Virus record (IMG/VR): IMGVR_UViG_3300025106_000007 | Coordinates: 1 to 30,821 of that record | Length of the DNA: 30,821 nucleotides | Strand: one strand, 5' to 3' | From: a virus | Shown: positions 1 to 30,821 of the stretch, piece by piece | Position numbering within the stretch: the stretch's first letter is position 1 | How the letters are laid out: each line of letters opens with the position of its first letter | Position numbers and translations under genes: made by a program | The notes under the pieces: model-generated | The model's database searches: none | What the model was told of the DNA's origin: nothing | The model's input: only the letters and a program-made list of their open reading frames with translations

Positions 1-25
1 GGGGGGGGGGGAGGGGGGGGGAGAG
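1..25. other. Poly-G run at the contig edge
   Basis: The window opens with eleven G, one A, nine G and then a short GA alternation. Nothing coding starts here. A homopolymer G run at a contig end is a common artefact of two-colour short-read chemistry, though a real G-quadruplex-forming tract is possible. Positions 26-124 hold no gene that I can support. Confidence 0.6.
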
Positions 26-124
26 ATGACAAGAAAGGCCGCGCGGAGGTCATCAGGCCGCTTATCGTCGATTTAACGCAAATCCTTCAAGTTCAGTTGG
101 TTAAATGATACAGGCGTAAAAAAA

Positions 125-595
125 ATGGCACAAGGTAGACCGAGAAAGATCAGATCCGATTCTTCGTCCGAGATGGTAAAGCGTCTATCACGCTCTGACG
201 GAACCATCGCGGTCCCAGACGGCATGAATCTCGAAACCGAAGAATTGCGGGTAATTTGGGATCAATTTACCAGGGCGCGACGTCAAGAGGATTGGCGTGA
301 CATGGATTTAGTGTTACTGGAGAAGGTTGTACGGTTCGAGGTGAAGATCAGGGATTGCGAGCGTGTTATCCAGGATCAGGGGATGATCCTGGAGACCAAG
401 CGCGGGACGCCGATCAAGAATCCTCTGGTCGACATCCAGGATGGCTATTTGCGGCAAATGCTGGCGGTGATCCGCACGATGTCCCTGGGAACCAACGGCC
501 AGGATCGGCGCACGCTGGCGAACAACAAGCACGATGACGACGAGGCGGCTAGGAAGCTGAGGGAGATGGGAGCGCCTAAGTTGCTGGCGGTGTGA
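125..595 (+). CDS. terS: Phage terminase small subunit, P27-like
   Basis: This 156-residue protein is probably the DNA-recognition subunit of the packaging terminase, which brings viral DNA to the large subunit. The basic N-terminus (MAQGRPRKIR) is followed by a helical region. The central stretch reads QDQGMILETKRGTPIKNP and then QMLAVIRTMSLG, matching the P27-type pattern of a short beta segment, an NP motif and a final helix near an LG. Length and position directly before the large terminase agree with this. No strong Shine-Dalgarno site precedes the ATG, only an A-rich stretch. The stop codon overlaps a possible ATG at 595 (TGATG), which would have coupled it to the next gene before a palindrome inserted there. 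The assignment rests on pattern and synteny. Confidence 0.75.
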   Translation: MAQGRPRKIRSDSSSEMVKRLSRSDGTIAVPDGMNLETEELRVIWDQFTRARRQEDWRDMDLVLLEKVVRFEVKIRDCERVIQDQGMILETKRGTPIKNPLVDIQDGYLRQMLAVIRTMSLGTNGQDRRTLANNKHDDDEAARKLREMGAPKLLAV

Positions 596-717
596 TGGCG
601 CGGGTGGTCCACCGTGTCAATAGAAAAACTACCTGCCTGCCGGCAAGGCAGGCCTGCCTTGCCGGCAGGCAGGCCTGGCTGCGAGTATTCCTATGGCAAG
701 ACTCGCGGATAATGTAA
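595..717 (+). pseudogene. Probable displaced start region of the large terminase
   Basis: A 40-codon reading frame starts at an ATG overlapping the small-terminase stop (TGATG). It reads MARVVHRVNRKT, passes through the 42-bp palindrome and stops at 715-717. Removing 44 bp (632-675) would join this ATG in frame with the large terminase at 693, passing through MAASIPMARLADN. I infer that the coupled start originally belonged to the terminase and was separated by insertion of the palindrome. An independent small protein is the alternative. Confidence 0.4.
632..673. repeat. Perfect 42-bp palindromic GC-rich element
   Basis: All 42 bases equal their own reverse complement. The outer arms begin CCTGCCTGCCGGCAAGGC and the centre is AGGCCT. 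It is effectively two head-to-head copies of the short element found elsewhere in the window. It lies between the small and large terminase genes, where mRNA would form a very stable hairpin about 20 nt before the large terminase ATG. No U-tract follows, so it is not a standard terminator. Confidence 0.95.
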
Positions 718-2339
718 GAGCCGCGGTCAAGTGCGGCCCGATTCCGAAACTTCGTGACTTTCAAACACTCCCCCTTGAGCGACTTACTCGTGGCGAGCGA
801 GTTTGTCGTTTCATAACCGAATACCTGAAAGTTCCAGAGGGCGCGCTCGTTGGTCAGCCGGTACAGTTGGCGCCGTTTCAACAGGCGTTCATTGTGGCGG
901 TTTACGATAACCCAAAAGGGACGCGCAAAGCGTTTCTGTCTTGTGCGAGAAAGAACTCAAAGACGACGACGATTGCGATGCTGTTGCTGGCGCACATCAT
1001 CGGGCCTGAAGCGAAACAAAATACGCAGATTGCTTCAGCGGCGGCTTCTCGCGAACAAGCTGCCTTGGTTTTTCATGCTGCGGAAAAGATGATCAATCAA
1101 TCTACGGAACTGCGGCAGTTGACGCGAATCGTGCCTAGCGGGAAAAGAATTATCGGGTTGACGCGCAACGTTGAATACAAGGCATTGTCCGCAGAAGCTG
1201 GCACGGCCTTGGGAATGAGCTTGGCCTTGGCTATTTGCGACGAGCTTGGCATCGTGCGCGGACCGAGCTCTCCCTTTATCGACGCCATAACGACAAGTCA
1301 GGGCGCCCATGAAAACCCATTGCTTATCGGGATCAGCACGCAAGCGCCAAGCGACGCGGATATGCTGAGCGTGTGGCTTGATGATGCCGAGCGCAGCCAG
1401 GACCCGCACACTATATCTCATCTCTACCAGGCCGATTCAGGGGCCGATCTTCTTGACAAAAAGCAGTGGAGAAAAGCCAATCCAGCCCTGGGGCTGTTTA
1501 GGCTAGAGAAAGACTTAGAGGAGCAGTTAAAACAAGCGGCCAGGCTGCCCAGCATGGAAGCCAGCGCCCGCAACCTGCTTCTCAACCAGCGGATTTCGTT
1601 GATAAATTTGTTCCTCGCCCCGGCCGCCTGGAAGGCAAACTCCGCCAAGCCGGACATCGGCGTATTCCGCAATAATAAGGTATCGATGGGGTTGGACTTG
1701 TCGGCTCGCCAAGATCTAACCGCGGCGGTTCTGGCGGCAAAGGACGAGGACGGCGTGGTGCATCTTTTGCCGTTTGTGTATACCCCGCAGGCTGGACTGG
1801 AAGAGAGGGCATTGCGGGATCGCACTCCGTATGCTGCTTGGGTGCGCGACGGATATATGATTGCGGTTCCCGGGACCACTATCGATTACGATTGGCTGGC
1901 CGCTGATCTTAGCAAGCGCCTAAAGGACCTGGACATCCGCGTGCATACCATCGAATTCGACCGTTGGCGCTGGGAGCTTTTTCAAAAGGCGGCGGACGAG
2001 GCTGGATTGCGCTTTGACGTGATCAATCCAGTAGGGCAAGGGTATAAGGATATGTCACCTCGACTGGAGGCGTTCGAGTCGCTTTTGCTCCAAGGCAAGA
2101 TTCGGCATGGGGCGCATCCGCTTTTGAATATGAGCGCAGCAAACGCAATTGCGACATTTGATCCTGCTGGTAATAGGAAGCTTGATAAATCAAAAACTAC
2201 GTCCAGAATTGATCCGCTGGTGGCTAGTGTTATGGCGTGTTATGCCGTGGGCGAGGGTCAGGCGCGGGCGGTGCAATTTGACGTGCGGGCGGTCATAGGG
2301 TCCCTGGCTTGCTGCGCTATCGGGTTGGCGTTGTTGTGA
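693..2339 (+). CDS. terL: Phage terminase large subunit
   Basis: This is the ATP-driven packaging motor and headful or cos nuclease, 548 residues, of the Terminase_1 type. The N-terminal ATPase has a Walker-A-like CARKNSKTT at residues 84-92 and a Walker B LAICDELG around 179-186. The C-terminal RNase H-like nuclease shows GLDLSARQD (D335), EFDRWRW (D423) and SRIDPLVASVMA (D507), the expected three acidic positions. A usual terminase has a few more N-terminal residues, and the ATG used here lies just beyond a palindromic insert that separates it from the coupled start at 595. The end overlaps the next gene by a GTGA. Function is confident; the exact start is not. Confidence 0.93.
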   Translation: MARLADNVRAAVKCGPIPKLRDFQTLPLERLTRGERVCRFITEYLKVPEGALVGQPVQLAPFQQAFIVAVYDNPKGTRKAFLSCARKNSKTTTIAMLLLAHIIGPEAKQNTQIASAAASREQAALVFHAAEKMINQSTELRQLTRIVPSGKRIIGLTRNVEYKALSAEAGTALGMSLALAICDELGIVRGPSSPFIDAITTSQGAHENPLLIGISTQAPSDADMLSVWLDDAERSQDPHTISHLYQADSGADLLDKKQWRKANPALGLFRLEKDLEEQLKQAARLPSMEASARNLLLNQRISLINLFLAPAAWKANSAKPDIGVFRNNKVSMGLDLSARQDLTAAVLAAKDEDGVVHLLPFVYTPQAGLEERALRDRTPYAAWVRDGYMIAVPGTTIDYDWLAADLSKRLKDLDIRVHTIEFDRWRWELFQKAADEAGLRFDVINPVGQGYKDMSPRLEAFESLLLQGKIRHGAHPLLNMSAANAIATFDPAGNRKLDKSKTTSRIDPLVASVMACYAVGEGQARAVQFDVRAVIGSLACCAIGLALL

Positions 2340-2644
2340 AAACCAGCTGGCCCACCAAACGAAATCCATTTTACGAAAGCCCGCGATGGCGCAAGCTCCG
2401 CGAGCAGATTCGGCGGCGCGACAACTTCACGTGTCGGGTCTGCGGTGTGCAGTCACGGCGTGTTGTCGTCGATCACATTGTGCCGCTACGGGTGCGGCCG
2501 GACTTGGGTCTGCATCCTGCCAATCTGCAACTCCTTTGCCCGGCATGTCATGGCGGAGCGAAGCGGGCAGCGGAGCTCTCGGCGAAACGGGGCGAGGCGG
2601 AAACTGGGCTTGATGGGTTTCCAGTAGGCAGCGACTGGAGCTAA
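2336..2644 (+). CDS. HNH endonuclease
   Basis: A 102-residue HNH nuclease of the kind encoded beside terminases, where HNH proteins help the large subunit cut DNA in several HK97-type phages. Visible motifs are ESPRWRKLREQIRRRD, then CRVCG (first zinc Cys pair), VVVDHIVPL (the D-H catalytic core), HPANLQLLC (the N position) and CPACHGG (second Cys pair and final H). I chose the GTG that overlaps the terminase stop (GTGA). An upstream in-frame TTG at 2309 would add nine residues that resemble no HNH protein. The C-terminus is short and shortly precedes a tandem palindromic element. Confidence 0.9.
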   Translation: MKTSWPTKRNPFYESPRWRKLREQIRRRDNFTCRVCGVQSRRVVVDHIVPLRVRPDLGLHPANLQLLCPACHGGAKRAAELSAKRGEAETGLDGFPVGSDWS

Positions 2645-2650
2645 CCAGCG

Positions 2651-2696
2651 CCTGCCTGCCTTGCCGGTAGGCAGGCCTGCCTTGCCGGTAGGCAGG
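2651..2696. repeat. Palindromic element, two tandem 21-bp copies
   Basis: Two identical 21-bp units (2655-2675 and 2676-2696), each containing CTGCCTTGCCGGTAGGCAG, follow a partial CCTG. They belong to the TTGCCGGTAGG subtype also found at 28413 and 30451. They lie ten bases after the HNH gene, in a gap without a clear gene. Confidence 0.95.
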
Positions 2697-2763
2697 TTTA
2701 TTTTTTGGAGGGAGTGATTTTAGAAACTTTACAAGCTGACAGTCTCCGGCTATGTTTAGGGAT

Positions 2764-2844
2764 ATGAACGATTCCGGACAGCGCAGACGACCACCGCCAG
2801 GAGCTCGCAAGCGCTATCCTCGACCACCCGACGACGAAGACTAG
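2764..2844 (+). CDS. Possible 26-residue Arg/Pro-rich peptide
   Basis: In the otherwise empty stretch 2697-2960, an ATG at 2764 opens 26 codons reading MNDSGQRRRPPPGARKRYPR and ending PPDDED. It overlaps the stop of an 17-residue frame that begins at a GTG (2714) behind a good GGAGG (2708-2712), forming an ATGA junction. Both may be leftovers of a gene damaged by the palindromic insert or genuine tiny phage genes. I do not recognise either. Confidence 0.2.
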   Translation: MNDSGQRRRPPPGARKRYPRPPDDED

Positions 2845-2960
2845 AGAATCGGGCGACGGTCCTCCGGCCCGGCTGAAATTAGGAATCCAGCTGTGCCATC
2901 GATCTCTTTCTGCAGTGCATTTTGCCCGGCACCCCCTGTCGGGCATCTTTTTGTCCGCTG

Positions 2961-3155
2961 ATGGACAAGCTCTGCGCAAATTGCAAGTTCTGGCAGCAGC
3001 CGGATCTCGACGCGGACGATCAATTTTTCGGTATCTGTCGGCGCTTCCCACCTCGGACCATGGCCCAAGATAATGACTGGTGCGGCGAGTGGGTTTACAG
3101 CCAGGAAGGTCAGGAGCGCTTAGAAGCTGCGGAACCGCAAACATTTGGAGACTAA
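2961..3155 (+). CDS. Small Cys-rich, probably metal-binding phage protein
   Basis: A 64-residue protein with a CANCKFW start, a GICRRFPP centre and a DWCGEW end, a spacing of four cysteines (CxxC, C, C) seen in many short uncharacterised phage proteins and likely to bind zinc. The start is the ATG of MDKLCANC; upstream TTG alternatives add an unlikely extension. It ends three bases before the protease GTG, and its 3' end carries that gene's Shine-Dalgarno site. The role is unknown. Confidence 0.7.
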   Translation: MDKLCANCKFWQQPDLDADDQFFGICRRFPPRTMAQDNDWCGEWVYSQEGQERLEAAEPQTFGD

Positions 3156-3157
3156 TC

Positions 3158-3808
3158 GTGCCTAATCCCTGCAGTTTTGATTCCGACCACGCCGCCTGCG
3201 TCGCCGAGCGACAGGACGAAAATCCGAACGAGGAGATAGAGCAAAGCAATGCCGTTTGCTACTCGATGTGGCGGGAGCGGGATTGCGGGACGGAAAAACA
3301 CTTCTCCTCCCCCATCGAGAAAGACAAGCGCGACGGGCGCTGGGTGCTGTCGGCGTCATCTCCGGATCGGGTCGGCGATACCATCGACCCGAAAGCCTAT
3401 GTCAAAGCTGCATCGAGGATCAGCGACAGGCTGCCAGCGCTCTTCAACCACGATTCAGGAAAAATTGTAGGATTCTGGGACAGCATAAAAGCCGAGGGGG
3501 CCCGCATGACCGGGAGCTTGAAGCTCGTTCTGGAGACTGGGCTCGGGCGCTACATCAAGGCGCTCCTCGACGCCGGCGTGCCGATATCGAGCTCCATCGG
3601 ATTTCGCGGACTCGATGCTGAGCCAAACAAGCACGGCGGTCTGCACTTCAAAGACATCGAGATCCTGGAAACGTCGCTTGTGGCTACACCAGCGCATCCT
3701 GGAGCAATCCAAATCGCCAAATCTTTCGGTATCGACCTACCAAAGTTGACCGAAAAGCAGAGACTGGAAATTTTGGTAAAAACCAAATTGATTCTTAGTA
3801 AGAAGTAA
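3158..3808 (+). CDS. Prohead protease, HK97 gp4-like (U35)
   Basis: This 216-residue protein should be the assembly protease that removes the capsid delta domain and then itself. The core shows FNHDSGKIVG (catalytic His98), VPISSSIGF (catalytic Ser around 144-146) and DIEILETSLVATPAHPGA, the typical U35 end of the fold. The first about 50 residues have CSFDSDHAACVAE and SNAVCYSMWRERD, a Cys-bearing N-terminal segment that also occurs at the front of other phage proteases. The GTG start is chosen because TTTGGAG lies seven bases upstream and the frame begins right after the previous stop. It is followed by a structured leader and the capsid gene. Confidence 0.9.
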   Translation: MPNPCSFDSDHAACVAERQDENPNEEIEQSNAVCYSMWRERDCGTEKHFSSPIEKDKRDGRWVLSASSPDRVGDTIDPKAYVKAASRISDRLPALFNHDSGKIVGFWDSIKAEGARMTGSLKLVLETGLGRYIKALLDAGVPISSSIGFRGLDAEPNKHGGLHFKDIEILETSLVATPAHPGAIQIAKSFGIDLPKLTEKQRLEILVKTKLILSKK

Positions 3809-3812
3809 GTGC

Positions 3813-3890
3813 ACAATGAGCCGTCGCTATGCTCATTGTAAAATAAGGGGATCTTAAAGGCGATGACCCCTGCAATAACCCCAATCGGGG
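3813..3890 (+). promoter_or_regulatory. Hairpin-rich leader before the capsid gene
   Basis: The 109-bp gap between protease and capsid holds a perfect 9-bp stem (ACAATGAGC at 3813-3821 with GCTCATTGT at 3831-3839, 9-nt loop). It is followed by AGGGG (3846-3850) facing CCCCT (3867-3871) and a CCCC/GGGG stem (3879-3890, 4-nt loop). There is no U-tract, so these are better read as mRNA-processing or stability structures than terminators. I see no convincing promoter. Confidence 0.5.
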
Positions 3891-3917
3891 AGCCTGTGAA
3901 ATTTAGGGTATAAAACA

Positions 3918-5405
3918 ATGTCTGGTAAAGTATCAGAATTGATTATCAAGCATCAGGAAGAGCTTGCCGGAATAAAGGACCAACTGCTTAAGGCAGTGGA
4001 GGAAATGGAAGCCAATCCTGATGAAGAAGCTCCGATGTTGATCATGCAAGAGCTGAACGAAAAGCACGATGTTTTGGAAAAGAAGCTTGAGGCTCTTAAG
4101 GCTACGGAGCAGAGTGTAAAGGTCCGTGCCAAGCCGGTGATGATTGATGGTGCGCCTGCTGTGATTCAGCGCCATATGGAGCCCAAGAAGCCTGGTGACG
4201 TTATCTTCAAGCACGCCGTTGTGAATTTGCTCTCGTTTATCGAGCGCAAGGATCCGTCCCAGGTCATTGAGGAGCGTTACAAGGACACCAACTACGTTGG
4301 CGAGACCTACAAGACGATCTATCGCAAGTCCCAGATCAATCCCGCCATGACCTCGGTTTCCGGCTGGGCGCAAGAGCTGACGCAGTCCGATACGCGAGGC
4401 TTCATTGAGTCGCTGAAGGATGTGTCTGTGGCGGCTGCTCTGGCTTCCCGCGCTACGTCTCTGGACTTTGGTGGCTTCCAGTCTATCAAGATCCCGCGGC
4501 GCAATCCGCTTGGGACTGCTGGCGCTGGCGTTACTGAGCCTGCGTGGGTTGCTGAAGGCCGCCCAATCCCGCTGACCAAGTTCAGCTTTGGCTCTACCGA
4601 GCTGTTCCGGTACAAGCTTGCCGCAATCACCACGTTCACGCGGGAGATCGCCGAGCGGTCTACTCCAGCTATTGAAGGCTTGCTGCGTGATGCGCTTCGC
4701 GAAGCGTACGCTGAAGTCCTTGATGCGGCTTTGCTGGATAACAGTGCTGCGGTTCAGGGTGTGCGTCCGCATGGTCTGCTCTTTGACCCGTTAGCTGGTG
4801 CCGGTGCCGCGATTACTTCGCTAGCTCCGACTACTGGCGGCGGTGAGGACGCGGTGCGTGGTGACATCATGAAGCTGATGACGGCGCTTACTAGTGCACG
4901 GGTTGGCCGGCGACCGGTGTTGCTGGTCAATGAGCTCGATAGGCTGTCAGCCGCTAGCATGGTCTCGCTGATGTCGGACTATGTGTTCCGGGATGAGCTC
5001 TCAAGCGGCAACCTCATGGGCATGCCGGTGATCAGCTCGGGCAATGTTCCGCAGCACCATGTGGTAATCGTGGACGCGGCGTATCTGGCTACGGCATTTG
5101 ATTCGCCGATGTTTGATGTCTCGGATGTTGCCACCGTGGTGGAAAACAGCGCAGACACGACCGCGCCAACGATGGTCTCTGTCTCCGCTACTGATGCCGC
5201 TGGTGCCCATGCCGGACAAGTGGCCCCGACCGAAGGACGCATGGTTAGCCATCCTGCTGCGGCGACTGCGGCGGCTACGAACAGCATTGCCAGATCGCTC
5301 TGGCAGACGTGGAGCGTAGGGATCCGCATGGTGGCCCCAACCAGTTGGGGAGTGATGCAGCCCGGAGTTGTTCAGCATATCACGCCGACGACGTGGACTG
5401 CGTAA
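3918..5405 (+). CDS. HK97-fold major capsid protein
   Basis: The 495-residue shell protein. Residues 1 to about 110 are highly charged and helical (HQEELAGIKDQLLKAVEEME), as expected of the delta/scaffold domain cut by the neighbouring protease. The fold proper begins near YVGETYKTIYRK and includes TEPAWVAEGRPIPLTKFSF (N-arm/E-loop region) and REAYAEVLDAALLDN. The typical end is SLWQTWSVGIRM followed by SWGVMQPGVV. A low-complexity insertion of about 40 residues rich in A, T and S (TTAPTMVSVSATDAAGAHAG) near the C-terminus is unusual and could be surface exposed. AGGGTA lies eight bases before the ATG. A terminator follows directly, so the capsid message can end independently. Confidence 0.95.
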   Translation: MSGKVSELIIKHQEELAGIKDQLLKAVEEMEANPDEEAPMLIMQELNEKHDVLEKKLEALKATEQSVKVRAKPVMIDGAPAVIQRHMEPKKPGDVIFKHAVVNLLSFIERKDPSQVIEERYKDTNYVGETYKTIYRKSQINPAMTSVSGWAQELTQSDTRGFIESLKDVSVAAALASRATSLDFGGFQSIKIPRRNPLGTAGAGVTEPAWVAEGRPIPLTKFSFGSTELFRYKLAAITTFTREIAERSTPAIEGLLRDALREAYAEVLDAALLDNSAAVQGVRPHGLLFDPLAGAGAAITSLAPTTGGGEDAVRGDIMKLMTALTSARVGRRPVLLVNELDRLSAASMVSLMSDYVFRDELSSGNLMGMPVISSGNVPQHHVVIVDAAYLATAFDSPMFDVSDVATVVENSADTTAPTMVSVSATDAAGAHAGQVAPTEGRMVSHPAAATAAATNSIARSLWQTWSVGIRMVAPTSWGVMQPGVVQHITPTTWTA

Positions 5406-5417
5406 CACGGTGATGTG

Positions 5418-5450
5418 AAAGCCGGGGCCTTCTGGCCTCGGTTTTCTCTT
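5418..5450 (+). terminator. Rho-independent terminator after the capsid gene
   Basis: An eight-base stem (CCGGGGCC at 5422-5429 with GGCCTCGG at 5434-5441, one G-U pair, TTCT loop) is preceded by GAAAG and followed by TTTTCTCTT. It sits 12 bases past the capsid stop. Partial read-through would give abundant capsid mRNA and less of the genes beyond. Confidence 0.85.
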
Positions 5451-5465
5451 GAGGATAAAACTGTC

Positions 5466-5927
5466 ATGATTTATGAGATTTATTACAAAACCGGATTTGG
5501 TAGACGAGCTCGCAAGATCACGTCAACCGTTGGTCTCCGCCATGTCATCAGGAATCTCTGGACCAGCATCACCGGCTACGGGCAAGCTCCGGCTTATCAG
5601 GTACCAACTGCAACAATCACTCCTGCATTGCCAATAACTGGCGACGCGGCTGGAACGGCTAAGGCAACCTTTGACATCCAGTTCCACGGCCAGGACATCC
5701 CGACCGGTGGCAAAATGGCTACCGTGACCTACAATGTTGGCGCTGGAGATCAGACGATTCCGGTTCCGTTGCAAGCAGGCGATACGCCGAATCAAGCGAC
5801 TAACAAGATCGTAACGGCAATCAACGGCGTTGCGGAACTTAGTGCGGTCAAGGGAGCTGGAACTACTGTCGTTGTCACGCCGACCAGCGGCACCGTGCTC
5901 TCCACGCTCACGCTGGCGGTGGCATGA
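5466..5927 (+). CDS. Uncharacterised phage protein with triplicated domain, copy 1
   Basis: This 153-residue protein has an N-terminal motif MIYEIYYKTGFGRRARKITS, also present in the next gene. It then has a beta-rich domain containing ITPALPITGD, FHGQDIPTGGKMATVTYNVG and IPVPLQAGDTPNQATNKIV. The same domain recurs at 5924 and in the C-terminal half of the protein at 27263. I do not recognise a family; position behind the capsid gene suggests a head decoration or virion accessory role, which is inference. The start is the ATG at 5466, with GAGG 11 bases upstream. The longer frame from a GTG at 5415 would run through the terminator. It ends in an ATGA overlap with its paralogue. Confidence 0.8.
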   Translation: MIYEIYYKTGFGRRARKITSTVGLRHVIRNLWTSITGYGQAPAYQVPTATITPALPITGDAAGTAKATFDIQFHGQDIPTGGKMATVTYNVGAGDQTIPVPLQAGDTPNQATNKIVTAINGVAELSAVKGAGTTVVVTPTSGTVLSTLTLAVA

Positions 5928-6418
5928 TGTTATATGAATGCTTTTACAAGCCATTTTTCGGCCGTCGTATCCGAAAAATTACATCTACAACGGGATTAAC
6001 TCACGTTTTCCGTAATTTGTGGACATCGTATCGCGGATGTCATGGTGTTGCTACAATAGCTCCAGTAACGGCATGGATAGATCCGGTATTGCAGCCAATA
6101 GCGCCATCATTGCCGTTTAGCAGAAATGTCGGAGACACCATCATTTTAGATTTTGATTTTCATGGGCTAAATATTCCGGCTGGCGGAAAAACGGTTACAA
6201 TTGTTTATTCGTTTCCCGAGGTACTGTATAGGGACATTACTACAGTAGTAGATTTAGCTGCCGGTTTAACGCCAAGTCAAGCAGTAGATAAAATTGTTAC
6301 AGAACTAGTTGCAACTGGTGATTTCCATGTTACTAGAGGCCCTGGAACAACAATCAACATGCAATTTACTGACCCTAATAAACTGACACTGATAGATTTT
6401 AGGGTGACTTGGGCATGA
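5924..6418 (+). CDS. Uncharacterised phage protein with triplicated domain, copy 2
   Basis: This 164-residue paralogue of the preceding gene shares YECFYKPFFGRRIRKITSTT, then FHGLNIPAGGKTVTIVYSF and LTPSQAVDKIVTELVATG, aligned throughout with copy 1. The DNA is clearly richer in A and T than copy 1, so the pair is not a recent exact duplication; one copy was probably imported or diverged long ago. The start overlaps the upstream stop (ATGATG; 5924 or 5927). Its own stop overlaps the next start (ATGA). Function unknown. Confidence 0.8.
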   Translation: MMLYECFYKPFFGRRIRKITSTTGLTHVFRNLWTSYRGCHGVATIAPVTAWIDPVLQPIAPSLPFSRNVGDTIILDFDFHGLNIPAGGKTVTIVYSFPEVLYRDITTVVDLAAGLTPSQAVDKIVTELVATGDFHVTRGPGTTINMQFTDPNKLTLIDFRVTWA

Positions 6419-6747
6419 TTTACGTTCCCAAGTCTGCGCCCATGCCTATCCTGATTGAGAAAGGCATGACCGGGCGGCGAATGCGTGTCTTCGACGAGGG
6501 TGAGTTGGAGCGGCGTCTGCAAGCCGGCACTGTGCGTGAGCTTGGGCGTAATTTCTACGCGGCTACTGGGTTAGATATTGCCAAGCGGCCGAAGGTTGTG
6601 GTGCCACCTGAGGATCTGGACTCCGAGATCGACGAGGATGAGCCGCAGACCTATCAGACCCGTGACATGACGGCTACTCGCAAGCGCGGGCGTCCCATGC
6701 CTACCGGCAGGCAGGCCAGCCTACCGGCAGGCAGGCGAGGAAGGTAA
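6415..6747 (+). CDS. Small structural-region protein with basic tail altered by repeats
   Basis: This 110-residue protein starts IYVPKSAPMPILIEKGMTGR and continues with a charged helical part and an acidic stretch (PPEDLDSEIDEDEPQ). It ends with an AT-hook-like RKRGRP. Two palindromic elements are then read in two different frames as MPTGRQ and LPAGR before RGR-stop. Without the inserts the protein would end in a short basic tail. Start is the ATGA overlap with the preceding gene. No family recognised; the basic tail could touch DNA. Confidence 0.7.
   Translation: MIYVPKSAPMPILIEKGMTGRRMRVFDEGELERRLQAGTVRELGRNFYAATGLDIAKRPKVVVPPEDLDSEIDEDEPQTYQTRDMTATRKRGRPMPTGRQASLPAGRRGR
6700..6735. repeat. 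Palindromic element, two copies four bases apart
   Basis: CCTACCGGCAGGCAGG at 6700-6715 and again at 6720-6735, separated by CCAG. The first is preceded by CATG like most copies. Both lie inside the 3' end of the gene ending at 6747 and keep it open, the two copies being read in different frames. Confidence 0.95.
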
Positions 6748-6751
6748 AGCC

Positions 6752-6770
6752 ATGCCTACCGGCAGGCAGG
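6752..6770. repeat. Palindromic element supplying a start codon
   Basis: ATGCCTACCGGCAGGCAGG lies exactly between the ribosome binding site and the ATGATG of the small gene. The 21-base unit, including GCC or CC junction bases, adds seven codons without changing frame, so translation can begin on the element itself. Confidence 0.9.
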
Positions 6771-6994
6771 CCATGATGTATCCGGTCGAGGGTGGCAAGG
6801 TCGAGATCAATCCGGATCAGATTGTTACCGCACACAAGGAAAAAGGCGGCGATCAATGGCGGCTGTACATGAATGACAATAAGGAAGTCATTGTGACTAA
6901 GCATGAGTATGCCGAGATCCGTCCATGCCTACCGGCAGGCAGGAAGCTGGTCGGGGCTACGGTGCGACTAGTATGCACTACGGAGGCTGAATGA
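6752..6994 (+). CDS. Small protein carrying two in-frame palindromic elements
   Basis: An 80-residue protein of unknown function. The body is MMYPVEGGKVEINPDQIVTA, then QWRLYMNDNKEVIVTKHEYA and a short beta-rich end. The first seven residues (MPTGRQA) are encoded by one element. The Shine-Dalgarno GAGGAAGG (6737-6744) is correctly spaced for the element's own ATG at 6752; the ancestral start is probably the ATGATG at 6773. A second element encodes CLPAGR inside the protein (6928-6943). The stop overlaps the portal start (ATGA). Both inserts preserve the frame, arguing that the gene is still used. Confidence 0.7.
   Translation: MPTGRQAMMYPVEGGKVEINPDQIVTAHKEKGGDQWRLYMNDNKEVIVTKHEYAEIRPCLPAGRKLVGATVRLVCTTEAE
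6928..6943. repeat. Palindromic element inside a coding region
   Basis: CCTACCGGCAGGCAGG preceded by CATG, read as CLPAGR within the 80-residue gene, between EIRP and KLVG. Confidence 0.9.
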
Positions 6995-8376
6995 ATCTGC
7001 TCGCCAGAGTTGGGCAGTCGGTAAAATCATGGTGGAACGGGCCGGGAGAGTGCGCCAATGGCGAAGGAGGCTGGCGTGGGCCTTTCTTCGGCCAGGATTT
7101 ATGGGACCTAGGTAGCCGCTGGCATCAGTTTGATCCACTTGGGGAAGGATGGCAGCGTGGGATTGGATTGCCTGGGCGTGGGCGTATTGCAGCGGTTTAT
7201 GCTTGCATAGAAAGCTATGCTCAGTCTATCGCTTTGATGGGTGCGAACCACGTTCGCTACCTGGATAATGGTGGGCGTGAGACGATAACAACCTCGGCGC
7301 TGTCGCGCTTCCTGCGCGCCCCAAATTCTTATCAAACCCGTTCCGATTTCTTCTTGAGCCTCACGCACCATTTGATGCTGCGCGGCAACGCTTATGCGCT
7401 GGCGTTGCGTAATGACCGACAGGAAGTTGACTCACTGCATTTATTGCCAGCTAATGGTACATCACCATACGTCGACGATGAGACTAAGGAAGTATTTTAT
7501 GCTGTTGGGCGGAACCCGTTGCTTGGTGAGATTTCTGTACTGATCCCAGCGCGGGACGTGTTGCATATCAAGCTACATACCAGCCGGCATCCATTGATCG
7601 GGCGTAGTCCGTTGGAATATGCCTCGGCCGCAATGGCTATCAACAATGCGATCAGCAATAACCAAGCGGCATTCTTCAACAATATGTCGCGCCCTAGTGG
7701 TGTGCTGACTACGGATGAGAAGCTAACCAAGGAGCAAATGGACGTACTGCGCGATGCATGGAAGGCGCGGAGCCAGGGGATCAACGCTGGTGACGTGCCG
7801 ATCCTTACTTGGGGCTTGAAGTGGCAGCCAATGACTATTACAAGCGAAGATGCCCAGCTTGTAGAGGCTTTTCGTCTAAGCGTAGAGGAAATAGCTAGAG
7901 TCTATCGGGTGCCGCTAGCGCTGATCGGTGATTATACCAAGGCGACCTTTAACAACGTAGAGATGTTGATTTCATCTTGGTTGGCTACTGGACTTGGTTT
8001 TGTGATGGAGCACATTGAGCAGTCATTTACGAAATTCTTTCGGTTGCCAGTTAATGAACACCTGGAATTCAATCCGGACACCATGCTTCGCACTGACTTT
8101 CCCGGAAGGGTGGATGCGCTTGTAAAAGGCATTCAGGGCGGGTTGTATTCGCCAAATGAAGCTCGTGTAAAAGAAGGGCTTAAGGAAGTTGAATATGGTG
8201 ATGAGCCGAGACTTCAAGCCCAGGTTGTCCCACTATCCCAAGTTGAAATGACTCCTTCTGCTGCTCCGGCTCCAGTTTCTACTGTAGAGCCAGAGGAACC
8301 GACTCCTACTGAAGAACAGCGCCGCTTTGCTGCTTTTGTGGCAGAGGACGCTATTAGAAAAGCGATGGCTGCATGA
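6991..8376 (+). CDS. Phage portal protein, HK97 type
   Basis: The 461-residue dodecameric ring at the packaging vertex through which DNA enters and leaves. Diagnostic segments are AAVYACIESYAQSIA near residues 67-81, then HHLMLRGNAYALALR. They are followed by PARDVLHIKLHTSRHPLIGR, LEYASAAMAINNA and FFNNMSRPSGVL. The stem and wing show VEEIARVYRVPLALIGD and NNVEMLISSWLATG. The C-terminus is a Pro/Glu/Thr-rich tail. An ATGA overlap joins it to the upstream gene and another to the fibre gene downstream. Its place after protease and capsid is unusual: in HK97-like modules the portal normally precedes them. Confidence 0.93.
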   Translation: MNLLARVGQSVKSWWNGPGECANGEGGWRGPFFGQDLWDLGSRWHQFDPLGEGWQRGIGLPGRGRIAAVYACIESYAQSIALMGANHVRYLDNGGRETITTSALSRFLRAPNSYQTRSDFFLSLTHHLMLRGNAYALALRNDRQEVDSLHLLPANGTSPYVDDETKEVFYAVGRNPLLGEISVLIPARDVLHIKLHTSRHPLIGRSPLEYASAAMAINNAISNNQAAFFNNMSRPSGVLTTDEKLTKEQMDVLRDAWKARSQGINAGDVPILTWGLKWQPMTITSEDAQLVEAFRLSVEEIARVYRVPLALIGDYTKATFNNVEMLISSWLATGLGFVMEHIEQSFTKFFRLPVNEHLEFNPDTMLRTDFPGRVDALVKGIQGGLYSPNEARVKEGLKEVEYGDEPRLQAQVVPLSQVEMTPSAAPAPVSTVEPEEPTPTEEQRRFAAFVAEDAIRKAMAA

Positions 8377-11300
8377 ACGATTTTACTCCTGTTTATTCTG
8401 CCGTAGGGCGCATTCTCAAAGAACAACGCGCCGAGATTGATGCCGCTATCCTGGATCAGCACTCCAAGGTAACTGCGCTTGAGCAAGAGGTAGAAGAACT
8501 TCGTAAGCTCAATGGTCAGGATTTGCAGGATGCATTGTACCGTCTTGCCGATGCCAATCGGCGGATGGAGGCGCTTACTAAAAAGTGGCGTGAGCTGCAG
8601 TTGTCGTTCGTTCCTTACAATGACGCTGAAATTCGTAAGCAGTTAGAAGAGCATACCGCAAGTTTACTCAAGCTGTTTGCTGCTGGTGATGTGGCAAATG
8701 ATTTGCGCGATGAGCTCCAAGCAGTACAAGAGCAGCTCGATGTACTGCCATCCGCAGTAAACGAACAGCGCGAAAAGAATCAGACCGAGATCAGGCACAG
8801 CATCGAGCTGCTTGAGCAGAAAATCCATACTCGGTTGGCGCAGATTGAGAAAGCGCCTGGTCCGCAGGGTGAGCGTGGCATCCAAGGGCTCCAGGGAGCT
8901 CCAGGACGTGATGCGGACCCTGAAGCCGTAGCTTTGCACTTGCGTACGGATGAAGCCTTTAAAAAGGCGCTGGTAGGCCCTGAAGGCAAACCTGGCGAGA
9001 AAGGCGATCCAGGACAGGACGGCATTGGGCTCAACGTTAAGCTCTGGGCTCAGGGAATCCATCGAGCCGGCACACTGGTGCAGCATGACTTCGGCTGCGT
9101 TTCCCTTGCACTGAAGGATACCAATGCGCGCCCCGGCGACTCTGAAGACTGGGAACGTGTAGGTAGCGGCGGTTTCCGTTGGCGTGGAGTAAAAAGCAAG
9201 AACGCTTCTTACCGCGATGGCGATTTGTACATCGAGGAGGGGACTACCTTCCTGGTTGTAGACGGCAAGGGCCGGATGCTAGCCAAGCGGGGTAGCGATG
9301 GCAAGCCGGGCACCAATGGCGCTGATGGGCGCAATGCCCCATTGCCGCTTGAGATCAAGTTTTTCGAGGATGGCGATGACACCAACCTCGCGCTGATTTT
9401 CGATGATGGCACTATCTGCGAAACGCAGATGCCAAAGATCATTTCCCATGCTGTAAAGACCTACCGCAATGTCCAGGCCGTAATGGACAAGATGGAGCGG
9501 GCGCTTGAGATCTTTGGCAGCACCGAGAAGGCGCTCAACTGGTTCATGGAGATCATCAGCCAGGGCGGCGAACCGACTGATAGTCCGATCCTGCGTTTCC
9601 GTGGTATTTGGCGGTCCGGCACCAGCTACAGCCGTGGCGATGTGGTAAGCTTCGGCAATAAGCTCTATATCGCACCAGCTTCGACTTCCAAGGACCGGAT
9701 GCAGGTTGATGACTGGGTTCTGTTTCATGCCGGTGGCGGTGGCTCTCCTCGCGGAAATATGGCTTGGCGTCAGCGTGAGTACCAGGCCGGAGCCATTGTC
9801 TATAACCCGGCGGACAACAACTGGTACCGGGCCTTACAGGCTGTCACGGCTGCCACCGGTTCGCCTGAGTTGCAAGCGAGTGCCCAAGACTGGGGACTGA
9901 TTGGGGGCCGGGGCGGCACCACGATTGAAATTTTTGATCCGACGAAGGCTTACCAGACTGGTGATCTGGTGCTCGTTGAGAGCGTGACTCATGAGTACCT
10001 GATCTTCCGAGCTGAAGCGCCCATCGCTGCGTCAAACAACCTGCCTGGTACGTCTGCCGCATCTAATCAGTGGAAGCAGGCAAGCACTCGTCCAACTGTG
10101 TGGGTAACGACGGTCCTCGGCGAGACTCCGGCAAACTTCGGAGTAAATCGCCCATCGACTGGTGCGACAACATGGGACCCGTCTGGCGGTATCCGTTGGC
10201 AAGCGACCGGACCCGATGGCTGGGACGCCCAGACTGCGGCGCATTTAACGCATTACCGTATGGAGCATGTTACTACGGATCTAACGGCTCATCCGGGCAC
10301 CTATCAGATCGGAACCAGGCTGTGGAAGCAAGATCCGAACGGCGCTTGGACAAACTGGGCTGGCGGTGGTGTCCCCCATGCCGTTGTTACCGCCGCTGGA
10401 ACCGAAATAACTCCTGACCTCGTCGCACATCCGCCAGCAATCACTATATTGCGTCCAACTGGCGGCGTTTTGACACCTGCCCCCGGTCTTTGGCAAGGCG
10501 TGCTTGTTACTAACGGGGTGCCGCGAATCGATCCGACTGGATTAGCGTTGGCGCTTTGCTTGGAAGACAGTGCTGGGGTCTTTGGCTGGACGGCCATTGA
10601 CAACGGGTTCTTCGCCCATGGCGACCAGAGTGTCATGAATGGACTTCTGTTTACCAATTTGTTCTCGACTTCGGGCAAACGCGATGACGTTCTCATAAAC
10701 ACGGCTGACCATACTGCGTGGATTCACGACGGCACCGATTGGGTCCCGCTCCAGCTAAAGGACCAGCTCTGGACCTCGAACATAGCCGGGCAGACACCGA
10801 CCACTGCGGGCATAACACCCACGTGGTCGGCTACCGGGGAGGCTTTCTCTGCTGCGATCCCTGGGGCGCAGTTCATCAATACCGCTGATCACATAAGTTG
10901 GACTTTAGTTCCTTTGGCGGCTGGCGGAACGGCGCAATGGATGCTCACGACCTCACATGCCTCGCAAGGTATGAGTGTTGCCGGTTTGATTGCAGTACCT
11001 TCGCCAATTGCCGACCCATCCGGTGCAGCAAGTGAGTGGGATGCCGTTGGCGGCGCAGGATGGGTAAATGGGCATTACATTGTGCATTCTGGCACTGGTG
11101 GAAATGGTTTACAAGTTCGGTTTGTCGATAAGGCCGGTAATAATCTTCAGTCTCAATTTGCTTCGTTATCGCTTGGTGCTGGAGATACGATCCAGATAAC
11201 GGACAGCACAGGGCAAACGTTGCGTTATGAGCTGGGCGCTGCACCAGTGCTGGATGTCAACTCAATCATGTTCCCGAAGGCGGGCGGCTTGTCTGGTAAT

Positions 11301-12329
11301 GACGTAAATTGGCTCAATGCCGCAGTTACCATCAAGCTGGCTATAAGCGCGCCATTCACATTTACTTGGGATGACGTTGGACCCGCACTTGCCGGTTTGA
11401 AGAATGGCGACTACCTTCTGATCAATCACGTCCGCACCGATGCTCAAGGCAATTCTATTGGAGTTCCTGCCGGTATCCCCGGGCTAGCAACCGGGACACA
11501 GATCGGGGTAGGCGACTGGTTGGTTGCAGTCGATACGAATGGAACTGGGTCTCCAGATCAGTACGTGCTGGTGCGTCATGACCTCCAGGCGTCTGGGCTC
11601 CCGCCAACAACGAATAAGCAGGCTGGAGATGTTCTTACAATCACCGACGCGGCGCGAGGAACATCTGACTGGCGAGCACCACAAATGGTGGGAGGGGTTG
11701 CAAATACTCAAGCCTATGTAACCGGCGGAGGCGTTGCTACTTGGGATGACTTACCTGCCGGTGCAGTTGTATACGCACTTGATACGGGAAATCTGCTTGT
11801 AAAGACCCGTATGCCGAGTACTTGGCAGGTTATCCCTGTAGGTAGCACGGTCCCGGTTGGCGCAATTATTTCTTTCGGCAGCGCCACTGCGCCACCTGGT
11901 TGGATGATGTGCGACGGCGGTATAGTGCCAGCCACTTATCCATTACTGCGCGCGGCAATCGGCAACACGCTACCTGATTTGCGCAATCAGTTCGTTAGGG
12001 GTTCTGCTGATCAGAATGCCATTGGTGGCTTTACACATCACCAGGATACAACGCGTATGCCGCGTAATCCATTCAGCGGAATAGCGACGAGCGCAGGAGA
12101 CCATGCGCATTATATGGATTTATCGGCATTTAGCATCGACGCGAGCTGGCAATCGGCAGATGAACTCCTTTTATCCCCCGGGCATTCATCTACTCCGTCC
12201 GGGGTGTGGAATAAGCGCTTAAATGTAAATACTACGGGGGCACACCAGCACACGCTAAACATTAATGGCGGCGATAGTGAAACGGCGCCCCCTTCTGTGT
12301 ATTTGGCTTATATCATTAAGCACGACTAA
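8373..12329 (+). CDS. Large tail fibre with collagen-like and tail-collar domains
   Basis: A 1318-residue mosaic fibre, likely receptor binding. Residues 1-155 are coiled coil (QEVEELRKLN and similar heptads). Collagen-like Gly-X-Y stretches follow at about 161-180 (GPQGERGIQGLQGAPG), 201-216 (GPEGKPGEKGDPGQDG) and 308-320. Several short aromatic modules of the carbohydrate-binding type follow, such as WRSGTSYSRGDVVSFGNKLY and FDPTKAYQTGDLV. The middle is beta-rich with Thr/Gly-rich repeats. The C-terminus from about residue 1158 is a phage tail-collar domain (VPVGAIISFG, APPGWMMCDGG, LPDLRNQFVRG) and a His-rich GAHQHTLNINGG trimer tip ending VYLAYIIK. It starts in an ATGA overlap with the portal stop, so it is translationally coupled to a head gene. 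Confidence 0.9.
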   Translation: MNDFTPVYSAVGRILKEQRAEIDAAILDQHSKVTALEQEVEELRKLNGQDLQDALYRLADANRRMEALTKKWRELQLSFVPYNDAEIRKQLEEHTASLLKLFAAGDVANDLRDELQAVQEQLDVLPSAVNEQREKNQTEIRHSIELLEQKIHTRLAQIEKAPGPQGERGIQGLQGAPGRDADPEAVALHLRTDEAFKKALVGPEGKPGEKGDPGQDGIGLNVKLWAQGIHRAGTLVQHDFGCVSLALKDTNARPGDSEDWERVGSGGFRWRGVKSKNASYRDGDLYIEEGTTFLVVDGKGRMLAKRGSDGKPGTNGADGRNAPLPLEIKFFEDGDDTNLALIFDDGTICETQMPKIISHAVKTYRNVQAVMDKMERALEIFGSTEKALNWFMEIISQGGEPTDSPILRFRGIWRSGTSYSRGDVVSFGNKLYIAPASTSKDRMQVDDWVLFHAGGGGSPRGNMAWRQREYQAGAIVYNPADNNWYRALQAVTAATGSPELQASAQDWGLIGGRGGTTIEIFDPTKAYQTGDLVLVESVTHEYLIFRAEAPIAASNNLPGTSAASNQWKQASTRPTVWVTTVLGETPANFGVNRPSTGATTWDPSGGIRWQATGPDGWDAQTAAHLTHYRMEHVTTDLTAHPGTYQIGTRLWKQDPNGAWTNWAGGGVPHAVVTAAGTEITPDLVAHPPAITILRPTGGVLTPAPGLWQGVLVTNGVPRIDPTGLALALCLEDSAGVFGWTAIDNGFFAHGDQSVMNGLLFTNLFSTSGKRDDVLINTADHTAWIHDGTDWVPLQLKDQLWTSNIAGQTPTTAGITPTWSATGEAFSAAIPGAQFINTADHISWTLVPLAAGGTAQWMLTTSHASQGMSVAGLIAVPSPIADPSGAASEWDAVGGAGWVNGHYIVHSGTGGNGLQVRFVDKAGNNLQSQFASLSLGAGDTIQITDSTGQTLRYELGAAPVLDVNSIMFPKAGGLSGNDVNWLNAAVTIKLAISAPFTFTWDDVGPALAGLKNGDYLLINHVRTDAQGNSIGVPAGIPGLATGTQIGVGDWLVAVDTNGTGSPDQYVLVRHDLQASGLPPTTNKQAGDVLTITDAARGTSDWRAPQMVGGVANTQAYVTGGGVATWDDLPAGAVVYALDTGNLLVKTRMPSTWQVIPVGSTVPVGAIISFGSATAPPGWMMCDGGIVPATYPLLRAAIGNTLPDLRNQFVRGSADQNAIGGFTHHQDTTRMPRNPFSGIATSAGDHAHYMDLSAFSIDASWQSADELLLSPGHSSTPSGVWNKRLNVNTTGAHQHTLNINGGDSETAPPSVYLAYIIKHD

Positions 12330-12384
12330 CGGTGCGATCTGGTGGATTTAAAGCTTCTCGTAGGCGGGGTACGGCCATAGTTTA

Positions 12385-12735
12385 ATGAACGACGAAGTGT
12401 CACAGCCAGACTCGATGTTTGGTGCGGCGCTTCAAGTCCTGCGGGAGCATGGACTGGTTGTTATCGCCCTCGCAGCACTGGCATGGCAGGTTTACTTTCT
12501 TGGCGGTTTGTTGGATGCACAGAACGAACGTTGGTCAATGGTTATCGAGAAGGTGAGTATTCGGTTGGAAGAAGATATTCGGGAGCGGATGCTTTATTGG
12601 AAAGAAGTTAGCGGTTTACTTGCTAAGTTTGATCAGGAACTTGATGTAATTACCAAAATAAACTCTGATATGGAAGAAGAGTGTTTAATAAAGAATGTCA
12701 CCAAAGATCCTTTAACGCAACCGGAAGGCAATTGA
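12385..12735 (+). CDS. Single-span membrane protein, possible holin or spanin-like
   Basis: A 116-residue protein with one hydrophobic segment near residues 24-44 (LVVIALAALAWQVYFLGGLL) and a charged helical C-terminal domain. It begins the cassette holding the endolysin, so a holin or other lysis accessory role is plausible but inferred. No signal cleavage site is clear. It is joined to the next gene by a TGATG. The 55-bp gap before it shows no strong promoter or Shine-Dalgarno site. Confidence 0.6.
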   Translation: MNDEVSQPDSMFGAALQVLREHGLVVIALAALAWQVYFLGGLLDAQNERWSMVIEKVSIRLEEDIRERMLYWKEVSGLLAKFDQELDVITKINSDMEEECLIKNVTKDPLTQPEGN

Positions 12736-12938
12736 TGAGTAGTTTCACTTGTAACAAGTGCGGAGAGACGATCATTGATACTCCGCGTGGTTATACTACT
12801 GGATGCCAGCACTATCCTCTGGAGCGTCAGAAGAAAGTGCATATCGAACCGTTGACCGAAGAGCAGAAAGAGAAGGTTTATGAGCTGGCTCGGCGGTTGG
12901 CATACGGTACTACTTGGGAAGATGATGATTTCACTTAG
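12735..12938 (+). CDS. Small zinc-ribbon-like protein
   Basis: A 67-residue protein with SFTCNKCGETI and then TGCQHYP, giving a CxxC plus C-x-H arrangement that may bind zinc, followed by a charged helix (LTEEQKEKVYELARRL) and an acidic end. The start ATG overlaps the preceding stop (TGATG) and has GGAAGG upstream; an upstream in-frame non-ATG start is less likely. Function unknown. Confidence 0.65.
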   Translation: MSSFTCNKCGETIIDTPRGYTTGCQHYPLERQKKVHIEPLTEEQKEKVYELARRLAYGTTWEDDDFT

Positions 12939-12980
12939 GAATTTGGCGAACAGCATGGAAAAAGACTAATCTTTCAATCA

Positions 12981-13007
12981 GCCTGGCGGGCATTACGCCC
13001 ACCAGGC
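12981..13007. other. Intergenic hairpin
   Basis: GCCTGGCGGGC and GCCCACCAGGC pair over 11 positions with one C-A mismatch and a five-base loop (ATTAC). It lies between the zinc-ribbon gene and the first small membrane gene. No U-tract follows on either strand, so it may be a message-processing or stability element. The outer GCCTGG is not part of the window's palindromic repeat family. Confidence 0.45.
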
Positions 13008-13021
13008 AAAGAGATCAAAAT

Positions 13022-13183
13022 ATGCGCAAGAAAAACGATCTGGGGTATCAGGTTGACTGGGAGTTTGAGCCTCGTCCTGGCGAAATTTTCCTCTGGTGGT
13101 CGGCTGTGACACTGATGGGGCTGATCTGGTTGATCGGCTTCTATACCACGGTTATTTGGGTGTTTGAGTGGGTGTTAGGGTGA
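13022..13183 (+). CDS. Small aromatic membrane protein, copy 1
   Basis: A 53-residue protein beginning MRKKNDLGYQVDWEFE with one Trp-rich membrane segment (about residues 23-48, including LMGLIWLIGFYTTVIWVF). A paralogue lies at 13710; 40 consecutive bases are identical (13132-13171 and 13820-13859). Flanking the endolysin on both sides suggests a lysis role such as a holin, antiholin or release protein, but this is inference. Confidence 0.65.
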   Translation: MRKKNDLGYQVDWEFEPRPGEIFLWWSAVTLMGLIWLIGFYTTVIWVFEWVLG

Positions 13184-13185
13184 GT

Positions 13186-13257
13186 ATGAAGATTTCCGAT
13201 AGAGGGCTTGAGCTGATCGCGCTGCCGGTTAACCACATACAAAGACGCAGGAGGTAG
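13186..13257 (+). pseudogene. Truncated endolysin N-terminus
   Basis: The 23-residue frame reads MKISDRGLELIALPVNHIQR and stops. Its first eleven residues match the start of the intact endolysin that begins five bases after this stop (VKISDKGIEFI). It looks like the front end of a second lysozyme gene left by unequal recombination. The 3' end supplies GCAGGAGG, the Shine-Dalgarno site of the intact gene, so its translation may affect endolysin expression. Confidence 0.65.
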
Positions 13258-13261
13258 ACCC

Positions 13262-13687
13262 GTGAAGATCTCGGACAAGGGCATTGAGTTCATCAAGCAG
13301 CATGAAGGCATGCGGCTCAAGGCATACCAAGATTCAGTCGGTGTTTGGACCATCGGCGTGGGTAGCACCCATGACGTGCACCCCGGTATGGTGATCAGTG
13401 AGGCCGAGTGCGAGGCGCGACTGCGCAAGGACCTGGAATGGGTCGAGGAGTGCATCAACCGACTGGTAAAGGCGCACCTGACTCAGCCGCAGGTGAATGC
13501 TCTTGGATCTTTCGTGTTCAATCTGGGCTGCCGAGCATTCCAGAAATCGACCTTGCTGCGGAAGCTCAATGCCGAGGACTATGAAGGCGCGGCGGAAGAA
13601 CTGATGCGATGGGTTAATGCCGGGGGCCACAAGCTAGCCGGGCTGGTTCGCCGCCGTCACGACGAGATGGAAATGTTCCTGTCCTGA
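13262..13687 (+). CDS. Endolysin, T4-lysozyme type (GH24)
   Basis: A 141-residue muramidase cleaving the glycan strands of peptidoglycan. The catalytic triad is visible in HEGMRLKAYQDSVGVWTIGV: Glu15, Asp24 and Thr30, with the usual spacing. Later family segments are LTQPQVNALGSFVFNLG and LMRWVNAGGHKLAGLVRRR. The start is a GTG seven bases after GCAGGAGG. There is no signal peptide or N-terminal anchor, so it should need a holin to reach the wall. It is flanked by duplicated membrane-protein genes and a truncated copy of its own start. Confidence 0.93.
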   Translation: MKISDKGIEFIKQHEGMRLKAYQDSVGVWTIGVGSTHDVHPGMVISEAECEARLRKDLEWVEECINRLVKAHLTQPQVNALGSFVFNLGCRAFQKSTLLRKLNAEDYEGAAEELMRWVNAGGHKLAGLVRRRHDEMEMFLS

Positions 13688-13709
13688 TCAGTCTGCGGAG
13701 GTACACTGA

Positions 13710-13898
13710 ATGAATAAGAAAAACGATCTTGGGTATCAGGTTGATTGGGAGCCAAAGTATAGTCGTGGCTCTAAGTTGTTTTGGTTAATGGCTATGGCGC
13801 TGATGTGGCTGATCTGGTGGATCGGCTTCTATACCACGGTTATTTGGGTGTTTGAGTGGTTGATGGGGCGGCCACATGCCGGATACGGGCAACACTGA
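13710..13898 (+). CDS. Small aromatic membrane protein, copy 2
   Basis: A 62-residue paralogue of the protein at 13022, beginning MNKKNDLGYQVDWEPKYSRG with a Trp/Met-rich membrane span (LFWLMAMALMWLIWWIGFYT). The C-terminus is nine residues longer (RPHAGYGQH). GCGGAGGT lies seven bases before the ATG. The near identity of both ends to copy 1, with divergence in the middle, points to a duplication that took the start of the endolysin along. Confidence 0.65.
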   Translation: MNKKNDLGYQVDWEPKYSRGSKLFWLMAMALMWLIWWIGFYTTVIWVFEWLMGRPHAGYGQH

Positions 13899-13924
13899 GC
13901 ATGTTTATGCCTTTGGAGGCACAC

Positions 13925-14125
13925 ATGAACTACGACAAAGAGATTGAACTATTTGACCGCGTGCGTCGACTTGAGGGCGCCTTGGCAAAGGCCATCGTTT
14001 GGATGGAAGACGCAGTTGATGGTGCAGCATCCAAGGCTGAGGTTGATGAAGTAGCTGCTGAACTGCGGGCTTTGATCCCCGGCATGGGCGGCGTAAAAGA
14101 TAATCCGGAAGAGGCAAGCGAATGA
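13925..14125 (+). CDS. Small helical protein of unknown function
   Basis: A 66-residue charged helical protein (ELFDRVRRLEGALAKAIVWM and KAEVDEVAAELRALI). TTTGGAGG is five bases before the ATG at 13925; an in-frame ATG at 13901 would add eight residues. Such short coiled-coil proteins are frequent in lysis cassettes, but I recognise no family. Between its end and 14201 there are only two 12-codon frames with no support. Confidence 0.6.
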   Translation: MNYDKEIELFDRVRRLEGALAKAIVWMEDAVDGAASKAEVDEVAAELRALIPGMGGVKDNPEEASE

Positions 14126-14201
14126 CCATTCTTGAACTCAAGGGGTTTATGTCTAGATAAATGGGGCATTACAAGAAGACCCAAAGGACTATACACTGAA
14201 C

Positions 14202-14267
14202 ATGTCTACGATTGTATTCAACGAGCCATTAGCGGCTGGCGATGAAGTCTATGCAAGGTATTGGTAA
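14202..14267 (+). CDS. Possible 21-residue peptide coupled to the connector
   Basis: The ATG at 14202 opens MSTIVFNEPLAAGDEVYARY plus W, whose TAA overlaps the connector ATG (TAATG). The GDEVYARYW ending resembles the last strand of a beta-rich virion protein, so it may be the remnant of a truncated gene that now acts as a coupling leader. Confidence 0.35.
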   Translation: MSTIVFNEPLAAGDEVYARYW

Positions 14268-14791
14268 TGCTCCAGCTAGAATCAGTCGATTTTGATGTGC
14301 TGCCTCGTGATCTTCTCGTGGCAGTTAAGCGCCATTGCCGCGTCGAGTTTGACCGTGATGACAGTTATCTGGTTGAAGCTACTGCACGCGCTATTGCTGA
14401 GATCGAATCAGTAACTGATCTCAGCGTGAATCCTGCTATGTGGATTTGGGAGCCTTCCAATTGTTACGAGATTAGCCGGGAGCGTGTACCAAAGAGCCCT
14501 ACAAGGCAGATGGACGAGATCGACGATCAGGGCGTTGTCACTGGGACTGTTGATCTGAAATGGTACGGGGACAACGCTTTTGCGCCAGAACTGTGGAGTG
14601 CGCACGGGCGGTATCGCATACATTGCGGATACTTGGCTGCCTTAGATATTTCGCCAGCTGTGTTAAACCCGATCTTGATGCTTACCGGTACATTGTACGA
14701 GCAGCGCGAAGCGGTTCAGGCTGGATCGTTTAACGAGCTGCCGGACATGGCTAATCGTTTGTTTTCCGGACTTTGGCGTCCGGCAGTTTAA
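14267..14791 (+). CDS. Head-tail connector protein, gp6-like
   Basis: A 174-residue protein expected to form the ring beneath the portal. The N-terminal helical pattern, with VLPRDLLVAVKRHCRVEFDRDDSY and ATARAIAEIES, fits the gp6/gp15-type adaptor, and the tail has a helical LTGTLYEQREAV. The start ATG overlaps the upstream peptide's stop; a TTG two codons earlier is less likely. It opens the head-to-tail joining block. Confidence 0.75.
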   Translation: MLQLESVDFDVLPRDLLVAVKRHCRVEFDRDDSYLVEATARAIAEIESVTDLSVNPAMWIWEPSNCYEISRERVPKSPTRQMDEIDDQGVVTGTVDLKWYGDNAFAPELWSAHGRYRIHCGYLAALDISPAVLNPILMLTGTLYEQREAVQAGSFNELPDMANRLFSGLWRPAV

Positions 14792-14802
14792 GAGATTAAG
14801 AA

Positions 14803-14910
14803 ATGAGCTTTGCAAGACAACTTGGCGATTTGGACCGTGCCGGTGTCCGCGTAGTCAATACCGTTGCCGATTTGCGTGCTGTCGTGCCTCAGCAGTATGG
14901 AACACTATGA
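14803..14910 (+). pseudogene. Fragment resembling the start of a tail-spike protein
   Basis: A 35-residue frame containing AGVRVVNTVADLRAVVPQQY. The VNTVADLRA...YGT motif is typical of the beginning of pectate-lyase-fold tail spikes, where it is followed by a GYYAPGDGGGG-like segment, absent here. It stops where a reverse-strand fragment begins. I infer a remnant; a genuine small protein is possible. Confidence 0.45.
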
Positions 14911-15034
14911 ATAGTCCATCCGAGCTGGACACGGTCTGTTTATATCCAGATGGAAAAACATAGGTGCCCGCCCTTTCTTGGACGATAAGACGGGTAAAGC
15001 GCTGGCCTGTGAGGTCGGTCTTGGGTCTTCCCAT
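14855..15034 (-). pseudogene. Remnant of a reverse-strand zinc-ribbon/homing-type gene
   Basis: On the minus strand a frame starts MGRPKTDLTGQRFTRLIVQE and continues RAGTYVFPSGYKQ. This matches the beginning of the phage family 'DLTGQRFGRLTV.ERAG', usually followed by WLCRCDCG and a C-terminal zinc ribbon or HNH region. That part is missing; the frame instead runs into the tail-spike-like fragment and stops. A good GGAGAG precedes its ATG, inside a small inverted repeat (15041-15060). It looks like a mobile intergenic gene that was cut down. Confidence 0.55.
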
Positions 15035-15087
15035 TTCGTTCTCTCCTGATGACTGGAGAGCTAGATATCTACTAGAGGTAGCAAGTT

Positions 15088-15777
15088 ATGGCTAAGTTCA
15101 GTACAAGAAATTTGAAAGTGTATTTGGATGATGCTGCTGTTATCAGCACATTATCCCATCCTGTTATTTCTGCTGTCACTGCCGCTAAACCGGCAGTAGT
15201 AACGGTTGCCGATGAAACCGGATTTACTGCTGGTGATCTTGTCCAGGTGAAAGGTACAGGGATCGCTGCGCTTGATGGTAAGTATTTCACCGTTGGTACG
15301 ATTAATTCGGTAGCACACACTATCGAACTACTCGGTTCTGATAATTCTGGTGGATCAACTGTGGTAGCTGCTACAGCCGAACTACAGGATTTGCCGCAGG
15401 GTAGGGCGTTTATTCCTTTCTGTATCAACACCCTTAGCCGCGACGTGCCGGCTGGCGAGACGATCTCTGTGGCTACGTTCTGCGATCCAGAGGCTTCAGT
15501 TGCAGGTGCTCCACAAGGTGCTGGTACGCTTTCTTGGGGCGGTCCTATCGATTTTAGCGATGCCGGGTTCTGCGCGATGCATAAGGCTCTAGAAGATGGC
15601 AAGCCTCGTCGAATTCGTGTTGAGTTCCCTGATAACATCGGTTCGATGATCATGGATATTGAAATCAACTCCTACTCGGAGAGTTTCGAGCTGAATGCAG
15701 CGGGGTCTTGGACTGGCGGTGCGGTAGTGAAGACCAAGCCACAGTACATCATCACTGAAGCCGGCAAGTGCATGTGA
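15088..15777 (+). CDS. Major tail tube protein
   Basis: A 229-residue protein forming stacked rings of the tail tube. It is beta-rich, with KFSTRNLKVYLDDAAVISTL at the start, GRAFIPFCINTLSRDVPAGE, TLSWGGPIDF and a late SYSESFELNAAGSWTGGAVV, a strand pattern typical of lambda gpV-like tube proteins. An Ala/Thr/Val-rich segment near residues 30-60 (VVTVADETGFTAGDLVQVKG) may be an inserted loop domain. AGAGGT precedes the ATG. The stop overlaps the next start (TGATG). Confidence 0.8.
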   Translation: MAKFSTRNLKVYLDDAAVISTLSHPVISAVTAAKPAVVTVADETGFTAGDLVQVKGTGIAALDGKYFTVGTINSVAHTIELLGSDNSGGSTVVAATAELQDLPQGRAFIPFCINTLSRDVPAGETISVATFCDPEASVAGAPQGAGTLSWGGPIDFSDAGFCAMHKALEDGKPRRIRVEFPDNIGSMIMDIEINSYSESFELNAAGSWTGGAVVKTKPQYIITEAGKCM

Positions 15778-16112
15778 TGAAAGCTGGACGCTTAAGGCAC
15801 CGGGTTAGGGTCGATGCTCCTACCAGGGGAATGGATTCCCTTGGGGCTCCGACATCTAGCTGGTCTACGCTGGTGGAGGTGCAGGCTGATGTTAGCTATG
15901 TCTCCGGACGCGAGTACATGGCGGCATCTCGCGATTTGAGCGAGGAGGTAATCCGCGTCTATATGCGGGAGGTGCCTGGAGTGCATTTAGACGCGGGCTT
16001 TAGGCTTACCGACGTGGACAATAATCAGCAGATTGATATTGTCTCGATTTTGCGAGACCACACTCGGTCTATGCTAACTATTGTCGGGAAAGCCGGATCT
16101 TCACACTCCTGA
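15777..16112 (+). CDS. Head closure / head-tail joining protein
   Basis: A 111-residue protein of the Phage_H_T_join type (SPP1 gp16-like) that seals the head before tail attachment. It shows MKAGRLRHRVRVDAP, GAPTSSWSTLVEVQADVSYV and the characteristic SGREYMAASRD. Start is the ATG overlapping the tube protein's stop (TGATG). It follows the tube gene rather than preceding it, a small departure from the common order. Confidence 0.8.
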   Translation: MKAGRLRHRVRVDAPTRGMDSLGAPTSSWSTLVEVQADVSYVSGREYMAASRDLSEEVIRVYMREVPGVHLDAGFRLTDVDNNQQIDIVSILRDHTRSMLTIVGKAGSSHS

Positions 16113-16132
16113 CTGGAGTAGTCAGCCTTGCC

Positions 16133-16495
16133 ATGGCAATTGACACTCAGCTAGTTGAAGCCCTTATCCAGGAAACTGGGGAAACGGTCCGGAATCTTCA
16201 TGGCGAGGAGTTATCCGATTTGCAGCCAGCCGAAGTGCCCCTGATCGTGGTATCGCGGCTTTCTGTATTCTGGGGCGAATTTGATACCTACTGCGGTCAG
16301 CAAGAGGCGGAGGCGACCTACTCGGTTGATTGCCTATCGCTGTCGCTTGAAGATGCCAGGCGCCTATCTAATCTGGCAAGGCGCGTTTTAACTAATCTCG
16401 GATTCCAGATTGAGTCCCTTTTCGACGTCTGGGAGAGTTCAATGAAAATTTACCGAGTCACACTTACTGCAAGCATAATAGAGGAGAACTTTTAA
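16133..16495 (+). CDS. Probable tail terminator / completion protein
   Basis: A 120-residue protein placed between head closure and tail chaperones, where the tail terminator usually lies. The sequence alternates strands and helices (VPLIVVSRLSVFWGEF, LEDARRLSNLARRVLTNL, KIYRVTLTASIIEE). No conserved motif proves the family; position and size carry the call. The Shine-Dalgarno site is weak or distant (GGAG at 16115). Confidence 0.6.
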   Translation: MAIDTQLVEALIQETGETVRNLHGEELSDLQPAEVPLIVVSRLSVFWGEFDTYCGQQEAEATYSVDCLSLSLEDARRLSNLARRVLTNLGFQIESLFDVWESSMKIYRVTLTASIIEENF

Positions 16496-16498
16496 ACT

Positions 16499-16783
16499 AT
16501 GTACCAACTAAGAACGATCTTCCTTCAAAATCCTACCATCGGTCAGACGGTCGAAATCCGTGAGCTAAACATGAAGGCATTTATGCAGGCTCAGCGAGAA
16601 GCAGCCGGCGCCGGCGACGAAGATACTATCCAGACCAGTCTTCGGTACCTGTCGCGAATGCTCTGGGTTGACGGCCGCCAGTTTACCATGGAAGAAATCG
16701 AGGAGTTCCCTGCTGGGATCGTGATGGAGCTCATCGGGCAGATGAACGAGCTGTTTGGGGGTGCTGGCGAGGGGGAAGCCTAA
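16499..16783 (+). CDS. Tail assembly chaperone (G-like)
   Basis: A 94-residue acidic helical protein containing RELNMKAFMQAQREAAGAGD and EEIEEFPAGIVMELIGQM, the type of chaperone that coats the tape measure during tail assembly. It lies between tail terminator and tape measure, as lambda G does. The stop at 16781 is followed by an open -1 frame (see next entry), so a minority of ribosomes should make a longer GT-like protein. Confidence 0.8.
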   Translation: MYQLRTIFLQNPTIGQTVEIRELNMKAFMQAQREAAGAGDEDTIQTSLRYLSRMLWVDGRQFTMEEIEEFPAGIVMELIGQMNELFGGAGEGEA

Positions 16784-16980
16784 GCGCCACGGAAGAGTTC
16801 CTGTTCTCCCTTGCGTGGGAGCTTAAGACGACTGTGGCGCATCTGATCGAGAATATCTCGTTGGAGGAGTACTTCAAATGGCAAATCTTTTTTGCTAAGA
16901 AGCATCGACTAGAATCAGGTATCAAGGAGCCTGAGGAGATGAGCGAAGAGGATATCCGCAAGGCGTTCGGAGCGGAGTGA
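16769..16980 (+). CDS. -1 frameshift extension of the tail chaperone (T part of GT)
   Basis: Beyond the G stop, the -1 frame stays open to TGA at 16978 and encodes LSATEEFLFSLAWELKTTVA, then HLIENISLEEYFKWQIFF. This is the classic T-domain that recruits tube protein. It has no start codon of its own. The best slip site is GAGGGGGAA (16769-16777), where a P-site GGG can re-pair one base back on the five-G run just before the stop; a second five-G run lies at 16757-16761. The fusion would be about 160 residues. Confidence 0.85.
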
Positions 16981-17717
16981 TGGCGGTTGAGATAGGCCTA
17001 TCCACGCTTGCCAAGACTCCGGCTCAGCTTTTCGTCGCGGGGACGCCTTACAAAAGCGTAGAAGAGCGTCTAACGGTGGAGCTCAGGGAAACCATCCGCT
17101 CGTACCCCATGAACTTCAGGGAGCTCTCAGGCGGCCTGGTGGACGTCTACGGACCGCTAGGCGCTCGTAAGGGCGTGCCGGTATCTGATGCGCAGGATAC
17201 GCTTGAGCGGCTGCCCATCCGCGACTCTACCACTGATATCGTTCCTGCTGGTGTTATCAAGGAGCAGGAAATCGATCTCGGCCGAGAGGCAATGTGGATT
17301 AGGAATCAGATGATAGCGGTCACGCCGATCCGCGAGGGTCGTTTGCGCAATAGCTACGTATTCAGCGTTGGCGGCAGAATGTTGCCGGCTCCTCCTGCTA
17401 ATGGCACTTTTAGTGTGATATCGATTGTTAACTATGTAGAGTACGCTAGTTACATTTGGCTGAAGTACAAAATTTATAATACTATCTGGAAAATAGTCAA
17501 AGAAAGGGCCGACAAAAAAGATTACCGCGTTAGCCTCCAATATGAAAAAGGCGCTATTGTCTATACCAACAGGATTGCTAGAAAAGGCAACATCGGCGGT
17601 GTAGGTCAGATGGCGTTAGCCGCTCCTCGCATTACTATTGGCTATCCTGGAGCGCTGACCAAAGTCGGAAAGCTGACCAAGGCTGGGCGCAACAGCAGTG
17701 CACGTGGGAGTAAATAA
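16980..17717 (+). CDS. Tail-region protein, possibly HK97 gp10-like
   Basis: A 245-residue protein between the chaperones and tape measure. The stretch MWIRNQMIAVTPIREGRLRN followed by VNYVEYASYIW resembles the 'TPv.tGrLr' core of HK97 gp10-like neck or tail-completion proteins, but those are usually shorter and lie further upstream. The start is the ATG overlapping the T-part stop (GTGATG). The C-terminus is basic (KVGKLTKAGRNSSARGSK). A minor tail protein is the cautious call. Confidence 0.55.
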   Translation: MAVEIGLSTLAKTPAQLFVAGTPYKSVEERLTVELRETIRSYPMNFRELSGGLVDVYGPLGARKGVPVSDAQDTLERLPIRDSTTDIVPAGVIKEQEIDLGREAMWIRNQMIAVTPIREGRLRNSYVFSVGGRMLPAPPANGTFSVISIVNYVEYASYIWLKYKIYNTIWKIVKERADKKDYRVSLQYEKGAIVYTNRIARKGNIGGVGQMALAAPRITIGYPGALTKVGKLTKAGRNSSARGSK

Positions 17718-17719
17718 CA

Positions 17720-20596
17720 ATGGCTAGATCTTACCGTGATGTTGTAACTCGCTTGACTTTACAGATCCAAGGATGGGAAGCCGGGATTAAACGGCTGGAG
17801 CAATCCAATGAAAGGGTTGCCAATTCAGTTAAAAGCATCGAGTCACGTACTTCCAACTTCGCAAAAAACATAGCTGGCGCGTTCTCAATAGCCGCAGTTA
17901 AGAATGTTGGCTCGTTCCTGTCCAGTCTTCAACAACTGGACAACCGGCTTAAAGGCATTTCAGGCTCTAGTCAAGCTTATGCTGAGAATCTAAACTACAT
18001 CCGGGATGTATCATCACGATTTGGTTTGGCACAGGAGACGGTTCAGAAAGGCTTTACCAACCTTGCGGCCGCCGCGCAGATAGCTGGCAAATCAGTACGC
18101 GAGGCGCAGTCTGAGTTCACTGCGCTAGCTACCGCGGCGAGCGGAGCCGGGCTGTCTTCTGCCGAGCTTGAGGGTGTGCTCCTTGGATGGACTCAGCTCT
18201 CTGGCAATGCTGTTGTAAACCTTGAGGACTTGAGGCAGGTAGTAGACAGGCTACCTGGCGGGCTCAATCTTGCATTGAAAGCAATGCAGGACATGACTGG
18301 CAACACGGAGCTTACTGGCGACGCGTTCAAGAAGCTTGTATCTCAAGGTGCAGTAACGACTGACAAGTTCCTGCCTGCTCTGACAAAACAGCTTCAATCC
18401 GCTTTCGGCGCATCGGCACAGAAGAACGCCGAATCAATGGCGTCAAACATTACGCGATTCAATAATGCCTTGCGTGAGGTGGCAAGGCTAATAACCGAGT
18501 CTGCGCCGTTCCGAATTTTGACCGAGACCATGGAAGGGCTCAATAGCGTGCTTGGGTTATTAAACGAAAATTTGGATGTCGCCAGCGCAAAGCTTCAAGG
18601 TCTGCAGGTACAGACCAACCCGGAGATCGTCGAGCAAGCCGCTAAGGTCGCAGAGCTAACTCAGCGCAGAATTGATTTAGAGCAAAAGCTTAAACAGCTT
18701 GAGCCTGATTCCCGCGCCTATTCCAGGTTAGCGTCGGAAATCGCAAAGGTTACAGCAAATCTGAGCCAGCAAAGAGGCGTGCTGGATCGGATGCAGGAAT
18801 CTTGGGTTAAAGCCGAGGTTGCTGCGAAAGAAACGGCCAAATCAACATCGGATATCGGCGGAACGCAGATCGCCGGTACTGCAGATGAAATCGACAAGAT
18901 CGCCAAGGCGCTGAACCTGACCGCCAAGGGCGCGGAAAACCTACGTAAATTTTTCCCGGCCATCTCGCAAGCTGCGCAGGAAACGGGCGTAGACATAACT
19001 ACCATTATCGGCAAAATTTCTGTAGAAACAGGTAAGTTTACAGCATTCGTCAATCCAAATAGTTCAGCCCGCGGGCCGGCTCAAATTGTAGCAAAGACAG
19101 CAAAATATCTTGCAGACAAATATGGGTTCAGTTATGAGGCTCTTCGTACAGGAACAGATGAATGGGTACAAAATATCCGGGCCGGTGCTGCTTACCTTAA
19201 AGAGCAATATCAAGGGGTTGATTCTGAATTAGAGGCATTAGCTAAATATTTCCTCGGACCAGGCGATTTCAAGAAATACGGACTTGATTATACTACAGGC
19301 CCGAACGCCGGATTAACCGGGAGAGGATATGGAACTAAAATCATTTCAGAGGCAAACAAAGTCCGCGCTGTATTAGGAGATACTGGCGACGTAACGGCAA
19401 AGCTAACTGAGATTCAGAACAAACAACGAGAATCACTAAAGGCACTTGAAGACCAATACCGCGCCTATGGTGATGAGATTCAGGCGATAGACGCTGCGCA
19501 AGCCAAGCTCAACGAGTCCTTGTCCACAGCTAAGACAACATCCTTCGGCTCGGCAGCTGAGCTATCCAACATTCAAGCCATTGAGGCAGAGCTTGCCAAG
19601 CTGCAAGAGCGCGAGGATACGCTAGTCGCAGAACAAGCAAAGCTGTCGGCTAGCATTACTGAGATGGGCGGCACTGCAAAGGACGCAGGCGATGGCCTGA
19701 AGTCTGTTGGTGAGGCCGGAATCAAGGCGGCGGAAGGATTCGCCAAGGCGAACGAAAGCGCGGAATCCATGGTAGAGCGGCTGAAAACTGTTGCCGATGC
19801 TGTTGACCCGATGCGCTCATTACGCGAGGAATATGAGCTCACCATTAACGCAATCAATGATCTGTCTTTAATACCGGACATAGAGAAAAAGATAAACCTC
19901 GACCTTTCGGATCTTGAGCAAAAAGTTACTGCAAAGTTTGAGGTAGATGTTTCTAACATTGAGAGCGCAAAGACCGCAATCGGCAATCTCGGCATATCAT
20001 TCGAAGAACTGAAAATTCAGGGTATCGATGCAGTAAACGACGCGATGTCAAGCTTTATTGACGATCTGGTGGAAGGCACTGCAAGCGCCGAGGACGCGGT
20101 CAAGAGCCTGATCAAGCAGGTAGCCAAGCTCGCGCTACAATTCGCTGTCACCAATGCCTTCAAAGGCATTACGGGCTTATTCGGCAACGCCAAGGGCAAC
20201 GCTTACGACAAGCTGGCGTTGCCATATGGCGTCTACACAGCTCCCACGGTTTTTGCTCTGCCAGAAGCGGGCCCGCTCAAGCGCTACGCCAAGGGAGGCA
20301 TTTTGGGCGAGCGAGGAGCTGAGGCGGTGATGCCGCTGGCGCGGATGGCTAATGGAGATCTGGGTGTGCAGTCCAGCACGGTCACGGTTCAGCCTATCGT
20401 AAACATCACAGAGACAACCGACACGACAAAACAGGGAACGGTGAAAACGAGCACTAATAGTAATGGCGAATCAGTGATTGATGTGCTTATTGCTAAGGTT
20501 AAAGCTGAATTCCAGTCTGATGTAGGCTACGGCGGGACCTTCTCCAAAGTTATGGAGCAACAATATGGGCTGCGGCGTTCGTTAGGAGCTTACTAA
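17720..20596 (+). CDS. Tape measure protein with embedded lytic transglycosylase
   Basis: The 958-residue ruler of tail length. The N-terminus matches the tape-measure domain (QQLDNRLKGISGSSQAY, FGLAQETVQKGFTNLAAAA, NLEDLRQVVDRLPGGLNLAL). Long helical segments follow. Residues about 405-555 form an SLT-like domain with KISVETGKF (likely catalytic Glu436), NSSARGPAQIV and ALAKYFLGPGDFKKYG, presumably for local wall digestion during DNA entry. The C-terminus has the typical YAKGGILGERGAEAVMPLAR motif. It would specify a tail of roughly 140 nm by the usual 1.5 angstrom per residue rule. Confidence 0.93.
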   Translation: MARSYRDVVTRLTLQIQGWEAGIKRLEQSNERVANSVKSIESRTSNFAKNIAGAFSIAAVKNVGSFLSSLQQLDNRLKGISGSSQAYAENLNYIRDVSSRFGLAQETVQKGFTNLAAAAQIAGKSVREAQSEFTALATAASGAGLSSAELEGVLLGWTQLSGNAVVNLEDLRQVVDRLPGGLNLALKAMQDMTGNTELTGDAFKKLVSQGAVTTDKFLPALTKQLQSAFGASAQKNAESMASNITRFNNALREVARLITESAPFRILTETMEGLNSVLGLLNENLDVASAKLQGLQVQTNPEIVEQAAKVAELTQRRIDLEQKLKQLEPDSRAYSRLASEIAKVTANLSQQRGVLDRMQESWVKAEVAAKETAKSTSDIGGTQIAGTADEIDKIAKALNLTAKGAENLRKFFPAISQAAQETGVDITTIIGKISVETGKFTAFVNPNSSARGPAQIVAKTAKYLADKYGFSYEALRTGTDEWVQNIRAGAAYLKEQYQGVDSELEALAKYFLGPGDFKKYGLDYTTGPNAGLTGRGYGTKIISEANKVRAVLGDTGDVTAKLTEIQNKQRESLKALEDQYRAYGDEIQAIDAAQAKLNESLSTAKTTSFGSAAELSNIQAIEAELAKLQEREDTLVAEQAKLSASITEMGGTAKDAGDGLKSVGEAGIKAAEGFAKANESAESMVERLKTVADAVDPMRSLREEYELTINAINDLSLIPDIEKKINLDLSDLEQKVTAKFEVDVSNIESAKTAIGNLGISFEELKIQGIDAVNDAMSSFIDDLVEGTASAEDAVKSLIKQVAKLALQFAVTNAFKGITGLFGNAKGNAYDKLALPYGVYTAPTVFALPEAGPLKRYAKGGILGERGAEAVMPLARMANGDLGVQSSTVTVQPIVNITETTDTTKQGTVKTSTNSNGESVIDVLIAKVKAEFQSDVGYGGTFSKVMEQQYGLRRSLGAY

Positions 20597-20597
20597 A

Positions 20598-20987
20598 ATG
20601 GCGGCATATCCAAGTACACTCCCAAGTCCTACAATTGACTCTTATTCGATTACGCCGTTTGATCCAACAATCCGTACGGATATGGCGAACGGGTTGGCGA
20701 AAGTCAGGCGTGTTACTCGCAGGCGTGTAGACACAATTTCTGTACGTTGGACATTTACCAGAGTGCAGTTTGCTGCTTTTCGCAATTGGTGGCATGACAG
20801 TACTGGGGCGGATGGTGGAGCGGCCTGGTTTAATATTAAATTATACTCGGGTGTCCCAAGCTCAGGTGCGGCCGGTGGAGATTGTGAGCAACAGAATAAA
20901 GCACGATTTGCCGGCCCTTGGGCAGCTTCTCCGAATACTGCTTACTACTTCAATGTTACCGCCGACCTGGAGGTGGTAGATGCCTGA
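20598..20987 (+). CDS. Minor tail protein (gpM-like position)
   Basis: A 129-residue protein directly after the tape measure. Features are RRVDTISVRWTFTRVQFAAF and NWWHDSTGADGGAAWFNIKL, a pattern common in distal tail or tail-tip adaptor proteins of lambda-like phages. It overlaps the next gene by eight bases. The family call is from position and the W-rich segment. Confidence 0.65.
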   Translation: MAAYPSTLPSPTIDSYSITPFDPTIRTDMANGLAKVRRVTRRRVDTISVRWTFTRVQFAAFRNWWHDSTGADGGAAWFNIKLYSGVPSSGAAGGDCEQQNKARFAGPWAASPNTAYYFNVTADLEVVDA

Positions 20988-21483
20988 TACAACACTGAGT
21001 CAGGCAATCAAAGAGGCTTACGCCACAAAGCCAGAGATTGTTATTTATCATACTCTAGAGTTTAGCCATCCCAGTCTTGCTAATTCGATTAGAGTAGTGC
21101 AGGGGTTTCACGACATTACTGCCGAGGGGCAAAACTGGCAAGCAGTTCCGTTTGAGCTGGTATTGCCTGAAGTTACTGAACTGTCTCCACCAAATATTTC
21201 TATCAAAATTGACGCAGTGGCTGGCTACATTTTAGAGGCAATTGAAACCATCGCCGCTACGATGACCAATGACCCAATCAAGGTGACCTACAGGGCGTTC
21301 TTGGAAACTGCGATGGGGGCCCCGGCCAATCAACCGCCACTGTCATTGTCACTTTCTGATATCAGTGTAAACGAGTTTTCCGTAACTGCTACTGCCAGCC
21401 TGTCTCCATTGAATAATAGGAAATGGCCACGACGCATTTACACTGACGATGATTTTCCAGGATTGCTCAGTGTCACTTCCTAA
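20980..21483 (+). CDS. DUF1833-type tail protein (gpL-like position)
   Basis: A 167-residue protein with AIKEAYATKPEIVIYHTLEF at the start, PFELVLPEVTELSPPNISIK in the middle and RKWPRRIYTDDDFPGL at the end, all typical of the DUF1833 family found next to NlpC/P60 tail proteins. The KWPRRIYT motif is strongly characteristic. It overlaps both neighbours. Confidence 0.8.
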   Translation: MPDTTLSQAIKEAYATKPEIVIYHTLEFSHPSLANSIRVVQGFHDITAEGQNWQAVPFELVLPEVTELSPPNISIKIDAVAGYILEAIETIAATMTNDPIKVTYRAFLETAMGAPANQPPLSLSLSDISVNEFSVTATASLSPLNNRKWPRRIYTDDDFPGLLSVTS

Positions 21484-21868
21484 CTGGACAAACGATTATC
21501 TTGGGCTGCCGTTCATTGTGGGTGAGCGGGACTGCTGGTCATTCTTTAGGCAAGTGCAGAATGATCAATTCAAGCGTAAAGTGGCAGCGATTGATATTAA
21601 TGCCAAAGACACTCTGGCAGTTATGCATACCGTGGCAAACCATTTAGAAAGAAAGCTATGGTTTGAAACGGATGATCCTCAACTGGGTGATGGTGTTTTA
21701 ATGGCAAAGGGCGAGCATCCTTTCCATGTCGGTTGCTATATCGGATCAGACTATATATTGCATTGTATCGAGCCAATTGGTGTAATCCTTCAGACCATCG
21801 TCAGCTTGCGCCTTCACGGCTGGCAGAATTTACGGTTTTATCGTCATGCATCTTGTTACGTTCAATAA
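21449..21868 (+). CDS. NlpC/P60-like tail tip peptidase (gpK-like)
   Basis: This 139-residue protein probably cleaves peptide bonds of the wall during infection. It shows YLGLPFIVGERDCWSFF with the candidate nucleophile Cys in RDCW, and HPFHVGCYIGSDYILHC with the partner His. It overlaps DUF1833 by 35 bases if the ATG at 21449 is used; the GTG at 21470 (VSLPNWTNDYLG) is an equally good start and removes most of the overlap. The 3' end overlaps the J-like gene by 23 bases. Confidence 0.8.
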   Translation: MIFQDCSVSLPNWTNDYLGLPFIVGERDCWSFFRQVQNDQFKRKVAAIDINAKDTLAVMHTVANHLERKLWFETDDPQLGDGVLMAKGEHPFHVGCYIGSDYILHCIEPIGVILQTIVSLRLHGWQNLRFYRHASCYVQ

Positions 21869-24800
21869 TCCTTTCGATCCTGGCGACCATACTGTAACGC
21901 CAATCGAGCATCCGTGCTGGCTTGCTGAGCTTAGCCCAGAGGAAGATGAGCGTGCCTATATCATGCTGGTCAACGGACATCCGATCTTGCGTAGTGATTG
22001 GGACGTAACCTGGATTGACGGTAATGACCTAGTAACGGTTGGTTATCTCCCAGCAGGCGGCGGTGACACCAAAGACATATTTCGTGCGGTCGCATTGATT
22101 GCTGTTGCGGCTGTTGCTTGGTGGGCTGGTGGAGCATTGGCCGCCGGGCTCACTTCATCGGGCCTAGTTGCGTCTTCTACTGCAGCTACTGCAATAGGTG
22201 GTGGACTTTCACTTGCTGTTGCGGCTGGTGGATCAATCCTTGTCAATGCGTTGATCCCAGTCACTTCACCCTATGTAAAAGAAACGGCAGATAGTACTTT
22301 CAATCAGTCCCCAACTTATTCAATTAGTGGTGGAAATAACACTGCCAGACTGGGGCAAGTAATTCCTGTTCAATATGGCCGGATGAAGTTCTTCCCGGAC
22401 TTCGGTGCTGCTCCTTGGACTTGGTATAGATGGAATGAGCAGGATTTATATGAACTGCTTATACTTGGAGAAGGCGAATACGCGATAGAAAGTATCGCAA
22501 TTAATGACGTAGATATAAGCAACTATACCGATGTTGCTTGGAGACAATACGGACCAAATGAAGATCCGGATTTATTTCCTACCCAAATATTTTCCACAAG
22601 TGCTGGAAATCATTTATTGGAGAACATGTACCAGCAGGGGTCCGGTGGTGAGCGATGGTCCCCCGCTATAATTGCCAATCCAGCCGGGACGATATTAAAT
22701 GGCGTACATATTGATATTAATGCTCCAGCTGGCGCTTATCGTATAGAGGAAGATACGGGTGATATAAAAGATATTCCAATAGGCATCAGAGCAGAACTTA
22801 GACATATCGATCAATCCGCTAATCCAATATCACCCTGGACTTTGGCTGGAGAATGGTGGGTCACTTATAGTACTAGAGAGGCTATTAGAGTCTCGTATTC
22901 TTTGACAGTCCCAGCTAATTGGCAAAGAGTGCAAGTCCGCGTATGCAGAGTTGATAAAACAGTTAGCTCTAGTGAAAGAGTTGTCGATAAGTTTTATTTA
23001 GAAACTGTTAAAGGCGGGACATTTACTTCAGCTGGTAGTTTGGCGGCCACTAGCAAGCTTGCTATAAAAGTTAGAGCTTCAAATCAGTTGACTAGTCAAA
23101 CGGCGGTTAAAGTTTCAGTAATTGGAACTCGCAAGTTAAAGCTGTTCCGCAATGGTGCATTTCAAACGACGGCCACAGCTACGAGAGGGTGCGGTGATGC
23201 GCTGATCGATGCGTTGACCAATGACGTATATGGTGCCGGGCTACCGATCACGCGCCTTGATATTCCAGCTATGCTGGCGTTGAATAATATAGAATTCGAC
23301 GGACGTTTTGATAGTTCATCTACAGCTTGGGAAGTAATTACCACGATTGCTAAGGTTGCGCGGGCAGTTGTCTATTCCCAAGGTGGTTTGCTGCGTGTTG
23401 CTAGAGATACTGGAAAAGGCCCCACTGTTGCGGTTTTCTCTTCCCGCAATATTGTAGCTGGTAGTTTTGCTCTTGATTATGTAGTCCCAACGGAAAATAC
23501 GGCAGAAGCTGTAAAAGTAGAGTACTGGGACGAGACAGTATGGGCACAACGATATGTGTCCGTTCGTTACGATGGCGCACAGCTTAGCGAGGAGGACGTA
23601 GAGGCTTCTGTTAATCTATTTGGTTGTGTTAATAGAAATAGGGCCTATAGCGAGGCGTGGTATTTAGCTCGTTCTAATCGCTATAGACGTAGACTGATTT
23701 CTTTCCAAACAGAGATGGAGGGATTTATTCCGTCACTCGGCGATGAAATCAGTGTTAGCTATGATATGCCCGGTTGGGCAAAAAGCGTAGACATCAAGGC
23801 TTGGCTGAATTCAACTACAGTACAATTTGCCGAAGCAATTGATTGGGCATCAATCGGCGGCGGCGCAACAATTGCGTTTCAAGGTGCAGATAATAGCCGA
23901 CTAACCGCTATTGGAGTAACACGTGGGTCTGCAGATGACATAGGCGTATTGGTTAGTGCTCCAAGTCAAAGCGTTATTCCTGGTAAGCAGTTTGGAGTAA
24001 TCGCCACGACCTCTAATTTTTCACGTGTTGCTATTGTCACTAAAGTAACGCCAGCCTCTTTGCATTTGGTGACAATCGAAGCGATTATTGATGATACGCG
24101 GGCACATGATAATTCACCGACCCCGCCGACTCCTACTCCACCGATTCGGCCTTGTCCAACGCCAACCGTTGTGGGTCTCCAGCTTTCTGGATTTCCTGGC
24201 TATGTCATAGTAGCTAATTGGGATGCGGATAGCTGTGCTAAATATTTTGTTGTCGAATACGCCCAATGGACTGGGGCGACTCCGCCAGCAACAGGCTGGT
24301 ATAAAGCGGGGAACTACAATTACAAAACTGCACGATTCACATCTGCTATTGGTGGAGACATTTGGGTTCGAGTAGCGGCTGTCGGTGATAACCAAGGAGC
24401 ATGGGTATATAGCAATACTAGGGCCATAGCTGCTGGAGTTCCCGGAAATCCAACTGGCGGTCCACCAGCTCCGACCAATATTATTTGTACTTCATTCATT
24501 GGCGCGCTATTACTGGAATGGCTAAACCATCCATCAGCCGAAGCTGTGCAGGTATTAAGGGCACCGGTAGCAGATGTAGCAAGAACAGAACTAATTGCAA
24601 CAGTACGGCATGCCGAACGATATTTCGACCGGTCAATGCCGCAGCTTGGCATTCCGTATTACTACTACCTGCGGAGTGTTGATGTTAATGGTCTGGTTGG
24701 ACCGGAATCAGTAGTTAAAAGCTGTATTCCAGACAGGTATGTTAAAGATGTAATTGATGAAATACATGGCGTCATCGACAAAAGTTGGCTTACCCAAGAG

Positions 24801-27263
24801 CTTATTCAATTTATAACCTACGGAAATCCATACGCGCAAGAGATCTCCGATAGGCTAGACAGCATTCAAGGAGCACAACCTTGGGACTCAACCAGAAATT
24901 ATAAAGCCGGTGAATATGTTACTTTCAATGGCGATTTATATCTGTCAACACAGCCAAGCTTAAATAAGCAACCCGATCAAAATCCTAATGAATGGCACAA
25001 TATTGGCCAATATGCCGGAGCATTGGCGGCGTTAGGCGTTCGTATTGATACAGTAGTAGCGGAGGTCAATAAACAATCCGGAGATATTAATAATCTTGCT
25101 CAACAGATAAATGCTGTTCAAGCAAACCAAGGAGTCCATAATCTCTTAAACGATCCGCAGTTTGAATATGATACAACGTGGACGTTTTTGAGTGCTGATG
25201 TTACTGGCCCTGCCGTCAAATATGCTACTTATACTAGCGGGCTCTTTGGCGCACGTGCGTTAAAAACAGGAGTAGCGTCTAATGAGCGAACAGCAAGACT
25301 GTCGTCTACTGGTGCCACCATTTCAACGAGCTATGTGCAAATTGCTCAGTCTCCTTTGCCGGTAGAGGTAAACAAACGGTACCAATTCTCTGCTTATGTT
25401 GGCGCGTTACCACATGCAGTTTCTCTTTTCATTCTGTTTTATGATTCGGCCGATACACTCTTAACTACGGAATCAGCAGTTGTAGCAGCCACTAAAAGCG
25501 GCGGCAATGCACTCACCGACTGGGATCGTCCGGTAGTGTTTGGTGTTGCTCCTGCTGGTGCAGTTTATGCGCGTGTTATCATACGCATAACTCAGAATGG
25601 CACTGCCAGCCAGAGTAATTTAACCGCCTATATAGTTCGCCCCATGTTTGCTGTTGCCGGGGCGACCCAAACTGAGCCCAGCACTTGGGGTCCGGGCTTG
25701 TCTGCAGCGGCGGAGGCGTTTAATACACTTAGGTCACAAGTCACTACAATAGACGGAAGGGTCACGGCAAATGCAACGGCTATCACAGCGGCAAATGCAG
25801 AGTTAACTGCTCAAAATAATCGGATTACTGGCAATGCGAACGCGCTTACTACGCTAGACACAAAAGTAACAAATATCGATGGGAAGATAGCTGCAAACGC
25901 AACGGACATCTCAGAGCTTCGGGCGCAAACCGGAAGCGCGAACCTACTTAATGACCCAATATTTGAATCCAAATTGGGTATAGCGTGGTTTAAAACATAT
26001 TCAGCCGGAGTTGTTGGACCGAGCTATTGGCAAGGGAATTCTTCTGATTGGAATCAAATTCTTTATACTCAAGAGACCGGAATAAATGCTAGTGCCGCTT
26101 CAATACCAGCAAACAATCATGTAGGTATATATCAACTTGTTTCAGTTATAGGCTCTACTTGGTATGCGCTTTCTGTTCATTTATCGATACTCAATACAAC
26201 GTGCAGGATTGCGATTACTTGGTTAGATGTAAATAAAAATGTGATAGTTGTCTCATCCAGAGACATTGTTCCTACAACGCCAGCTGATGGACCGTCTTCT
26301 ATTTATTGGCCTCGCTTTTTATTAAATGCCCAGTCCCCGGCTAATGCGCGGTTTGCTTATATCTATTTACTTAACGTCGGTCCGGCCTCAGGAACGCACA
26401 CTGTATTTTTCTTTAGGCCACAACTTTGGTACTCAACTGCGAAAACTACTCTTCCTCCCCCATGGACTCCTGGAGAAAACCCTCCACTGTTCGCTGCACT
26501 CAAGCGCGAAGGCATGGCATGGGCCGATGGTACAGGCGGCGGAGGTGTAAAATATACAGTCAAGGCGGAGATCGAGGACGGCGATAATATCGTTCAAGCC
26601 GGTTATGGGCTTTCAGTAGTAAAAGAAGACAATCAATGGGTTTCTGATTTCTTTATTAATGCCAATAGATTTGCGATACGTGACCCGGCGGCTGTTCCAG
26701 GCACTGGTTTACAATATCCATTTGTTGTAATGAATGGCAATGTCTATATGCGTAATGCATATATACAGAATGCCTCAATTGACAACGCCAAGATTGCTAA
26801 CCTGGCAGTCACAAACATTAAAATGGCGGAGTATTCTAACGTACTCGCTGGAAATTTTAGCGCGCATTTGAGTAATGGCGGCGCTGCATGGTTTAATGTA
26901 TGGTCCGGATCAGATTGGTCAAGCAAAAGAATACTGTTTTTTCTTATTGGGCACACCGATTTCTACCCTGATAGTTTTTCTGGCGGCTCAATACAAGTAG
27001 GATTAAAATCTAGTAACAATGATGCACTTATAGATTCCAGTTTTCATGGTTCTGCTGAAAAATATACCAACCTCATACAAGAAACAGGCATGGCCACCGT
27101 TTTAGTAAAAACGAGTGATGGGGAGGCAGGACGAAAAATAGTGTATGGTACGATTGCGGTTGATATACAAGCATCGGGCAATATTCCTTTTTATATTTGG
27201 TCTTATTACAATAGATGCAGTACCCCATATGTTCAGGTTAGTTGGATATTAGGGCAAAAATAA
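21846..27263 (+). CDS. Tail tip / host specificity protein (J-like) with fused sugar-binding modules
   Basis: An 1805-residue central tip protein. Residues about 75-145 hold the hydrophobic segment typical of J proteins (AVALIAVAAVAWWAGGALAA). A hub region follows (NNTARLGQVIPVQYGRMKFF). A Pro/Thr linker at 756-774 leads to two fibronectin-III-like domains. Then comes a carbohydrate-binding-like module near 1012-1055 (DSTRNYKAGEYVTFNGDLYL). After it a coiled coil plus a beta domain is present twice, each opening with NLLNDPxFE (about 1099 and 1366). The C-terminus has VYMRNAYIQNASIDNAKIAN as in DUF1983-type J ends, then a tip domain. Far longer than lambda J (1132 residues). Confidence 0.9.
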   Translation: MHLVTFNNPFDPGDHTVTPIEHPCWLAELSPEEDERAYIMLVNGHPILRSDWDVTWIDGNDLVTVGYLPAGGGDTKDIFRAVALIAVAAVAWWAGGALAAGLTSSGLVASSTAATAIGGGLSLAVAAGGSILVNALIPVTSPYVKETADSTFNQSPTYSISGGNNTARLGQVIPVQYGRMKFFPDFGAAPWTWYRWNEQDLYELLILGEGEYAIESIAINDVDISNYTDVAWRQYGPNEDPDLFPTQIFSTSAGNHLLENMYQQGSGGERWSPAIIANPAGTILNGVHIDINAPAGAYRIEEDTGDIKDIPIGIRAELRHIDQSANPISPWTLAGEWWVTYSTREAIRVSYSLTVPANWQRVQVRVCRVDKTVSSSERVVDKFYLETVKGGTFTSAGSLAATSKLAIKVRASNQLTSQTAVKVSVIGTRKLKLFRNGAFQTTATATRGCGDALIDALTNDVYGAGLPITRLDIPAMLALNNIEFDGRFDSSSTAWEVITTIAKVARAVVYSQGGLLRVARDTGKGPTVAVFSSRNIVAGSFALDYVVPTENTAEAVKVEYWDETVWAQRYVSVRYDGAQLSEEDVEASVNLFGCVNRNRAYSEAWYLARSNRYRRRLISFQTEMEGFIPSLGDEISVSYDMPGWAKSVDIKAWLNSTTVQFAEAIDWASIGGGATIAFQGADNSRLTAIGVTRGSADDIGVLVSAPSQSVIPGKQFGVIATTSNFSRVAIVTKVTPASLHLVTIEAIIDDTRAHDNSPTPPTPTPPIRPCPTPTVVGLQLSGFPGYVIVANWDADSCAKYFVVEYAQWTGATPPATGWYKAGNYNYKTARFTSAIGGDIWVRVAAVGDNQGAWVYSNTRAIAAGVPGNPTGGPPAPTNIICTSFIGALLLEWLNHPSAEAVQVLRAPVADVARTELIATVRHAERYFDRSMPQLGIPYYYYLRSVDVNGLVGPESVVKSCIPDRYVKDVIDEIHGVIDKSWLTQELIQFITYGNPYAQEISDRLDSIQGAQPWDSTRNYKAGEYVTFNGDLYLSTQPSLNKQPDQNPNEWHNIGQYAGALAALGVRIDTVVAEVNKQSGDINNLAQQINAVQANQGVHNLLNDPQFEYDTTWTFLSADVTGPAVKYATYTSGLFGARALKTGVASNERTARLSSTGATISTSYVQIAQSPLPVEVNKRYQFSAYVGALPHAVSLFILFYDSADTLLTTESAVVAATKSGGNALTDWDRPVVFGVAPAGAVYARVIIRITQNGTASQSNLTAYIVRPMFAVAGATQTEPSTWGPGLSAAAEAFNTLRSQVTTIDGRVTANATAITAANAELTAQNNRITGNANALTTLDTKVTNIDGKIAANATDISELRAQTGSANLLNDPIFESKLGIAWFKTYSAGVVGPSYWQGNSSDWNQILYTQETGINASAASIPANNHVGIYQLVSVIGSTWYALSVHLSILNTTCRIAITWLDVNKNVIVVSSRDIVPTTPADGPSSIYWPRFLLNAQSPANARFAYIYLLNVGPASGTHTVFFFRPQLWYSTAKTTLPPPWTPGENPPLFAALKREGMAWADGTGGGGVKYTVKAEIEDGDNIVQAGYGLSVVKEDNQWVSDFFINANRFAIRDPAAVPGTGLQYPFVVMNGNVYMRNAYIQNASIDNAKIANLAVTNIKMAEYSNVLAGNFSAHLSNGGAAWFNVWSGSDWSSKRILFFLIGHTDFYPDSFSGGSIQVGLKSSNNDALIDSSFHGSAEKYTNLIQETGMATVLVKTSDGEAGRKIVYGTIAVDIQASGNIPFYIWSYYNRCSTPYVQVSWILGQK

Positions 27264-27991
27264 TGAGACACGTAATAGTTGAGCTTCATACTGGCCGAAT
27301 CATTGGAGAATACGATCAGGCTAATATTGAATATATCCCTACGGCTGACCCGGCGATTACGGCTGAAACATATTATTGGGATGGGGCAAAGCTTGCACCA
27401 AGGCCACAACAGGTAAGCCACTGGAGCAAGAACGTACTCGATGCCGATGGAACAGACCACATTGTGATTACCGGTCTGTCGCAACATGCAAGCGTGATGA
27501 TACAAGAAACCGGGCGTGATCTACATGTTGATCCAACTGGATTAGTGCAACTCTCATTTACAGAGCCAGGTACTTATACGCTTGTAGTAGAAGACTTTCC
27601 GAAAGCCAAGTATGTTCAGCACATATTGGCGCGGAGTGTAACGTCTACGCCAGTTGCGTGGACTCCGCCGGCTATTACGCCTGTTATGCCATTGCCAGTT
27701 ACTGGCGATGGACAGCATACCGTGATAGCTGGGTTTATATTTGATTTTCATGATGCTTTGGTTCCTTTGCCCGGTAAGACAGCAACGATTGTTTACAATG
27801 TAGGAGCCGCAGATATTACCGTGCCAGTGCCACTACAGGATTCATTGGCTGGTGACGAAGTATTGGAACATCTTAAAGATGCGTTGCTTCATGAAACAGG
27901 ATTTTTAACTGTTTTTGTATCCGGCTATACGTTGCAAATTGTCCCTGATATGAACGTTGTTCTTAGTAAATTTGATGTGACAATAGCATGA
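27263..27991 (+). CDS. Tail accessory protein with triplicated domain, copy 3
   Basis: This 242-residue protein is coupled to the J stop (TAATG). The first 50 residues (IIGEYDQANIEYIPTADP and YYWDGAKLAPRP) look like a chaperone or tip-attachment segment. Residues about 60-115 form a small beta domain. The last about 110 residues repeat the domain of the proteins at 5466 and 5924: ITPVMPLPVTGDG, FHDALVPLPGKTATIVYNVG and ADITVPVPLQ. So this uncharacterised domain is attached to both head-side and tail-side genes. Function unknown; virion surface or decoration is inferred. Confidence 0.75.
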   Translation: MRHVIVELHTGRIIGEYDQANIEYIPTADPAITAETYYWDGAKLAPRPQQVSHWSKNVLDADGTDHIVITGLSQHASVMIQETGRDLHVDPTGLVQLSFTEPGTYTLVVEDFPKAKYVQHILARSVTSTPVAWTPPAITPVMPLPVTGDGQHTVIAGFIFDFHDALVPLPGKTATIVYNVGAADITVPVPLQDSLAGDEVLEHLKDALLHETGFLTVFVSGYTLQIVPDMNVVLSKFDVTIA

Positions 27992-28239
27992 TAATTAACA
28001 TTGGCCCAGACATAGATGAGCTACGCCATCGGTATTTGGCCGAAGGATTGAGCCATCTGTACGAGAAAAGCCCGAAGCTCAAAAAGGCACGAACGCTTGG
28101 GCATTTATCCAAGCATTCCGTACCAGAGCATTGGAAAGACCAAGTAGAAACGTTCTACGATGATATTATGACGGCGAGTACCGTTCCGGAGTGCCTAGCG
28201 CTTCTCCGGAAATGGCAAGAGAAGACGTGGGAAGAATAA
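27988..28239 (+). CDS. Small helical protein closing the tail operon
   Basis: An 83-residue protein with DIDELRHRYLAEGLSHLYEK and PECLALLRKWQEKTWEE, largely alpha-helical. ATGA overlap couples it to the preceding gene. It could be a tail-fibre assembly factor by position; no family recognised. It is the last plus-strand gene and faces the minus-strand operon. Confidence 0.65.
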   Translation: MIINIGPDIDELRHRYLAEGLSHLYEKSPKLKKARTLGHLSKHSVPEHWKDQVETFYDDIMTASTVPECLALLRKWQEKTWEE

Positions 28240-28245
28240 GTGCCG

Positions 28246-28267
28246 GCCTGCCTGCCGGCAGGCAGGC
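28246..28267. repeat. Perfect 22-bp palindrome between convergent operons
   Basis: GCCTGCCTGCCGGCAGGCAG plus GC is identical to its reverse complement. It lies in the 42-bp gap between the last plus-strand and last minus-strand genes, where a bidirectional transcription block would be expected. No U-tract is present on either side. Confidence 0.95.
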
Positions 28268-28281
28268 TGCGCTCAGGGCGC

Positions 28282-28695
28282 TCATTTGCAACCATCGCTC
28301 CATATTTTGTAGCCTCTATCGCCTGGTCGGCTCATGCCTACCGGCAGGCAGGTGTCCCAACTAGGCACCTTGATCTGCTGAAAAATTGGCTCCAGGTCTG
28401 TGGTCTTACGCTCCTGCCTTGCCGGTAGGCAGGTGCCATTTGGTCTTACAGGCGAACGATACTTGCCAACGGTTTTGGAGCAGGACGTACAGGGGGTGGC
28501 ATATCCGTTCAGCTCCCGGTAAGCCGCGCCGGTGCGAAGGCGCTCCAGCACATTGCTACGGGACATCTTCTGGACCCTGCCGCAGCACTCCATGCGCACG
28601 ATGAATCTAATGTCGCCATCACCTTGGTCGCGTGGAGCGCGTAGCACGGTAATGCCGGCATCCGGGTAATGCTTAGTTTCAATCACTTTTTTCAT
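28282..28695 (-). CDS. Zinc-ribbon-like protein with two in-frame palindromic elements
   Basis: A 137-residue protein of unknown role. RMECCGRVQKMSRSNVLERL and YATPCTSCSK give a CC plus CxxC set that may bind zinc. Two elements are read in frame: NGTCLPARQER (28413-28433) and WDTCLPVGMSRP (28337-28352). The start is the ATG at 28695, seven bases after GGAG; the ATG at 28701 is too close to it. It is the last gene of the minus-strand operon. Confidence 0.6.
   Translation of the reverse strand: MKKVIETKHYPDAGITVLRAPRDQGDGDIRFIVRMECCGRVQKMSRSNVLERLRTGAAYRELNGYATPCTSCSKTVGKYRSPVRPNGTCLPARQERKTTDLEPIFQQIKVPSWDTCLPVGMSRPGDRGYKIWSDGCK
28337..28352. repeat. Palindromic element inside a gene
   Basis: CCTACCGGCAGGCAGG preceded by CATG, read on the minus strand as TCLPVGM within the 137-residue zinc-ribbon-like gene. 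Confidence 0.9.
28413..28433. repeat. Palindromic element inside a gene, TTGCCGGTAGG subtype
   Basis: The 21-bp unit is identical to the two at 2655-2696 and to the one at 30451. It is read on the minus strand as CLPARQ between PNGT and ERKTT. Confidence 0.9.
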
Positions 28696-28707
28696 TATCA
28701 TACTCCA

Positions 28708-28785
28708 TCACATATTTCTCCATCGATGCCAACCGCAAGCAATTAACGCAGGAGCTTCGCCATCTTTTTCAATCGTGATTTTCAT
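28708..28785 (-). CDS. 25-residue peptide gene in the minus-strand operon
   Basis: The ATG at 28785 opens MKITIEKDGEAPALIACGWH followed by RWRNM. GGAGACC lies just upstream, inside the end of the preceding gene, and the stop lies near the next gene's GGAG. Spacing and coupling argue for translation; the function is unknown. Confidence 0.45.
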   Translation of the reverse strand: MKITIEKDGEAPALIACGWHRWRNM

Positions 28786-28951
28786 GCTGGTCTCCGTTTT
28801 TCAGCCGGTTGGCGTGTGAAGCTAACATCTCGATTCCCGAGGCTTTGGCGATCACATCAGCCCATTCTTCACGGTGGATAGCCATCAGGATGTTTTGCCA
28901 TTCCTGCCGTATTTGCCAGGCAACGCTTTCGTATTCGCTGTCGTGTACCAT
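28769..28951 (-). CDS. 60-residue helical protein, unknown function
   Basis: A charged protein with SVAWQIRQEWQNILMAIHRE and DVIAKASGIEMLASHANRL, predicted helical. AAGGTAAG lies before its ATG. It overlaps the next 25-residue gene by 17 bases. Such short proteins are typical of phage early or accessory operons. No family recognised. Confidence 0.55.
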   Translation of the reverse strand: MVHDSEYESVAWQIRQEWQNILMAIHREEWADVIAKASGIEMLASHANRLKNGDQHENHD

Positions 28952-28961
28952 TGTCTTACCT

Positions 28962-29051
28962 TTAGAAAACCAGATATAAGATAGCTATCCATGCAGCTAT
29001 TCCGAAAATGGCAGCGTAGATCCAGACTGCGCTTTTTGAAATGCGTATCAT
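28962..29051 (-). CDS. 29-residue membrane peptide
   Basis: MIRISKSAVWIYAAIFGIAA then WIAILYLVF is a basic N-terminus plus one membrane span. The ATG lies one base beyond the stop of the upstream gene and has GGGGA before it. It would be missed by length filters. Function unknown. Confidence 0.5.
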   Translation of the reverse strand: MIRISKSAVWIYAAIFGIAAWIAILYLVF

Positions 29052-29052
29052 T

Positions 29053-29289
29053 TTAGATTTCCCCATCGACTCTTTTGAAGCTCACGCTTATACGCCTAAC
29101 AGCCTCATCAAGCTTGTCTGCCCATTTACGATACCGCAAGGCATCGCTCGGTTGTTTGTGCGCAAGATGCTCGGCTTCGCGTCGCCAATCTGCTGCTGAC
29201 ACAGTAAGCTCTTTAATGACGGCCTCTGCGCTGTTTGGGGTGTAGTGGTAATGGTTTAGGATGCTGAAATATTCTCGGCTGCTTAGCAT
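29053..29289 (-). CDS. 78-residue helical protein, unknown function
   Basis: A soluble protein with AVIKELTVSAADWRREAEHL and DALRYRKWADKLDEAVRRIS, mostly alpha-helical. It overlaps the end of the upstream secreted-protein frame by 77 bases, a large overlap that suggests one of the two has a wrong end. Unrecognised. Confidence 0.55.
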   Translation of the reverse strand: MLSSREYFSILNHYHYTPNSAEAVIKELTVSAADWRREAEHLAHKQPSDALRYRKWADKLDEAVRRISVSFKRVDGEI

Positions 29290-29494
29290 TGTTAATTTTC
29301 TCCACCAGTTTGGTTTGTCGCCTAAGTTCGCGCTCCATACGCTTCTGGCGAGCTTCCTGCTGGTGCTGCTCGTTGATCTCGTGAAGGCGCTGCCAGCGCT
29401 CCAGGTTGAAGTCCTCGGCCGCCCATGCCTCCCGGCAGGCAGGCGCAGGGAGCGCGAGGATGGCGGCGAGGAGGGTTGGGATTATTTGGTTCAT
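29213..29494 (-). CDS. Small exported protein with an in-frame palindromic element
   Basis: A 93-residue protein beginning MNQIIPTLLAAILALPAPA, a signal-peptide-like start, followed by PACREAWAAEDFNLERW and a long charged helix (NEQHQQEARQKRMERELRRQ). PACREA comes from a palindromic element inserted at the likely cleavage region. In this frame the usual element would give a stop codon (TAG), but here it reads GAG. ATGA overlap couples it to the upstream membrane protein. A small periplasmic coiled-coil protein, possibly spanin-like, is one guess. Confidence 0.6.
   Translation of the reverse strand: MNQIIPTLLAAILALPAPACREAWAAEDFNLERWQRLHEINEQHQQEARQKRMERELRRQTKLVEKINNAKQPRIFQHPKPLPLHPKQRRGRH
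29428..29443. repeat. Palindromic element with a stop-removing substitution
   Basis: CCTCCCGGCAGGCAGG, preceded by CATG, differs from the common CCTACCGGCAGGCAGG by one base. On the minus strand this changes TAG to GAG in the frame used by the exported protein, keeping it open. Confidence 0.9.
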
Positions 29495-29622
29495 TTGAGC
29501 ATCGGCAATGTGCCGAGAGCCGCCAGGAACCAGATCACTACGCCGGGCAGGCCGAAGAATAGGCCGATTGGGAAAGTGATTGCCAGGATGGCGATGTTGA
29601 TGAATTTGCGGGTGTTGGTCAT
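29491..29622 (-). CDS. 43-residue membrane protein
   Basis: MTNTRKFINIAILAITFPIG then LFFGLPGVVIWFLAALGTLP is a short basic N-terminus followed by one long or two short membrane segments. AGGA precedes the ATG, which lies two bases after the upstream stop. It is coupled by ATGA to the exported protein. Paired membrane and exported small proteins recall holin/spanin sets, but this is only suggestive. Confidence 0.6.
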   Translation of the reverse strand: MTNTRKFINIAILAITFPIGLFFGLPGVVIWFLAALGTLPMLK

Positions 29623-29624
29623 GT

Positions 29625-30479
29625 TTAGTTCCTGGTTGGTGCCGTCCAGATAGAGTTCTCCGCCATTTGCACGGCTGACGCGGCCAGCAGCCGGCTAAGC
29701 GGTTCCAGGTCCAGCATCTGAGCGCGCTGACAGACCGTGAGGACCCGGTCGAAGTGGGTCTCCAGCAGCTGTTGAATCTGGTACTTGCCATCAACCACGC
29801 CGTCGATGATGTACAAGGCAAGGATTTCAGCGGCCTTGGCCAGGTGGTACAGGCCGATCAGCTCCAACGCGGCGGCCTTGGCGGTCGCCGGGTCCAGACC
29901 TTCGAGATACCGCTGCTCGAAGGCGGCTTGGGCACCGCGCAGCCGGGCCACTCCTTCGAGCACCGCATCGCGATCCGTCCAGCCCTGCTTGCGAATGAGC
30001 CGAAGCCAGACATCCAAGATGGTCGACCAGGTGCGCGCCCGCCAGTCTTCGGCGTCCAGGGGAAGACCAAGCCAGGGTTCTTTGGCGAGCCAGCGTGCGG
30101 CGTCCGCCCCCTTGTCGCCGAGCACAGCAAGCGCACCGGCCCGCAATAGAAAGACAGCCGTGTCTATAGGGTCTGCTGGCCTGCCTGCCGGTAGGCATGG
30201 CCTGGACAGTGCGCGCATCAACCGGAAGGCGTCAGCGGCACATTGACGAAGCTCCAGCTGCGCTTGCTCGTCCTCTCCGACGCCGTCGAGCAGCAAACCG
30301 AGGGCCGCAAGCTCCAATGCCTCCGCCGCTCGTGCAACGAGCCGAGTGTCTTCGTCGATCGGTCGGTCCAGCAGCTCCCGGTGGATTTGCACCCGGCTGG
30401 CCTGCCGCAGGGCCTCCGCTCTGGTCGGGGCGATGAGGTCGAGCAACCGGCCTGCCTTGCCGGTAGGCAGGTGGCTCAT
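29625..30479 (-). CDS. 284-residue helical protein of unknown function, coupled to rep
   Basis: I do not recognise this protein. It is alpha-helical and Ala/Leu/Arg-rich (EALRQASRVQIHRELLDRPI, LVARAAEALELAALGLLL, GARLRGAQAAFEQRYLEG-like segments). The G+C content is clearly higher than that of the tail genes. Its ATG overlaps the stop of the Rep-like gene (ATGA), so the two are probably co-translated. Two palindromic elements are read in frame: HLPTGKAGR at the N-terminus (30451-30471) and RPCLPAGRP (30180-30195). Long plus-strand frames across the same DNA are shadows. A replication, partition or maintenance accessory is inferred only from coupling. Confidence 0.65.
   Translation of the reverse strand: MSHLPTGKAGRLLDLIAPTRAEALRQASRVQIHRELLDRPIDEDTRLVARAAEALELAALGLLLDGVGEDEQAQLELRQCAADAFRLMRALSRPCLPAGRPADPIDTAVFLLRAGALAVLGDKGADAARWLAKEPWLGLPLDAEDWRARTWSTILDVWLRLIRKQGWTDRDAVLEGVARLRGAQAAFEQRYLEGLDPATAKAAALELIGLYHLAKAAEILALYIIDGVVDGKYQIQQLLETHFDRVLTVCQRAQMLDLEPLSRLLAASAVQMAENSIWTAPTRN
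30180..30195. repeat. Palindromic element inside a gene
   Basis: CCTGCCTGCCGGTAGG followed by CATGG, read on the minus strand as CLPAGR within the 284-residue protein. Confidence 0.9.
30451..30471. repeat. Palindromic element at the start of a gene, TTGCCGGTAGG subtype
   Basis: A 21-bp copy of the subtype at 2655 and 28413. It begins eight bases inside the ATG of the 284-residue gene and encodes LPTGKAG. Confidence 0.9.
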
Positions 30480-30821
30480 GATCTGCCCTTCCAGGAGACA
30501 TTCAGGGAGGTCTTCACCAGGTCCTTGACCGCGGGGTCGATCACCCGGGCCCTGAGGTTGGAGAAGCGGTCGTACTTCTCCTCGATCCCCAGGCCATGCC
30601 TACCGGCAGGCAGGCCATGCCTACCGGCAGGCAGGCCATGCCTACCGGCAGGCAGGCCATGCCTACCGGCAGGCAGGCCATGCCTACCGGCAGGCAGGCC
30701 ATGCCTACCGGCAGGCAGGCCATGCCTACCGGCAGGCAGGCCATGCCTACCGGCAGGCAGGCCATGCCTACCGGCAGGCAGGCCATGCCTACCGGCAGGC
30801 AGGCCATGCCTACCGGCAGGC
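30476..30821 (-). CDS. 3' end of a probable Rep_3-type replication initiator (partial)
   Basis: The last 38 codons before the stop read GLGIEEKYDRFSNLRARVID then PAVKDLVKTSLNVSWKGRS. The order LGI..KY..fsn.r.RVidPAvk.l...l.v matches the second winged-helix domain of Rep_3 (RepB/RepA) initiators, which bind iterons to start plasmid replication. Upstream the frame remains open through eleven 21-bp repeats (LPAGRHG eleven times) and leaves the window, so the N-terminal domains are missing. The repeat block sits directly against the conserved LGIEE segment. Only about 38 native residues support the call, so it is tentative. The stop overlaps the next gene by ATGA. Confidence 0.5.
   Translation of the reverse strand, partial: PAGRHGLPAGRHGLPAGRHGLPAGRHGLPAGRHGLPAGRHGLPAGRHGLPAGRHGLPAGRHGLPAGRHGLPAGRHGLGIEEKYDRFSNLRARVIDPAVKDLVKTSLNVSWKGRS
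30591..30821. repeat. Tandem array of eleven 21-bp palindromic units
   Basis: The unit (containing CATGCCTACCGGCAGGCAGG) repeats eleven times with no mismatch that I can see, exactly to the last base of the window. Being a multiple of three, it leaves five of six frames open. It lies within the Rep-like gene. The contig probably broke because the array is longer than the reads or k-mers, so the true copy number is unknown. Confidence 0.97.

Follow-up and report, generated by a model that had tools for sequence, protein, structure and literature searches.

A 42-bp palindrome between phage terminase genes is probably a head-to-head pair of small, dispersed REP-like repeats

The DNA analysed here – in what follows, the window – is the 30,821-base IMG/VR viral record IMGVR_UViG_3300025106_000007. 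Near its left end stand the genes for the small and large subunits of a terminase and, in the stretch between them, a perfect palindrome of 42 bp. The features of this locus are as follows.

125..595 (+): terminase small subunit (TerS); PHROG 5601, E 7e-14, and Pfam Terminase_4, E 3e-7
593..597 (+): TGATG, the TerS stop overlapping a potential start; from the sequence
595..717 (+): candidate leader frame of 40 codons, ATG595 to TAA 715-717; from the sequence
632..652 (+): palindromic unit 1, CCTGCCTGCCGGCAAGGCAGG; from the sequence and repeat count
653..673 (-): palindromic unit 2, an exact inverted copy of unit 1, with which it forms the 42-bp palindrome
679..708 (+): predicted 8-bp stem-loop containing AUG693; from folding
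693..2339 (+): terminase large subunit (TerL), HK97 type; PHROG 9, E 8e-107, and Pfam TerL_ATPase and TerL_nuclease

The terminase genes form an HK97-type pair: TerS comes first and is adjoined by a TerL with ATPase and nuclease domains, the TerL of the window being about 53% identical to that of HK97. Two features distinguish the pair from its HK97 counterpart, namely about 30 extra N-terminal residues on TerL – an extension common to the relatives L155, L160, L199, L204, L206 and L214 – and the presence of the palindrome in the spacer between the genes. As the original prediction for this locus recognised, the TGA of TerS (593-595) overlaps an ATG (595-597) whose frame is shifted relative to that of TerL at ATG693. 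The leader read from ATG595 has no known homologue. In the TerL frame there is no ATG, GTG or TTG besides 693 before residue 59. The stem-loop predicted over AUG693 folds at -12.8 kcal/mol (676-710; z -2.6), a value that loses significance in the longer stretch 660-725, where z is only -0.4.

The palindrome itself, which the same prediction had correctly placed ahead of the large terminase, occupies 632-673, cannot be extended, and has halves that read CCTGCCTGCCGGCAAGGCAGG/CCTGCCTTGCCGGCAGGCAGG. It is the sole perfect palindrome of more than 22 bp in the window, whereas the longest in 20 dinucleotide shuffles of the window measured 16 bp. Folded as RNA it gives -43 kcal/mol (z -6.7). A second contig, L002 (IMGVR_UViG_3300009430_000201), which is 99.8% identical to the window over 2,676 bp, carries the identical palindrome in the identical arrangement, and an assembly error of one contig is therefore unlikely. 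L002 is also the sole close relative at this site, and since it holds the same pair no empty TerS/TerL site was found for the copy at 632-673. Two further observations concern the left end: the window begins in poly-G (1-25), with an indel relative to L002 that likely marks a sequencing or assembly limit, and L002 has imperfect AT-rich tandem repeats at 600-1500, on the 5' side of the terminase genes, which may represent an origin-like region.

The 42-bp palindrome is an inverted pair of a unit of 20-21 bp, and the 21-bp unit is itself nearly palindromic. Twenty-four such units are present in the window, against zero to two fuzzy matches per shuffle in 20 shuffles. They occur singly, as tandem pairs, as the inverted pair at 632-673 and as a perfect 21-bp array at the contig end; further copies lie upstream of the window's left end in L314, the whole contig to which L002 belongs. 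Units beyond the terminase locus, together with the replication gene that the array enters, are listed below; L310 is a related contig described in the next paragraph.

2655..2696 (+): two units in tandem, 3' of an HNH ORF; from repeat count
6696..6735 (+): tandem pair of units, in frame with ORF 6409-6747 at its 3' end (MPTGRQASLPAGRRGR)
6751..6770 (+): unit at the start of ORF 6752-6994
6924..6943 (+): unit in frame within ORF 6752-6994 (CLPAGR)
28247..28266 (+): unit, with eight other bases in L310; from contig comparison
28333..28352 (+): unit, also in L310; from contig comparison
28413..28433 (+): 21-bp unit, cleanly absent from L310; from contig comparison
29424..29443 (+): unit, L310 holding a different unit 5 bp away; from contig comparison
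30180..30199 (+): unit, also in L310; from contig comparison
30451..30471 (+): unit, also in L310; from contig comparison
30590..30821 (+): tandem array, 11 copies of the 21-bp unit to the contig end, the site being empty in L310
30476..30820 (-): frame of a Rep3-type replication initiator, in frame with the array; the intact L310 homologue matches Pfam Rep3_N and Rep3_C

The array runs up to the contig end, so that the count of 11 is uncertain and may reflect assembly. Several of the phage copies are intragenic. The unit ought to be tolerable in coding DNA or translated leaders, since its 21 bp amount to a whole number of codons and most of its reading frames are free of stops.

Evidence on the behaviour of the unit came from L310 (IMGVR_UViG_3300009455_000118), a contig from another metagenome that was found by searching for the 21-bp variant and that matches 19738-30594 of the window. 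Away from the elements, 11 base substitutions and a single 3-bp indel are all that separate the two contigs; of the seven element sites, four differ. The cleanest case is 28413, where L310 is shorter by exactly 21 bp, the flanks are identical and a target duplication is absent. The case of 28247 is no clean insertion, L310 having eight other bases where the window has the unit. Near 29424 each contig carries a unit, but the two units differ and are offset by 5 bp, as if inserted independently. The Rep3 frame of L310 is intact and holds no element at 30595, whereas in the window the array lies in frame inside Rep3. No difference is seen at 28333, 30180 and 30451. From this pattern – near-identical contigs that disagree at most of their element sites, one of them a clean empty site – we infer rapid gain or loss of the 21-bp unit. 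All differences between the contigs fall right of 26973 (26973-30594), 19738-26972 being identical, and the right end of the window hence varies or recombines.

That right end also bears on the host. The Rep3-type frame (window 30476-30820, minus strand; L310 10709-10999, minus strand) is a plasmid initiator in a tailed-phage contig and is closest to those of Chromatiales plasmids: the protein shares 83% identity with a plasmid-borne Rep of Thioflavicoccus mobilis and 67% with one of Sedimenticola thiotaurini. TerL, for its part, is closest to those of proteobacterial phages and plasmids. Given these affinities, a Chromatiales-type host and a phage-plasmid life appear likely from sequence comparison. 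The portal protein returned no relative, and the sole relative found for the ORF at 29625-30476 is in L310. No element was present in a 30-kb stretch of the Thioflavicoccus plasmid or in the whole Sedimenticola plasmid, the 21-bp variant occurred in none of 398 Pseudomonadota genomes, and a 69-nt stretch of the window with the palindrome gave only weak, chance-like matches to named plasmids and phages.

The repeat is nonetheless widespread elsewhere. Its 20-bp core, CCTGCCTRCCGGYAGGCAGG, is dispersed, mostly in intergenic DNA, through uncultivated Patescibacteria, Bacteroidota and other groups. The 21-mer CATGCCTACCGGCAGGCAGGC is found in 115 stretches of GTDB contigs, and the titles shown for these name Patescibacteria groups, Bacteroidota, Ignavibacteriae, Omnitrophota, Chloroflexi, Nitrospirota, Planctomycetota and others. 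Frequencies were tallied around four centre genomes, each of which had been picked because it bears the repeat and is included in its own count. In evenly drawn samples the 16-bp core occurred in 53 of 192 genomes that share the phylum of the Jorgensenbacteria MAG G005, with as many as 35 copies, and in six of 274 that share the class of the Betaproteobacteria MAG G018, always as a single copy; a reversed-pattern control gave 1/192 and 0/274, respectively. The full 20-mer occurred in 18 of 148 genomes in the phylum of the Sphingobacteriales MAG G010. In the phylum of the Chloroflexi MAG G013 it was present in one genome of 151, namely G013 itself, with 20 copies. Among 20 chosen genomes the 16-bp core reached up to 50 per genome.

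An unbiased set of 53 host copies, drawn from eight genomes, shows conservation over exactly the 20 bp of the core and flanks that are unrelated. Only 14 of the 53 lie inside ORFs of at least 300 nt, against 252 of 315 shifted control places. Where copies are genic they read as LPAGRQ, CLPAGR or MPTGRQA. The clear in-frame insertion is in a phosphohexomutase, in which KPCLPAGRKKF forms extra residues beside a conserved motif; an in-frame copy in a uracil-DNA glycosylase, again as extra residues, is a weaker case, and in the glycosyltransferase L289 the structure alignment around the putative insertion is weak. Such peptides carry a warning for annotation: a stretch such as LPAGRQ or MPTGRQA in a metagenomic protein may stem from an inserted repeat. 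A lysine/alanine-rich repetitive protein of G016 (AKKAMPTGRQAAP) holds three copies (L308:1493, 1733 and 1826), as if the element had entered and had then been copied along with the protein repeats. A 38-kb stretch of Bacteroidota chromosome in G875 (L325, L326) has 13 fuzzy element matches, mostly between genes; judged by ORF layout only, it looks like ordinary chromosome rather than a prophage. That one 20-mer is shared by Patescibacteria, Bacteroidota and a phage of proteobacterial type points to horizontal spread or else to shared machinery.

At the terminase junction itself relatives provide the contrast. Of 105 scanned loci with relatives of TerL, a number that includes the GenBank record L214, not one shows a palindrome of at least 18 bp between TerS and TerL; away from the junction, five palindromes of that size were found in four of the loci. 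Because the unit is dispersed, because its presence is polymorphic elsewhere in the phage and because the palindrome is missing from these junctions, 632-673 behaves like inserted DNA, as the original prediction had supposed, and more precisely like two copies of one unit. In our judgement the 42-bp palindrome probably consists of two head-to-head mobile REP-like repeats of 20-21 bp, which added 14 codons to the leader and left the TerL start at 693 in place.

Among the alternatives, the one that survives best, although we regard it as improbable, is that the hairpin is a regulatory RNA which adjusts the ratio of TerS to TerL as an attenuator or terminator. The strong fold in the intercistronic stretch speaks for it; yet the palindromic unit also sits at many unrelated places, the scanned relatives have no palindrome at the junction, and the palindrome has no match in Rfam. 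An intrinsic terminator in particular was rejected: position 673 is followed by CCTGGCTG, with no T run after the stem.

Also improbable, and slightly less credible still, is the account first offered for this locus, in which a 44-bp insertion broke a longer TerL frame running from TGATG and forced the use of the internal start at 693. Deleting 632-675 does open a single frame from ATG595 into TerL at MARLADN, and the spacing between the genes is unusually long: from the TerS stop to the PEG motif the window has 238 nt, exceeded in only two of 89 relatives, L216 (375) and L158 (522). (The 89 are those with an upstream ORF of at least 100 codons, mostly picked by length and position rather than TerS homology; five more non-identical relatives have no such ORF.) But a cut of 41 bp serves equally well, while 42 and 43 fail, and the unit that is cleanly gained or lost elsewhere measures 21 bp, so that 44 bp is a fit rather than a measured length and the frame-restoring deletion was rejected. 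A 21-bp unit makes a pair of 42 bp, or 14 codons, and hence leaves the leader frame of ATG595 unchanged: without the palindrome the leader has 26 codons, in the same frame and with the same TAA at 715-717. The restored TerL, moreover, would have about 32 residues before the GPI motif, against roughly 6-25 in the extension-bearing relatives inspected.

The starts of palindrome-free relatives speak to the same issue. The original prediction had looked to relatives lacking the palindrome, and starting TerL at the equivalent of 693, as the evidence that would tell against it, and L206 is essentially such a relative: its TerL starts at a TAATG overlap, one residue off the 693 equivalent (MTLPGHVKRAIRSGPV vs MARLADNVRAAVKCGPI). 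In L154, L160, L199 and L214, likewise without the palindrome, TerL starts within a few residues on either side, L154 lying further in and L160, L199 and L214 – as also L155 and L204 – further out. The palindrome probably did not change the start site of TerL.

That the hairpin stimulates a -1 ribosomal frameshift fusing the leader to TerL seems to us very unlikely, for although the TerL frame is open upstream to 624 and G-AAA-AAC lies directly 5' of the hairpin, this is not a standard slippery heptamer, the spacer between heptamer and hairpin is only 1-2 nt, and no inspected relative has such an arrangement. We give just as little credence to an assembly or library artefact, which the 11-copy array at the contig end might suggest, but against which stand the presence of the 42-bp palindrome in two contigs, the occurrence of copies in numerous separate assemblies, among them contigs of 2.9 and 3.7 Mb, and the tendency of the copies to avoid coding DNA, unlike an artefact.

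Returning to the reading of the palindrome as a pair of REP-like repeats, a plausible course of events can be sketched. The unit is gained or lost in the phage as a clean 21-bp block without target duplication (so at one site, the others being messier); it has multiplied in the phage and its near relatives and is dispersed in several bacterial phyla; movement in trans by a host enzyme and copying during DNA repair are both candidate routes. Placed between TerS and TerL, the pair would have lengthened the leader by 14 codons without altering its frame, its stop or the TerL start. Ribosomes ending TerS may restart at ATG595 and translate the leader, thereby opening both the hairpin and the predicted stem-loop over AUG693, then stop at 715-717 and restart at 693 for TerL. 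A stable hairpin in the leader could slow this chain of translation from TerS through leader to TerL, and frame-neutral units could enter such a leader without breaking it.

A more ambitious reading, which we advance only tentatively, is that a gene-less palindrome of 20-21 bp is actively mobile, spreading through phages and bacterial phyla and inserting cleanly and frame-neutrally. If this is true, the unit would rank with the smallest mobile DNAs on record, its movement depending on a trans-acting or repair-based mechanism. Near-identical contigs that differ mainly in the placement of a 21-bp palindrome would in any case provide a natural assay for the movement of REP-like DNA. In the open-access literature searched, including searches with the literal sequences and peptides, no description of the repeat was found.

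Comparison with known elements helps to place it. MITEs are non-autonomous, inverted-repeat, dispersed elements, and the repeat resembles them in all three respects; it departs from them in its length of only 20-21 bp and in the lack of a target-site duplication at the clean empty site of 28413. Rickettsia palindromic elements (RPEs) are about 100-150 bp long and known from Rickettsia. Like them, the unit is a palindrome inserted in frame into proteins, as in the phosphohexomutase and, less securely, the uracil-DNA glycosylase, but at 20-21 bp it falls well short of their length. RPEs are mentioned in PMC3733652.

The closest likeness is to REPs (repetitive extragenic palindromic elements), which the same source describes as dispersed palindromes of 20-40 bp, mostly extragenic, single or in dimers and clusters, and sometimes in frame inside genes; those at the 5' ends of genes may be extragenic, with translation starting downstream (PMC3733652). 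The repeat of phage and hosts agrees with this in the broad sense, the 20-bp unit being a small dispersed palindrome, mostly extragenic, that forms dimers and clusters and is sometimes in frame. Against the GTAG and CGTC superfamilies of REPs, the unit has no unpaired end tag: nothing outside the 20 bp is conserved, and GTAG is seen solely within the palindrome, in one of its variants. As to a mobilising enzyme, none was found, Y1_Tnp being present in none of three phage records. Among Patescibacteria genomes hand-picked from the 192, this domain of the RAYT (Y1) transposases occurs in 16 of the 20 that are rich in the element and in 8 of the 20 that are free of it (Fisher p 0.02), but the element lies within about 1.5 kb of Y1 at just two of 30 loci, both among the 21 from element-rich genomes, which is about chance level; an association with RAYTs is unconvincing. 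Because the tag is lacking and the tie to RAYTs is weak, we call the repeat REP-like and file it in neither superfamily. It further differs from REPs in that nearly the same 20-mer recurs across phyla and in a phage.

Follow-up and report, generated by a model that had tools for sequence, protein, structure and literature searches.

A 20-21 bp palindromic element in a small phage gene, with its stop-forming base changed

A 21-bp palindromic element lies at positions 29423-29443 of the window (the whole stretch analysed here, 30,821 nucleotides of IMG/VR virus record IMGVR_UViG_3300025106_000007), inside a minus-strand ORF of 93 aa, and the base that would form a stop codon in that reading frame is changed. 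We think it fairly probable that a mobile 20-21 bp palindrome was recently inserted into this small phage gene, in a copy with the stop-forming base changed and the frame kept; this reading is limited by its single stop-frame example and by the metagenomic nature of the contigs.

The copy at 29423-29443 and its host gene

The 21-bp palindromic repeat of the window is CCATGCCTACCGGCAGGCAGG, and the copy at 29423-29443 reads CCATGCCTCCCGGCAGGCAGG on the plus strand, with C at 29431 where the standard copy has A. The minus-strand reading of this copy in the 93-aa ORF is CCT GCC TGC CGG GAG GCA TGG, or P-A-C-R-E-A-W, so that codon 29431-29429 is GAG in place of the TAG of the standard copy. The initial annotation had stated that one minus-strand frame of the standard element, CCT GCC TGC CGG TAG, contains a stop, and this is correct: it is the sole stop frame among the six, the other five being open. 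The same annotation rightly held that the only copy read in this frame has its stop changed, and that the substitution is peculiar to it. The 29423-29443 copy is the one stop-phase genic copy of the window and the one copy with C at the stop base, while all remaining genic copies in the window are read in open frames. Given that the 93-aa ORF is open, some stop-removing change in its element is required.

The host ORF (29213-29494, minus strand) encodes a small protein with a hydrophobic N-terminus and possible signal peptide (MNQIIPTLLAAILALPAPACREAWAAEDF...). The hydrophobic stretch, which has no positive charge, and an AxA site suggest that the protein is exported. Upstream lie a 43-aa membrane-protein ORF (29491-29622, minus strand) and, further up the gene run, a 284-aa ORF (29625-30479, minus strand), itself preceded by a Rep3 initiator gene. 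The ATG of the 93-aa ORF overlaps the stop of the 43-aa ORF (29622-29491) as ATGA, and the two are probably translationally coupled. This overlap, together with the run of upstream genes, supports minus-strand translation of the 93-aa ORF, which is plausibly a real gene. A codon-usage test at 29423 favoured the opposite strand by a small margin; codon-usage scoring of genic copies was rejected as too weak on sequences of 3-8 kb. The 93-aa protein has no match in Pfam or PHROGs, and a search for homologues of its gene that might show the empty site in an outside sequence found only the sister contig described below.

On the same contig, the Rep3 plasmid initiator stands beside HK97-type phage genes (terminase, portal, capsid), and the virus may be a phage-plasmid, judging from its gene content. 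The Rep3 protein shares 83% identity with a counterpart on a Thioflavicoccus mobilis plasmid, which points to Chromatiales plasmids. In the host search, the element core was absent from the two best-matching Chromatiales plasmids, and its CAT-ended form was absent from 369 Gammaproteobacteria.

Copies in the window and in a sister phage

Copies of the element are dispersed through the window and also form a tandem array where the contig ends. Alongside them is a sister form of 21 bp, CCTGCCTTGCCGGTAGGCAGG; the standard and the sister form are each one base longer than the 20-bp palindrome CCTGCCTRCCGGCAGGCAGG. Two double sister elements are found, one between ORF 125-595 and the terminase gene (632-673) and one after the HNH-like ORF 2309-2644 (2655-2696, plus strand). 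Two tandem elements (6695-6736, plus strand) form the C-terminus of ORF 6409-6747 in frame (MPTGRQASLPAGRR), the copy at 6696 being read in frame +1 and the copy at 6716 in frame +2; two more standard copies follow in noncoding sequence (6751-6770 and 6924-6943, within 6749-6944, plus strand). The perfect palindrome CCTGCCTGCCGGCAGGCAGG, with G at the stop base, occupies a noncoding gap between convergent ORFs at 28247-28266. ORF 28282-28701 (minus strand) contains a standard element in the open frame CLPVGM (28333-28352, plus strand) and a 21-bp sister element (28413-28433, plus strand), and the 284-aa ORF has two copies, in the open frames CLPAGR (30177-30198) and LPTGKAG (30451-30471). The terminal array (30594-30821, plus strand) consists of more than ten tandem 21-nt copies running to the contig end in the open frame (LPAGRHG)n, and comparison with positions 10706-10999 of the sister contig places it within the Rep3 initiator gene. 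Its units are perfect, iteron-like in length yet intragenic, and absent from the sister contig; the array may be an assembly artefact.

The sister contig, L009 (IMGVR_UViG_3300009455_000118), aligns to window positions 19738-30594 with a 99.5% match. Outside the elements, only 11 SNPs separate the two sequences in about 10.9 kb (~0.1% divergence), while whole palindromes differ at three interior sites and at the end array, so that the element shows the presence/absence between near-identical genomes that is characteristic of mobile elements. The standard copy at 28333-28352 is common to both contigs. At 28413, exactly 21 bp within the ORF are missing from L009, a clean difference with no target-site duplication. 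At 28247-28266, the place of the palindrome is taken in L009 by ~8 bp of unrelated sequence, which means that insertion there was accompanied by replacement.

In the gene under study, L009 lacks the window's insertion and has instead the sister element, a different 21-bp palindrome, 4 bp away from the 29423 site. Deletion of 21 nt from either allele gives the identical empty sequence CTCGCGCTCCCTGCGGCGGCCGAGGACTTC, reading LALPAAAEDF, although 23- and 24-nt common parses of the two alleles are also possible. Both alleles are in frame and open, with PACREAWA in the window and ACLAGRQA in L009. Because the same empty gene is recovered from either contig, the simplest reading of the alignment is that two recent, independent, frame-keeping 21-nt insertions took place 4 bp apart. 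The near-identical phage pair appears to catch insertion in progress, twice in one gene and within 4 bp.

The favoured course of events would be as follows. A dispersed 20-21 bp palindrome would land in a small phage gene, within the part that resembles a signal peptide, and its 21-bp form, equal to seven codons, would keep the frame. The copy that is seen, with GAG for TAG, would either have changed after landing or have been open on landing. If selection acts on translation of the host gene, only read-through insertions would be retained.

The element in other genomes and its relation to known repeats

At least 118 stretches of species genomes contain the pattern GCCTNCCGGCAGGCAGGC; they belong to Patescibacteria, Omnitrophota, Bacteroidota, Nitrospirota, Elusimicrobia and other groups. 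The core GCCTNCCGGCAGGCAGG was matched in 74 viral-contig stretches. The reversed pattern has zero matches in 40 element-bearing genomes. The highest count, about 190 pattern matches on both strands, comes from one Bacteroidales genome. Isolates are represented by Longitalea luteola (~30 copies), Olivibacter jilunii (~28) and Salegentibacter (~12). The consensus across six genomes is CCTGCCTRCCGGCAGGCAGG, with a unit of 20-21 bp and no conserved tag outside the palindrome. Rfam has no family for the element, and the literature searched for its sequence strings and for CLPAGRQ gave no match.

Several features of the surroundings of these copies deserve mention. Some elements are nested exactly inside other copies (L263-L282, L239, L241, L388), in the form CCTGCCTAC[CCTGCCTACCGGCAGGCAGG]CGGCAGGCAGG, with a clean 20-nt insert. 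Tandem heptamer repeats surround copies at L304, L335, L336, L012 and L134, and flank identity peaks at offsets 7 and 14. In several genome sets (L044, L068, L325, L385, L395) complementary flanks are more frequent than among shuffled pairs, which places the copies in the loops of larger hairpins. Spread of the element by replication slippage or by a hairpin-templated route is a hypothesis that copies in hairpin loops and beside heptamer repeats would fit. Of 406 copies, 11 have direct repeats of 7-8 bp on their flanks, where 0.3 would be expected, with a second peak at 14 and heptamer arrays at many sites; target-site duplication is not claimed, because of these tandem arrays and the likewise raised value at 14. 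In Olivibacter jilunii (L303-L320), most A-type copies are on one strand and clustered, nine of them within 42 kb of a single contig (C4), and this clustering may reflect the replication strand.

Many of the genic copies fall in well-recognised proteins. A-type copies are in frame within RsmH, trigger factor, aspartate-semialdehyde dehydrogenase (Asd), an Elp3-like radical SAM protein, CCA-transferase, TsaD, a GH1 glycosidase, PrmC, RecG and TrpD, and when RsmH and TsaD are aligned to solved structures, the element coincides with a gap. Within the ten bacterial genes recognised by Pfam, A-type copies are read in frames +0, +1, +2 and -1 and never in the stop phase (0/10); taken by itself, this deficit does not reach significance (p 0.16; 0.05 once the phage genes are added). 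The fully palindromic G-type copies, stop-free in all frames, are spread about evenly over the three phases (9/13/9). Where A-type copies keep the stop and are read in its phase (L023, L044, L085, L182, L313, L360, L376), they in every case either end a gene, as in L023, or lie in spurious or upstream ORFs. Survivorship of copies with an open frame inside genes is well supported by these observations. The stop-phase copy shows how selection can be tested, by comparing the stop base between frames over many genic copies.

Among described repeats, the Rickettsia palindromic elements (RPE; Ogata et al. 2000, 2002, reviewed in PMC10969869, PMC2229807), of ~100-150 bp and known from Rickettsia, are similar in that dispersed palindromes, besides their noncoding copies, interrupt conserved protein genes without breaking the frame and add a short peptide there. 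In-frame insertion in conserved protein genes is found here too, and in this respect the element works like an RPE; yet it is 20-21 bp long, is free of stops in five of six frames, and in all six in the G form, and occurs in many phyla and phages, so that neither the RPE length nor the Rickettsia host applies. REP elements of the GTAG and CGTC superfamilies (PMC3733652), palindromes of 20-40 bp with a GTAG or CGTC tag at one end, resemble it as high-copy short palindromes that are sometimes genic and form dimers and arrays, but the present element has no such end tag, GTAG being found only inside the palindrome. The Y1_Tnp (RAYT) domain was not detected in Olivibacter jilunii (G043), in Wolfebacteria G002 or in G071, some of the genomes being incomplete, and in Patescibacteria it is present in 4 of 9 genomes with the element and 10 of 22 without, which is no association. 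The tested GTAG-REP and RAYT features are therefore missing, and mobilisation by RAYT was rejected, as Y1_Tnp does not track the element. MITEs (Correia, ERIC and similar; PMC2229807, PMC10969869), small non-autonomous mobile repeats translatable in frame, share this last property, but the element is far shorter and has no separate terminal inverted repeats.

More broadly, and with less assurance than for the phage gene itself, we suggest that a single 20-21 bp palindrome may move within and between the genomes of many phyla and phages, with no identifiable transposase, as a frame-keeping read-through insert of seven codons, and that stop-phase insertions may survive only if the stop base is changed, thus recording selection on new coding DNA; this could well be the case, but we stop short of calling it probable. 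The RPE precedent has been treated as a peculiarity of one group, and a shorter palindrome in Patescibacteria, Bacteroidota, Omnitrophota and phages would generalise short protein insertions. The entry of the element into genes of distant bacteria is of more interest than the single case at 29423-29443.

Repair, establishment and other accounts of the open frame

C at the stop base is rare. It was seen in 4 of ~260 A-type-oriented copies, namely the window copy, two noncoding copies (L083 and L325) and L175, which is probably a chance match. Chance was also taken to explain C/T variants from GC-rich genomes that lack the C-N-T prefix. In 380 Patescibacteria genomes there are only three C/T at the stop base; this set gave one C copy beyond the four above (L344), and it is not in the stop phase. 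With the window copy as the only true stop-frame copy, the Fisher p is 0.015, and it is 0.06 when doubtful ones are included. The finding of C in noncoding or non-stop-phase copies (L083, L325, L344) indicates that this base, rare as it is, is not confined to stop-frame genes. The initial annotation had proposed to test whether the substitution is enriched only in the stop frame; on a sample of one stop-frame gene, C is rare elsewhere but not exclusive to that frame. Its suggestion of selection keeping the gene open after insertion stands in part. Persistence of open frames fits the wider set of genic copies, whereas repair after insertion is weakened by the same C copies and by the reliance on one stop-frame example. 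Its alternative, that an already open variant became established, fits the data equally well and is inseparable from repair.

That alternative involves no repair at all: a pre-existing open variant inserted, and insertions carrying the stop in this gene were lost. We regard this as possible, if somewhat doubtful. C variants make up ~1% of noncoding copies elsewhere, G-type copies are common and free of stops in every frame (with one in the window at 28247), and the ~0.1% divergence of the sister phages leaves little time for later mutation; against this, no C-type source of the CAT-ended form is seen in the window, in L009, in L014 or in other viral contigs.

It is unlikely that the open frame is a neutral coincidence, in which an ORF of little importance received an element that gained one random substitution. 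Such an account draws on the want of a recognised family or distant homologue for the ORF, and on there being a single substitution at a single site, in a copy where 8 of 60 possible changes remove the stop. But this is the only core substitution among the dispersed single copies of the window, and for one random core substitution over the eight such copies, 8 of 432 changes open the sole stop-frame copy (p ~0.02); moreover, both sister alleles are open in frame despite their different insertions, and the gene run, with its ATGA coupling, is suggestive of translation.

An assembly or sequencing artefact, in which repeats of 20-21 bp confused the assembly and led to errors in the base, in the insertions or in the end array, is improbable in our judgement, even with metagenomic contigs and a perfect terminal array found in only one of the two. 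Copies in isolate genomes (Longitalea luteola, Olivibacter jilunii, Salegentibacter) indicate that the element itself is not an assembly or library artefact, the insertions are shorter than one read, agreement between the two contigs elsewhere is 99.5%, and the rebuilt empty sites are identical. Equally improbable is the view that the palindromes are selected functional hairpins, serving as transcription attenuators or protein-binding sites, with genic copies as by-products: several copies do occupy intergenic or convergent-gene gaps (632, 2655, 6751, 28247) and genome copies are often within larger hairpins, but no Rfam family corresponds to them, the window forms give weak hairpins, copies come and go between near-identical phages, and many unrelated coding regions carry insertions.
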